From the NCBI GenBank assembly GCA_947646735.1, contig CANTFK010000129.1, forward strand, positions 248,001 to 312,000: 64,000 nucleotides of DNA, read 5' to 3'. Shown here one piece after another: positions 1 through 64,000 of the stretch; position 1 is the first letter of the stretch; every line of letters starts with the position of its first letter. The notes beneath the pieces were generated by a model, which worked only from the letters and a program-made list of their open reading frames with translations, was not told the DNA's origin and searched no databases. A program made the position numbers and the translations under genes. The stretch comes from Peronospora farinosa (lineage: Eukaryota; Oomycota; Peronosporomycetes; Peronosporales; Peronosporaceae).

Positions 1-2329
<2,329 letters not shown>

Positions 2330-2330
<1 letters not shown>

Positions 2331-5300
2331 ACGATGATAAAGCTCACCTTGCTACACGAGAAAAATGCTCATCCGGCTGATATATTGATAAAGCAAGGCG
2401 CTCAAAAAGCTGACTAGTTGATGCAGCAGGGTGCTCAACAGACTGAACTGTTGAAACAACAGCAATCAAGTGCGCTGCTACCGAGACGACGCATATGCGT
2501 CGAACCGATCCTTACAGGTTGACGTCTCAAAGTTTAAGGCACTCCTTGTTGAGATGGTTTGTCGATCTCGAAGATGATATTGAGGCTTGCCGCATCGATG
2601 ACGATGCGATGAAGGTCACCATGTCAAAAATGGCTCACCGTGCCAAAGCTTGGGCCTTCCGCTGACCCATACGTTGTCCCAACGTATGATGTCTTTAAGG
2701 CGCGGCTCAAACACACGTTTGAACCGCCTTGTGCCGGATTCAGGGCTCGAGCTGAGCGCCTGGATCTGAAACAGAGTAAGTGTGACACACATGCTTACTC
2801 CCAGCACGTACGATACCTCGTCAGTTGTATCTTGCTGAAGATCATATATAATAAATAAACACAGGTTACAGTGTCTAGCAAAGGTGTGACGGATGATTTC
2901 GTCAATACCCACCTGTTCCGGAACTAAATTCGCTCGATAAGGCGATCTCTGCAGAGAAATAGGCGGACTTCAGCCTACACCACGCTCATGTACACTCGGG
3001 ATCCTATCGTTCACCGAGAAGATAGGATAGCGAAAGTGCAGAGCCACTGGGTCTCCCTATGTAGAGAGCGAATGACCTTTCTCTCCAGGATACAAGCGGT
3101 TGCAAAAGTACAATCACTGTTAAAATGGGTCACGACGCTTATGAGTACTCCCAGTGTCTTGTAAAACTGGGAATGACGATCGTACGTCTGCCAAGGAGAG
3201 GCAGTGACGTGGGTCCCACACTGCTGCGAAATCGCAACAACGTGCTGTACCGTAAAAAACGGTCAGGGTCAGTAGTGGCCGAGCGCCCTGCTGATCCAGC
3301 AACGTCAAGAGAGATCTCGGGACCTCTGACGAAGGATGCTCCCAACACACATTCACTGGTGACGCCGCGCCTAGTATGAGGTATCCTTTCTCCCTGTACA
3401 AGATAGAAGTGACTAAAGACATGACAATTTGTGCTCTAGTTGACTGTGGGGCGTCGAAAAACTTTGTCGCTGGATGATCGTAGGCTAAAGTATGCTGAGT
3501 GCGAGACACCTCCAACAAGGATGATGGCGTGCCTTGCAACAGGTGCATCCGTGACAGTATATAAACGTGTAGTGATACATTCACTACACGATAGAAGGTA
3601 AAGAGTACGATAATGATTTCATCGTACTCGATCTGGATGACCAATTTGATGTCATTCTAGGATTCCCATGGATCAGAAGATACGAGGCATGGGTCAGCTG
3701 GAAGCATCGAACCGTAGAGATGGCTGCCGCTTTTTCATCAGATGGTCATCTGATGAACGTCTTGAAGCGTTCACAAGCGCGTGAATGTAGTGTGATGGCC
3801 TCGCTTGTGGTATAGTCGCTAGTACCACTGGACGAGAACTCAGTATGACCTACAGTCATACTGTGAATCAAGCTGCCAGATTCTGGCAGATGCACAGTCA
3901 GCGCCGAAGGTTTCTCCACTCAAATCATTCTAGTGGACCGGGACATGAATGCTCGCCTAGAGGGCATCATTCACAGAAGAAAAAACTAGTTGCCCGGAAG
4001 CGGCAACACGGTAATCTTTGATCGACTAAAATTCGATCGTAGCGAATTTTGTTGTGGTTGCGCTACCACAGCTAGAGGAAGCTGATACAATAAGTCTTAT
4101 CGAGCTTGAGGAAATAAGTCTCCAAGAGACAATCACTGGGGTTTAATGAACTCAGGAAGTAACCGAGTCGCAGAATGTCCTAGTTAGTTACTGATCAAGT
4201 GTAGGCGCTTTTACGCTTTATCTGATGACGCCTTCGAATCCAGCTTCGAAGACAACACAATTAGCCACCCTCGAATCTAAACGGTTTTTACGCAATCTGA
4301 TAGTTGCAAAGTCGAGCAGATCTGCGTAACGTGGTAGAGGACGAGCACGTGATCGATATCCGTTCGGCAATGTAATCTGCTAAGAACGAGCGGGTCCTTA
4401 GAGGGTAATTGATGGACGAAAGAATCCTAGATAAGAAACTTTCCGGATTGAGTGATGCGCTTCTCGAATCTGGGAGTCACTGAAGTCAAATCCTTTGTAC
4501 AAGGTTTGGTCAAATTCAAGGATGTGTTCTTAATCCCGTTCCGTGTAAGCTACATATGGACAAAGTTACTCGATACAAGATCGACCTATTACCCGGCGCA
4601 AATAGATTGTGTAATGAATCAGTATCCAATGAGATTGAAGCGATCGACAAATTCTTCGCTGATCGCCTAACTGTGGGCCATGTGAGGGAATCAATTTCCC
4701 TCACAGCTCTCAGACCTTCTGTGTGCGCAAGGTCACAGGAGGCTAGCGAATACACGCGTTCAGCAATTTAAACACTGCAACGATACCGGCACAAACCACG
4801 ATTACGAGGAACGACGTGATGACAGGTTGAATGTTGAAAAGTATCATATTGTTGTATTGTGGATCTGATGGATGGTTTCTATAAAATCTCAATGCGTGAA
4901 GGGAACATCTCCGTGTACGGCAAAAAGCGCCCCTAGTACCATGCTCTAGGAGTGGTTGGTCATGCCGCAAGGTCTTAGTAATGCACCAGCCACATTCAAT
5001 AGATGTGTTAATCATCTATTGAGACCGGTGTGCGATTTAGCACCAAGCTACTTCGACAATGTATACGTCTATAGCAGGGTTATAAGTAAGAAAAGACGTG
5101 AAAGTCCATCGACTCGACTTCCGTAAGGTTCTTACACTTATGCGCGAGCAATTGTAGTACGCCAACCTCAAGAAGTGTATATTCGCAGCTAGTTCTTGGG
5201 TGCATCGTCAGAAAGAACGGCGTACGTCCTATTCTAGAAAATATTAAGGAGATCATTGACTGGCCATTGCCAGTCGATGCCAAGGGAATAAGGAAGTTAA

Positions 5301-5730
5301 TTGAGCTAGTGGAGTGCTTGCACAAATACTAGCGCAAGTACGCTGAAATGACAGTACATTTTTCTTGTTTACTCAAAAAATGTAAAGTGGGATTAGAACG
5401 CTGACTGTCAGCGTTCCTTTGAGCGTATAAAGCAAAGCGTAATACAATCGCCAGTTTTGGCGCTGCAGATCAGGACCGATATTTTTTGTCGTCTGTGACA
5501 CAAGCGATTTTGCAATCGGCTGTGAGCTGATGCAATACGATACAGATGGAGCTGTGCGTATTTTCTGCTATCAATCGCGTCAGCTGCAAACAGCTGGGCG
5601 TAAATCTATATTGAATGACAAGGAGCTTTGTGCCATGAGATATGCACTGGCTAAGTTTCGCGAATATCTCTTAGGAGAAATACCGTTCGTTGTGTATACA
5701 GATGTGGTGAAGTGCTTTCCGGAATTGTAA
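2330..5730 (+). mobile_element. Heavily decayed Ty3/gypsy retrotransposon
   Basis: Pieces of a gypsy polyprotein occur in canonical order on the plus strand, broken by many stops and shifts. Gag-like sequence is at about 2520-2850 (LRWFVDLEDDIEACRID, then an AKAW-type phrase and FKARLKHTFEPP). A retropepsin segment is at about 3425-3770, with LVDCGASKNFV holding the active-site Asp and a VILGFPWIRRYEAWVSW segment downstream. Reverse transcriptase pieces lie at about 4545-5330 (LLPGANRLCNES, GHVRESIS). RNase H is at about 5460-5700 (FAIGCELMQYD, then the LNDKELCAMRYALAKFREYL block). Integrase and LTRs were not found. It is related to, but clearly older than, the two elements downstream. It cannot be autonomous. 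Confidence 0.85.
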
Positions 5731-5950
5731 AGAACCCAGGGGAATGTTGGATTGAAGGGACAAGAGGCCGTGGACCAGGGAGAAGATACCACGCACCAGA
5801 GAGAAGGGTCCGGAGAGAAAAGGGACCTCGGAGTGAAGCGACAGTTAGCTGAGAATGTGAAAGACCAGCAAAGAAGAGATCATTACCAGGGTACAGGTTA
5901 ACCAACACCGAGAGAGTCGACCACGGTTCTCTTGGAAGGCACGGCCCAAT

Positions 5951-6034
5951 ATTGGTAGACTTTGGTCCCTCATTGGTAGCCCTAAGTCCCTCATCAGTTG
6001 ACCTGATCCTTCTTCGGTAGACTCGAGTCCCTAA
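5951..6034. repeat. Minisatellite, four 21-bp units
   Basis: Four consecutive imperfect 21-bp units start at 5951, 5972, 5993 and 6014. Units 1 and 2 share ATTGGTAG and GTCCCTC; units 3 and 4 are more diverged. The period is a multiple of three; a minus-strand frame reads it as a seven-residue repeat (about STDEGLR / ATNEGPK). Whether that frame is coding is unknown. Confidence 0.75.
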
Positions 6035-6479
6035 AGGCTCAGCCATTCCTGACCAGTCGACACAAGGAATCAGGTTTTAGGCAAGGATAGAGTAAAGGAG
6101 GAAATAGGATAGGACTATATCAAATACTATTCTATTTGCGATCTACGTGGCACGACTCCGTCACCCAACAAGACCTTGCTCTAGGCTACTCACTGTTCCG
6201 GGAAGGGATATATTTGGCCCCCCGTTGAAGACAGTTGCGTGGTTAAGTTCAAACGCGAATAGAGTTCCAGGATATGTTTGTCCTGTGAGCTCCCTCGAGT
6301 AGCAAAAAAACATACCCGCTATCGTAAGCGGTCACGGTCTGAGAGCAAAGTAAAGGTCAGGTGGTTCCTACCCCTAAAAAGAAGGAAAAGGCCAGGGACG
6401 ACAAGCTCCCTGAAGAATTTGGCTCTAAGCCCACTCTTGACAAGGTCGATCCAGTGGTCACCTACCGGCACACCGAGTG

Positions 6480-6710
6480 AAGCATATCCACTCGAGGCCC
6501 CCAGGTCTACCTCCCTCAAGGCAGATGCCTACATCCTCATCATCGCTTCCGAAGAGTACAACCTGACAGCCGACGGGTACACAAGTTGAGACACGCCATC
6601 GGGGTACCCCATTCGAATGTCGGCAGTCCGGCACAGTGAGTGGTTTGGGATCTCATCATACAATTTTGAGATCCCACTTCACCACACAGACCATGCGTCA
6701 TAATGCACGG
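6480..6710 (+). repeat. Dispersed repeat R, copy 1
   Basis: Shares an ordered set of phrases (GACGGGTACACAAG, GGGTACCCC, a TCGAATGTC/TTCGAACGTC phrase, then a CACCACA phrase) with the minus strand at about 14590-14790 and the plus strand at about 26780-26960. The copies are diverged but collinear. Family unknown; it may be part of a decayed LTR element. Confidence 0.6.
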
Positions 6711-6979
6711 CTCTAAACAGTTTATACCTCTCGCAACGAATGGCGAGATGGTTGTCGTTCTTCGCGGAGTAAAACTTCTCCGTAGAGTATTACTGAGACG
6801 TTTTAACGTCTCTGCCAATGTGCTCCCACGTCGGTCCAAATTCAAGCCGACTATGCAGTCCGACAGTGAAATAAATACCACCATGTCGCTACGCTAAGTA
6901 TGCTGTTATAATGTCGTCGAGTTTATTTGACGAATTAGAATGGCTTGTGCACAAGATAAGGAACTTGTACGCCTGATAA

Positions 6980-7295
6980 TGTAATGGGGCAACCTATTAC
7001 ATAAGTAGTTATAGAAATAATACTTAATTACATAAGTAGGCATAGGGCAGTATCCGATTAGCGGATACTGCACGTCATTTTATTATTGGTTTATTATTGG
7101 GGTGCCAGACCCAATGATTAGCCAACAATAAACTGACTTCCATATTGAGTGGTTCCCATGGCTAGGGAACATATTCGCACTTACTGTAAATTAAAACTAA
7201 AAAAAATAAAACAGAGTTATATTTACGAGTTAATTAAGAGCGCTTCCTCAACGCCCTTTTAGTGTAAGACGGTAACGGGTCCTTAGTATGTTACA
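6980..7295 (+). repeat. 5' LTR of gypsy element 1
   Basis: 316 bp, TGTAATGG...TATGTTACA. It begins with TGTAATGGGGCAACC followed by TATTACATAAGTAG, and lacks the hairpin found at the start of the 3' LTR. Diagnostic 5'-type bases are AATGATT near 7130, CCCTTTTAG near 7257, and GGTAACGGGTCCTTAGTATG near the end. The same states are found in the 5' LTR of element 2. Confidence 0.92.
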
Positions 7296-7297
7296 CC

Positions 7298-7316
7298 TGG
7301 TAGCACTTCGTAGTCC
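7298..7316 (+). promoter_or_regulatory. Candidate primer binding site of element 1
   Basis: TGGTAGCACTTCGTAGTCC begins two bases after the LTR end, the usual place for the tRNA primer site, and begins TGG as expected for pairing with a CCA tail. The matching tRNA was not identified. The same sequence lies at the equivalent place in element 2. Confidence 0.55.
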
Positions 7317-7321
7317 TTCCA

Positions 7322-8341
7322 ATGACCAGATCCGAGATGAACATGGGCGAGTCTTCGGTGGCTCCAGCGGTCTCGCTGGAGCATTCTAATTTTTCACATC
7401 TCACCTCAGTGGAGTGGCAGGCACTACATCGCCTCGCGGCGGTATCTGGTGAAACTATTGTGACGTCACTGCTGAGCACAGCGACGCCCGATGATCAACG
7501 CGCCGCCATCCATTTTATGGTGCGCGAGCTCCCCGAAGCGAATCGGCGAGTATTGACTCCCTCGCGCACTTCGCACCATGACGCTATCAAAATGGAGACG
7601 TCAACGTACTCCGGTGATGGTCCGGATCGTCTCCCCCTTACTCGCTGGTCTCGAGAGGTGGATATTGCAATCGCGTCAAGATTGATTGACGCTCCAACGG
7701 CCAAGGTCAATTTCCTGCTGTCTAGGTTTGTTGGCAAAACCAAGGAATGGGCTCTTGGAAAGCTCGTCGTAGATGAGTCGGCGTTCCCCACGCTGGACGA
7801 TATCCAGCGTGACTTACGACTGGATTTCGAGCCTCCTCAAGATGAATCTCGCTGCGTGCCGATTTCTTCTCACTCCGACAGGGCAAGCTGTCGATGCGTG
7901 ACTACGTGTAGAAGAAACGTCATCTTGCTTCGTGCATTACCACGCAGCCGATCGACATGGCTTCACAAGTCCATGTCTTTATTTTTGGTATGCAGGAGGG
8001 CATGACGCGTTACTGCCTCACTCGTGCTGAACCAAAGTCCCTTGAGGAGGCATTTGCCCGCGCGCTTCGTGAGGGTTACACTCTCGCGTCGTCGTACCTG
8101 CACGCAGCGTCACCAACATCCCCGGAGATCTGGCCCAGAACCAATGGAACTTGACCTCTTGCGGCAAATCATCCGGCCGCGACATGCGCAATCCTAACAC
8201 GATGAAGTGTTTTCGCTGTGGTAAGACAGGCCATCATGCGGCTGTATGTCGAGCACCTGCGCCGGTGACTATGAACATAGCTGTCTCACGAGGAGACGCT
8301 ATGTCGTCGGTGGTCCCGCCAAAAAATGAGCGGTTCCAGTA
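7322..8341 (+). pseudogene. Gag region of element 1, frame-broken
   Basis: Starts with ATG at 7322 and reads 227 codons as a retrotransposon capsid-like protein; the middle contains [19 protein letters not shown], a typical gypsy gag block. The frame then breaks near 7900. The continuation is in another frame at 7957-8154 (the block [20 protein letters not shown]). A CCHC zinc knuckle CFRCGKTGHHAAVC follows at about 8207-8250. The three pieces are collinear with an ordinary gag, so this is a broken gene, not separate genes. Confidence 0.85.
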
Positions 8342-8386
8342 GGCGCGAGGCGCCCTACTGGCAGAAATGGAGCTCCGAGTATTCAG

Positions 8387-8830
8387 GTGGCAGATTGGGC
8401 TCTTAGCCCCAAAGTGATCCATAATCACTTCAATGCCATTACCATGCGCGATGATTCGAGACAAATTATTATCAGTCTCATCGTTGCTGGAGTGAGCGAC
8501 CATTCCGAGCGTTGTTGGATTATGCCTTATAACAACTTCTTTCGTGCATCCTGTTTGCCCCTTCTCCCGTCGAATGTCACGGTTCGAGAATGTCCAGGTG
8601 ACATCGTTGTCAAACTTCCCGATGGACAACCAAAACGTGTCCCGCGTAAAACAGTGGTTTTACCGCACACTTTCGACGGTTTCCAGAGCAACGACGAATT
8701 TTTGGTGTACGAGATGAATTATGCATTTGATTGAATACTTGGGATACCGTGGCTGTCACGGTATCAGCCGAAGATAGATTGGCTATCTCGGTCCGTCAAA
8801 CGACGAAGCGAATATGATGTCAGTGAAGTT
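8387..8830 (+). pseudogene. Protease region of element 1, active site disrupted
   Basis: Collinear with the retropepsin domain of gypsy elements: the downstream half (FDGFQSNDEFLVYEMNYAFD, then ILGIPWLSRY-like sequence in the next frame) is well preserved. At about 8508-8535, where the D-[ST]-G-A active-site loop should be, the Leu-Leu-Asp run is followed by a stop and a frame change, and the GA is absent. The lesion is identical in element 2. Inactive as it stands. Confidence 0.7.
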
Positions 8831-8839
8831 TTCACTCAA

Positions 8840-9478
8840 TTGTTGGTCGCGTCATCCGATCGACCCCACGTCAGGGTCGTGAACGAGCTCGCCACGACTA
8901 GTAGTCAACACAGAGATATCGATGGCCCTCTGTGCGCAGTATGTTCCTTTACACTGATGAAGCCACAGATCGAAGAGGTCAAACAGCGATTCCCTCATAC
9001 ACAGACATCGGACGAGCAGAGGATCCCGGTTAATATCGAGGCGGTCGAGCAGGGGCTCCCGCAAACAAGTGAAGCGGTCGAAGACGAGCTCCCGCTTTTG
9101 ATTGACGAGAATGGGCGGACTATGGATCCGCATGAAACCGACGTGGTGGAGACTGACCTTCCACGTCTAGACGGGAATACATCATCCTCCTGTGATAGCG
9201 ACGTGCCAGTCTCGAGCAGTGGATCGAGACGCAAAAGAAACTGCAAGAAAGAAGCACGCCGATCACCGAGACGACGACATTCACGACAAAAAGCTGATGC
9301 AGATGATTTCGTAGTGACGGAATCCGTATGCGCGCTTGAATATGTGGAGGGATCCCCACATCGTGGCCGCTACATTGAGGTAACTAGCCCACCGTGCACT
9401 GCTGCAGATATCACATCTCTGCCAGACCTTGCATGGAAAGACTTCCTTCATGACCTCAAGGCCGGCGACATCGAGTAA
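8840..9478 (+). pseudogene. Linker region of element 1 pol
   Basis: A 212-codon open frame between protease and reverse transcriptase. It is hydrophilic and repetitive (EEVKQRFPHTQT, EAVEQGLPQTSEAVE and similar), with a basic SGSRRKRNCKKEARRSPRR stretch and the C-terminal LPDLAWKDFLHDLKAGDIE. It has no domain I recognise and occurs identically in element 2. Such spacers are common in oomycete gypsy polyproteins. Confidence 0.6.
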
Positions 9479-9599
9479 GTGTGCATAGTTTCAGCCACCG
9501 AAGCAGCCAGCGAAGAAGTTCTGGAGGATCGCCCAAACAGCGCCGAGCCTAAATCAGCGCGCAAAGAACGCTTTGTGGCATAGTTTTGGGATGCTCTTC

Positions 9600-10323
9600 T
9601 TGCTTAGGGTAACTCTGTCTATGATATCGCCCGTGAGTACGCCGATATTTTTCCGGAAAAAGTTCCAGCTGAGCTTCCGGCGGATCGTGGTGTGCGGCAC
9701 GAGATCTATCTCGTGCCAGGATCGAAATACTGCGTGACACAGCAGTGGTCGTTACCGCGTGATCAAGCCATCGCTATTGATGAATTTTTCGAGGGTCGCT
9801 GTAAGGCTGGCCATGTCCGCGAGAGTATCTCGCCCCATTCGAGCCTAACTTTCTGTATGAAGAAAGCCACCGGCGGTTGGCGCATTGTGCACGCTTTTAA
9901 CAAGCTGAATGACGCCACGATCTTTGCTCAAACGCCTACCCTCGAAAAGACATGGTATTAAATACCTTGTCCGGGATCGAGATCTACAGCGCCATAGATC
10001 TGGCAGACGGTTTCTATCAGATTCTCATGAGGGACAGCGACATTCCGTTCACTGCGGCCAGCACCCCAAGCGGGATGCTTTGGGAGTGGTTAGTCATGCC
10101 ACAAGGTCTTAAGAATGCTCCAGCTAAGGTCAATCGGATGGTGACACAAGTACTTCGCCCACTTCGCGACTTTGCACCGAGCTACTTTGACGATATTTTT
10201 GTTCACAGCTGCACTGAGCTTTTGCTCAGCGCTACGGAGGTACACCTTCGATACTTGAAGCAGGTGTTTCAAGTTATGCGCGAGAATAAATTGTATGCGA
10301 ATTTGAAGAAATGTGTCTTCTGA
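9600..10323 (+). pseudogene. Reverse transcriptase region of element 1
   Basis: RT fingers and palm in two frames. 9692-9961 carries WSLPRDQAIAIDEFFEG and FCMKKATGGWRIVHAFNKLN. 9952-10323 carries YSAIDLADGFYQILM, MPQGLKNAPAKVNR and the catalytic YFDDIFVHS (YxDD box) near 10182. The two frames meet at a shift near 9950; the first runs into a stop (TAA at 9959-9961). A further stop follows at 10323. The catalytic Asp residues are still encoded. Confidence 0.9.
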
Positions 10324-10499
10324 GCTCCCGAGATTCCAGTACTCGGTTGCTACGTCAGCAAAGAAGGTGTCCGCGCTGATCCTGAGAAGATCTCATCGAT
10401 CTGTTCCTGGAAAACGCCCAGGAACCAAACTGAATTACGTCATTTTCGGTCTGGCGAATTACTTGCATAAGTATACTAAGAATTTTCTAGCCATTATCG

Positions 10500-11010
10500 A
10501 CTTTGCTCAAGAAAGACGCAGTATGGTTATGGACGGCAGAACATCAATCTGCCTTCGACTCCGTAAAGAAGAGCTTGTCTGAGGCACCGGTGCTGATGCT
10601 ACCTGATGACTCTAAGCCATTCCACGTCGTATGCGACGCGAGCAATTTCGCTATAGGATGTGCTCTCATGCAACTTGATGACGAGGGCCGGGAGTGAGTT
10701 TTCAGTCACGACAAATGAAACCTGACGAGAAAAATTATCCGGTACACGATAAGGAACTTTTGTCTATACGTTACGCGCTAATCAAGTTCAAAGTATATTT
10801 GCTCGGCGAAAAGATGTTTTCTCTATCTACATAAATCACGCATCATTGCGTACCGCCGTCAAGAGTCCTCACTTGTCCCAGCGCATGGCACGGTGGTTGT
10901 CATTTTTCGCCGAGTATAAATTTTTGGTGCATTACAAGCCTGGCAAGAATAACATTCTCGCTGACGCGCTTTCTCGTCGTCCGGATTACGATCCTCGACG
11001 CGACATTGGT
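10500..11010 (+). pseudogene. RNase H region of element 1
   Basis: 10503-10697 reads VWLWTAEHQSAFDSVKKSL and FHVVCDASNFAIGCALMQ, the tether and first RNase H strand with the catalytic Asp. After a stop and frame change, the KELLSIRYALIKFK block and HYKPGKNNILADALSRRP (10846-11031) complete the domain. This is the normal gypsy order. Confidence 0.88.
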
Positions 11011-12045
11011 CACAAACGAGAATGTTGGTGACGACGAAGATCTCTTTGCGTGTTGTATTGAGATGGGGCTCAATGCGATGATTTCGACCCCCGTGCTTTT
11101 GATCCGAACTCAGATCGCTGAATCATATGCGAATGATTCCTTCTATGCAGGAATCATCAATTATCTCAGGGACCCGAGCAAAAAATTACTCGCGAAGTTG
11201 ACGAAACCAACACGCGACAACATCAAGATTTACGCGCTTGACGGTCCGTTGCTGACGTACACGATGGACGTCTTTGACTCCCCGCGTGTCGTCATCCCTG
11301 CTGATGACGACCTTCGAGCCCGATTGGTTCATGAATTTCACGACAGCCCAGCTGGCGGACACCTGGGTCGTGAAAAGACGTTTGCGGCTATTTCTCGCGT
11401 ATTTTTCTGGCCGCGAATGTTTATAAGTACATCCAGAAATGGGTGCGCTCCTGTGAAACCTGTCAGCGTGTGAAGCCCACCCCATCTTCACAAGCCCCAT
11501 TGCGTCCGCTTCCGATTTCTACGGAAGCCTGGCGCTTGGTCAGTATGGATTTTATCTTTAGCCTTCCACCGGATGAACAGAAACGCACGGGCGTATTGGT
11601 TCTAGTGGATCGATTTAGCAAAATGGTGCATTTTGCTCCGGTCTTCGCCAACATTACGGCGGAGACGACAGCGAAGATCTTCATTGATCTTATCTTTAGG
11701 CATCAAGGCTTGCCAGAATCTATTGTTTCGGACCGTGACCCGCGTTTCACTTCGACTTTTTGGGCCGAATTATTCCAACTATTAGGCACGCGGGTGATTA
11801 TGTCTACGGCGGCCCATCCAGAGACGGATGGGCAAACGGAGCGTGTGAACAGAGTGCTCGAAGATGTCTTGGGCAGTTATGCAACATCGTTCTCGTCATG
11901 GAGTTCGTTTCTTCCACTTGCAGAGTTAGCTTTCTACAATGGGTTCCATGCGTCAACCGGGTTGACGTCCTTTTCGTTAACAACGCGAGGCATCCTCGTG
12001 TTCCGGCGCTACTTGCTCTCTCAGCTTCGGAGCATCCATTCTTAA
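11006..12045 (+). pseudogene. Integrase of element 1, frameshifted
   Basis: HHCC zinc-binding region (FHDSPAGGHLGREKTF, then CETCQRVK) and DDE core: Asp in VSMDF, Asp in VSDRDPRFTSTFW, Glu in HPETDGQTERVNR. Relative to element 2 there are two extra bases near 11420 (AATGTTTATAAG versus AATGTATAAG), which split the ORF into 11006-11473 and 11443-12045. The equivalent element 2 frame is continuous through this region, so the shift here is specific to this copy. Confidence 0.9.
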
Positions 12046-12168
12046 AGCTTGGTGGGGGAGTATCTACTGATTACATTGCACCAGAACTAATGAGGATGAT
12101 TAATATGAGAATAAGGTTGCTGCCTATGCACCTAATACTGGTAATTTTGTGGCCAACGGCATGACGAG

Positions 12169-12560
12169 ATGCTTTCCATCGCGTCTCCCGTTCCTAATTT
12201 TGCCCCAAAAGAGAATACGTCGCCTGTAAGTTCGGCTGCAGTAACCGAATTTCTGCTATTACGACAAGGAATCACGCGTTTTGTGCGTGATGCATTACAA
12301 GAGGCAGTCGATAAGCAAAAGGAGAATGCAGACAGAAGAGGTCGAAAGAATATCTTGTTATTTCGAGAAGGTGACAGAGTATTGTTATCAACAAGTGGAT
12401 TACCGAACACCTCAGTGACGAATTTGGGCGCTAATAAGTTAGCGCCAAGATATATTGGCCCATTTCGGGTTGTTAAAGTGCATGGTGACGCTTACACGCT
12501 ATATACCTAAATCTATGCGTTTGCACCCGACGTTCTATGTCGGGCGCCTCAAAGCCTACC
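12169..12560 (+). pseudogene. Integrase C-terminal region of element 1
   Basis: The frame at 12169-12510 contains RDALQEAVDKQKENADRRG, then FREGDRVLLST and LAPRYIGPFRVVKVHGDAY, the GPF/Y-type module after the gypsy integrase core. The next frame gives MRLHPTFYVGRLKAYLP. Positions and motifs match other gypsy elements. Confidence 0.85.
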
Positions 12561-12984
12561 TACCGGTGGATCTCCCATCGAATATTTCCCGCTCTTCTGT
12601 GCCGGTACAAAAACTACATCCCTTCACGACAACGCTGACGACGACTGGGACCAAGTCCTGCCCGAATGCGTGTAGACTCGATCTGCTGGGATCCTCCGAA
12701 CGCAGTCGTCCCAAGTTGGCGCATGCGCTCAACCAGTACCAGCTGCTCACGTCGAGTCCGCTCAGCAGCCTCAGTCGCAGCATCCGCACGATCTTGAGCT
12801 CTCTCATCCATCTCGCGAGCATCAAGTAGGGTATTTTTCGATTCCTCTGCTTCAGCGCGAAGTAGGCGCAGCTCATCATTCGACTATACAGGCTCCCGAT
12901 TGCGAGAATCGGCGCTCATCGCCAGAGGTCTTCCGTCGTGATGCTCCTCCTCCCTTAGTTGATGCATCGGGTGCGCGACGTTGG

Positions 12985-13374
12985 ATGGTTGACCGTAATG
13001 TCGTTCACGAGGATCACAAGCCCCAGGCGCCGAGTAATAACTCGGCGCCCATGAAGAAGCATGTCGAGAAACATTACAGGGTTCGCTGGTTGGGATATTC
13101 CCCGGCGGACGATACATGGGAGCCATCGAGTACGCTGTCCCAAGATGTCCCGGACGTGGTCGAGGACTGTGAGCTCCGTAGAAAGACGGTGATCGCGATC
13201 AACGCTGCCGGTTCCATCCCCGATCCTGCGATCCGTAATGCTCGCGAGCAACGAAAATATGACAACCTCCTGAGCGACTCCGAGACCGAGACCTATTACG
13301 AGGCTCGGGAGCATACGGATGATACGGTTGACGACCACGTTTACGTGAACGCCCTCGTGATCGTAAGGGCGTGA
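12985..13374 (+). pseudogene. Chromodomain of element 1
   Basis: Contains HYRVRWLGYSPADDTWEPSS, the chromodomain core with the W-x4-D/S-x-TWEP signature, preceded by a KKHVEKH segment. In chromoviruses this C-terminal domain of integrase directs insertion to heterochromatin. The open frame is 129 codons and is preserved in element 2. The remaining element to about 13990 has no recognised domain. Confidence 0.85.
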
Positions 13375-13996
13375 TCTCACTCGTCGTAGATCGAACAATT
13401 GGAACTTTGAAAGGCTTCTCTTATAACGGGCAATCCATTGACGATATGCCCCACGTACACACCAAGTCGTCCCATTCCTGCCGGACCGGGCGAGATCTCC
13501 TCGTGTTGCACGTTGGACATCCCTCACGATCGTGGACGTAACAAAGATGATACTCGTCACAAGTCATGCGACAGATGCGTCGGCGCAGTTCGCCAATAGC
13601 GTGCCTATCACGCGTTCCCTCGCGACCATCTAACCAGGACGTGAAAGACTTTCCGTCACGTCGACTCACGTTCCAGCGTCTGATGAAGGCACACCAAGAT
13701 CTCTAAGACGGATCATCGGTATACGCGTTGTTCGTCGCTTTGCCTCTCACTGTACGGTATCGCATGAAGAGGTCCTTCATGACCTCCAGTGGCTCGGGTT
13801 CGACAGCACCTTCAAGACCATACAAGCGCCACGGCTTCAAGTCCCTATCCATGACCTGCGGCACCTATTCTATTCGAATCGTCTCTTGGTGTCCCCAGTT
13901 CTAATTGTCAGAGATATCGTTTCGTGGACGTCCAAAGTCTATGCTGCTCAGTTATGTGCTTACGTTGAGGTAAGCGCATCTTAACGAGGGGGGTGA

Positions 13997-14322
13997 TGCA
14001 ATGGGGCAACCTATGTAATAGGTTGCCCCATTGCAGTTATAGAAATAATACTTAATTACATAAGTAGGCATAGGGCAGTATCCGATTAGCGGATACTGCA
14101 CGTCATTTTATTATTGGTTTATTATTGGGGTGCCAGACCCAATAATTAGCCAACAATAAACTGACTTCCACATTGAGTGGTTCCCATGGCTAGGGAACAT
14201 ATTCGCACTTACTGTAAATTAAAAATAAAAAAAATAAAACAGAGTTATATTTACGAGTTAATTAAGGGCGCTTCCTCAACGCCCTTTAGTGTAAGACGGT
14301 AACAAGTCCTTAGCCTGTTACA
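13997..14322 (+). repeat. 3' LTR of gypsy element 1, with hairpin start
   Basis: 326 bp, TGCAATGG...CCTGTTACA. It starts with an 18-bp perfect inverted repeat (13997-14014 and 14018-14035, arm TGCAATGGGGCAACCTAT, loop GTA) that the 5' LTR lacks. Other 3'-type bases are AATAATT, CCCTTTAG and GGTAACAAGTCCTTAGCCTG. The preceding GAGGGGGG is the polypurine tract. Confidence 0.92.
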
Positions 14323-14589
14323 GATGGAGTACATTAAGGACCCATTTAAAAAAATCTAAAAGCGCTTTCCTGCCTTGTATCGATCTTTAACAGATCGATA
14401 CACCCAGCGGACCGGCTTGCTGTATTGCCCATCCGTCAACGTCGAAATGTCTCGTGTCGTCGTACCTCCTTAACACGATCCCAGGTTACGGGTATTGTTG
14501 AATGTCACGATGTACCATTGAGTGGGCATCGCGGCCGTGAAAAGACTAATGTCACGGTCAGTTGCGATTTTTTACTTGCCACGCCAATA

Positions 14590-14790
14590 TAAGTATGTGT
14601 GTAAGAAAGTTCGTGCTTGGGAGGTGTGTCAATGTGGTGGAGTGGAATTCGCAAAATTTCTGATGCGATTTCGACTCTTCTCTGGCGCCCGAACATTCGA
14701 TCAACAAAGGGGGTACCCCAATTCCGTGTGTAAAGCCTTCCTCACCTTGTGTACCCGTCAATTGGGCGGGTTGCTCTCTTCTCGGTGGAC
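14590..14790 (-). repeat. Dispersed repeat R, copy 2
   Basis: On the minus strand this reads AACCCGCCCAATTGACGGG, then TACACAAGGTGAGGAAGG, then the TCGAATGTTCGGG and CACCACATTGACAC phrases. All are collinear with the copies at 6.5 kb and 26.8 kb. Orientation is opposite to those two. Confidence 0.65.
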
Positions 14791-16009
14791 TTGAGTCGAT
14801 GTTGAACTTGATTGTGTTAGGGATAGGTGGGGGCGATCGAGTGGAATTCCTCGCACGATCGCAGTTGTTCTTTGGCTTACTCGATTTGAGTCGTCTGGTC
14901 TCCCTTCAGATCGCCTTGTCCAATTGTTTGATGCTTAATCCACTTGCCTTCTGCCCACTTGAGCCGTCTCGCGATCTTGTATCTGGACTTCATAGTCCTC
15001 TGCGTCCAATCGCATCTTGGGGGTGTCTTGAGAGTCCTTGACGCACCTGGCCAAACGTACACTTGCGGGGGGGGGGGGGTGAGCTTCTCAAGACGTTGGG
15101 TCCAACCCGGAGAAGAAGCTGGCATGTGTTCCTTTTGAAGTAAATTTAACGCTCTCTAATGTTAACCAATCAAATACCAAAACCTACGATTCTGCCTATC
15201 TGTAGTCCAGGATCTATTGCCACGTATCACCCTTTCGGGAAAATTAGGTTTGTTATGTGGTTCACTACAATGTTACTGCGGTCTAAATCGCTGCCTCGAT
15301 CGGATCTAGTACTGATTTAAGTATTAAAATCGCAGTACTAATTGGTAGTATCGTATCACGATCCGCCGGATCATGGCTCGGCGCTGTCATCTTCCCAGTT
15401 CACCGGATCAGGTAAAATGGTCCATCTACATGATATTTCATGTCCACATCAGTCCAGTCTTCCAGAGTGATGTAGTATACACCAGAATGTGATCCAAATA
15501 CTTGAACATACTAATTCTCCATCTTAGCGATCGCATTCACGAGTATCGACATTCGTAAAATACTGGGATCGCAGTTGCGTAGTTCTAGGCCGTAGTTGAT
15601 CCAACATAGAACTGCGAGCACCATCATTCGCTGTTGTACATTCCATTTGTAACGTCTCAAGAACTTCTTCTGCTGGATCGCGATTCATCCATTCTACCCA
15701 TTTCGGATTTAATCAAAAATTCGCGATCTCACGTTGCAAATTCATTCTTTCTCTTCGCCACATTAACTAATGAAACCTATTTCTCCTCTATGTGCACCGT
15801 TTCGCCTCTGCCTCTTTCAGCAGAGAATTTTGAGTCCGTATTAATGGACTTCATCTCTGAAAAAATCCAAAGACCCGCAAATATAATGTTTGCTTGTGTT
15901 TGTATACAGTTTTAGCAAGATGGTTAATCTTGGTGCTGTACCTCAATAGATCACAGCAGAAGGCTGGGCTCGAGTGTTCGTCAGTATAATTTTTCATGAT
16001 TGCTCGGCT

Positions 16010-16790
16010 TACCCCGTATACTCGTGTTCGATAGGGACCCTCGGTTCACGGCAGAGTTTTGGTAATCTTCGTTTCTTCAACTTGGAACACGGCTAACAAT
16101 GTATACTTTCGACCATCCGGACACCAATGGTCAGACAGTATTCGCCAACCGCGTCCTCCAAGAAATATTTTAAGGAAACGTCTACTCGTAAACGAGTTGT
16201 AGAGAGCTCTTGCCGATTGTCAAGGTTGCCATTTATGTGGCACCACCTTAGCTTAAAGTGACTGTAACTCAAGGGGGAGGAGACCGCTCGAGCGAGAACC
16301 AATTTGGCTCTTGCTTAAAACGCGTCGACGTAATTACCGACGCCAAGATAATCGAAGCTACCATTTATTAATCTGAAAGAAAGAAGTAGGAAGAGAGATA
16401 ATGCACTTACTGATGAAGATGCTGAAGACATCACTATCTCCATAATGCTTTTGCTGATTTTTTCAATGGAATCTCTGCAGTGCTATCACAATGCACTGCA
16501 TCCAAAAGCAATGAGTAAGCATAGGATTTACTGCTGACTCGACAAACATTTATTAATAGTGATTTAACTTTACTGTTTACTGTAATTCTACCTAAACGTG
16601 CTGTGACTAGCGTGGACGGCAATAAATTGTTGCACAATTACATCGGCCCATTCCGTGTACTGCGCCACATAGACAACGCACACACTATTGAGCTGCCACG
16701 TAAATGCGTACGCATCCTACGTTTTACGTGAGACGTCTTCGTTCGCACATTCACTACGCGACTTCTTCGAGCGGCAAAGATAGCTTTCAC
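16010..16790 (+). pseudogene. Decayed gypsy integrase fragment
   Basis: About 16025-16065 reads as RDPRFTAEFW-like integrase core, 16100-16170 as the HPDTNGQT(V)FANRVLQE segment, and 16630-16780 as NYIGPFRVLRHIDNAHTIEL followed by RTHPTFYVRRLRSHI, the post-integrase module. Stops and shifts throughout. A diverged relative of elements 1 and 2 on the plus strand. Confidence 0.75.
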
Positions 16791-17499
16791 GCTCATGAAT
16801 ATTCATGCAAATTAGCAGTTTCTTCACGCATCTCAGAGAAGATGCGAGCCCACCACCAGGTCCCATCAAGGAGAAAAGCTTCCTTGTGTCAACGTATTCG
16901 TACACGCATGAAACGAGTCTTCTTAAGCGAGTCATGGCGAACCAGCCTCCCTCGTCAATTAATGCAACTTGTAGCGTGCACCAACTGGATTTCGCTTTTT
17001 CAACCTGCTATGGTCTACAACAAGTCTGTTGAGCCAGGCTTCGCATTTAACGCAAACAGGCTGTGAATAAACGCGTACCAGGCCTGCAATAGTGCGTTAT
17101 TTTTACTTTTGTGGCTCGCTCTGTACCATCGATGTTTAGAAATCTGTTAATTGAAGAACTCATGCTCAGTATGATACATACTCGCATTGGCGTTAAGGCC
17201 ATGGAATTTTCTGATGATATAAATACCTTTTATATGTCTCTCGCGTGTCAATTTATACCGGCAATCTAGTAGATGATGTAGCAGCATCCACGGCCTAAGT
17301 TCAAGAGAGCTGCGTAGGGAACCGCGGTGTCTTTTCTCCTGCGTGTTGTCAATAAAATTTTCGACATCACGTTCATCGTGTCCAAGTGTGACTCACTCGG
17401 CTCGGTGGCGGGCCGTGTGATACAATGAAAGACCCAGTATCTCGCGGTGTATTTGCTCATTATATTCGGGCGAACTCGGGAACGTAGTATGCGCTTATG

Positions 17500-17850
17500 A
17501 GTTGGATGACACATTCGACTTGTCAGAGCATCGGACCTCCAACTCTGGGGTAAATTTTGACGTAACATACTACTCAATGCATGCGAATAAGGATACGCCT
17601 GAACCACGAAACGATCGACAATCTGTCATCGTGCACCCATTGCATCGACCAAGGGAAGAGGAGTATCGCGGCGAAAAGTGGATTGGTGATTCACATAATT
17701 GCGCGCCTCGTTCGCCAGCCGACGAGTTGTGGTTCTTTCGCGTTAAGTTGACGAGACGAAGAACAGAATTGCTCAATGCCTATGGAGTGGCCGAGAACGC
17801 TCGGCGATCACGCGGCTGGTTTGATGGAGGCTGTTGAAAAGACCAAAGGT
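17500..17850 (-). pseudogene. Decayed gypsy 3' fragment, minus strand
   Basis: The plus-strand phrase GTGCACCCATTGCATCGACC and the following AAGGGAAGAGGAGTATCGCG match element 2 at about 19415-19455 with substitutions, and 17715-17765 resembles 19505-19550. It is therefore a diverged relative in the same orientation as element 2, from the region between the integrase tail and the chromodomain. Confidence 0.55.
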
Positions 17851-18062
17851 GAACAAAAAAGGGTTGATTAAGCGCCTTCCGCAACTTTAGACTACTGCAT
17901 TTCAAGGGCACCAGCACAACGAATGTGCACGCGCTCGAAAAGGACTTGGTCCAGTAGTCTGTCAATGTCTTTACTTAGGGGTACCCGATAACAATTCGTC
18001 TCAAAGTAGTGGAAAGATATTCTAAAAGTCCGCCGAATGGAAAAGTTAACACACTCAACGTA

Positions 18063-18386
18063 TGTAACAGGCTAAGGACTTGTTACCGTCTCACACTAAA
18101 GGGCGTTGAGGAAGCGCTCTTAATTAACTCGTAAATATAACTCTGTTTTATTTTTTTGTTTTAATTTACAGTAAGTGCGAATATGTTCCCTAGCCATGGG
18201 AACCACTCAATATGGAAGTCAGTTTATTGTTGGCTAATTATTGGGTCTGGCACCCCAATAATAAACCAATAATAAAATGACGTGCAGTATCCGCTAATCG
18301 GATACTGCCCTATGCCTACTTATGTAATTAAGTATTATTTCTATAACTGCAATGGGGCAACCTATTACATAGGTTGCCCCATTGCA
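18063..18386 (-). repeat. 3' LTR of gypsy element 2, with hairpin start
   Basis: Read on the minus strand it starts TGCAATGGGGCAACCTAT, loop GTA, then the perfect complement (18348-18386 on the plus strand), and ends CCTGTTACA. It has the same 3'-type states as the 3' LTR of element 1: hairpin, AATAATT, CCCTTTAG, AACAAGTCC, AGCCTG. Confidence 0.92.
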
Positions 18387-19011
18387 TCACCCCCCCCCTC
18401 GTTAAGATGCGCTTACCTCAACGTAAGCACATAACTGAGCAGCATAGACTTTGGACGTCCACGAAACGATATCTCTGACAATTAGAACTGGGGACACCAA
18501 GAGACGATTCGAATAGAATAGGTGCCGCAGGTCATGGATAGGGACTTGAAGCCGTGGCGCTTGTATGGTCTTGAAGGTGCTGTCGAACCCGAGCCACTGG
18601 AGGTCATGAAGGACCTCTTCATTCGATACCGTACAGTGAGAGGCAAAGCGACGAACAACGCGTATACCGATGATCCGTCTTAGAGATCTTGGTGTGCCTT
18701 CATCAGACGCTGGAACGTGAGTCGACGTGACGGAAAGTCTTTCACGTCCTGGTTAGATGGTCGCGAGGGAACGCGTGATAGGCACGCTATTGGCGAACTG
18801 CGCCGACGCATCTGTCGCATGACTTGTGACGAGTATCATCTTTGTTACGTCCACGATCGTGAGGGATGTCCAACGTGCAACACGAGAAGATCTCGCCCGG
18901 TCCGGCAGGAATGGGACGACTTGGTGTGTACGTGGGGCATATCGTCAATGGATTGCCCGTTATAAGAGAAGCCTTTCAAAGTTCCAATTGTTCGATCTAC
19001 GACGAGTGAGA

Positions 19012-19401
19012 TCACGCCCTTACGATCACGAGGGCGTTCACGTAAACGTGGTCGTCAACCGTATCATCCGTATGCTCCCGAGCCTCGTAATAGGTCTCGG
19101 TCTCGGAGTCGCTCAGGAGGTTGTCATATTTTCGTTGCTCGCGAGCATTACGGATCGCAGGATCGGGGATGGAACCGGCAGCGTTGATCGCGATCACCGT
19201 CTTTCTACGGAGCTCACAGTCCTCGACCACGTCCGGGACATCTTGGGACAGCGTACTCGATGGCTCCCATGTATCGTCCGCCGGGGAATATCCCAACCAG
19301 CGAACCCTGTAATGTTTCTCGACATGCTTCTTCATGGGCGCCGAGTTATTACTCGGCGCCTGGGGCTTGTGATCCTCGTGATCGACATTACGGTCAACCA
19401 T
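19012..19401 (-). pseudogene. Chromodomain of element 2
   Basis: 129-codon frame with HYRVRWLGYSPADDTWEPSS, as in element 1. The only change seen is near the start (NVVHED in element 1, NVDHED here). Confidence 0.85.
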
Positions 19402-19875
19402 CCAACGTCGCGCACCCGATGCATCAACTAAGGGAGGAGGAGCATCACGACGGAAGACCTCTGGCGATGAGCGCCGATTCTCGCAATCGGGCGCCTGTAT
19501 AGTCGAATGATGAGCTGCGCCTACTTCGCGCTGAAGCAGAGGAATCGAAAAATACCCTACTTGATGCTCGCGAGATGGATGAGAGAGCTCAAGATCGTGC
19601 GGATGCTGCGACTGAGGCTGCTGAGCGGACTCGACGTGAGCAGCTGGTACTGGTTGAGCGCATGCGCCAACTTGGGACGACTGCGTTCGGAGGATCCCAG
19701 CAGATCGAGTCTACACGCATTCGGGCAGGACTTGGTCCCAGTCGTCGTCAGCGTTGTCGTGAAGGGATGTTGTTTTTGTACCGGCACAGAAGAGCGGGAA
19801 ATATTCGATGGGAGATCCACCGGTAGGTAGGCTTTGAGGCGCCCGACATAGAACGTCGGGTGCAAACGCATAGAT

Positions 19876-20217
19876 TTAGGTATATAGCGTGTAAGCGTCA
19901 CCATGCACCTTAACAACCCGAAATGGGCCAATATATCTTGGCGCTAACTTATTAGCGCCCAAATTCGTCACTGAGGTGTTCGGTAATCCACTTGTTGATA
20001 ACAATACTCTGTCACCTTCTCGAAATAACAAGATATTCTTTCGACCTCTTCTGTCTGCATTCTCCTTTTGCTTATCGACTGCCTCTTGTAATGCATCACG
20101 CACAAAACGCGTGATTCCTTGTCGTAATAGCAGAAATTCGGTTACTGCAGCCGAACTTACAGGCGACGTATTCTCTTTTGGGGCAAAATTAGGAACGGGA
20201 GACGCGATGGAAAGCAT
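19876..20217 (-). pseudogene. Integrase C-terminal region of element 2
   Basis: Same protein as element 1 at this place (FREGDRVLLST, LAPRYIGPFRVVKVHGDAY). The following frame (19557-19931) again holds MRLHPTFYVGRLKAYLP. Confidence 0.85.
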
Positions 20218-20340
20218 CTCGTCATGCCGTTGGCCACAAAATTACCAGTATTAGGTGCATAGGCAGCAACCTTATTCTCATATTAATCATCCTCATTAGT
20301 TCTGGCGCAATGTAATCAGTAGATACTCCCCCACCAAGCT

Positions 20341-21321
20341 TTAAGAATGGATGCTCCGAAGCTGAGAGAGCAAGTAGCGCCGGAACACGAGGATGCCTCG
20401 CGTTGTTAACGAAAAGGACGTCAACCCGGTTGACGCATGGAACCCATTGTAGAAAGCTAACTCTGCAAGTGGAAGAAACGAACTCCATGACAAAAACGAT
20501 GTTGCATAACTGCGCAAGACATCTTCGAGCACTCTGTTCACACGCTCCGTTTGCCCATCCGTCTCTGGATGGGCCGCCGTAGACATAATCACCCGCGTGC
20601 CTAATAGTTGGAATAATTCGGCCCAAAAAGTCGAAGTGAAACGCGGGTCACGGTCCGAAACAATAGATTCTGGCAAGCCTTGATGCCTAAAGATAAGATC
20701 AATGAAGATCTTCGCTGTCGTCTCCGCCGTAATGTTGGCGAAGACCGGAGCAAAATGCACCATTTTGCTAAATCGATCCACTAGAACCAATACGCCCGTG
20801 CGTTTCTGTTCATCCGGTGGAAGGCTAAAGATAAAATCCATACTGACCAAGCGCCAGGCTTCCGTAGAAATCGGAAGCGGACGCAATGGGGCTTGTGAAG
20901 ATGGGGTGGGCTTCACACGCTGACAGGTTTCACAGGAGCGCACCCATTTCTGGATGTACTTATACATTCGCGGCCAGAAAAATACGCGAGAAATAGCCGC
21001 AAACGTCTTTTCACGACCCAGGTGTCCGCCAGCTGGGCTGTCGTGAAATTCATGAACCAATCGGGCTCGAAGGTCGTCATCAGCAGGGATGACGACACGC
21101 GGGGAGTCAAAGACGTCCATCGTGTACGTCAGCAACGGACCGTCAAGCGCGTAAATCTTGATGTTGTCGCGTGTTGGTTTCGTCAACTTCGCGAGTAATT
21201 TTTTGCTCGGGTCCCTGAGATAATTGATGATTCCTGCATAGAAGGAATCATTCGCATATGATTCAGCGATCTGAGTTCGGATCAAAAGCACGGGGGTCGA
21301 AATCATCGCATTGAGCCCCAT
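20341..21321 (-). pseudogene. Integrase of element 2, continuous frame
   Basis: A 326-codon frame joins the HHCC zinc region (VHEFHDSPAGGHLGREKTF ... CETCQRVK) to the DDE core (VSMDF, SDRDPRF, PETDGQTERVNR). This is the longest intact integrase piece in the window; in element 1 the same region is split by two extra bases. It is still separated from RNase H upstream and from the C-terminal module downstream by stops, so it is not a complete polyprotein. Confidence 0.9.
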
Positions 21322-21499
21322 CTCAATACAACACGCAAAGAGATCTTCGTCGTCACCAACATTCTCCGTGGACCAATGTCGCGTCGAGGATCGTAATCCG
21401 GACGACGAGAAAGCGCGTCAGCGAGAATGTTATTCTTGCCAGGCTTGTAATGCACCAAAAATTTATACTCGGCGAAAAATGACAACCACCGTGCCATGC

Positions 21500-22830
21500 G
21501 CTGGGACAAGTGAGGACTCTTGACGGCGGTACGCAATGATGCGTGATTTATGTAGATAGAGAAAACATCTTTTCGCCGAGCAAATATACTTTGAACTTGA
21601 TTAGCGCGTAACGTATAGACAAAAGTTCCTTATCGTGTACCGGATAATTTTTCTCGTCAGGTTTCATTTGTCGTGATTGAAAACTCACTCCCGGCCCTCG
21701 TCATCAAGTTGCATGAGAGCACATCCTATAGCGAAATTGCTCGCGTCGCATACGACGTGGAATGGCTTAGAGTCATCAGGTAGCATCAGCACCGGTGCCT
21801 CAGACAAGCTCTTCTTTACGGAGTCGAAGGCAGATTGATGTTCTGCCGTCCATAACCATACTGCGTCTTTCTTGAGCAAAGTCGATAATGGCTAGAAAAT
21901 TCTTAGTATACTTATGCAAGTAATTCGCCAGACCGAAAATGACGTAATTCAGTTTGGTTCCTGGGCGTTTTCCAGGAACAGATCGATGAGATCTTCTCAG
22001 GATCAGCGCGGACACCTTCTTTGCTGACGTAGCAACCGAGTACTGGAATCTCGGGAGCTCAGAAGACACATTTCTTCAAATTCGCATACAATTTATTCTC
22101 GCGCATAACTTGAAACACCTGCTTCAAGTATCGAAGGTGTACCTCCGTAGCGCTGAGCAAAAGCTCAGTGCAGCTGTGAACAAAAATATCGTCAAAGTAG
22201 CTCGGTGCAAAGTCGCGAAGTGGGCGAAGTACTTGTGTCACCATCCGATTGACCTTAGCTGGAGCATTCTTAAGACCTTGTGGCATGACTAACCACTCCC
22301 AAAGCATCCCGCTTGGGGTGCTGGCCGCAGTGAACGGAATGTCGCTGTCCCTCATGAGAATCTGATAGAAACCGTCTGCCAGATCTATGGCGCTGTAGAT
22401 CTCGATCCCGGACAAGGTATTTAATACCATGTCTTTTCGAGGGTAGGCGTTTGAGCAAAGATCGTGGCGTCATTCAGCTTGTTAAAAGCGTGCACAATGC
22501 GCCAACCGCCGGTGGCTTTCTTCATACAGAAAGTTAGGCTCGAATGGGGCGAGATACTCTCGCGGACATGGCCAGCCTTACAGCGACCCTCGAAAAATTC
22601 ATCAATAGCGATGGCTTGATCACGCGGTAACGACCACTGCTGTGTCACGCAGTATTTCGATCCTGGCACGAGATAGATCTCGTGCCGCACACCACGATCC
22701 GCCGGAAGCTCAGCTGGAACTTTTCCCGGAAAAATATCGGCGTACTCACGGGCGATATCATAGACAGAGTTACCCTAAGCAAGAAGAGCATCCCAAAACT
22801 ATGCCACAAAGCGTTCTTTGCGCGCTGATT
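21500..22830 (-). pseudogene. Reverse transcriptase and RNase H of element 2
   Basis: 22421-22690 carries WSLPRDQAIAIDEFFEG and the WRIVHAFNKLN block. 22059-22430 carries YSAIDLADGFYQILM and YFDDIFVHS. 21685-21879 carries RNase H FHVVCDASNFAIGCALMQ, and 21303-21536 the KPGKNNILADALSRRP end. The frame changes and stops are at the same places as in element 1. Confidence 0.88.
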
Positions 22831-22903
22831 TAGGCTCGGCGCTGTTTGGGCGATCCTCCAGAACTTCTTCGCTGGCTGCTTCGGTGGCTGAAACTATGCA
22901 CAC

Positions 22904-23542
22904 TTACTCGATGTCGCCGGCCTTGAGGTCATGAAGGAAGTCTTTCCATGCAAGGTCTGGCAGAGATGTGATATCTGCAGCAGTGCACGGTGGGCTAGTT
23001 ACCTCAATGTAGCGGCCACGATGTGGGGATCCCTCCACATATTCAAGCGCGCATACGGATTCCGTCACTACGAAATCATCTGCATCAGCTTTTTGTCGTG
23101 AATGTCGTCGTCTCGGTGATCGGCGTGCTTCTTTCTTGCAGTTTCTTTTGCGTCTCGATCCACTGCTCGAGACTGGCACGTCGCTATCACAGGAGGATGA
23201 TGTATTCCCGTCTAGACGTGGAAGGTCAGTCTCCACCACGTCGGTTTCATGCGGATCCATAGTCCGCCCATTCTCGTCAATCAAAAGCGGGAGCTCGTCT
23301 TCGACCGCTTCACTTGTTTGCGGGAGCCCCTGCTCGACCGCCTCGATATTAACCGGGATCCTCTGCTCGTCCGATGTCTGTGTATGAGGGAACCGCTGTT
23401 TGACCTCTTCGATCTGTGGCTTCATCAGTGTAAAGGAACATACTGCGCACAGAGGGCCATCGATATCTCTGTGTTGACTACTAGTCGTGGCGAGCTCGTT
23501 CACGACCCTGACGTGGGGTCGATCGGATGACGCGACCAACAA
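22904..23542 (-). pseudogene. Linker region of element 2 pol
   Basis: The same 212-codon hydrophilic frame as in element 1 (starts MLVASSDRPHVRVVNEL, ends LHDLKAGDIE). No recognised domain. Confidence 0.6.
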
Positions 23543-23647
23543 TTGAGTGAAAACTTCACTGACATCATATTCGCTTCGTCGTTTGACGGACCGAGATAGC
23601 CAATCTATCTTCGGCTGATACCGTGACAGCCACGGTATCCCAAGTAT

Positions 23648-24100
23648 TCAATCAAATGCATAATTCATCTCGTACACCAAAAATTCGTCGTTGCTCTGGA
23701 AACCGTCGAAAGTGTGCGGTAAAACCACTGTTTTACGCGGGACACGTTTTGGTTGTCCATCGGGAAGTTTGACAACGATGTCACCTGGACATTCTCGAAC
23801 CGTGACATTCGACGGGAGAAGGGGCAAACAGGATGCACGAAAGAAGTTGTTATAAGGCATAATCCAACAACGCTCGGAATGGTCGCTCACTCCAGCAACG
23901 ATGAGACTGATAATAATTTGTCTCGAATCATCGCGCATGGTAATGGCATTGAAGTGATTATGGATCACTTTGGGGCTAAGAGCCCAATCTGCCACCTGAA
24001 TACTCGGAGCTCCATTTCTGCCAGTAGGGCGCCTCGCGCCTACTGGAACCGCTCATTTTTTGGCGGGACCACCGACGACATAGCGTCTCCTCGTGAGACA
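23648..24100 (-). pseudogene. Protease region of element 2, active site disrupted
   Basis: Equivalent to 8387-8830 of element 1, with the same loss of the active-site loop (plus-strand TTGTTATAAGGCATAATCC at about 23847-23865). The downstream FDGFQSNDEFLVYEMNYAFD block is intact. Confidence 0.7.
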
Positions 24101-25059
24101 GCTATGTTCATAGTCACCGGCGCAGGTGCTCGACAGACAGCCGCATGATGGCCTGTCTTACCACAGCGAAAACACTTCATCGTGTTAGGATTGCGCATGT
24201 CGCGGCCGGATGATTTGCCGCAAGAGGTCAAGTTCCATTGGTTCTGGGCCAGATCTCCGGGGATGTTGGTGACGCTGCGTGCAGGTACGACGACGCGAGA
24301 GTGTAACCCTCACGAAGCGCGCGGGCAAATGCCTCCTCAAGGGACTTTGGTTCAGCACGAGTGAGGCAGTAACGCGTCATGCCCTCCTGCATACCAAAAA
24401 TAAAGACATGGACTTGTGAAGCCATGTCGATCGGCTGCGTGGTAATGCACGAAGCAAGATGACGTTTCTTCTACACGTAGTCACGCATCGACAGCTTGCC
24501 CTGTCGGAGTGAGAAGAAATCGGCACGCAGCGAGATTCATCTTGAGGAGGCTCGAAATCCAGTCGTAAGTCACGCTGGATATCGTCCAGCGTGGGGAACG
24601 CCGACTCATCTACGACGAGCTTTCCAAGAGCCCATTCCTTGGTTTTGCCAACAAACCTAGACAGCAGGAAATTGACCTTGGCCGTTGGAGCGTCAATCAA
24701 TCTTGACGCGATTGCAATATCCACCTCGCGAAACCAGCGAGTAAGGGGGAGACGATCCGGACCATCACCGGAGTACGTTGACGTCTCCATTTTGATAGCG
24801 TCATGGTGCGAAGTGCGCGAGGGAGTCAATACTCGCCGATTCGCTTCGGGGAGCTCGCGCACCATAAAATGGATGGCGGCCGTTGATCATCGGGCGTCGC
24901 TGTGCTCAGCAGTGACGTCACAATAGTTTCACCAGACACCGCCGCGAGGCGATGTAGTGCCTGCCACTCCACTGAGGTGAGATGTGAAAAATTAGAATGC
25001 TCCAGCGAGACCGCTGGAGCCACCGAAGACTCGCCCATGTTCATCTCGGATCTGGTCAT
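24040..25059 (-). pseudogene. Gag region of element 2, frame-broken
   Basis: Starts at the ATG at 25059. Relative to element 1 one base is missing near 24860-24865 (CAACGGCCGCC against CAACGCGCCGCC), so the first frame ends early at 24826 and the capsid part continues in 24377-24865. The zinc knuckle CFRCGKTGHHAAVC lies in the 24040-24231 frame. Otherwise as element 1. Confidence 0.85.
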
Positions 25060-25085
25060 TGGAAGGACTACGAAGTGCTACCAGG

Positions 25086-25401
25086 TGTAACATACTAAGG
25101 ACCCGTTACCGTCTTACACTAAAAGGGCGTTGAGGAAGCGCTCTTAATTAACTCGTAAATATAACTCTGTTTTATTTTTTTTAGTTTTAATTCGCAGTAA
25201 GTGCGAATATGTTCCCTAGCCATGGGAACCACTCAATATGGAAGTCAGTTTATTGTTGGCTAATCATTGGGTCTGGCACCCCAATAATAAACCAATAATA
25301 AAATGACGTGCAGTATCCGCTAATCGGACACTGCCCTATGCCTACTTATGTAATTAAGTATTATTTCTATAACTACTTATGTAATAGGTTGCTCCATTAC
25401 A
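25086..25401 (-). repeat. 5' LTR of gypsy element 2
   Basis: 316 bp, minus-strand TGTAATGG...TATGTTACA. It has the same 5'-type states as the 5' LTR of element 1 (no hairpin, AATGATT, CCCTTTTAG, AACGGGTCC, AGTATG). One extra change is GCTCC for GCCCC near 25391. Confidence 0.92.
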
Positions 25402-26400
25402 AAGTAGGAGTCGGGTGCAAACGCATAGTGGTTGGTTAGTCTAGCAAGTAGGCATCACCACGATCCTTATTATACTGAATAGAACCGATAAAGCGTGACA
25501 CTAATCTGCGAGTGCCTAACTTTGTAATTGCTGTGCTAGGCAGTCTACTGGCTGACAACAAAATCTTTTCGCTTTTTTATAAAGTAAACGTGTTCTTTTT
25601 ACCTCTTGTTCTGAGTCATCTTTCTGCTTATCGAGAGCCTCTTGAAGTGCATCTCACACAATACGTATGACGGCTGTGTCGCAATAGCAGGAACTTAGTT
25701 TCTGCGCAGAACTTGCAGGCGAAATGGACTCTTAAGAAGCAAAATTAGCAGCTGGAGACGCGACAGAATGCACCGCGTTTGGTCCCAAAATATCGTTGTT
25801 TACAAATTTAACGGTAAAGATTGCATCGGCAGCAACACTATAGATGTATCATTAAATGTTTGGATATTGGAAGATAATCCCTCATTAGGTTTGCAGACTG
25901 GGTGCCTGGAAGCTGAGAGATCAAGAAGTGCCGTAACGCGAGGGTGCCTGGCGTTGTTATCAAAAATTGACGTCACCTCTGTTAACACATCCACGGCATT
26001 GATGAATGCAAACTCCATAAGAGGAAGCAAAAACGAAGTCCACGACGTGAACAATGTAGCATAGCTTCGTAGAACATCTTTAAGCATATGTTCGCGCGCT
26101 CCGTTTGCCCATCTGGCTCTAGTTGGGCTGCTGTAGACATAAGCAACCGCGTGCCTAGTATCGTATCCCTAAAATGCAATCGAATGCGTAATTTATCTCG
26201 TATACCAAACATTAAACATTGCTCTGCATCCGTTGCATTTACACGGCAACACACTGTATGACGCAAAACACGATGTGGCTGTCCATCAGCAAGCTTGAAG
26301 ATGATGTTAAAGTATATCGTCTTGTGAGCACATACTGGCAAAATGCAAAGTGAGTATAATAGGTCCTTAGTTTGCATACTACAACATAGATGGGACCAGT
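25402..26400 (-). mobile_element. Deleted, decayed relative of the gypsy elements
   Basis: Abuts the 5' LTR of element 2. Read on the minus strand, about 26300-26160 is protease-region sequence (KLADGQPHRVLRHTVCCR). It then jumps directly to the integrase end (LLMSTAAQLEPDGQTERANI, then SYATLFTSWTSFLLPLMEFAF, about 26150-25880). About 25760-25410 matches the post-integrase region of element 2 (19860-20220) with many substitutions. RT, RNase H and most of integrase are missing, so it is an internal deletion derivative. Confidence 0.75.
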
Positions 26401-28047
26401 AAAATCCTCGTTAGATTATAATCTAGAGTCAAACCTATGGTCTGTTCAATGTGTGTTTCTTACAGCATGACAGGACCATTGCACAGCAAAAAGATTTTAG
26501 AGACGAAAACATAAACAAAGTAAGGATATTTGCGAAGGTGGGCAGAGATTACAAAAAATTTTTAGACAACATATACGACTGTGATCGAACGCAGCTACAA
26601 AGAAAGGCAAGGCAGGTGCAGGACGGATTAAGTGGTCAGAAGGTTCTGCTCAAGTGGTCAGAAGTTTTAATCCTTGCCTTATTGGATAACCGCGATCGAA
26701 AGGGAAGAGCGTTCCAAGTACCCGGTCGATTGTGTAAAGATTTTTACACGACCACCCCCTCTCGGATCCCTATCACTTTAGGATCAACATCAACTTAAGT
26801 CCACTAAGAAGAGTGCAACCCGACCAACCGACAGGTACACAAGGTGAGGAAGGCTTGGTACTATGAATGGGTACTTCTTCCGTTGAAGAGGTCGTTCGAA
26901 CGTCAGTAAAGAGTCGGGATCACATCAGCAATTTGGTAAACCACATTAAATCACACATGCGGTAATACCGCCGCTACCATTACAATGTTAATGCATTGCG
27001 GCGAGCGTGGTAAGGTCGGAAAACTCTCCAAGTCGATTAAGCTACTGCCCTGCGCCGGTCGGTATCTACAAGGAACGGAATCTCGGCCATGCTAATTGCC
27101 AACGTCTTAAAATATTACATGTGGCTGTTTGCTAATCCTTCTGTTGCTCCATCTGCTACGGATGTGCTAGAGGAACAAAGATGGCGCGAAGGAGGTTAAT
27201 GAGGCGGAGATCGAGCTGGAGCAGGAGCTGAGAGCCAAGCTTAAGCAGAAGGGTGTCTGTGATCCCATGGCAGTTTTAAAGTTTATTGATTTTATCGAAT
27301 AAGATGAGAGTGTTCAGCTGGAGCTGACTGACAACGAGAGTTTAGAAGAGGAGGACATAAGTGGAACGTGGACTAACAAGTAATGTTGCACCCGTCGCAG
27401 GATTATTCGCCAAACCTGAAAAGACCATCGTCCTGCGTAATGTCTACTCCCTGCCCGATGTATTTCAGGAAAGTCACCAAATTGCTTAACGAGTCCTCAA
27501 CATCCGCTAACTTGATAATCGCAACGCAGTCATACCCTTGACGTGTGGATGAGTACTCTAAATTCCCAGTTGTATTGCCCATTTGGGTCTAAATCTATTA
27601 CTTAGCGAGCATAGAATGACGGAGTGTTAAATAATTTACTGAAGGTGCTTATTGAGGTGGTCGCTCACTAAGCTATTGATCAATAGATTATAACCTCTAG
27701 TAACTTATCGAATTTCGCAGTGGTTAATACCGATGATGCAGCAGTGCCGATCGGATTCCGAGATACTTTTTCCGGCTTTTTTCGGAAAATCTATAGCGAG
27801 TACTGAAATTTCAAAATTTCAAATAACCCAAACCCAAACTAAACACTAAATTGGGTACGTTTTAACGTCATTTTAGTACATGGTCGTCAAATCAAAAAGT
27901 TCTGCCACGTGCCCATCGACGATCAGGATTGTCTCCTCATACCTTAAGACTGTTCGTACCTATTGGTCAGATTACGTCACAATTTGGCTTTGTGGCCTAC
28001 AATATTCTTGATTCATCACCACGACTTTTTTTAGCGCTTAAAGTAGC
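26401..28047. other. Spacer with repeat R copy 3 and an unidentified coding-like remnant
   Basis: No intact gene. Dispersed repeat R lies at about 26780-26960. About 27185-27360 (+) reads EVNEAEIELEQELRAKLKQK, then GVCDPMAVLKFIDFIE, a stop, and DESVQLELTDNESLEEED, a coding-like acidic remnant of unknown origin. 27400-28040 shows nothing recognisable apart from the upstream region of the protease gene. Confidence 0.5.
26780..26960 (+). repeat. Dispersed repeat R, copy 3
   Basis: Plus-strand AAGTCCACTAAGAAGAGTGC, AACCCGACCAACCGACAGG, TACACAAGGTGAGGAAGG, then TCGTTCGAACGTC and CACATTAAATCACAC, collinear with the copies at 6.5 kb (+) and 14.7 kb (-). Confidence 0.65.
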
Positions 28048-30291
28048 ATGAAGCGTCCATTTATTGGCATTTCGATGCTTCTAGCGGCTATTTTGACGCT
28101 CTCGACACTAGCAGCCAGTATGACTATGGAATTGCATCGTATTTCCAATGATTTCCATCCGGAGAAATACGCAAGACGTTTGTATACTCAAGATAAAGCA
28201 CCAGAAGTCGTGCCACTGCATTTGGGACTCGGGTATGTTAATTGCTTGTGACCTGCTGAGTTCAATAGTGGAAATTTATTGAAGAATCTGACACATTTGT
28301 GACTAGGACGCACTATACGTGGGTGTATGTAGGCTCACCTCCACAGCGAGCTTCAGTGATTGTAGACACGGGCAGTTTATTAATGGCCTTTCCATGCTCG
28401 GGTTGTGATGGATGTGGCAATCACACTGATCAACCTTTTCTTGCCGATAACTCATCAACATTGGTCCATGTCACATGTTCCCAGGAAACTTTCTTTAAAT
28501 GCAAAGATTGCCAAGAGAAATCGAACGCGTGTGCAATTTCCCAGTCGTATTTGGAGGGTAGCACGTGGAGAGCTACAGTGGTCGAGGATGTGGTGTACTT
28601 GGGAGGAGAATCGAGCTTTCAGGACATGGCAATGCGTAACAAATATGGAACAATTTTCCAGTTTGGTTGCCAGAGCTCAGAGACGGGATTGTTTGTCAAG
28701 CAGGTGGCGGACGGCATTATGGGGTTGTCGAACTCGGAGCATCACATTATAGCAAAGCTGTACCGTGAAACGAAGATATCGAGCAATCTCTTCTCGCTCT
28801 GCTTTGTTGAAGACGGTGGAACTATGTCCATAGGTCAGCCTCACACAGTAGCACACCGAGGTAATATTTCGTACGTGAAATTGATTCCGGACCGCTCTGA
28901 CGCGTAAGTAAGCTTTGTTTTTGTCTTAGGATTTCTAAACTTTTTCTAATTACTTGACTGTGTCATTTCGCAACAGGCATCTCTATAGTGTGCACATGAC
29001 GGATGTTCGAATAGGTGGCAAATCCATCAACGCCGACGAGGAGGATTTCACTCGTGGACACTTTATTGTGGACAGCGGAACAACCGATTCGTATCTTCCA
29101 CTAAGGATGAGAACTCAGTTCATGACGTTATTCAAGGAAATTTCAGGCCGCGATTACCAGACGGGCGATTCTTGTGAAGGCTATACGAATGAAGATTTGG
29201 CGTCGCTACCACCGATCCAGCTCGTTATGGAAGCTTACGGTGATGAGAAGGAGGAAGTTGTTTTAAACATTCCACCTGAGCAGTATTTGATGCGTACTGG
29301 TGGCCATTTCTGTGGTAACATTTACTTGTCGGAAAACTCTGGTGGTGTTATTGGCGCCAGCCTTATGATGAACCGTGACGTAATTTTTGACAACGGCAAC
29401 CAGCGCGTGGGTTTTGTGGATGCTGACTGCGCCTATAAGGAGGCTCCTAAGCCAACTATAACTCTATCAGATAGCAACAAAACTACAAGTATCAGCGAAG
29501 GGAAGGAGATGACGAAAGGTTTGGATACAATTGGTGTGTTACCGAGCGCCGCGCCGGCAGTTGGTGACACCTCTGCGCCAACTGCTGGCGCATCAGATAC
29601 AATCGCTGTTTTACCGAGCACCACGCCGGCAGTCAGTGACACCTCTGCGTCAACTGCTGGCCCAGCGCCGGCAGTCCAGTCCACATCCGATGTCACGTCT
29701 CCGTCGGTAGCGGAGACAAATGTGGAACGTATACCCGTTCCAGTTGTTTCTGACCCAACAACTACGACTGCGTCGACACCACTGACAACGACGGATTCGG
29801 ATATTGCAGCCCCAAATGCTGCTCCAAGTGCTGGTGATCCAACAATTTCGACAATGCCGGAGAATATGACGACAATGCCTCAGTCTTTCTCTTCAGCTGA
29901 TATGGGGGACTCAAACTCAAAGGAAAAGGTGTCCGGCACTCATCCACTGGTGCTCACGATTGTAGGTGCTGTCTTGGTGGTGGGTTTCCTATTGGTGGTG
30001 CTAATTACAGTGAGTCGACGGAGAAAAAAGACCAGTAAAGATCAACTGTGGAGCCGCGTCAAGGGCGACGAGGAGAATGAAGAAGAAGACGAAGACGAGG
30101 AGGAAGAGTTTGGTCTCGCTCACAATGACGAGAAGAAACCTTCAATGAAACATCAGCGTGTGGATCAGGAGGAAAAGGACGACGACGATGCTCATCAGCG
30201 CAGCAGCGACGAGGAAGATGAGGTTTTTGATCGAAAATCCATGCAGGACGAGTCGAAGATTGACAACCACACGTTGTTAGACCGGCTTTGA
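28048..30291 (+). CDS. Membrane-anchored pepsin-like aspartic protease, gene 1
   Basis: Family A1-type aspartic endopeptidase, probably at the cell surface or in the endomembrane system. Inferred exons are 28048-28232, 28307-28903 and 28977-30291 (698 residues); introns of 74 and 73 bp join in frame. Residues 1-23 are a hydrophobic signal peptide. Catalytic Asp82 is in VIVDTGS and Asp293 in FIVDSGTTDS, followed by the VGFVDADC end of the fold. A Ser/Thr/Pro/Ala-rich stalk with a near-duplicated block (DTIGVLPSAAPAVGDTSAP / DTIAVLPSTTPAVSDTSAS) leads to a transmembrane helix at about 584-606, a basic stop-transfer RRRKK and a very acidic cytosolic tail. It is Cys-rich after the first active site (CSGCDGCGNH). 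Gene 2 follows after 58 bp in the same orientation and shares the first intron position, so the two are tandem duplicates. Confidence 0.93.
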
Positions 30292-30349
30292 GTATACTGA
30301 ATGGAGCATGTATTTTCACTAAAGTAACACTGACTAGTAGTAGCTAGCC

Positions 30350-32403
30350 ATGTTTGCAATGGTCTGTCGATACAATTGGTTAGAAACAGATCGGATGACA
30401 TGGAAGACAATACTGTCTCGATGCACGGCATCTGTCGCTGTTGTTGCAATATGGACTTATGCGTCTGTTGTAGTAAGTGGTCAGCCCCATAAGTTGTTAA
30501 AGATTCCACTTTACAAGCAACAGCAGCCGAGTATGGAACTGCCTCATCGTCTAGCACATCAGCAAGCTCGAGCTCATCGGCGAGCACTGGAAGAGGCAAG
30601 CATAGTGAATGTAACTTTTGCATGGAGTGAATCTTCACTGGGTGTGGGCTACGGGTGCGTGCGTACATATGATACGAAGTATAGTGTGGCGAGCTGATGC
30701 TTTCTTTGGCTCTGTAGCACCCATTACGCTGAAATTTACCTGGGAATCCCGGCACAACGTGCTTCAGTGATCGTAGATACTGGTAGTCATTTGACAGCAT
30801 TGCCATGCAGCACGTGCGCTGGCTGTGGACAGCATACGGACCCAATTTATGATGTATCCAAGTCAACGACGGCAGCATACCTTGCTTGCCATGATTTTGA
30901 TTCATGTCGTTCGTGTGAACAAGACCGCTGCTATATCAGCCAGGTATAGAAGGTTCTTGATGTGAGTGCGGAAGCAACCTTGTGACTAATGTCGTTGCTG
31001 TGAATGAATAGAGCTACACGGAAGGCAGCATGTGGGAAGCTGTCATGGTAGATGAGTTGGTATGGGTAGGAGGGCTTTCATCACATAGTGGTGAAATGGA
31101 TGAAGTGCTAAAGACATTCGGGTTTCGTTTTCCAGTGGGCTGTCAGACCAAAGAGACTGGCCTCTTTATTACGCAAAAGGAAAATGGGATCATGGGTCTT
31201 GGACGTCATCACTCGACTGTCATGTCCTACATGCTGAAGGCAGGTCGCGTAACTCATGATCTCTTTACTCTGTGCTTCGCCAGCGATGGAGGTGAGCTTG
31301 TGTTTGGTGGAGTGGATTACAGCCACCACACGAGTGCTGTGGCTTATACACCACTGCTCAAGGACAGTTTTGCCTCCTACCCGGTCCATGTAAGAGATAT
31401 ACTAGTGAACGGAGTGTCATTAGGGATTGATGATAAAACGATCAATTCGGGCAAAGGTGTGATTGTTGATAGCGGAACAACCGACACCTTCTTTGCTGCA
31501 AAAGGAAATCGCCGTTTCATGAGAGCGTTCGAACGTGCTGCAGGCGGTCTAGATTATACTGAACAGCGCATGAAACTTTCTGACAAAGAGTTACAAGCCC
31601 TCCCAATTATATCGATTGTACTCTCAGGAATGAAAGGGGATGGCAGTGACGACGTCCAGCTCGATCTCCCTGCGTCAAAATATCTTACTATCGCTGATGA
31701 CGGTGGGTCATATTCCAGTAACGTTCATTTCTCGGAGCGTAGCGGCGGAGGTAAGCTTGTCATTACTTGTTTGTGTACCTGCCAGCTCCTAAGCATTCGA
31801 CATTGTCTAGTTTTGGGTGCAGGTATTATGATCGGTCTGGACGTGATCTTTGATACGGAAAACAACCGTGTCGGCTTTGCCGATTCACACTGTGGTACGA
31901 TAGTACACATTGATAAAAAAACAAGGATGATGCTCGACGGGCTGAGCTGACGACCTTGATGATACGTAGGAAAACGTCATAGAAATACAAGCAGGGTATC
32001 ACTAGATACTGCCGACCAGCGAACCTCCGAAACTTCGACGCCAATTGCTTCAACTACGGTGCCGAATGATAGTATCGACATAACCACAAGTTTATCAGCC
32101 GGGCTGATAACGCGGCAAGCAAGCTCCAATATCGGTGCTTTTATCGCAAATGTTATCCTCATTTCGCTAATTGGCGTAGCGTTAGGCGTCATCATCTGGG
32201 CGAAGTGGCGCATGCGTGCTTGGTCTCGCATTCCGAGCTCAGCTCCGCCTGCGGATATAGAGTCGATGCTAACCAGCAACGAAATTGAAAATCAAACGCC
32301 GTTGTCTTCTTCTTCCGAAGGAAGTCCCCTCCGAGCAGCTAGGAAAGCTTGGTCGCCAACGTTTACAATCGGCCCGAATAGAGAAGATGATGATGATGAG
32401 TGA
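30350..32403 (+). CDS. Membrane-anchored pepsin-like aspartic protease, gene 2
   Basis: Paralogue of the upstream gene. Inferred exons are 30350-30654, 30718-30943, 31012-31750, 31811-31894 and 31970-32403 (595 residues from the first ATG). An ATG at 30395 is a better start because a signal-peptide-like hydrophobic run follows directly. Counted from 30350, catalytic Asp122 is in VIVDTGSHLTALPC and Asp330 in VIVDSGTTDTFF. The 60-bp intron 31751-31810 is a multiple of three without a stop, so an unspliced reading also looks open. Splicing it restores the SGGVLGAG motif found in gene 1 (SGGVIGAS). The last intron (31895-31969) links the protease to a stalk, a transmembrane helix (about 508-528) and an acidic tail. 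If that intron were not used the protein would end at 31950 without an anchor. Confidence 0.88.
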
Positions 32404-33925
32404 CCGTGAAGAAGTGGCAGTCTAACGTTTTACGGGGTATAAGCGATGATGGATTGGGTCTGAATGGTGAAGTTGACAGTTTTCAAAGTCCAGGTACATC
32501 GATATAGTGACGCTATTGCAGCACTGAATCGATGCTGGTAGGCGAACCCCAAGTGCGTCACACAGTAGCGAACGTTCCTGAACGCGGCATCTTATAGAAA
32601 CCTGAATGGTATCAATGCATGGCTAGTACTAGAATTTTAAGGTGATGTGAATGTGACGTATGGTGAGGGTTGGACGGCATTTCTTTACGCTGTGGCACAC
32701 AGGCAAATGGTTTAACTGTCATGACTAAGTAAAGCCAAGTGTAAACTATGTGATGTGGTGCGTGGTGCTTCGTAACGAACAAATTTGTCAGCATTGCCAC
32801 TTGCTCTAGAACAACTCACTGACGTGTATTTGTTGCTGTACAATGAAGCATCACACAGCTACTATTCTACCACATTATAAGAGTTTGTGCGATCTTCCTA
32901 TAGTAAACTGGCGGTAAGGGGCTTGAGGGTCATCAGTAGACTTTATACTGGCTGGCTGCTGTTACCTCTTATGATCATGCGTGGTCTAAACGCGCTTCCA
33001 TATCTAAAGAACGGTATAGATGGTGCTCTTCAGAAACCCAGCCCTTCTCCTGTCTCATATACTACAACATACGACGAAAGTACGCAGCTTCAAACCACAA
33101 CTAGTACAAATGATTATACTAAACTATACTATACCTTCGTGTATTGCGCTATTGATTACTGACACTTGAAGTAAACGTAAATAGTAGTCAATGCGGTACT
33201 TAGCACCAGAATTATTCGAATGCGTTTTACGTCTATGCGGATACACAGGAAGAAAAGGGGCAGCACTACCAGTCGTTTACTGCAGCGAATCAATTTACTT
33301 TTATAATATCGAAGGGATTTTCGGACCTGTCGATACAGTACGTAAGAGCTAAAAGGTTTATAAGAAGAATAAGTACATGTACTAAATGTACATGAAGCTA
33401 CTATAGTTTGCCGACGACAAGCTCCGTGTCGCACCGTGATTGGCGCAAAAATGCGTCTTGCACGACTAAAAAGAAGATACCGGCATAAGATTTAGATTCA
33501 AAATAGTATTTTAAATTGTTACGTAGGTTTTAATTCTTAAGTTTATACAACTTTATTGTTTTAGACGAGCACTGTGTCGATTTTCATGTGCTAGTGTTTT
33601 ATTATACACAAAAAATAATCGACAAAAAGTATTGCTCAACAATTCGCTCGCATAATTTTGTGATAGTATAAATAGTATACGTTGTGTGATAATTGCAGAA
33701 AAGGGGGGAAGATTCTATCGTAGCCCAACCACACCATTTGACAAGTTTTTTTATTTCGTCGAATCTCGACTGCAGTTGCCGCTACCTAAAAGAAGACCTA
33801 TTCCCTGACCTAACACCCTTCGCTGACTAGATCGATATCAATATACATATTTCTATTTCTATTTCTATTTATATCACTTATCTTTTCATCAGACTTTATT
33901 AATAAAAGACCGCCCACGCACCGCA
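32404..33925. other. Intergenic, no gene recognised
   Basis: AT-rich. An open frame at 32887-33162 begins with GTG, not ATG, and has no recognised domain. 33850-33880 has a short TTTCTA repeat upstream of the SPX gene. Nothing else could be supported. Confidence 0.5.
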
Positions 33926-35425
33926 ATGAAGTTTGGCAAAGTATTGCAACAGTCGACACAAATGTCACCGAATGCGTGGGAGATCTATTGGGCTGACTAT
34001 AAGCTACTTAAGAAGATCATAAAGGATTGTGCACAGATTAAGAAGGAGGAGAAACTACAGGGCGACAAACTTATCAAGATCAAGCCGTCAGCCAAAGAGG
34101 ATAATGACAGCATTCGTGCGTGTGGTTGACTAATGCTTTCTACCGTATGATTGTGTATTTATGTATGTCTTTTTGTGTTCATGGACGTGTATTTAGGTCA
34201 GTCACAGGATGAGATGAACTTCTTTCGCACGTTACGCGTCGAGATTAAAAAGATTGCTGATTTCTTTATCAAAGAACAAGCTAAACACACGAGTCAAGTA
34301 ACGGCTATTAATGTTAGTTTCCAACAACTTCAGGTACCAAAAAATAGTATGAGACACAACATGTGGAGAAGATGATGGTGTTCTTACAATCTCTTGGTGG
34401 TGTTACCTCAGGCGAACCCCAAGTCAACAGAAGCCAAGACACGACTGATGAAGGACTGCGTGGCACTGTATAAAGAGTTGCTGCTTCTCGAGAATTTTGC
34501 CGTGATGAATTTCTGCGGTATTTCTAAGGTTGATGCTTTTATTTGATCACATGAGCAAGATAGGTGATGCGTCTCGTATAGGCACTCACTCTATTTTTCC
34601 AATTATGCGGTACAGATTCTGAAAAAACATGACAAGTGGACGGGATATGCTACTCGCAACAAGTTTATGCATACGATCTTGATGAAGCAGCCATTTGCAA
34701 CGTACGAGCCACTGCTACAAATGATCGACTGTTTGGAGCATGTTTTCATGCAAGCAACGGGCTCGAGCATCGAACAACATGATGCACAGAAGTCGTCTTC
34801 CCGACGCGGAGGTGGTGGCAGCTCTTTTTCCTCAGCTGATGTATCTGGTGGCTTAAGATCTGCTACTGGTGGTGTTGAAAGAGACAATGCTTCCTTGGGC
34901 AGTGCTGCCTCGCTGAATATGTCGCCTAGTCACACACCTCCTGGTGCTAGTGACAGCCGTCATGAAGGACGTAGGGATAGAGTCGCAGTCGATAAATGTT
35001 CCCCAAGATTTGGGAATTCGGTCACACTAGTGCGAGTGAATGCACTTCGAGATGATGTGAGGGAGCTGAAAAAGATCGAAAGCGCGTATGACGGCGATGG
35101 AGAATATGATGATAATCCGGACGACTCAGGTTTTCCTGATGATGACGCAGCAGAAGTGTCAGAGCGCTATGGTGACCGCTTTCGAGAAGACAAGCGCATC
35201 CACCCTTCATTGCCATTGCGTGTTGTTTCAGCGAGAACGCAGTCCGACAGTGATGCTGCAGCAATTGCCATGCTTACCATGAAAGATAGCGCGTCTGGAA
35301 TCAGCAGCGACGGTGGCGACAGCACTGCAAAAAGTTGTCGCACACGAAGCGCGAAGCGCAAGGCTTGCGCGCCGCTTGATATGAAAGGCAAGCGCAAGAT
35401 GAGCGTCACGGCTATTCTCAACTAG
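33926..35425 (+). CDS. SPX-domain protein with basic C-terminal tail
   Basis: SPX domains bind inositol pyrophosphates and report phosphate status. Inferred exons are 33926-34115, 34197-34333, 34412-34528 and 34616-35425 (417 residues); all junctions are GT..AG and in phase. The N-terminus MKFGKVLQQS...WEIYWADYKLLKKI is the first SPX helix pair; DEMNFFRTLRVEIKKIADFF is the second block. ILKKHDKWTG (start of the last exon) is the Lys-rich SPX motif that binds phosphate ligands. After about residue 210 the protein is low-complexity: Gly/Ser, then acidic, then a basic end (CRTRSAKRKA, KGKRKMS) that may be a nuclear signal. No EXS, MFS, VTC or RING domain follows, so it is a stand-alone SPX protein rather than a transporter. 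Confidence 0.9.
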
Positions 35426-35877
35426 TCAACATCTTTTCACAGACGACAGCTATACAAGAGTGTCAATGGGTCAAATGGATGACATTGCTGAATATCCTGA
35501 GGTCCATGCCTTATGCACCACCAAGATCTCGGGCAGGGTTTTTACGAGACTCCCTATTCTTGCTTCGGACATGAACAGTGGGCTGCCATATTCATTCATT
35601 TTTCCACTAAAATTAGCAAAGCAAGTTTTCAACTGTAAGCCTTATGCAAGCACGACTCGTCATGGATGCACAGAAAGCTCTAGTACTCCTTTGTCCACAT
35701 CTTCAAGTTGCAGCAACAATTCTGTCTCTTCCTACAGTTAATCCAACGCTCAAAAAATCGGCGACCTGCCCTAGCAATAACGCCCAATTAAAAAGAAAAG
35801 GATCGCGCACACTACCAGATGCAAAAGTCCAAATCCCTGTCGTGGACATAGCAAAAAAACAATGAGATACAAAAATG
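35426..35877. other. Intergenic between convergent genes
   Basis: Holds the 3' ends of the SPX gene (+) and the MSP gene (-). Short open frames (for example 35460-35741) have no recognised features. Confidence 0.5.
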
Positions 35878-36941
35878 CTATCGGTCTTTCCATCGATGAG
35901 TTGTACGTACCCCCTGCTCTTTCGGACCCTTTCCCATGACCCCATGCGAGTCGTCACTGCCAGACACGCCATTGGCCCCACCGTTTTTCCGATGACGTAA
36001 CGTTGACGACTCCTCCGAGAGCTTCTTCACACGCTGCGCGTCCATGCTAGCTTTTTGCAGCAGCTGCCGCGTCTTGTCCAGATCACTTATCAACACTTCG
36101 CGCTGCGCCGTTAGCTGTACTGTAAATGCCACCAACTACACAACACCGACACTAAGTCTCGTACCCCCACTGACACGACCTCATTTCATTCTTCACTCAC
36201 CTCGTCGTATTTCTTACGTAATGTCACTTCCTGACCCACTTCCTTACTTCCTTCCCTGTTTTCTGCCACTTTTACCACATGTGGTTTGTCCTCTTGCAAT
36301 AATGCAGACGACAATTGTGCAGCTGTCGTAGCCATTTCTTCAGTACCCTCTTCATCACGGGGTCTAGATTGGTACCTAGCATCAGACATAGTCAATGTCT
36401 TTGCAGATAAAACATCGTCCGACGTCGTTTGCTGCCGATTTAGTGGCGACACTGGACGTTCCATATCCTCCTGATCCTGCACAAAATGACAGCGTAACTT
36501 CTTATTCGACAACGCCCGCTTGTCCGTTCGTGCCCACATATTTGTCAATTCATCTGCCATTTCCTTAGTTGATTTCGTCTTCACAAGGTCATAGAAACTG
36601 TCTTCCACATAAATGCTTTGTACCAAAAACTTATCGTTTGCCAATTGACGTTCCGCTGGTTCAAGACGTAGCAACTCATCACAGTCTTTTTGCTGTAAAA
36701 TCACCATGATCGACGCTGATCCATTCGGACCTAATAGTCCTTGATTCGGTCGTACCAAATATCGTAACGGCCGTGTCGTTTTCACCTTAAAAGCAATTTG
36801 TCGATCGTCTGCTACATTTCGGATCGTTAGTACTGCTTGCGGTGCCGTCTGTGGCTGTAAATGAAACGATAGAGAATCTCCCGGTTCCAAGATAACGCTG
36901 GAATTAGGCGCTAGTGCCACATCCACATTGTTACTTGTCAT
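35878..36941 (-). CDS. MSP (VAP-like) domain protein
   Basis: Inferred exons are 36941-36201 and 36135-35878 (332 residues), with a 65-bp GTGAGT..AG intron in phase. ATG at 36941 is chosen; the open frame extends two codons further to a TTG. Residues about 10-125 are a major-sperm-protein fold: LEPGDSLSFHLQ, AVLTIRNVADDRQIAFKVKT, RYLVRPNQGLLGPNGSASI and KDKFLVQS-like DKFLVQSIYVED. These match the VAP family that binds FFAT peptides at membrane contact sites. The second exon is predicted coiled coil (LTAQREVLISDLDKTRQLLQ). Unlike classical VAPs no transmembrane tail is visible, so it may be soluble or the last exon may be missing. A two-MSP relative lies at 48.5-50.2 kb. Confidence 0.85.
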
Positions 36942-37206
36942 TTCCAACGGTCAAGAAAAGCTTATTACAAGACGGCAAAGACACGCTCAATTGTTTTCAA
37001 TCAGACTTTCTCCTCCCCCTTTTTTCGAGTCGCAAAAAACAACACTAAAATTTGTGTCGTACCAAAAATTGAGTAAAACAAAAAAGATGCAATAGCGTGT
37101 ATAAACCGACCGCTCGCTGCGACATGACGCAATGCTGCACAAGGCGACAATTTCTTCCAAATGGGTAGATAGTCGCCGATATCGTACAACATCAGTTTGA
37201 CTTTAC

Positions 37207-38354
37207 TTAGACCGTTTGATCTTGCTCCGTAGTAGGGGTATAGAGCCGTTGCAACTGACCAAGTTGTGCTTCATAGTCCTCGTCGCTAAGTCGAGCCATG
37301 GTCTCTGCTACAGACTGGAACGTATTCATAGCCCGCTCGTACTTTTGCGTTTGTTGAGGCGTCTCGAATTTTGGTGGAGGTGGATGACCGAGCATCGATT
37401 GGGATAGCTGACTACGTCGCATCATCTTAAGCAACACGTCTGGGTACGCCTCGTAGATCTCACGGCTTACCGGGTGATTGTGCGACACCACCTACAGCAG
37501 CAGTACAATCAATAACAAGGTGTCAATGGCAACGCAGCTCTGTGTTCTCCACCACTACAAGTTCTTACCTGATCAGTAACAATCACCATATACTTGGACG
37601 GGTTGTCTGCTGGCGTAATCTTGACATTAATCTTCGCCATACAGCCAATACCACGGTACTTTTGCCCGGGACGGGTATTAGCACCACGGCAACGTGCCTT
37701 CATTGCATGTGTGCACATGTATATCCGATGGTGGTGTATCGCTTCGTCCGGGAACTCAGCTCGACGTCCACGTGAGCTTTTATTGTTCAGCATAACCTTT
37801 TGTTGATTACGACGATAAGCTTCGACACTACAGGACGAGCGCATACGAAACGGCTGGTATGTCTCTTGCATGTACAATTCAAAGTACGAGTCGAAATCAA
37901 ACCACGAATTAAACGACACACGCGCCATCCGTTTGCTGTCAAACTTGACATTGGCAATGCCGTTCGGGTCTACGCCAATGCCAGCAGCCGCTGCAGCTGC
38001 CACTGCGTCTTGTACCGGCGTAGACGATTCTGTCTTCATAATTTCTGGGAGCGGGACAACGGCAGCAGCTGCTGCTGCAGCATCAAAAACCACGTCAACT
38101 CCTACCGCCTCTTTCATTGTAGCCACAACATTGTGAATGTCGTCGTCCTGCGTGGCCTGTGAGTCCTGTGAAGCGGCTCCGTCATCAACTTCAGTATCCG
38201 GAACAGTCGGTAACAGCGATGTCATATCTTCATCACGTTCATGACGTTTTTCTCCCACTATTTGCAAGTCTTCCACCTTTCCAACGTCTTCTACTGTCAT
38301 GTGTGTAGCCACTGCATCCGTCGAAGAGTTTTCGTCGCCACTATTTGATGTCAT
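37207..38354 (-). CDS. ZSWIM3/FAR1-like zinc-binding protein
   Basis: Inferred exons are 38354-37569 and 37491-37207 (356 residues), joined by a 77-bp intron exactly at VTDQ|VVSHNHPVS. ATG at 38354 (MTSNSGDENSS) is chosen over an upstream in-frame Met. The N-terminal 130 residues are acidic and contain two polyalanine runs. The core has FDSYFELYMQETYQPFRMRS, a Cys/His set (MCTHAMKARCRG ... GCMAKINV) and the closing HNHPVS, the N-terminal fold of ZSWIM3 or FAR1-like factors, which are related to MULE transposase DNA-binding regions. There is no transposase domain. It is probably a transposase-derived or transcription-related protein; function unproven. Confidence 0.75.
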
Positions 38355-38851
38355 GACTTGCTTGCGATTTTTTAGACTGATTAATGCGATCCACAAGTGA
38401 TACATAAAACCTCGCCCCCTTGAGAGAAAAACCTTCGCTTCATGTGCACCACACATTCATAAAAGCTACCTGTTGTAACCTTAAAGGTCGCTTGAATGTC
38501 AACGTACTTTACCATCGCACAACATTTTGCAGCCAACCTGTACAGTATCCGCGTTGCAAACACTATCTCCTATCCTGTAATACCTGTAATACTGTATCTC
38601 ATGATAGCTACTATACGATTGCCAAAGCTCCTCGAAACTTAATCTCCTGTTTAATTTAATACTTTTTACGGTTATTGCCATCAAAGGTATGTCCCTATTA
38701 TCGCCGTCAAAGCTAAACCAACCAAATTGGTCATTAAATTATCAGGCGTCTGGCAACCAACGGTGTGGTGCAGCACTCATCGCTGATCATTTATTAATCA
38801 CTCGGCGCCCCAGCAGCTCCATATTTTCTCCATCTCTTTACATACAACACA
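38355..38851. promoter_or_regulatory. Shared divergent promoter region
   Basis: About 500 bp separate the ZSWIM-like gene (-) from the nucleolin-like gene (+), so both promoters must lie here. A TCATTTATT phrase near 38785 loosely resembles an oomycete initiator, but this is weak. Confidence 0.35.
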
Positions 38852-40243
38852 ATGGCCAGAAAAGTAAAAGCTCCCGTTGTCGTAAAGCCTGCGTCCAGCA
38901 GCAGCAGCACCTCGGACTCGAGCAGCGACGAAGCACCACAGAAGAAGGTTGTAGCTACCAAGAAGGGCAGCAAGGCTGCTTCTAAGAAGCCTGTGGACTC
39001 GAACAGCTCATCTGACTCAAGCTCCGATGAGGAGGAAGCTCCGAAGAAGGTGGTGACTAAGAAGGTTGTTGCCAAGAAGGAGAGTTCAGACTCAAGCTCG
39101 GACTCTTCGTCTGATGAAGAGGAGGCCCCTAAGCAGAAGGTTACACCTACTATAAAGGTTATTGCTAAGAAAGTGGTTGCTAAGAAGGAGAGCTCAGGCT
39201 CGAGCTCAGACTCTTCATCTGAAGAGGAAGAGGAAGAGGCGCCTAAGAAAAAGGTTGTCACTACTAAGAAGGTTGTTGCGAAGAAAGAGAGCTCTGACTC
39301 TTCATCAGACTCGTCTTCGGACGAGGAAGAGGCCCCTAAGACGAAGGTTGTGCTAGTCAAGAAGGTCGTTGCGAAGAAGGAAAGCTCTGACTCTTCATCG
39401 GAGTCGGACTCTTCGGAGGACGAAAAGGTTGTGGAAAAGCCTGCTGCTAAGAAGGTCGAAGCTAAGAAGAAGGCATCGTCTTCTTCTTCATCATCTGATT
39501 CGGACTCGTCTTCGAACGAGGAAGAGACGACTATTGTCGCAAAGAAACGTAAGAATTCGGACGCTGGTGAGAAGTCCAACAAGGTGCACAAAGAAGAGAA
39601 TGGTGATGCTGCTGCTGTTGCCAATCCGCAAAAAGCTCTTGAGATTTTTATTGCTGGTCTGCCTTGGTCCACTACGGAGGAGGAGGTAAAGGAGCATTTT
39701 GCTGGCTGCGGTGAGGTCACTGCTGCCCGCATTCCTCTACAGAATGGCCGCTCGTCTGGTACAGCATTCTTGACGTTCTCGACCGCTGAAGGTGTTGAGG
39801 CTGCTCTTGCCATGGATGGTCAGGACTTTGGTGGCCGCTGGATGAAGATACGCACGGCTGAGAAAAAGAGCATGTTTGACGAGAAACCAGAGGGATGCAC
39901 AAGCGTGTTCATTGGCAACCTCAGCTGGGATGTTGATGAAAACACCATTCACGAGACTTTTGGCGAGTGCGGTGAGATCCTGAGCTGCCGTCTGGCTACA
40001 GACCGTGAGACTGGCGAGTTCCGTGGCTTCGGACACGTTGACTTTGCCACGACTGAGGCTGTTGACGAAGCTGTGAAGCTTGCTGGCACCTACGTGAATG
40101 GACGTGGCATCCGCGTGAACTACGCGAAGTCTCGCGAGCCGCAAAGCGGCGGCGGCGGCCGTGGTGGATTTGGTGGACGTGGTGGTGGCCGTGGCGGTGG
40201 TCGTGGTGGTCGTGGAGGATTTGGGTGGTCGTGGAGGATTTGA
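38852..40243 (+). CDS. Nucleolin-like protein with two RRMs and RGG tail (tail frameshifted)
   Basis: Nucleolar RNA-binding protein of the nucleolin/Nsr1 type, expected in rRNA processing. Residues 1-250 alternate acidic Ser runs with KK(V/A)VAKKE blocks. RRM1 is at about 263-338 (LEIFIAGLPWSTTEEEVKEH). RRM2 is at about 350-427 (SVFIGNLSWDVDENTIHETF with GEFRGFGHVDF as RNP1). A GGRGG region follows. The frame stops at 40243 just after entering the RGG box. The next frame continues RGG repeats to 40428 and ends GPPKRQPSSIQNFKGSKTTFD. The cause is a GGG at 40223-40225 where the repeated unit elsewhere has GG. This is either a real +1 frameshift or a sequence error; the intended gene probably ends at about 40430. 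No intron. Confidence 0.9.
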   Translation: MARKVKAPVVVKPASSSSSTSDSSSDEAPQKKVVATKKGSKAASKKPVDSNSSSDSSSDEEEAPKKVVTKKVVAKKESSDSSSDSSSDEEEAPKQKVTPTIKVIAKKVVAKKESSGSSSDSSSEEEEEEAPKKKVVTTKKVVAKKESSDSSSDSSSDEEEAPKTKVVLVKKVVAKKESSDSSSESDSSEDEKVVEKPAAKKVEAKKKASSSSSSSDSDSSSNEEETTIVAKKRKNSDAGEKSNKVHKEENGDAAAVANPQKALEIFIAGLPWSTTEEEVKEHFAGCGEVTAARIPLQNGRSSGTAFLTFSTAEGVEAALAMDGQDFGGRWMKIRTAEKKSMFDEKPEGCTSVFIGNLSWDVDENTIHETFGECGEILSCRLATDRETGEFRGFGHVDFATTEAVDEAVKLAGTYVNGRGIRVNYAKSREPQSGGGGRGGFGGRGGGRGGGRGGRGGFGWSWRI

Positions 40244-40430
40244 CGGTGGTCGTGGTGGTGGCCGTGGCTTTGGTGGTCGTGGAGGAGGTCGTGGCGGCGG
40301 CCGTGGATTTGGTGGTCGTGGCGGTGGTCGTGGCGGCGGCCGTGGATTTGGTGGTCGTGGGGATGGCCCACCTAAACGCCAGCCGTCTTCTATCCAGAAC
40401 TTCAAGGGCTCCAAGACAACTTTTGACTAA

Positions 40431-40750
40431 TTTAATGACGGCTGCTTTAGTTGTGGCAAGCTTTACATGGGCCAGGATATTTTCCTTAGGAGACACATGA
40501 GCTTGTGTGCCATGCAATGGTGCTTGACTCGATAGAAGATGCGTCTATCGTGTATTGACTTCCATATATTTGACTTCATTTGTTTCAAACGAGTTGATAT
40601 GCAGCCATGCTGAAGTTTTTGTGTGTCTGAAATGTTAGGAATGCGTCTTTGAATCATTTTTGATACACGAAATTACGCTCGTAACGCTTGTCTGCATCAT
40701 CCATCCCGTCTGATGGTTCTCCCACGGCGACATGGACTTTGTATAACGCT
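40431..40750. other. Intergenic between convergent genes
   Basis: 3' flanks of the nucleolin-like gene (+) and the G-patch gene (-). Nothing recognised. Confidence 0.5.
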
Positions 40751-43215
40751 TTAACTTCGCCTGGAGTGCCTTGACGAGCGGGATTCATGCGACTTTCGTT
40801 CTTTTTTCTCCTTCTTGTCCTTCCTATCGCTTGACGAGCGGTGCTTGTGATGTTTCTTATGCTTTTTGTGTTTCCGCTTCTCTTCTTTTGGTTTTCTTTT
40901 GGCATCCCGATCATCGCCAGTGTCAACACTGTGAGACCGCTTCCTGTGTCGATTCACTTGTTCTCTGACACGTCCAGATGCAGCAGAGGCTGTAGAAATG
41001 GTCGCCTCATCGTCTGATGAACTCGACATGTCTCGGTATCCCTCAGCAGCGACAAGCAATGACTCTCCAGCGTCTCCACCGCTACACAACGCGACATGCG
41101 CTCCAAATGTCAGCTTAGACGGAGACTCCTGTTTACTCTCGCCAAGCGCTTCTTCTCGTTTTCCGTCATTATCGTTATCGTCACTTTCAACTTCGCTGCT
41201 GTCTCTGCTCAAATCCGACTCGTCCGAAGGCTCAAAAATAGATTTGAGTAGACTAGCACAACTCTTTCGAGCTGCAGGCAATACTGGCAGATCTCTATTT
41301 TCTGCTCTTTCGACCTCAACAACTTCACTGTATTTGGAGGTCTTATTCATATCGGCCTCTAACTGTTTGTGAGCTGCGCGGTCAGCGGCATATTCCATCA
41401 AATGTGGAACTAGTTCCTCATCAAACAAATCACGCTTCTTGTCGTCTTTGTCATCTTTTCCGTTAGATCCAACTGGCCCCGTACACTTCACATGAAAGCG
41501 TTTGCACAATATTGATTTGGGAATCCACAAACTTTGAGATCGGCGTGACACCTTAGCTTGTGGGACATCATTTGGAGAAGAGTCGGTTCTACCCTCCTTA
41601 TTCGAGGACTTCGAAGACACGAATCGCTTTGCAATGGATGCAGAGATAGTAGCTCGAAACTGGTCGCCATTATTGCCACATATTAATGGCTGCCGGCCTT
41701 TCGGTGAAGCCGGCTCGTCAACAGAAGCAGTAGGCATTAAGCGCGACACTGGAGGCCTTTGTTTCGCTTGCTTTACAGCATCAAAAAGTTTTGCTTTCTG
41801 ACTTTCACCAAGCAAATCGAATACACTTCCAACGGGCTTCGCAACGTCATCAGCACCTGTCCTAACATTATCGGCGTCGCTTTGATCATTTCTTCTGTTA
41901 CCTTCGAGCAGAACACTTCTCTGCTTCGCTGTTACAAATGTTCCGTTGCTAGTCGCATCAGTCGAGAAATTAAACTTGCGATATAAGGCTGTTACAGCAT
42001 CACCGTGGTCTTCATCCTCATCAAAGCGGTGATATGCAGTATATCCGGAAGGGACAGCGAGACGCATCTTAATCACCTTTGGTGGTTTCTCTTTGGAAAC
42101 CGCCAATTCAAAGCCAGAAAGCACAGATATTCCGTCTGAGCACAACGCTTTGCTGCGTCTTGTCTTCTCATGCCGATGAAATGATTGTGCTGACGAAGTA
42201 ATTCGCTGAACATTACTTTTAGCTCCAAGAGGAGCAATCACTCGATCATACTCAGCTATTGACACGGTTCCGTATACATCCACGTCATCATTTTCTTCCA
42301 GTGCACTTAAGCCATACCCACTTGTCACACGATTACTGCCGTTCGAAGAATTCAACGCGTCTACAAACGACACTCCTTGGCGGTAAGACCCTTCTTCCTC
42401 CTTCTCCTGTTGCTGCTGTTTGTACACTGAGAACTCAGGCGCATCTGTATACGGGTCAAAACCAGCTCCATGCCGGTCCAACTTTGGCTTAGGAAAGAAT
42501 TTCTGCACGTCAAATACCTTTCTAGAGGGCACATAGATCTCCTCTTCAGCTTTCTCTTGTAGCTGCATGTGCGTTTTATCTGCATCAGCATCTTGCATCA
42601 CATTTCCACCCCTCTCTTTTTCTTCTTCTTGAAACTTGTATCTCCTTATACGTTTTCCAATACCGTATCCTTCTTTCCAGCCCATTTGCTTCAAGAGATT
42701 AACTCCAATCGAGTCATTAACCGACAAAACCCAGTCATCAGGTAGTATAAACCCTGGAATAGCTGCAACTTGAGCTCTTTCTGGTTGTTGTTGCTGTTTA
42801 AGTCGATTTTTTGAAGCCAATTGCAACGTATCGTAGCGTTCCGATGTCTCAAGTCGTTTACCCAGCAGCGGATCGTCTTCCTCGTCCATAAAATCCTCAG
42901 GACGTTGCTCAACTCGTGATGATCGATTTATCACGAGAAGATGAAAACGTTTGAGGTGTCCATCCTTCTTCACTACCTACAGAATTGTAATATCCAGCAG
43001 AGAAACCACCAGTAAAAGCTCCATGGAAACGTCGACGTCCTTGTGCGTCTGTTACCTGCAGTAATTTCACCCCAAAAAAGAGTAGCATATGCATAAGACA
43101 AAGATAGTGCACTAGTTGTAGATGGTTCTAAACTATCATAATAGGCAGGAGGGACGACAGAAGAGAACAGACAGAAGAGACTCACCTCTTGGTTGCGCAC
43201 ACCGACACGCTTCAT
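40751..43215 (-). CDS. GPATCH1: GPATCH1-like G-patch protein, N-terminal frameshift
   Basis: Splicing-associated protein of the GPATCH1/TGH family. A short first exon 43215-43186 ([10 protein letters not shown]) joins at 43055 to [20 protein letters not shown]...[10 protein letters not shown], the DUF1604 signature. The main frame then carries [15 protein letters not shown], the G-patch ([19 protein letters not shown], about 42690-42640) and a long charged C-terminus. It ends in a Lys/Ser/His-rich tail ([21 protein letters not shown]) at 40751. Between SSSRDKS and [11 protein letters not shown] the frame changes at about 42923-42930 by one base, with no room for an intron; otherwise the two parts fit exactly. 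About 770 residues if continuous. Either a sequence error or a true lesion. Confidence 0.88.
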
Positions 43216-43415
43216 TGCGGATGGTTATGTACGTCACATCATAATGATGTAGCCATCTACGTTTTTTAATGTCTCAGTTATGTAACTATAGAGTACTGTA
43301 CACGTGTGCTGAACCTTTTGATACCTCAAAAATTTTGTGTTGCAAACGACCAATTGGTTTGTCTATGAACATGTAAGCATGGTCCTATAGAGTATCTCTA
43401 TAGGGGTTGTTAAAG

Positions 43416-44324
43416 CTAGGCTGTAACAACTGTAGGCGCTAGGCAGAGCGGACAAGTCAACGACTCGTTGAGTTTTGCGAGAATGCATTCATCGTGGAAG
43501 CAATGGCCGCAATTGAGCGTTGTGAGACCCGCCGTGACATGCCCATTAACCTTCTTATCCATGCTCGTCAGCTCTTGATTGCTGCATAGAGCTGCTGGTA
43601 CAATTGACACCGTGGCATCACCAACTAGGGCGTTGCAGCAGATAATGCACTCCTCCGTCTCTTGTGTCGGGTAAGTGTCGATAAAACTGCTATCTCGACC
43701 AGCAAACGAGAGACGCTCGCTTAGCCGCATAAAGTCGGAACGATCAAAGACCATGCCCTCGAACAGGAAGTCATAGATGAGCTGTGGTAGCTTAGTTGCA
43801 GCTACTGCGCAGTCGAGATTGCGGTTCTGCTTGGACATACGCAATAACGTAAAAAAATACGTCTGGAGCTCCGATAAACGGCCTGCAATTACAGACGGAC
43901 TTCGCGAGCGAAAGATGCGACGACGTGGAAAATGATGGGTGGCGTACATATAGAGCCATGGGCAATTCGAGTGACAGAAGTGGCCATACCCGAGGAGAGA
44001 AACAATCGTGTCTTTCAACTCGCTAAACTCTTTAAATGTCCTTGCCATTTCCCACGTTTGGTCCAGTGCCGTGTTGCTGATACGCATAATATACCGAGGA
44101 CTGGCAAGTTTGTTCCGACCAGGTACCACTGCTTTGACAAATTCCACATGTACATTATCCATCAGAGTCTGCTCCATCGTCTGCATAAGACGCTGTGGCT
44201 GCTTCTCATTGCGTCGTTTGGTGAAGGAAGAGGCACGACTCATTTGGTTTTCTTGCACCGACTTGTGACGTCGCAGTTTGGTGGGTGGCGCAATAGGCAG
44301 CGATAGAGATGCCCTGAGTTTCAT
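43416..44324 (-). CDS. PX-domain and RING-H2 protein
   Basis: Single-exon, 302 residues, ATG at 44324. The N-terminal 45 residues are basic. About 55-175 is a phox-homology (PX) fold: YIMRISN, WEMARTFKEFSELKDTI, and HFPRRRIFRSRSPSVIAGRL, which fits the (F)P..R....... R(L/I) phosphoinositide-binding part. About 228-295 is a RING-H2: CIICC, then CGHCFHDECILAKL and CPLC, with spacing C-x2-C ... C-x-H-x2-H-x2-C-x10-C-x2-C. The combination suggests an E3 ubiquitin ligase recruited to endosomal membranes. That role is inferred from domain families; no substrate can be named. Confidence 0.85.
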   Translation of the reverse strand: MKLRASLSLPIAPPTKLRRHKSVQENQMSRASSFTKRRNEKQPQRLMQTMEQTLMDNVHVEFVKAVVPGRNKLASPRYIMRISNTALDQTWEMARTFKEFSELKDTIVSLLGYGHFCHSNCPWLYMYATHHFPRRRIFRSRSPSVIAGRLSELQTYFFTLLRMSKQNRNLDCAVAATKLPQLIYDFLFEGMVFDRSDFMRLSERLSFAGRDSSFIDTYPTQETEECIICCNALVGDATVSIVPAALCSNQELTSMDKKVNGHVTAGLTTLNCGHCFHDECILAKLNESLTCPLCLAPTVVTA

Positions 44325-44501
44325 TGCGAGCTATGGAACCGATTAGAGCTGTACCTGGTGATCAAAAGGCGTTCAACGACTCGCAGTATCGAACTGATTG
44401 TGCTACTATCAGGTTAGTTGGCTTATGAAGTAGTCGGCGATACCATTTTATACGTCGGGTCGCTCCCAGCTGTATCCATTTGCTACAATAGTGACTCGTA
44501 C

Positions 44502-44639
44502 GATAAGGTTTTTTAGTAAAAGAGCACTTGAATACTAGAAATTAACAGATATGTTCGTATTCGAAAAGAGGATAAGGTTATTTACTAGAAGGGCACGTGG
44601 ATAGTACATATTAACAGATATGTTTAAATTGGAAATCAC
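44502..44639. repeat. Diverged tandem duplication, 69-bp unit
   Basis: GATAAGG starts at 44502 and 44571. Both units share TTAGTAAAAGAGCAC/TTACTAGAAGGGCAC and ATTAACAGATATGTT. About 70-75% similar by eye. Confidence 0.75.
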
Positions 44640-44954
44640 AAAAAACGCCGGATACCAGCGTAAAAAAAACAGTGTTTGTCCGGTCATAAAATACTCTTTG
44701 ACACAAATTGACCACATACCTGTCGTGACGCGCACTCGTAATCATGATCGTACTGAGCGAGTCTCTGCCGTTGGGAAAGGATTCGAACTGGACGATCCAT
44801 ATGGCTTCACATCGGATCCCTTTTTCACTAGGTAGCCAATCGATAGTGGTATTCAGCATTATAGTAAAACGTCATACCAAGTTGATGTTTGCTGACACTT
44901 GAGTCACTATGAAAGCCTGCTACAGCAAGTTCTCAGAACTCTTGATCGGTGTAG

Positions 44955-45004
44955 CGATGTGTTGTTATTGCTGAGCATTACCGCTTAGCAATAACAACAC
45001 ATCG
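44955..45004. repeat. Perfect 18-bp inverted repeat (hairpin)
   Basis: CGATGTGTTGTTATTGCT at 44955-44972 is the exact reverse complement of 44987-45004, with a 14-base loop that itself partly pairs (GCTGAG/CTTAGC). No gene nearby explains it. Confidence 0.9.
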
Positions 45005-45299
45005 ACTCACATAATTCACTAGCTCCATCACATCAGCAACAATACCATCGTAAATCGCTGGTGTACGTTCTCGAATTCTTCGTAATTTGACGGACCAGTC
45101 TTTTGCATAAATGGCACCGCACCAACGACGACAACGACGATACCGCGCAACAAACGGCAATACCTGCGTTGGCGTCTGGTCTTAAGTCGTTGAACGAACT
45201 GCTTGTCGAGACAGTTTAAGCTCTGGCTTTGACCGTGGTCGTAGTACCCAACGTCTTTAATTGCATCGTCGCAAAGGTTCAAGTCGTCGTTATCGATCC

Positions 45300-46480
45300 T
45301 TAGGTTGTAGTTGTTGTGCCAAGAAGTACGTCGTACGGTAGACTATACACACGATAAGTGTTGTCCTGCGTTAGGGTGTAGTTGTAGCTGACGCTTGCGC
45401 TTGCTTTGTCACATCAATGCCCCGCCTCAGGGTCGGGTTTTTTATCCAACTCGGATGGAACCGGTGTCAGCTCTCATACGGTTTATAACACCCTCTCTTG
45501 GCGATTTGTTCGTCCCCTTTGTAGGTGCTGCCATACGTGGTCTCTCCTAGCGAAGCTGTCGTCAAAGTTGTAAGTGTATCTTCGCCGTCGTGTTTTTCGA
45601 AAACGAAGTTGTGGCTTTATCTGTAGCATACCTCCTGGCAGAGCAGTCTCTTCAAAAAGAGATGTTATATCATTTTCTTATGGTTTCGATGCTAATTTGT
45701 GCTCAGATCTATCTGAGATCTTCATTGCACTCATAGATTCCTCGTATTCGGTGATGTCATATCCATATTCTCCATCGAATCTTCGTTGTAATCACTTATG
45801 TCGTTGTCGTCTGGGTTTGTTTGTCGGCGGGTGTGTCTGATTGATAAGTCTGCAGTGCCTCCTGGAATTCTTACAAGAAGAAGATTTGCGGCCGCTTTTA
45901 AAAGGTGTTCCTTGTACTTTCCATACTTTGGTCGTAGCTCAGGGAAAGTATCAGTACATCGATTCGACGGCACAGTATCCTGTGTAAACCCAGTCGTCGC
46001 CCCCTGTTGACAGGTGCTTATCGTTGAAGCGGTACTAGTGTCCGTATATACCACACGGAAGGCATCCTACCACTAGTGAATATCGCGGCAGCCATCTTCT
46101 TCGTCTCATGTTCCTCGACGTCGCTATCTGGCGAGGTAGCTCGATGCGAGGCTCGTCAGAACGCACAGGAAGCTCATTTGCCTAATGCATTCTTGGTGAT
46201 TCTGCAGTCTTTGGCAATTTGTTACCATCCGGTGCAGGGCTCGATGAGTTCAGTGACGTTCTGCTGTAGTTTCATGACGTGAAAGTTCATGGACATCGAC
46301 AACTTGTGCGCTTTCTTATAACTTATTCTTCTACCCGATGTCCGTCCTGGTCAGCTAATATCACGGGCTGCGAAGCATTGTCAGATGACTGTTGCAACAC
46401 TTTCTTGCTACGTAGAGGATGCTTAAGTTACGTATATGCTAAAATAACGTCAAGACAGCGGGACCATCGAATAATTGCAT
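45300..46480 (-). pseudogene. Decayed coding sequence, probably transposon-derived
   Basis: Minus-strand frames hold long but interrupted protein-like stretches: 46054-45731 (FPELRPKYGKYKEHLLKAAA, IPGGTADLSIRHTRRQTNPD), then in another frame LPGGMLQIKPQLRFRKTRR and YNFDDSFARRDHVWQ. An upstream piece near 46140-46080 reads RIELPRQIATSRNMRRRRW. The mix of acidic and Arg-rich linkers resembles the region between integrase and RT of copia-like elements, but no catalytic motif was seen, so this is a guess. Confidence 0.3.
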
Positions 46481-47491
46481 AAGGCCAACTTGGGCAGTGG
46501 AATGGGTAATGAATGATTACTAAGGAATTAGTTATCGATCTTACAATTCACAATTATCCTGTTTTGTGGTGTTACTCTGTTGATAACAATATCGAAAGCA
46601 TTGTAAGAAAATGGAGCGGCAATAGTCCATCTGTTTACAAGCAGGCTATGCGACTATAGAGTCCATTATATGATAGCTCTGTCACTAGGCGCAGCTACCA
46701 CGATGGCGAGCTATGTGACTCCATTGTCACTTTCGTCGTCTTTATCACCTACACAAAGAGGCTAGGCTCTCGCTTGCACGTTTGTCTCCCCCCTGCCCGC
46801 ACAGATTAAGCAAAAGCCTACATAGAATTAGTGAGGAAGAGGTAGAATCGGCTGATAAACCGCTTGTAGGCTATAATGTTGTAATATGTGGAACTCGATA
46901 TGTATGTTACTAAAGATGCACGCGACAGCTCGCTAGCGAATCGATACAAAACGTATTTAGTCTGTCAGTTGTAATGCGCCAGTGCTGGGCTTAATAGTTT
47001 TCATTTGCAGGCTTCATGGCTGACTATGGAATGAGTTTTCCAATATGCGATACTGATATACTACTGTAATACAGCAGTGTCGCACGAAGTTGTCAATGTT
47101 TTGAAGAGGGCTTCAAAGTGATGTTTCGTTTCGAAAATTGAACCCATCAAGATCGATACAAAAATAAAGACCTCATTGCGTGACTACAATCAATACCAAT
47201 CGATCCGATCATTCCGCATCATCCGTTAAAGTCCTATGAGACATCATGCCCCTCCCTCAACATCATTTAAGAACGAGTAGCCAGTCATTCGTTACATAAT
47301 CTTAATATAGCTCATCAAAACCACATATCTAGGAGGATTTTCAAGGTCAGTGAAAATTGACTGCCATTGACCTCGAAATCAATACTTGAGACTCCATTGA
47401 TCTCTCTCATCACTTCCGAATTCCCTCCGCCTAACGGATACCAATCACCCTTCTGTCTTTACCCGTCCTTCTTCATTGCACCAAGTAAACG

Positions 47492-48226
47492 ATGAACTTT
47501 CTTTTTAAAAGCGGTGAATCGTCACCAACAGAAGAAGAGATTAAATCTGACGAGTCGGTGTACCCCACGGCCGACGATGTGGATTTCAAAGCTTTCGGCA
47601 ATGAAAGCATTCAGATTCTACTGGACCGTCATACAGGTGACGACAAGGTCACAACATGGGAAATTGTAGAAGATACGGAAGCTATCAAGATCTGGCGTGG
47701 AGCCGTCAAGGACTGTGACTGGTGTCCATTCCGTGCAGCTCGTCGCATTGAAGCCAACAAGCACGTCATTGAGCAAGTGCTGCTGGACCCGAATCGTACA
47801 CTGGAGCTGGATGAGATGATGGAGGGCATTGAGACATTGCGTGACATGGGCGAATCACATCACTTGGCCCTCCGTCAGATCACTAGCAAGGGTCAGTTCC
47901 CCATCTCTGGTCGGGACTTCCTCGTGGTCACCTATGCCACGACGCTAAAGGACGGACGCATCATCATTGCTACACGCTCTGTCAATGTGGCAGATATCAC
48001 CCCTCTTGAGGGATACGTGCGTGCCAACAACTACATCTCGGGCTATATTATTGAAGAATTTAAAGAAGCCAACGGTAAAGTGTACTGCGTCGCGACTCTC
48101 CTTGCACATGCTGACCTGGCTGGACATATCCCAGCGGCCATCATCAATAGGCTGGGGACGTCCTCGACTGTCAAGGTCCTTGATAAGTTGGAAAGCATCG
48201 TGACGACCAAGATAGACTGCCACTAG
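47492..48226 (+). CDS. START-domain lipid-binding protein
   Basis: Single exon, 244 residues, ATG at 47492. Nearly the whole protein is a START (StAR-related lipid transfer) fold: TWEIVEDTEAIKIWRGAVKD, ANKHVIEQVLLD, LRQITSKGQFPISGRDFLVV (matching the conserved P.S.RDF/V block), NYISGYIIEE and the C-terminal helix HIPAAIINRLGTSSTVKVLD. No signal peptide, PH or HD domain is present. It resembles the STARD/PCTP-type stand-alone carriers that move a phospholipid or sterol between membranes. The ligand cannot be told from sequence. Confidence 0.9.
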   Translation: MNFLFKSGESSPTEEEIKSDESVYPTADDVDFKAFGNESIQILLDRHTGDDKVTTWEIVEDTEAIKIWRGAVKDCDWCPFRAARRIEANKHVIEQVLLDPNRTLELDEMMEGIETLRDMGESHHLALRQITSKGQFPISGRDFLVVTYATTLKDGRIIIATRSVNVADITPLEGYVRANNYISGYIIEEFKEANGKVYCVATLLAHADLAGHIPAAIINRLGTSSTVKVLDKLESIVTTKIDCH

Positions 48227-48463
48227 TAAGACTACGCGTTGGCTAATCCATCAACTGCCTTAGCTACATCACAACACTTTCTACATACAATCAAACGTAG
48301 ACTTGGTTTTCCACAACAACAATACACACCTTCATGAATCTACATACTTTTAAACTTTAGATCGATACTGGTGAACGTTGAGACGTAAACATTGTTAGCA
48401 TATGATGAAGGTGCTGCATGCGAAGTCGCAAAAGACAAGCGTGCTCAATACTGTTGCTACAAT
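48227..48463. other. Short intergenic between convergent genes
   Basis: 3' flanks of the START gene (+) and the double-MSP gene (-). Nothing recognised. Confidence 0.5.
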
Positions 48464-50233
48464 CTAAATAAAGAATGACAACTTTGGGTTGGAAAAGTCA
48501 ACGGTATCCATCCGGTCAGCTGAAATGACAAATACCTTTGCGTTTCGAGAAGCATGGGAAGCTGGGGTAGATACTTCGCTGCCATCGCTATCATTCTTGT
48601 CAACTTCAGCAGGCACAGAAGTCGACGCGATGGTGAACGCAGACTCATTCAAGTTCGAGGATTCGTAATTGATCTTGTTCTCTGCTACACTCCCATGTGA
48701 CTCGCCCATTGATGACAGGGTCGAAAGCTTTTTTAAGCTCTGGACGACCGATTTCAATGTTTTTCGTTGCGGCTTGTCGGTCCTGCTATTGTTGACCTTG
48801 CTTCGAGAATCAGATTTACCACTCTCAGAGAGCTCGCTAATGCCAATACCGCTATGGCTGTTCTTCATGTTTAGTCTGACTGAAAGCATTGTTGACTGAC
48901 GATCGTTGCGCGACAAATGGGACCACAAAGATTTTATCTCGTGAACGTATTTCCGTTCATCGAGCTTTATTAGATCGTCGTACTTGTCCCGCGAGATGTT
49001 TGCGATTTCAACCATAAAACCATCTTTTGCCTCACGCTCCGTGGGGTCAAAACGCTCTCCATCACGAGGTGCACAAAGCGAGATAACCACTTCCTGTGCA
49101 TTTGTAGTCGACACAAGTCCTCGGCTTGGCTTCACCACATATCCCCATTGGTTAGACGTCCGCACCTTAAACATTAAGCAATCGTTTTGACTTGAATTCA
49201 CGATAAAACACGACTTGCTTCCCCAAAAACGCGGTGCAGGCTTCACATCGAAAGAAAGTATATCGTCTGGCTGAATGTGGTAGAGCAGCGGGCCAACCTT
49301 ACGCGTTAATGTCTTCACAGCCATATCAGTAGATGATGTAGTCTGAGCAGTCACCCTTGTATCTCTGACTAAGCTGTCGTTCAGGCTACTGCTACTGAAC
49401 GCACCATCACGTAATCTTGTCCTCGAAAGCCCGAAATCGGCCAAAGCCGAAGTCCTCGAATCCAGTCTTCGATCCATCTTCACAGAAGGCTCAATTGCAC
49501 TATGAAAACTGGCATCACTAATAAAAGATTCTTGTCGACTGCGTTCCTTCGGCTCTTCCGCCATTCTAAATTCAGTGCTACATGCTTCATCAGATGCGTT
49601 GCTACTGCTGTTACCACTGCGATTCCATCGGGGTTCCCTTGCACTCATACGATAGTTTTTCGTGTCATTTTGACTACTTTGAGACTCTTGTAAGCAGAAA
49701 TTTCCATTCCCGAGACTACGTGAGAGATGCATTTTACTCGTCGACGAGCTCTCCAACACGTCTGACGATGCCGCCACAAAGCTGCAAATCAACTTGGTCT
49801 CGGTAACGCACTCCCGTGCTAAATGTTTCCAAAAAGAACGTAACGAAGTGCTGGAATTCGGGTCCAGAGGTTCCATCGCTTGCACTTCATCCTCTCGTTC
49901 GACACTTTGAACAAGAAAAAGCTCGGTCGATTGACGAGTCATCAAGTCCCGAAGGTCCAAAGCTCCCAGACGTTGACAAGATCTTGTCGTAGCTGTGACA
50001 ATCACTTGCATGCTTGTACCAGGAACTAATAAGCCATGAGTCGGACGTACTGTAAAAGCATCGGGATCCCGTGTTCGGACCCGAAAAACCACGTCATTTA
50101 GTACCGATAAATTTGTAAGGGTTAAAATACAACGCGGTCGATGTGGTGACGTTACATCGGGCAATGGGAATTGAAGCTCACGTGCTGGTTCTAATAAGAG
50201 ACTGGAGCCGGCATTGACAGACGCCGTGATCAT
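48464..50233 (-). CDS. Double MSP-domain protein
   Basis: 589 residues from the first ATG at 50233 (the frame opens three codons earlier at a TTG). MSP domain 1 spans about 10-140: LEPARELQFPLPD, CILTLTNLSVLNDVVFRVRT, FTVRPTHGLLVPGTSMQVIV, TELFLVQSV. After a Ser-rich linker, MSP domain 2 spans about 310-440: IQPDDILSFDVKP, SCFIVNSSQNDCLMFKVRTS, GYVVKPSRGLVSTTNAQEVV, DGFMVEIANIS. The C-terminus is Ser/Asp-rich without a transmembrane helix. Domain layout matches the single-MSP protein at 36 kb in fold but is diverged. Tandem MSP domains could bind two FFAT-like peptides or dimerise intramolecularly; this is inference. Confidence 0.82.
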   Translation of the reverse strand: MITASVNAGSSLLLEPARELQFPLPDVTSPHRPRCILTLTNLSVLNDVVFRVRTRDPDAFTVRPTHGLLVPGTSMQVIVTATTRSCQRLGALDLRDLMTRQSTELFLVQSVEREDEVQAMEPLDPNSSTSLRSFWKHLARECVTETKLICSFVAASSDVLESSSTSKMHLSRSLGNGNFCLQESQSSQNDTKNYRMSAREPRWNRSGNSSSNASDEACSTEFRMAEEPKERSRQESFISDASFHSAIEPSVKMDRRLDSRTSALADFGLSRTRLRDGAFSSSSLNDSLVRDTRVTAQTTSSTDMAVKTLTRKVGPLLYHIQPDDILSFDVKPAPRFWGSKSCFIVNSSQNDCLMFKVRTSNQWGYVVKPSRGLVSTTNAQEVVISLCAPRDGERFDPTEREAKDGFMVEIANISRDKYDDLIKLDERKYVHEIKSLWSHLSRNDRQSTMLSVRLNMKNSHSGIGISELSESGKSDSRSKVNNSRTDKPQRKTLKSVVQSLKKLSTLSSMGESHGSVAENKINYESSNLNESAFTIASTSVPAEVDKNDSDGSEVSTPASHASRNAKVFVISADRMDTVDFSNPKLSFFI

Positions 50234-50885
50234 TATTGTCAATTTGTAACGTGATTTTTTGAATGGTGATCCAAGAAAATAAGGAGTAGGGTTTGGAAGT
50301 TATAATATGTGGCACGAAATGACAAAATGAAAAATTTCGAGGAGGGTTATGTTTTTCTATTAAGTACGAAACAGGTGAAGTGACGCAACTGTTTTGGCAT
50401 TATTAGTGGTTGCGTATTCCTTACGTGCTATCTATTGGTTTATTGTATAGCGACACTTCACCCCATGGCGTTACGTTTTTGTCTCATATAGAGTCACGAA
50501 ACGTCTATAACTCGTTGTGGTTGTTTGCCCCTATTGTATTGTTATCTATAACGTATGCATGATCTGCAACGCTATTTAATTGGTTGTATGCTACAACCAC
50601 GTAATGAAGGCTAGTATTTAACAGTAATAATGGCAACAATGGTTCGTAAAATGATGTTATATTTTATTTCAGCGTTTTAACGTTTTAGCGTAGTATTCAT
50701 ATAAAATAAAAACAAAAAATAGCATTTTGCGGACAATGTAGTCAAAAATACCTAACTTAAATTTGCATTCGATAAATCTGCTTCCATCAATCCCAAATTT
50801 TCAAAAATACTGACCGTTAAGGTTAAATAACTCACCCTATTTCAACTCTCAATCCCCTTATAAATAAAAGTGCGACCGTAAAATA

Positions 50886-50916
<31 letters not shown>

Positions 50917-50919
50917 AAA
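50234..50919. promoter_or_regulatory. Divergent promoter region, AT-rich
   Basis: 686 bp separate the double-MSP gene (-) and the BRCT gene (+). TATAAATA at 50859-50866 lies 54 bp before the BRCT ATG. A perfect (TCG)n run of ten units (50886-50916) ends three bases before that ATG. Whether TATAAATA acts as a TATA box is uncertain, since TATA boxes are uncommon in oomycetes. Confidence 0.35.
50886..50916. repeat. (TCG)10 microsatellite in the 5' leader
   Basis: Ten uninterrupted TCG units immediately upstream of the BRCT gene start codon. Confidence 0.95.
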
Positions 50920-53900
50920 ATGGAGTCTCCACCTGCATCATTCGACACTCGTCACCTCTCTGACGTGTCAGTTGCAAGACCTGACAGCCCATTAAAGTGC
51001 CTTAGTGACAGTTCCACAGAATCTCAGCAATGCAGCGCTGATCCGAATGCTTTTTTAGGGTTTTACGTGCCTTCTAAGACAAAAAACATGGACGTACGAC
51101 TTTTGAGCGATTCCGAGCAACAACAATCGAAAAAAGAGACATTAAAGCTCGTACTGGACCTGGAAGTGACAACCGACGATGTTGCAAGAGAAATGGATGA
51201 TATTCAAGCTGTTACGGACTCTACAAGTGACAATTTATTCAATACCCTATTTACTGGAGATCCTCCAGACAATGACAATGGAATAAAGTCCGTCACTTTA
51301 ATGGCTGAGACTAAAAAACACCTGGCAACAAAAGATCAAGTTTCAGAGGTATGGACCATTCGAACCGACCAGGAGAAAAAACGGTCTCTAAATTCTCCTC
51401 GAAGTATGTTCAAGTCTATGGATAATGCATGGAAAGCTCGTAAAAAGCAGAAAAGGGTGAATAAATATGAGACTACACAAGTTCAAGAGGATGGAAAAAA
51501 GGAGAAATTACGTGATACGGATGAAGTGATACGTGCGTTTTCGAAAAATCGTGAGGAATTGGTATCAAGTGATTTTCAGACTGCGTACACGTCGTCGACG
51601 TGCTTGATGAATGATGTAACTGTCAATGAAGTGGAGAAGAAGAGGTGGATGTTGGAACATGAGGAGAAAATTGACAAGAGCGTTATTACTGAAGACAGTG
51701 ATCGAGAGACGGATTATGAAGATGAGCTGGAGTGCACACAGCCACTTATTGAAGAAACCTTTTATGCAGATGAGACTTGCAACTATGAAGGACGTGACGA
51801 TGCGGACACGGAAGTGTACCCATCCTCTGAAAATGACACTATATTGTACGGTGCAGACTGTGTCTTAGAAGAAGATCGAAAGCATGAAAAGACCAGCAGT
51901 GAGCGCACAGATGCTGCAAACGTTGATTACAGTCGAGAAAAACACTCGGTTGTTGTACCGACATCAGGTCGAACGAATCCGCAGCGGAGTGGTGAGGACG
52001 AAGTGACGAGCCGTGAAGGATCACAAGGGACACAGCAGGATTATTTGACACCGAGGGTCAGCCCTTGCCGGGTTGGACAGTCGGATCGAAGTGAAGTGAA
52101 TGACGAGTTGATCACTATCGTTGATCCGAAAGACAATGTGGAGCAGATTACGAAGACGAGTCAAAGTGATGACGATCAAGATGAATGTGTGCCTACTCAG
52201 CCTAGTAAGCTTTGGACAGAGGACGAGTGTGTGGTAAAGCCGAAGTCTCTTTCGAAACAAAATAGAAAAGAGAGTGATGAACTTTTGGCGAGAAGTCAGA
52301 CACATGTGACCGATTCTCAGAGTAAATCTATTCGAAGCCTTGAGTTTTTTTCCATTGTACCCGAGTCACAGGAAGGTGAGCCTTACTCCAGTGCAATTCT
52401 TTCCGGTAACAGTACACGTGCGGCAAAGAGGCTTGACGCCTTCACTGGAAGTAACAGGCAAAGCCCTATTGATTCGTCCATGAGACCCGTGTGTCTGCCT
52501 ACTTCAACGCCAACACAACAATCAGATGACGATATCACTGCCCCTGAAGTTGCCATTGACAATCAAACGAGTCCTAAAAGCAGAACTATGTCCTCGTTGC
52601 AGCCTGATTTGCCATCAAACAAGAAGAAACCGAAAACTATATCCCAAATCAGTGATTTGCAGTGCCAAACCGTCTCCACCCCGATAGCCAAAAAACGTAA
52701 TAATGACGCTATTTCTCCGGACAACAATACATCTTCGCAACGATCTAACGGAAGCAGCTCCCAGACCCCGCGACATCGTGTGCGACGGAACTCTCGATCC
52801 GCTCAATCAACACCCTCATCGACACCAACAGCTCGAACACGAATATGGACGTTAACACCAGTGCCATCACAGCGTACATACGTTTCAAGATCTCGGACTC
52901 TCTTTAAGTACAAATTCGAGTTTTGTTTGACCGGCTTTGTGAAGAATGGTGAAAAAAATCTGAAAGAACTGATTGAAGGACATGGAGGTAAAATCCCAGA
53001 GCGCTACCAGGACGTGCTGTTTAAAGCTAACCAAAAGGCTGTAGTAATCGCGACACTTATATCGTGGCGGAAGCGCAAGTTTATGCAAGCTGTTGCGTGT
53101 GGGATCCCTGTTGTCCATACTGATTGGATCAAGGATTGCATTGAAGCAGGGCATGTGATACCTTTCGATGGGTATCGAGTTCCAATAGGCTACTCTGTCA
53201 CTACTCGGAAATTCGAGTGTTTTCCTCCAAAAGAGGTAAGCTCCCGAATGTCATGTATTAGAAGAATGTGTAAGCCCTAATTCTTTGCTCTTTGAACGTA
53301 TCTGATCAGCTACGAATTTTTGAAGGCCTCTCCTTTGGTATCGCTAGTGATGTAGCTCAAATGTCTAAATCAGAGACAAAGGACAAGGCAAAGTTGATGG
53401 CATTTATCTTGAAGGCTTGTGGTGCAGAAGCTGTGTACGAGGTGAGCTTAAAGACTGTAGAACTCGTTCGTTACCCATCTACTCACCACCTGACTCATTG
53501 TTATCAGAATTTGTCAACTAGGGATAGTATCAACGTGGATGTGATGCTGTGTGATGAGTACACACCGGTAAACGATACTTTTTGCGTTCTTTTGTCAGTT
53601 GTATTCTTAGGCGCTAACATGTATTTGTAACAATTACAGACGTGTCGGTACTATAAGACAATGCGACACATCCCCGTTAAAGGCTTTCAATGGGTGACTG
53701 AGTGTATGATCCTTCAGGTACGTACTCGCCAAATGCTTTCGAAGCAAGCTGTATCTTCGATTATCTGCTAACGTCAGTTATTCACAGCAACTTCTGGACC
53801 CAGAAGAACCAGGCTTTGAACCACTGCGGGTTGGTAGTGAAGACGTATTCGCGGCAAGCGCCGAGATTGGTGACAGTGACAAGTATGTGCATAATTTTGT

Positions 53901-55068
53901 TGTGAATTCCTATGATGTGGGCTTCGCTCCTCACTTTTTATTGTTGTAGTACCACACTAAAGCTGTATAAAGGGGAGCTCGTGATGGCAGATATTGCCGG
54001 CAGCATAGCCGATCACTATCTTCTGTTTAATGTCTGCGAGATTCTTAGCATCCACATGAGTGGTCGCAAGGATGGAGACTCGCAATCCAAACGAAAAGAT
54101 TGCAAAGAAAGCCGAGTTATACTTCGTGTGGGCATACTGAAACGGTACGTAGTGTGTCGTGGTTGTTGGGAATGCACACATGGTCTTGACGTTCCGTGTC
54201 ATTTATATGTTGATCAATCAGTGAGCCTTACAATCCGGAGCTTTCAAAGCCTTTTGTGAAAGTGCTTGATATATCATCGTTCCAAGTGAAGAGGAGGGTA
54301 GTGGCCATTTCAAAGGAGCATTATAGCCAGCTGAAGTATAAAGATGAGAGTATCTTTTCCTTAGAGGATGAGCCTCTAGACACAAGTGAGTAATTGCAAT
54401 GAATATTTCGCTAGTATGACAATGGAAGCTGGAGAACATTATTGCAGAACTTACACTTCTTGCTGGACAACGAGACGGAGGGAGAGGCACTCACGTGGTG
54501 TGGCAATGGCTCACATTGTCCCATTCAACGGACACGAGAAGTTCGACTCGCGAAACAACTGGGACTCCGAGTCTGTTCGCTTCATCAGGTGCTCGAGACG
54601 CTCAATTTTGAGTGTCAGGAAGCAGATCACTGGAACTTTACAATTTATCGTCACGATTGCTTTGTTCTCGGAAGACCGGAAAAGATTGAGCAAATACCAA
54701 GTCATAACATGCCTCTATTCAGCACGGACAAAGACGTTGTAATGCCAAGTGTCGCCTACAGCTCGTCATTGAAGCCACTGGAGGTAAGACTGAGTCTCTC
54801 TGACACACGCTCACAGTCGTGGGAGGTCACTATTGCACCCAGTGTGTTGCCCCATCCAACGTTTGATGCCACAGACGTTTCCTGTTATCACGAGAGTAGC
54901 AGCACTGAAAATTCATGGGGCGACATGTTCGACGAGTCAGACCAGGGAAGCGACCACGACATGAATTCGCCATTGTGGTGGTCACAACGAAGCGACTTTT
55001 CCAGTATTTGCACGGACGATCTGTCAGACATGGACACGCTTTCTCAAATTAGCACGTATTACACGTAG
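50920..55068 (+). CDS. BRCT-domain protein with SQ/TQ cluster (DNA-damage mediator-like)
   Basis: Inferred exons are 50920-53235, 53310-53441, 53508-53567, 53640-53717, 53788-53882, 53950-54144, 54222-54385 and a last exon from about 54448 to 55068; roughly 1220 residues. The first 650 residues are disordered, acidic and rich in SQ/TQ sites (SQGTQQ, TSQSDDDQ, PTQPS, RSQTHVTDSQS, PSQRT), the usual ATM/ATR target pattern. BRCT 1 is at about 664-765 (EFCLTGFVKNGEKNLKELIE, GIPVVHTDWIKDCIEAG). BRCT 2 at about 773-875 is split over three small exons (RIFEGLSF, CRYYKTMRHIPVKGFQWVTE). The rest is collinear but unrecognised. Together these suggest a 53BP1/MDC1/Crb2-type checkpoint mediator. The last splice junction does not keep phase with any acceptor I can see, so exon 8 is uncertain. 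Confidence 0.82.
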
Positions 55069-55258
55069 CTTAGCCAGGATATATAAGCTTTAGTCAGGCT
55101 TTAACAATACAACAAGAACGCGAGGGGTCATGGAGTTATGAAGTCATAAATGTATACACCCAATCAAACAGTGCAGTTTGCATCAAGACCCATACTCTGG
55201 TCAATCATGTGCCAAGTAGGGAATCGCTTTGATTTGCACACGAAGTATTCCATATACT

Positions 55259-56296
55259 TTACATCGAGTTCTTGCGCTGGAAATGGGTGGTAGAGTTATC
55301 AGGGTCCGATCGCTCGCCGCTCAAGCTTTCGTCCTCAGTCGTCACCACCTGCACTGAATTCAACGGAATCGCCATATCTGAAACAGCGTCGTTGGTGTTA
55401 AGCGGCAAAGAACCGTCGTTAACGTCGCCTGCAACGTCAACTCCATAGTAGTCGTAGATGGTCTTGGCTGTGACCTCCGTGTCCTTGTGATTGAGGTCCT
55501 TGTGGTACGCTTCCAGCGTGAACCAGATCAGCGGCACAATGTACAGCGCCGAGAGCACATCAAGCGTATAGTGCTTACGTGAAGCCACAATCAGGAATGC
55601 AATGGCAATCTGCACGCTCACCATGATAGCAAGTCCAAACTTGTTGGGCCAGTATTTCCACATTGTCAGAATGAGCGTCACGGTGTAGATCGTATGCGAG
55701 CTGAACATCAAATCTCCGCACCCGTTGAGCGAGTCGATTCGTGTAAATAACTGGCTAATGCTGGGCGGGTTAAATTTTGGGTTGGGAATGACACACGGCA
55801 CTGGATCGTTCGGGTTTGCCGCCAAACACGCGTCGTTAAACTTGAGCTCACAGTGATCGGCTGGGGATGGGAGAGCCGTCACGAGAAATGACATGATGCG
55901 AAAGGCCAGACAAATGCTGAGCTGCAGCAGACAACGTTTCAGCACAATCACAACGTAGCGTGGACGGCCGGGTTCCTGTTTGAACAATGGGATCGTCAAC
56001 ACCAATATAATGGCTGGAGCAAAGATAGCGGCGAACACGAGAATATCCGATATGGATGCAGCAAAGCCGTGAAGTTCCGGCATGAGCTTGTAGCCCAGAT
56101 CGTAGAGTGTGAAACGTTGCTCGATCGACAAATAGTGGCCTTGAATGTAGTAAGCCAGGTTGTGGAAGATGGCATGGACGTACTGCATGATGGTGCACGG
56201 CAAGATAAACTTCCACTCCTGCATAAGCAGCTGAATCTCAATCCTCATATATTTCAGAAAACCTTCTTTGTCACGTAACTCCCATTTTCTCCCCAT
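55259..56296 (-). CDS. Sphingomyelin-synthase-like PAP2 membrane enzyme, copy A
   Basis: Single exon, 345 residues, ATG at 56296. A polytopic membrane protein with about six hydrophobic segments. It carries the SMS/IPC-synthase signatures: CGDLMFSSHTIY with the first catalytic His, and SRKHYTLDVLSALY with the second His and the Asp. These place it in the PAP2-like family that transfers phospho-head groups from phospholipid to ceramide in Golgi or plasma membrane. The N-terminus before the first helix is short and basic; the C-terminal 60 residues are acidic and cytosolic. A second copy starts at 63172 on the other strand. The substrate (choline, ethanolamine or inositol phosphate) cannot be assigned. 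Confidence 0.88.
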   Translation of the reverse strand: MGRKWELRDKEGFLKYMRIEIQLLMQEWKFILPCTIMQYVHAIFHNLAYYIQGHYLSIEQRFTLYDLGYKLMPELHGFAASISDILVFAAIFAPAIILVLTIPLFKQEPGRPRYVVIVLKRCLLQLSICLAFRIMSFLVTALPSPADHCELKFNDACLAANPNDPVPCVIPNPKFNPPSISQLFTRIDSLNGCGDLMFSSHTIYTVTLILTMWKYWPNKFGLAIMVSVQIAIAFLIVASRKHYTLDVLSALYIVPLIWFTLEAYHKDLNHKDTEVTAKTIYDYYGVDVAGDVNDGSLPLNTNDAVSDMAIPLNSVQVVTTEDESLSGERSDPDNSTTHFQRKNSM

Positions 56297-57233
56297 TGTC
56301 GACTGGAAAAGGCTTTCGCTGGCTCAGATCGCTTGATTGGCCTAGCGAATGCGAGGTTCAATATCTCCCTGCTAACGTACTTCCGAGCTGTGCGGGGGGG
56401 GGGGGGGTCCTTCGAAATCAACTTCTTTCGTTGTGGAACGACACTAAACGTGCGGCTGCTGTATGATTGTAAGAAAAAGTGAGAAAGCGAACACCTGTAG
56501 GTCCGATTCCAAATCACTTCTCTGTCTCTTTGAATACGAGTTCACAATCGCTCGGTGGATTTTTTGTCGCTGCAAGAGCCTTCTTCTTGTAGGATACGGT
56601 AGTGAGCTCTATATCATGTATATCACTGTCTTCAAACCGCTTCAGGAGACGATCAGAAATTGCTACACCTGAATATAAGACGCCTTGTCTTGCTGTCTTT
56701 ATCTGATGGTGCGTCACGTATCGACCTTACGCATGTTCCCCTACATTGCCATCATTACCCACAAGAATAAACCGTTACCGTGAAATGGCGCTAACTAGTA
56801 ACCCATTCCAGCTCCAATAAAAGGTTTTACGATGACACATGACACACGTTTCGTGGGTCTACACTTTTGACAACACGCCAAGGGAAATCGTGTCGATGGT
56901 GCATTGAGCGCATTTTATACAGTACGCAAGCGCTTTGATCAAGACTGAACAAGCTATAGATAGCGGAGATGACGTTGCAATCGCGTCGCAATGTTACGGA
57001 CGAATAGCGCCTATAATGATCGTCTAATGTTTGATACGATCTGGTCACATTACAGAGCACTGCTCCTTGTCTCCAACGCCACCGACTACACCAAAAGATG
57101 AACGACAATCAGATCAAAAGCGCACAAATCGCACTAACATAGCACACATTGGACGTACATGGCATACCCGGGCCCTGTAGAGCAGCATACAAAACCAACG
57201 TCAGACTTGAACCCAATTATAAGTGTAATGTGC
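56297..57233. other. Intergenic, contains promoter of copy A
   Basis: 56297-56500 is homologous to the region upstream of copy B (63000-63171), but here contains a 14-G run (56394-56407). No gene recognised further on. Confidence 0.5.
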
Positions 57234-58581
57234 CTAAAGACGAACCATGTTGGGCATGATCGGCATTCCTTCTTCATCAAACTGCAAGCCTATTGGGAAC
57301 ATAGCCGGAAAAGTGTTAGCGCTCGTACGCTCTAGAATCAGTACAACAAATTGTTTACCTGGAGCAAGGTCCTTCACAATCTCCGATGGGGGTTGGCCAG
57401 TCTCCTGCATCTCTTGCATAAGCTCTGACAGCCGAGCGTAATTGTCGGGTTCCGACTCGTACATAGCAACAATCTGCTGGAAGTATTGATACTGTTTGCC
57501 ATATCTATCCACTCATGTTACCAATCGTGGTCGACAATCGAATGCAAGCTCACCATAAACAGAACCAACCTCTCATAGTCTCCTTTTGACAGCAAGGGCT
57601 TCTTTTCATCTAACCACTCGGGATACTACAAAACACAGCAAAAGGTCACATGAGTCTTAACGCAGCAATAAATGTCCAATCGACTACACTGTAGCGCACC
57701 CTCTCGCAGATCTGCTTCATAGGGTCATACATGACATCCTTGGACAGCAGTTGCTGCATCATTCCATCCACCAGGTCGTGGAAATCGTTCTGTCAATTCA
57801 GCAGCATCAGCAGCATCAGCAGCATCATTCGTTCTGTATCATCTTTACGTAAACTCCACACCCACTCAATGCATCATTCTCCGTACCTTTTCGCCCATTT
57901 CTTCAAACTTCTTCATCATTTCAGACACCATGTCTTCTCCCATTGCTTCAACCTGTTCCGTACCCACATCTTCCATATCTTCTGCAGCCTTGGCCATATT
58001 CTGCAGTGTCTTGGCCACACCAGCATTAACATCGTCCGTCTCATCGGACGTCGGGTCTGTTTTGAACGAACCCAATAGCTGCTCAATCTTCTCCGTGTCA
58101 GCTGAAAAATTGGTATCACCAATTGCTCCACAGTCAACATCTGCCCTCTCAGTAAAAATTACAGTTGAGTTCACTATACCATCTGTACCCAGCTCTCGAA
58201 ATGCCTGCTCAAGCACCTTCTGGAATTCGGGATTCTGTGCGTCTTCCAAGAATTGGGCCATGTTCTGCCACGGATAAAAAGCATCAGACCATCACTCTGC
58301 GATTGCATGTGTGTGTTGTTTACTGTTGTCCTAACCTCATGCATCCCGTTTTCTTCATTGCTCTGCGTTGCTGCTGCTGCTTCCTGCTTTACACTTGAGA
58401 CCTCAGTGGCTTGAACGGCACTCACTTCATCTGCAAAATCGTTCAGTGCATCTATAGAAGAAAGAGTGAATGTTGTGTAATGATTATGAAAGAGACAAGA
58501 GGTTGTGTGTTTTTTACCATCGAGAAGATCATCTAGATCCACTTCCTTTAAAGGTTTTAGCTCACTCTCTTCCTTGTTCAT
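57234..58581 (-). CDS. PEX19: Peroxin 19, peroxisomal membrane protein receptor
   Basis: Cytosolic chaperone and import receptor for peroxisomal membrane proteins. Inferred exons are 58581-58518, 58451-58336, 58264-57887, 57789-57700, 57625-57570 and 57504-57234 (324 residues, all in phase). The N-terminus KEVDLDDLLD|DALNDFADEV is the PEX3-binding helix. The middle carries FLEDAQNPEFQKVLEQAF and ELMQ-type helices. The C-terminal PMP-binding domain includes QQLLSKDVMYDPMKQICERYP, LDEKKPLLSKGDYERYGKQY and FDEEGMPIMPNM. It ends NMVRL, so the CaaX farnesylation box of yeast, plant and animal PEX19 is absent. Two donors are unusual (GTTAGG, GTTGGT). One intron holds a CAGCAGCAT x3 repeat. ATG at 58581 is chosen because the open frame extension upstream has no ATG. 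Confidence 0.93.
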
Positions 58582-58884
58582 TCTTTTGATGGTTATTGAC
58601 GAGAACTTGAACAAAAATGTATTGATTTAAATGAAATGACTATTATCGACATTCATCCAGAGCCTTTTCTTGTAACAAATTTGGGTGGCATTAACTATTT
58701 TCTGGATGGGGAAGGCAGGCGATCATTCCAATGTCTAAGTATGAGTCGTCCTCAGTAACAAGAAATAGAATAGGATCACCACAAGCTTGTTCAAAATTGC
58801 TGTGACTGGCAGTCTATTCAACACAAGTGTTCAATAAATCAACTACACAACTTGAGCTGAGCACCACATCGCTTCATAAGCCGT

Positions 58885-59826
58885 CTAGATTTCTTCCACT
58901 CGACCTGAGTATTCTGCAAACATGTCACTCTTTCCTCGTGCACGTGCTTGACCATCGGCCTCTGCATGCCAAAATCAAAAGACGTCTTATTAGCAAAAAG
59001 CATCAAATGCATCAGAGAAAAGAGACAAAATGGATACCAACCATTAGAGCCTTTTCCTTGTGACGGCTGGAACGAATAGTGTGGAGGAGTAGAGGGTGTC
59101 TGTCGTGACGGTGGATGTGGCGTTGGCGATGGTGGATGCATTGGCATCCGCTCGAACTCTCCTTCTAAGCCTTCAAACGGATTCGAGTCACCACGACCCA
59201 GCAAAATACCACCAAACAAGTCTGCAGCATACAACCATCACCACAAAACAATAAGAGCAATTTTCACCTCTACCCATTTACCATTTCTTCACTTTACCCT
59301 CAAACGGACGCAACATTTCTTGGCGAAGAAAGTCAAATGGGCTCATCTGAGCCTCAAAATCATCTCCTCTGCATACAAGACAGCCATAAGTCAGCAACAT
59401 AACCCTCACATCCCACTTCCGTTGAGCCAATTGACCTATATCTCGTACCGTTGTTGGAAAAATGCACCAAATTCCGAGTCATCTCTGCCCAAATCGACAC
59501 ATTAGCACAAAACATCCTAACTCCACAACTCCAAAAACTCTGATGACCTACACTCACCCTTTTTGTAAATCCATTCTTTCCCGATTGAAAAAGTCTCCAG
59601 CAGTCACTTCACCGCCATGTTCGTCTTCCGTAATCTCCTTCCGGTTCGAAATAAGCTCCTTCTGGGAGTTCGGACATTGACGAAATATCTTTTTTATAAT
59701 CTCACACTTATTGTCACCATTAACAGATCGACAAGATTGTGAGAAGGCTGTGGAATAGAAACACCCGGGATTCGCCTCACGGTCCTTCTGGATAAGTTCC
59801 TGTTCGTCGTCAGTTAGTGTCGGCAT
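58885..59826 (-). CDS. Cysteine-paired (CX9C) conserved hypothetical protein
   Basis: Inferred exons are 59826-59558, 59368-59298, 59221-59042 and 58961-58885 (198 residues), all in phase with the stop TAG at 58885. Near the N-terminus CFYSTAFSQSC and CEIIKKIFRQC are two CX9C pairs eight residues apart, the arrangement of small coiled-coil-helix proteins oxidised in the mitochondrial intermembrane space. The middle is EITEDEHGG, then FDFLRQEMLRPFEDLFGGIL, then a Pro/Ser-rich stretch (MPMHPPSPTPHPPSRQTPS), ending SDMFAEYSGRVEEI. No known family is recognised beyond the Cys pairs. Mitochondrial location is inferred. The tail frame depends on the GTTGGT donor at 59041. Confidence 0.7.
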
Positions 59827-60309
59827 TTTTCACAACTGATACCGGTATTTGTTTTCTCGAACAAAAATGTTAATTGTTGTGGACCCCACATTTTTGAGAG
59901 CTACCTGCTAAGTGGAATAAAAAGACAACTTCAACGACATACACTCCTTACTGCGAGTGAAAGATTGGATATGCATAAATTTGGTTGCTCAGAAGTCGAT
60001 ACCTTCACATATGCGTTATGTGGACGATAATCTTTACGCCACTTGCAGTATAATTTTGCATAAGGTTGATGTTTTACTTTGAGTGGATGCATCTAAAGAT
60101 CTAACTAGCTTACGAAATGGGATAGCTGCTGCTTTCCGAACACCGACCGCTCGTCAATACAGATGTGTTCGCAAGAAATTAAATTGGTGAAAAGCGTTCA
60201 GTCTTGTCAGCACTTATTAATGATCACCATGTCTTTAAAAGATGTTAAGTCACGCAAGCATTATTATAACAATGCAATTGCTGCTGCTGCTGCTGCTGAA
60301 TCAACTATC
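59827..60309. other. Intergenic
   Basis: Holds the promoter of the CX9C gene and the 3' flank of the kinase gene. A (GCT)6 run at about 60281-60299 lies just downstream of the kinase stop codon. The open frame at 60163-60789 (+) is mostly the antisense shadow of the kinase. Confidence 0.5.
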
Positions 60310-61452
60310 TTACTTGAGCTTAGAGGCGCCGGTGAGGCAGTTCATGTAAATATACGTGTCTACACCGTGTCCCTCCATGGGCATGATCGCCAGCTCACCA
60401 CCAAAGTACTTGGCATACAGCTGAGCAATACGCAGGCCAAACGACTCCGAAAAGTTCAATCCGCTAGCCCGTTGCTCTATGGCCTCCGCGACAGGGTCAT
60501 ATCCACGCAAAGATGGAGATGTCGCCGTGCGGTAGTAGTCCGACAGAGCGTTAGCCTCGTCACGGGTCAAGCCTCCACCCATATCGGACACCTTGACGCA
60601 CACACCGTGCGGTCCACCCGAAACCAGCACATTAACCGGCGGCGGAGCGGTAGCTCCCGGTCTCTTGGCCGCAGCAACGCTGTTCAGCACCGCGTTCTTA
60701 AACACCTCCGTCAAGATAATTTCAATATGCTGCGGGATGTAGCGGTAGGTGGCTTTCTCATCGCCACTCACGATAATGTCAGGCAGTAACTCGCCATCAA
60801 GACTCTTCTGCCACAACGGACGTACTTTGTCCACAATTTCCTGGGCGATCTTGACGGGCGAACATTCGTCTTTGACAACGCCTGTGAATCCAGGCTTTGG
60901 CGTCTGAGCGGCAATGTGTTGGTCTACTAGCATGCGGATGCCAATGCGGGAATTGTAGAAGTTATCGAGCGACTCACTCAGTCCCTGGGGCTCATACTCG
61001 AGAGCCTGTACCGCCTCTGCGATATTGCCGTGCATAGTTCCGTGTTTCTGTCGAATCCTGCGGTGAAGATTTATAAAGTCCCTCTCATCCGAGAGGTTGG
61101 CAGGGAGCGGACAGCTCATAAGCTGATGGAAACTGCTAAGGAGCTGTTCACGCAGAGACACAATAGGTTTGGCTTGCGGCAGCTCATCCGGCAGATTCTC
61201 AAGGTCCACAATGCGCCGTGCAATGCGGATTGGCACTTCTCGGTGTAACAGCTGCGCTGACGTGACAATAGCGGGTGCATTCAACTCGCGCCACTTGGTC
61301 AGAGCTTGTGGGTCGGTCTGAAAAGATCCGACGATGGCAGGACTGGCCACAGGTCCGCGTTTCAGTAGCGCCTGGAGCGTAATTGGCGGCAGCGGAATGT
61401 GATGCAGGCGGTACACCTCGGCCAACACTTTGGCTCCTACAGACGTGGTCAT
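60310..61452 (-). CDS. Pyruvate/branched-chain 2-oxoacid dehydrogenase kinase
   Basis: Mitochondrial protein kinase of the PDK/BCKDK family, which inactivates the 2-oxoacid dehydrogenase E1 subunit. Single exon, 380 residues, ATG at 61452. The N-terminal half is the four-helix bundle (ARRIVDLENLPDEL; NSRIGIRMLVDQHIA, the usual R-I-G/S-I-R-ML-H/DQH motif). The C-terminal half is a GHKL ATPase: N-box IEIILTEVFKNAVLNS, G1 box VSDMGGGLTRDE, and ESFGLRIAQLYAKYFGGEL near the end in place of the usual GFGLGLP..RLYA motif. The mitochondrial targeting sequence is not obvious. PDK versus BCKDK cannot be separated by eye. Confidence 0.92.
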   Translation of the reverse strand: MTTSVGAKVLAEVYRLHHIPLPPITLQALLKRGPVASPAIVGSFQTDPQALTKWRELNAPAIVTSAQLLHREVPIRIARRIVDLENLPDELPQAKPIVSLREQLLSSFHQLMSCPLPANLSDERDFINLHRRIRQKHGTMHGNIAEAVQALEYEPQGLSESLDNFYNSRIGIRMLVDQHIAAQTPKPGFTGVVKDECSPVKIAQEIVDKVRPLWQKSLDGELLPDIIVSGDEKATYRYIPQHIEIILTEVFKNAVLNSVAAAKRPGATAPPPVNVLVSGGPHGVCVKVSDMGGGLTRDEANALSDYYRTATSPSLRGYDPVAEAIEQRASGLNFSESFGLRIAQLYAKYFGGELAIMPMEGHGVDTYIYMNCLTGASKLK

Positions 61453-62087
61453 GGCTGGTTAATTGATACACTCGACGAATGAAGTGACAAGTTGTGGTGC
61501 TGGACGATTGGTGTTTGCGCAACAACCATACAAACCAATAGTAGAAATCGGCTCGAATTTCAACCAATGAAGCACAATTGGAAGTGAAACATTAGAGCAG
61601 GCAATTTGATTCCATCGCGCAGCGCAACGTGTTCCATTCACAAACCCATCTGGTGTCGGCTGCAAGAAAAGCTGGTATAGCTGCAAGCAGACATTCCGAG
61701 AAAGGTGTTCATCTGGCAATATCTCGGAAGCGTAGCGTTTAGGCAGTGCATTATCATTATATGCTGTATGTAAGATATTGTATATTGGAAAACATGGTAC
61801 AGCTTGCTCGCCGTCAGAGATCTAGCAATCTAGAAATGACGTCTCCGTCCACTTTATATAAGAAAGCTGCTGTATCCGGGTCACAAACTTTGTGAGTTAT
61901 CATAACCGCAGTGGACATATTCGGTCACTTCAGATAAATATTCGGCTTGCCAATAAGCAAAAAGGCGAGCTGTTAGCTGCCAAGAACATTGTTTCCTTCT
62001 TTAAGTTTTCCTTTACCTCTCTAATTGTCAATATCACGACAGATGTGACTCATCAACATCCAATTTAATCTCCTGTGTGCCCATGTT

Positions 62088-62173
62088 ACAACCCTACGAC
62101 GCTATAAGAGTAATCTTGTAATACATTAGGCTACATAAATTACAAGATGACACTCATAGCGTCATAGGGTTGT
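62088..62173. repeat. Foldback repeat, 35-bp arms
   Basis: The left arm 62088-62122 (starts ACAACCCTACGACGCTAT) is complementary to 62139-62173 at about 30 of 35 positions, with a 16-base loop. Looks like a short MITE-like or degenerate foldback element. Confidence 0.75.
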
Positions 62174-62281
62174 TCATCCCATCCATCTGGCCGTAGTCTT
62201 CAAAACCTCGACGCTGGTAGTCGTAGGGTTGTTCATTCTATTCATCTGGCCATAGTCTTCAGAACCTTGACGCTGATAGCA
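62164..62281. repeat. Tandem duplication, 59-bp unit
   Basis: AGGGTTGTTCAT starts at 62166 and 62225. Units share CATCTGGCC.TAGTCTTC and AACCT.GACGCTG.TAG. The unit overlaps the right arm of the foldback. Confidence 0.85.
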
Positions 62282-63171
62282 AAAAACAGCATATCATCCG
62301 ACATCGCGTCAGGACAGCAAATAAATAGGCTACTACGCCAGCCACGATCTTTCATAATGCAATCATAGTAAACCTATCCTTAACCTGATCACCACTTCTC
62401 GATTGACAGCCTCTCGATAGTCATAACTTCTTTTCTATAGCGTCAACTTCTCAGGACATGACCAGTACCAATTGGATATCAGAGAATCCTCAGATTGCAA
62501 ATTACATCGCATTCCCTCCTCATCTTCATTGAGGCAGCGCTGCCGTACACGCAATTGAGTCACGACATGACGTGACGTTCTTATAGGCGGCAGCTAATGA
62601 TCCGACAAGTGATATTTAGTAGTCGTAAAAATCTGCGCGAGCTTGCTGCCTAGTCAATCGTGCCAAAATTGGGAATTTTGCAACCCTGATGATGTCTCTT
62701 CCTATTTCGCTTTGCTCGGTATGGAACGGAAAGACGCCCAAAATGGCTTTATAATTGCGCGGTCCAAACTAACGTCACACATAATCTATATTGAGATTTG
62801 CTACGGAAATTACAACTCTGTCCTATGGTGGTAGAGAAACGAAAATTTAGCACATAAACAAGCCAGTTCAACTACAATACCGTATGTGACAGTTTTATCT
62901 ATTTTAATCCCGTCCTCACTCTTACCACTTTTTACAATTATACAGCAACCACACCGTTTCACGACTATAAAAATTAAATTTCTGAGGACTCTCCGCACAG
63001 CTCCGAAGTACGTTAGCAGGGAGATATTGAATTGCAAGTCTGTTTTTACCTTACATAAAAACTCACCTTGTCCTCTACCACCGCTTTTTTCATTGTACAG
63101 TTCCATATATTCCTTGCATTCGCTAGGCCAATCAAGCGATCTGAGCCAGCGAAAGCCTCTTCCAGTCGACA

Positions 63172-64000
63172 ATGGGGAGAAAATGGGAGTTACGTGACAA
63201 AGAAGGTTTTCTGAAATATATGAGGATTGAGATTCAGCTGCTTATGCAGGAGTGGAAGTTTATCTTGCCGTGCACCATCATGCAGTACGTCCATGCCATC
63301 TTCCACAACCTGGCTTACTACATTCAAGGCCACTATTTGTCGATCGAGCAACGTTTCACACTCTACGACCTGGGCTTCCAACTCATGCCGGAACTTCACG
63401 GCTTTGCTACATCCATATCGGAAATTCTCGTGTTCGCCGCTATCTTTGCTCCAGCCATTATATTGGTGTTGACGATTCCATTGTTCAAACAGGAACCCGG
63501 CCGTCCACGCTATGTTGTGATTGTGATGAAACGTTGTCTGCTGCAGCTCAGCATTTGTCAGGTCTTCCGCATCATTTCGTTTCTCGTGACGGCTCTTCCA
63601 TCCCCAGCCGATCACTGTGAGCTCAAGTTTAACGACGCGTGTTTGGCGGCAAACCCGAACGATCCAGTGCCGTGTGTCATTCCCAACCCAAAATTTAACC
63701 CGCCCAGCATTAGCCAGTTATTTACACGAATCGACTCGCTCAACGGGTGCGGAGATTTGATGTTCAGCTCGCATACGATCTACACCGTGACGCTCATTTT
63801 GACGATGTGGAAATACTGGCCCAACAAGTTTGGACTTGCTATCATGGTGAGCGTGCAGATTGCCATTGCATTCCTGATTGTGGCTTCACGTAAGCACTAT
63901 ACGCTTGATGTGCTCTCGGCGCTGTACATTGTGCCGCTGATCTGGTTCACGCTGGAAGCGTACCACAAGGACCTCAATCACAAGGACACGGAGGTCACAG
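63172..64000 (+). CDS. Sphingomyelin-synthase-like PAP2 membrane enzyme, copy B (partial)
   Basis: ATG at 63172; open to the window end (276 codons). Same protein as copy A with a few substitutions (for example LGFQLMPELHGFATSISEIL against LGYKLMPELHGFAASISDIL). Carries CGDLMFSSHT and SRKHYTLDV, so both catalytic His residues and the Asp are present. Arranged head to head with copy A across about 6.9 kb that holds PEX19, the CX9C gene and the kinase. Its leader has about 80 bases (63032-63111) not found in copy A. The C-terminus lies outside the window. Confidence 0.88.
   Translation, partial: MGRKWELRDKEGFLKYMRIEIQLLMQEWKFILPCTIMQYVHAIFHNLAYYIQGHYLSIEQRFTLYDLGFQLMPELHGFATSISEILVFAAIFAPAIILVLTIPLFKQEPGRPRYVVIVMKRCLLQLSICQVFRIISFLVTALPSPADHCELKFNDACLAANPNDPVPCVIPNPKFNPPSISQLFTRIDSLNGCGDLMFSSHTIYTVTLILTMWKYWPNKFGLAIMVSVQIAIAFLIVASRKHYTLDVLSALYIVPLIWFTLEAYHKDLNHKDTEVT

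What the first reader, a model, noticed from the sequence alone, without database searches (positions are those of the whole stretch)
6980..25401. Two inverted gypsy copies share the same 5'-versus-3' LTR differences
In both elements the 5' LTR has no hairpin and reads AATGATT, CCCTTTTAG, AACGGGTCC and AGTATG, while the 3' LTR has the hairpin and reads AATAATT, CCCTTTAG, AACAAGTCC and AGCCTG. LTRs differ more within an element than between equivalent LTRs of the two elements. Reverse transcription normally makes both LTRs of a new copy from one template, so two independent transpositions should not preserve this pattern. Ectopic gene conversion across the whole 7.3 kb, DNA-level duplication, or an assembly artefact fits better. 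Flanking DNA is not shared, so conversion of one insertion by the other is my preferred reading.
Basis: partly seen in the sequence, partly recalled or inferred. Interest (0 to 1): 0.75.

Follow-up and report, generated by a model that had tools for sequence, protein, structure and literature searches.

The report
Neighbouring inverted retrotransposons copying each other
Two broken retrotransposons lying in opposite orientation a few kilobases apart carry the same private scars in matching ends, which normal retrotransposition cannot do; the best reading is that neighbouring inverted copies in this genome overwrite each other by gene conversion, a known process seen here on an unusually complete scale.

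Summary
The copies are 6980-14322 (+) and 25401-18063 (-). They are 99.5% identical, and the homology stops exactly at the LTR ends. The four LTRs group 5' with 5' and 3' with 3'. The shared marks, including a 39-nt hairpin, are essentially absent from 38 LTRs of 19 other copies. Both bodies are broken alike, and the next best of 40 scored copies is 93% identical. Two separate retrotranspositions cannot explain this; DNA-level exchange is needed.

Related patterns occur at four other inverted pairs under 4 kb apart: shared 5'-versus-3' marks (C48; weakly C195), intact separate target duplications with near-identical bodies (C195), exchanged target duplications, the mark of crossover inversion (C48, C57), a shared 3'-LTR deletion (C229). 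A pair 26 kb apart lacks them (C178). Of 297 unlinked pairs, 289 share no such site.

Best reading: ectopic gene conversion between neighbouring inverted insertions, probably repeated, since LTRs differ about four times more than interiors. For the window pair, one-step duplication or an assembly error is not excluded: its target duplications match only 3/5 and 4/5. A known kind of process, unusually complete here.

The parts
6980..14322 (+). Copy W1: full-length, degenerate Ty3/gypsy (chromodomain) element
   Evidence: 99.5% identical to W2 end to end; RVT_1, Integrase_H2C2, rve and Chromo fragments
18063..25401 (-). Copy W2: the inverted partner of W1
   Evidence: of the coding-strand frames of 90 aa or more (14 in W1, 13 in W2), 12 share their last 40 residues, i.e. 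end at the same stop
6980..7295 (+). W1 5' LTR (no hairpin)
   Evidence: TGTAAT..TTACA, followed by the family's 5' junction CCTGGTAGCACTTCG
13997..14322 (+). W1 3' LTR (with hairpin)
25086..25401 (-). W2 5' LTR (no hairpin)
18063..18386 (-). W2 3' LTR (with hairpin)
13997..14035 (+). Hairpin in W1 3' LTR: 18-nt arms, GTA loop; reverse-complement copy of the LTR start replacing TACATAAGTA
   Evidence: sequence; in the assembly the 26-nt core matches only the two window sites (each on both strands, being a palindrome) plus one 3-mismatch place, C237, that I read as an ordinary LTR start on the other strand
18348..18386 (-). Identical hairpin in W2 3' LTR
14323..18062 (.). 3.74-kb spacer between the two 3' LTRs; no second full copy found, part of it belongs to an older repeat family
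   Evidence: (40 of 887 candidates scored): only itself at full length; mostly about 1.1 kb of it matches other places, at 69-88%
6975..6979 (+). W1 5' flank GATAA, against GATGG at 14323-14327 (3 of 5 match)
25402..25406 (-). W2 5' flank TACTT, against TACGT at 18062-18058 (4 of 5 match)

Best explanation
W1 and W2 began as two old insertions of one Ty3/gypsy chromodomain family, 3.7 kb apart and in opposite orientation (inferred). One had aged long enough for its two LTRs to gain different mutations, including a template-switch hairpin in the 3' LTR (shown: private, polarised changes; the template switch is my reading of the sequence). Homologous repair using the inverted neighbour as template then overwrote the other copy from LTR to LTR, carrying the 5'-specific and 3'-specific marks with it (inferred). 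Conversion probably recurred, because the interior is less diverged than the LTRs (shown: about 20/6,690 against 8/640 substitutions). The same kind of exchange acts on other inverted neighbours in this genome, sometimes with crossover, which flips the spacer and swaps target-site duplications (footprints at C48 and C57).
For: LTR pairing: 10 sites (6 runs; 4 sites from the hairpin rewrite) for 5'-5'/3'-3', 0 for each alternative. The changes are private to W and polarised against 38 LTRs. The hairpin is at the two window sites only (see parts for one 3-mismatch match). The pair is an isolated lineage: interior 100% (rounded) to each other, next best 93% of the 40 scored copies. 12 frame stops are shared. 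Homology ends exactly at LTR ends and flanks differ, unlike the C225 palindrome, where flank is shared at 432/432 bases. Replicates: C48 has 6 private 5'-versus-3' sites, identical 5' LTRs and crossed TSD GTACT; C195 has intact own TSDs AGTTG and GTGCC, a 99.3% interior and outer-edge family alleles in one LTR; C57 has crossed TSD GTCAA, and the two LTRs beside it have no substitution, one 1-base indel; C229's 3' LTRs share a private 1-base deletion. C178, inverted but about 26 kb apart, shows the ordinary pattern: 6 sites group by element, 0 for 5'-versus-3', both TSDs perfect. Unlinked pairs: 289 of 297 share no 5'-versus-3' site, maximum 2. LTR against interior divergence: Fisher p=0.002. 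W own-TSD matches total 7/10, crossed matches 1/5 and 1/5; two random flank pairs reach a total of 7 with p=0.0065.
Against: W's TSDs are imperfect, whereas 13 of 19 control elements have perfect 5-bp TSDs at the exact boundary. Three TSD mismatches in ten is more than the roughly 3% LTR divergence predicts, so by my estimate the TSDs are close to neutral between old TSDs and no TSDs. No stretch of W1 or W2 looks like leftover sequence of a different acceptor: of 18 interior differences with outgroup data only 12477 (8 to 3) and 11894 (9 to 1) show both states in the family. The marks private to W reach to 45 nt from the outer 5' end and 17 nt from the outer 3' end, very complete next to published LTR conversion tracts. 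The replicates are not uniform. C48's 3' LTRs do not form a clade in the body tree (only its 5' LTRs do, 99), and at column 92 three of its LTRs share a private C that C48+ 3' lacks. C195's 5'-versus-3' signal is one substitution (1 of 44 others has it) and one indel (7 of 44), and C195-'s 5' LTR is by substitutions nearer to C57+ (3) than to C195+ (4). C229's LTRs are equally close by substitutions. In the 2.5-kb interior piece only W, C195 and C229 are mutual best; C57- is closer to C29- and C48+ to C57-. No direct-orientation control was usable.
Confidence: 0.7

Rival explanations
1. One-step DNA-level duplication: an aged element was copied as a unit into a nearby site in inverted orientation, for example by repair that filled a solo LTR or by integration of an extrachromosomal DNA copy.
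For: Only two members of the lineage among the scored copies, adjacent; no leftover acceptor tract in the interior; W TSDs imperfect.
Against: A one-step copy predicts equal divergence along the element, but LTRs differ about four times more than the interior. Exact LTR-to-LTR ends are not expected of segmental duplication; C225 shows what that looks like, with flank included. A young integrase insertion should have a perfect TSD. C195 shows a related, weaker pattern between two insertions with intact separate TSDs. Conversion of a solo LTR into a full element would fit both readings.
Confidence: 0.16
2. Assembly artefact: the assembler placed one element's consensus at two sites.
For: High identity, inverted and close; the assembly contains at least one exact palindromic stretch (C225), which may itself be an artefact. 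Reads were not available.
Against: 33 spread differences between the copies, most of them a departure of one copy from the family state where this could be polarised. Same-type exchange at other pairs, with crossed target duplications that an assembler would not be expected to invent.
Confidence: 0.09
3. Two sister retrotranspositions from one parent element or one particle, landing close together.
For: All five close inverted pairs compared are sister in the interior tree (support 73 to 100), and so is C178 about 26 kb apart.
Against: Reverse transcription makes both LTRs of a new copy from one template (established retroviral scheme), yet W and C48 share 10 and 6 5'-versus-3' sites, and W's two interiors are about 0.3% apart while its own LTRs are about 3-5% apart.
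Confidence: 0.03

Closest known systems
Non-allelic (ectopic) gene conversion among LTRs, e.g. human LTR elements (PMC4921805; passages read) and plant LTR retrotransposons (PMC7251063; passages read)
   Same: Homology-directed copying between different insertions; the human paper states, citing others, that frequency falls with distance in cis.
   Different: Reported tracts are short: maximum tract 14-450 bp in the human LTR study, mostly 100-1,000 bp in the plant study. Here the exchanged unit is 7.3 kb from LTR to LTR, and it concerns inverted neighbours.
crapaud LTR retrotransposon of Podospora (PMC10787394; passages read)
   Same: 7 of 150 full copies have disparate 5' and 3' ends, attributed to gene conversion or ectopic recombination.
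   Different: There the mixed ends mark single copies; here a mixed pair of ends is shared by two neighbouring copies.
Ty-mediated non-allelic recombination in yeast (PMC2996329; passages read)
   Same: Gene conversion and other recombination between dispersed Ty copies; the paper has a section on intrachromosomal position bias of donors.
   Different: Induced breaks in the laboratory; here an evolutionary footprint.
Arm-to-arm conversion in palindromes, e.g. willow sex chromosome (PMC7023750; search listing with the start of its abstract only)
   Same: Inverted arms kept alike by gene conversion.
   Different: Those are palindromic repeats on a sex chromosome; here each arm is a single retrotransposon between unrelated flanks.
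LTR phylogeny of human proviruses as a record of ectopic recombination (Hughes and Coffin; recalled, nothing seen)
   Same: Uses LTR pairing to detect post-integration exchange (recalled).
   Different: Not checked here.

Membership tests
Ty3/gypsy, chromodomain (chromovirus) LTR retrotransposon | RT, then integrase (H2C2 and rve), then chromodomain, in Ty3/gypsy order | tested here: met
   RVT_1 in 9913-10320, Integrase_H2C2 and rve in 10835-12042, Chromo in 12676-13371
Ty3/gypsy, chromodomain (chromovirus) LTR retrotransposon | LTRs bounded TG..CA and a 5-bp target-site duplication | tested here: met
   Family: 13 of 19 control elements perfect at 5 bp; W itself only 3/5 and 4/5
Products of ectopic gene conversion | Sequence shared between non-allelic copies but not with flanks, discordant with insertion history | tested here: met
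Products of ectopic gene conversion | Both copies are independent insertions with their own target-site duplications | tested here: inconclusive
   W: 3/5 and 4/5. C195: both perfect
Products of ectopic gene conversion | Tract boundaries with leftover acceptor sequence | tested here: inconclusive
   W: none clear. C195- 5' LTR: family alleles at columns 10, 12 and 24 of its outer edge
Inversion by crossover between inverted repeats | Target-site duplications exchanged between the two copies | tested here: not met
   For W: crossed matches 1/5 and 1/5. Met at C48 (GTACT 5/5, the other end 3/5) and in part at C57 (GTCAA 5/5, the other end unavailable)
Segmental inverted duplication | Flanking DNA duplicated together with the element | tested here: not met
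   Homology stops at the LTR ends

The most novel reading that the evidence does not exclude
Closely spaced inverted retrotransposon pairs in this genome behave as self-homogenising palindromes: arms within a few kilobases are repeatedly rewritten over their full 7 kb, ends included, and recombine to flip the spacer, while pairs tens of kilobases apart do not. LTR-based ages of such copies are then meaningless, and inverted pairs form a distinct, concertedly evolving class of insertions.
Probability: 0.38. Interest if true: 0.58.

Novelty: new member of a known kind. Interest (0 to 1): 0.42.

Why it matters
LTR divergence is the standard clock for retrotransposon age and assumes the two LTRs of a copy evolve independently of other copies. 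Here that fails: the two elements look recently made by interior comparison, yet each has LTRs several per cent apart. The private 5' and 3' marks and the target-site duplications form a simple test, usable on any assembly, that separates retrotransposition, conversion and crossover. It would allow the distance and orientation dependence of natural ectopic recombination to be measured genome-wide.

Tried and rejected
Tried and weak or empty: (1) Own versus crossed target duplications for W: own fit better (3/5 and 4/5 against 1/5 and 1/5) but neither is perfect. (2) Leftover acceptor tracts in the W interior: none clear (its outgroup numbers count fetched loci, some of them the same place fetched twice). 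(3) Direct-orientation controls (C11 trio, C13a/b, C29a/b, C5x with C5p): nearly all belong to another subfamily (LTR about 71-78% to the query; C29a 86-91%), their LTR ends were cut wrongly by my script, C13b's 5' LTR was not found, and C11a and C11b share 5' flank (tandem duplication) and one 5'-versus-3' site, so they say nothing either way. (4) Further inverted neighbours: C6 (4440-/7361+ and 346 kb/350 kb) pair different or distant LTRs (66% and 75%); the C40 and C18 probes are not two comparable elements, and the C222 probe gave no LTR match. (5) C229- and C57- have no 5' LTR at the predicted place, so these pairs lack the four-LTR test. (6) C178: interiors are sister (support 100) but 109 differences apart over 2,059 columns, with LTRs grouping by element. 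(7) C13+ and C13- (about 43 kb apart, inverted): C13- matches in fragments; its best match among the compared pieces is C13+ at 96.9% over 508 bases; not used. (8) A paralogous empty site was not searched for, since the spacer side of both insertions showed no second copy near the junctions.

Dropped rows: C57x, a false pair of mine, was left out. Pairs were taken from truncated hit lists (40 scored copies or about 100 listed places out of hundreds), not from an exhaustive census; 'unlinked' pairs include a few far apart on one contig.
Full report
Observation. The window holds two copies of one LTR retrotransposon, W1 at 6980-14322 (+) and W2 at 25401-18063 (-), 99.5% identical over 7,346 aligned columns, with no alignment beyond the LTR ends. 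They differ by 28 substitutions and 5 indels. Fragments match RVT_1, Integrase_H2C2, rve and Chromo in Ty3/gypsy order. Both copies are degenerate; of the coding-strand frames of 90 aa or more (14 in W1, 13 in W2), 12 end at the same stop in both. The window lies in an unnamed 46.85-Mb genome of 274 contigs.

The four LTRs. Against 38 LTRs of 19 other elements the changes can be polarised. Both 3' LTRs carry T2C, the hairpin, a T deletion at column 303 and GG to AA at 323-324. Both 5' LTRs carry A150G and CC to TA at 333-334. None of these derived states occurs in the 38 others, except that the hairpin's rewriting also changes column 25, where 1 of 38 has the derived letter. The hairpin has 18-nt arms and a GTA loop; it is a reverse-complement copy of the LTR start replacing ten bases, as a template switch would make (reading of the sequence). 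A search of the assembly with its 26-nt core at up to 3 mismatches finds the two window sites, each on both strands, and one 3-mismatch place on C237 that I read as an ordinary LTR start on the other strand, against 422 matches to the ordinary LTR start. The tree without the hairpin end joins the two 3' LTRs (96) and the two 5' LTRs (71) inside a W clade (100).

Isolation of the pair. In the interior stretch 9000-11000 the two copies match each other at 100% (rounded; two substitutions), and the next best of 40 scored copies (of 1,106 candidates) reaches 93%. Over window 10000-12500 W1 and W2 are 99.5% identical, and 91-93% to 13 other pieces. The lineage therefore has two known members, 3.7 kb apart. 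No second full copy of the spacer was found.

Why not retrotransposition. In the established scheme both LTRs of a new copy are made from one template, so a difference between the LTRs of the parent is lost. Here the differences are shared LTR by LTR, so the sharing must have happened at DNA level. The copies also share frame-breaking damage.

Replicates in the same genome. Five inverted pairs closer than 4 kb with comparable elements were compared (W, C48, C195, C229, C57), plus C178 about 26 kb apart. In a tree of 17 interior pieces over 2,059 columns all six pairs are sisters (support W 100, C195 100, C229 100, C178 100, C48 99, C57 73); by simple identity only W, C195 and C229 are mutual best. 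C48, head to head, spacer 1.56 kb: six private sites separate the two 5' LTRs (identical) from the two 3' LTRs, four derived in the 5' and two in the 3'; one target duplication is crossed between the copies (GTACT 5/5) and the other end matches 3/5, the mark of inversion by crossover plus conversion. Its 3' LTRs do not form a clade in the body tree, and column 92 conflicts. C195, head to head, spacer 1.69 kb: both copies have their own perfect target duplications, AGTTG and GTGCC, so they are two insertions, yet the interiors are 99.3% identical, the LTR tree joins 5' with 5' (97) and 3' with 3' (73), and the outer edge of one 5' LTR keeps alleles common elsewhere in the family; the 5'-versus-3' signal is only one substitution and one indel, the indel also seen in 7 of 44 other LTRs. 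C57, tail to tail: target duplication GTCAA is crossed, and the two LTRs beside it have no substitution and one 1-base indel. C229: the 3' LTRs share a private one-base deletion absent from the one available 5' LTR, though by substitutions all three LTRs are equally close. C178: the ordinary pattern, 6 sites by element, none 5'-versus-3', both target duplications perfect. Among 297 unlinked element pairs, 289 share no 5'-versus-3' site, 7 share one and 1 shares two; W shares ten (six runs), C48 six and C195 one.

Mechanism. The best reading is gene conversion between inverted neighbours, with one copy repaired from the other. Shown: DNA-level sharing at W and C48, and crossover footprints at C48 and C57. 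Supported: exchange between separately inserted copies at C195, if its two shared LTR differences are accepted. Inferred: that W1 and W2 were both prior insertions. The W target duplications match 3/5 and 4/5; two random flank pairs reach a total of 7 with probability 0.0065, but at an LTR divergence of about 3% three mismatches in ten are also unlikely, so this evidence is weak. The LTRs of the two copies differ at 8/640 positions and the interiors at about 20/6,690 (Fisher p=0.002), which a single event does not predict and recurrent conversion weaker near the ends does. The CG/TA exception (columns 224-225) fits a short LTR-to-LTR conversion, bounded by columns 150 and 303, and is hard to explain by reversion.

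Against. No interior stretch looks like leftover acceptor. Of 18 interior differences with outgroup data, W1 departs from the family majority at 10, W2 at 6, both at 2. Marks private to W reach to 45 nt from the outer 5' end and 17 nt from the outer 3' end, very complete for conversion. Duplication onto a solo LTR would look nearly the same. No usable direct-orientation pairs were found as a control. Reads were not available.

Literature. Conversion between LTRs is established: maximum tracts 14-450 bp in human LTRs, with frequency said to fall with distance in cis (PMC4921805, passages); mostly 100-1,000 bp in plants (PMC7251063, passages); 7 of 150 full crapaud copies have disparate ends (PMC10787394, passages); Ty recombination in yeast (PMC2996329, passages). 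In the listings I saw no title or abstract start about full-length homogenisation of neighbouring inverted LTR retrotransposons; that is not proof of absence.

Verdict. Real, well explained by a known process, unusually complete, and with related footprints at other close inverted pairs in the same genome.

Noticed in passing
G000:C225:206240-206680 and 216010-216450 (L110, L111): Two 5' LTRs with identical flanks in inverted orientation about 10 kb apart (432/432 bases): a palindrome that includes flank, either a true inverted duplication or an assembly fold-back.
   Followed up: partly
G000:C222:140510-141776: Four exact LTR-start matches in the same orientation at 414-base spacing: a tandem array of LTR-containing units.
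   Followed up: no
G000:C11:256570-284450 (L117-L122): Three direct copies of another subfamily at roughly 10-kb spacing; two share the same 5' flank, so part is a tandem segmental duplication.
   Followed up: no
window 55468-56356 and 63112-64000: Inverted 889-bp repeat at 97.9% identity overlapping a PAP2-like reading frame; the second copy runs to the window edge.
   Followed up: no
window about 9000-9070 and related copies: Many other family members match a unit of about 65 nt here two to four times in tandem; no such tandem array was found in W1 at 8500-9600.
   Followed up: partly
window 25909-26157: A 77% match to the element's pol region (11783-12028) just outside W2's 5' end: probably an older element fragment.
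   Followed up: no
G000:C29:298396-306126 (L043, L044): A copy with nearly identical LTRs (3/318 plus one gap) but no target-site duplication (0/5), sharing two 5'-versus-3' sites with C35: a candidate recombinant between distant copies.
   Followed up: no
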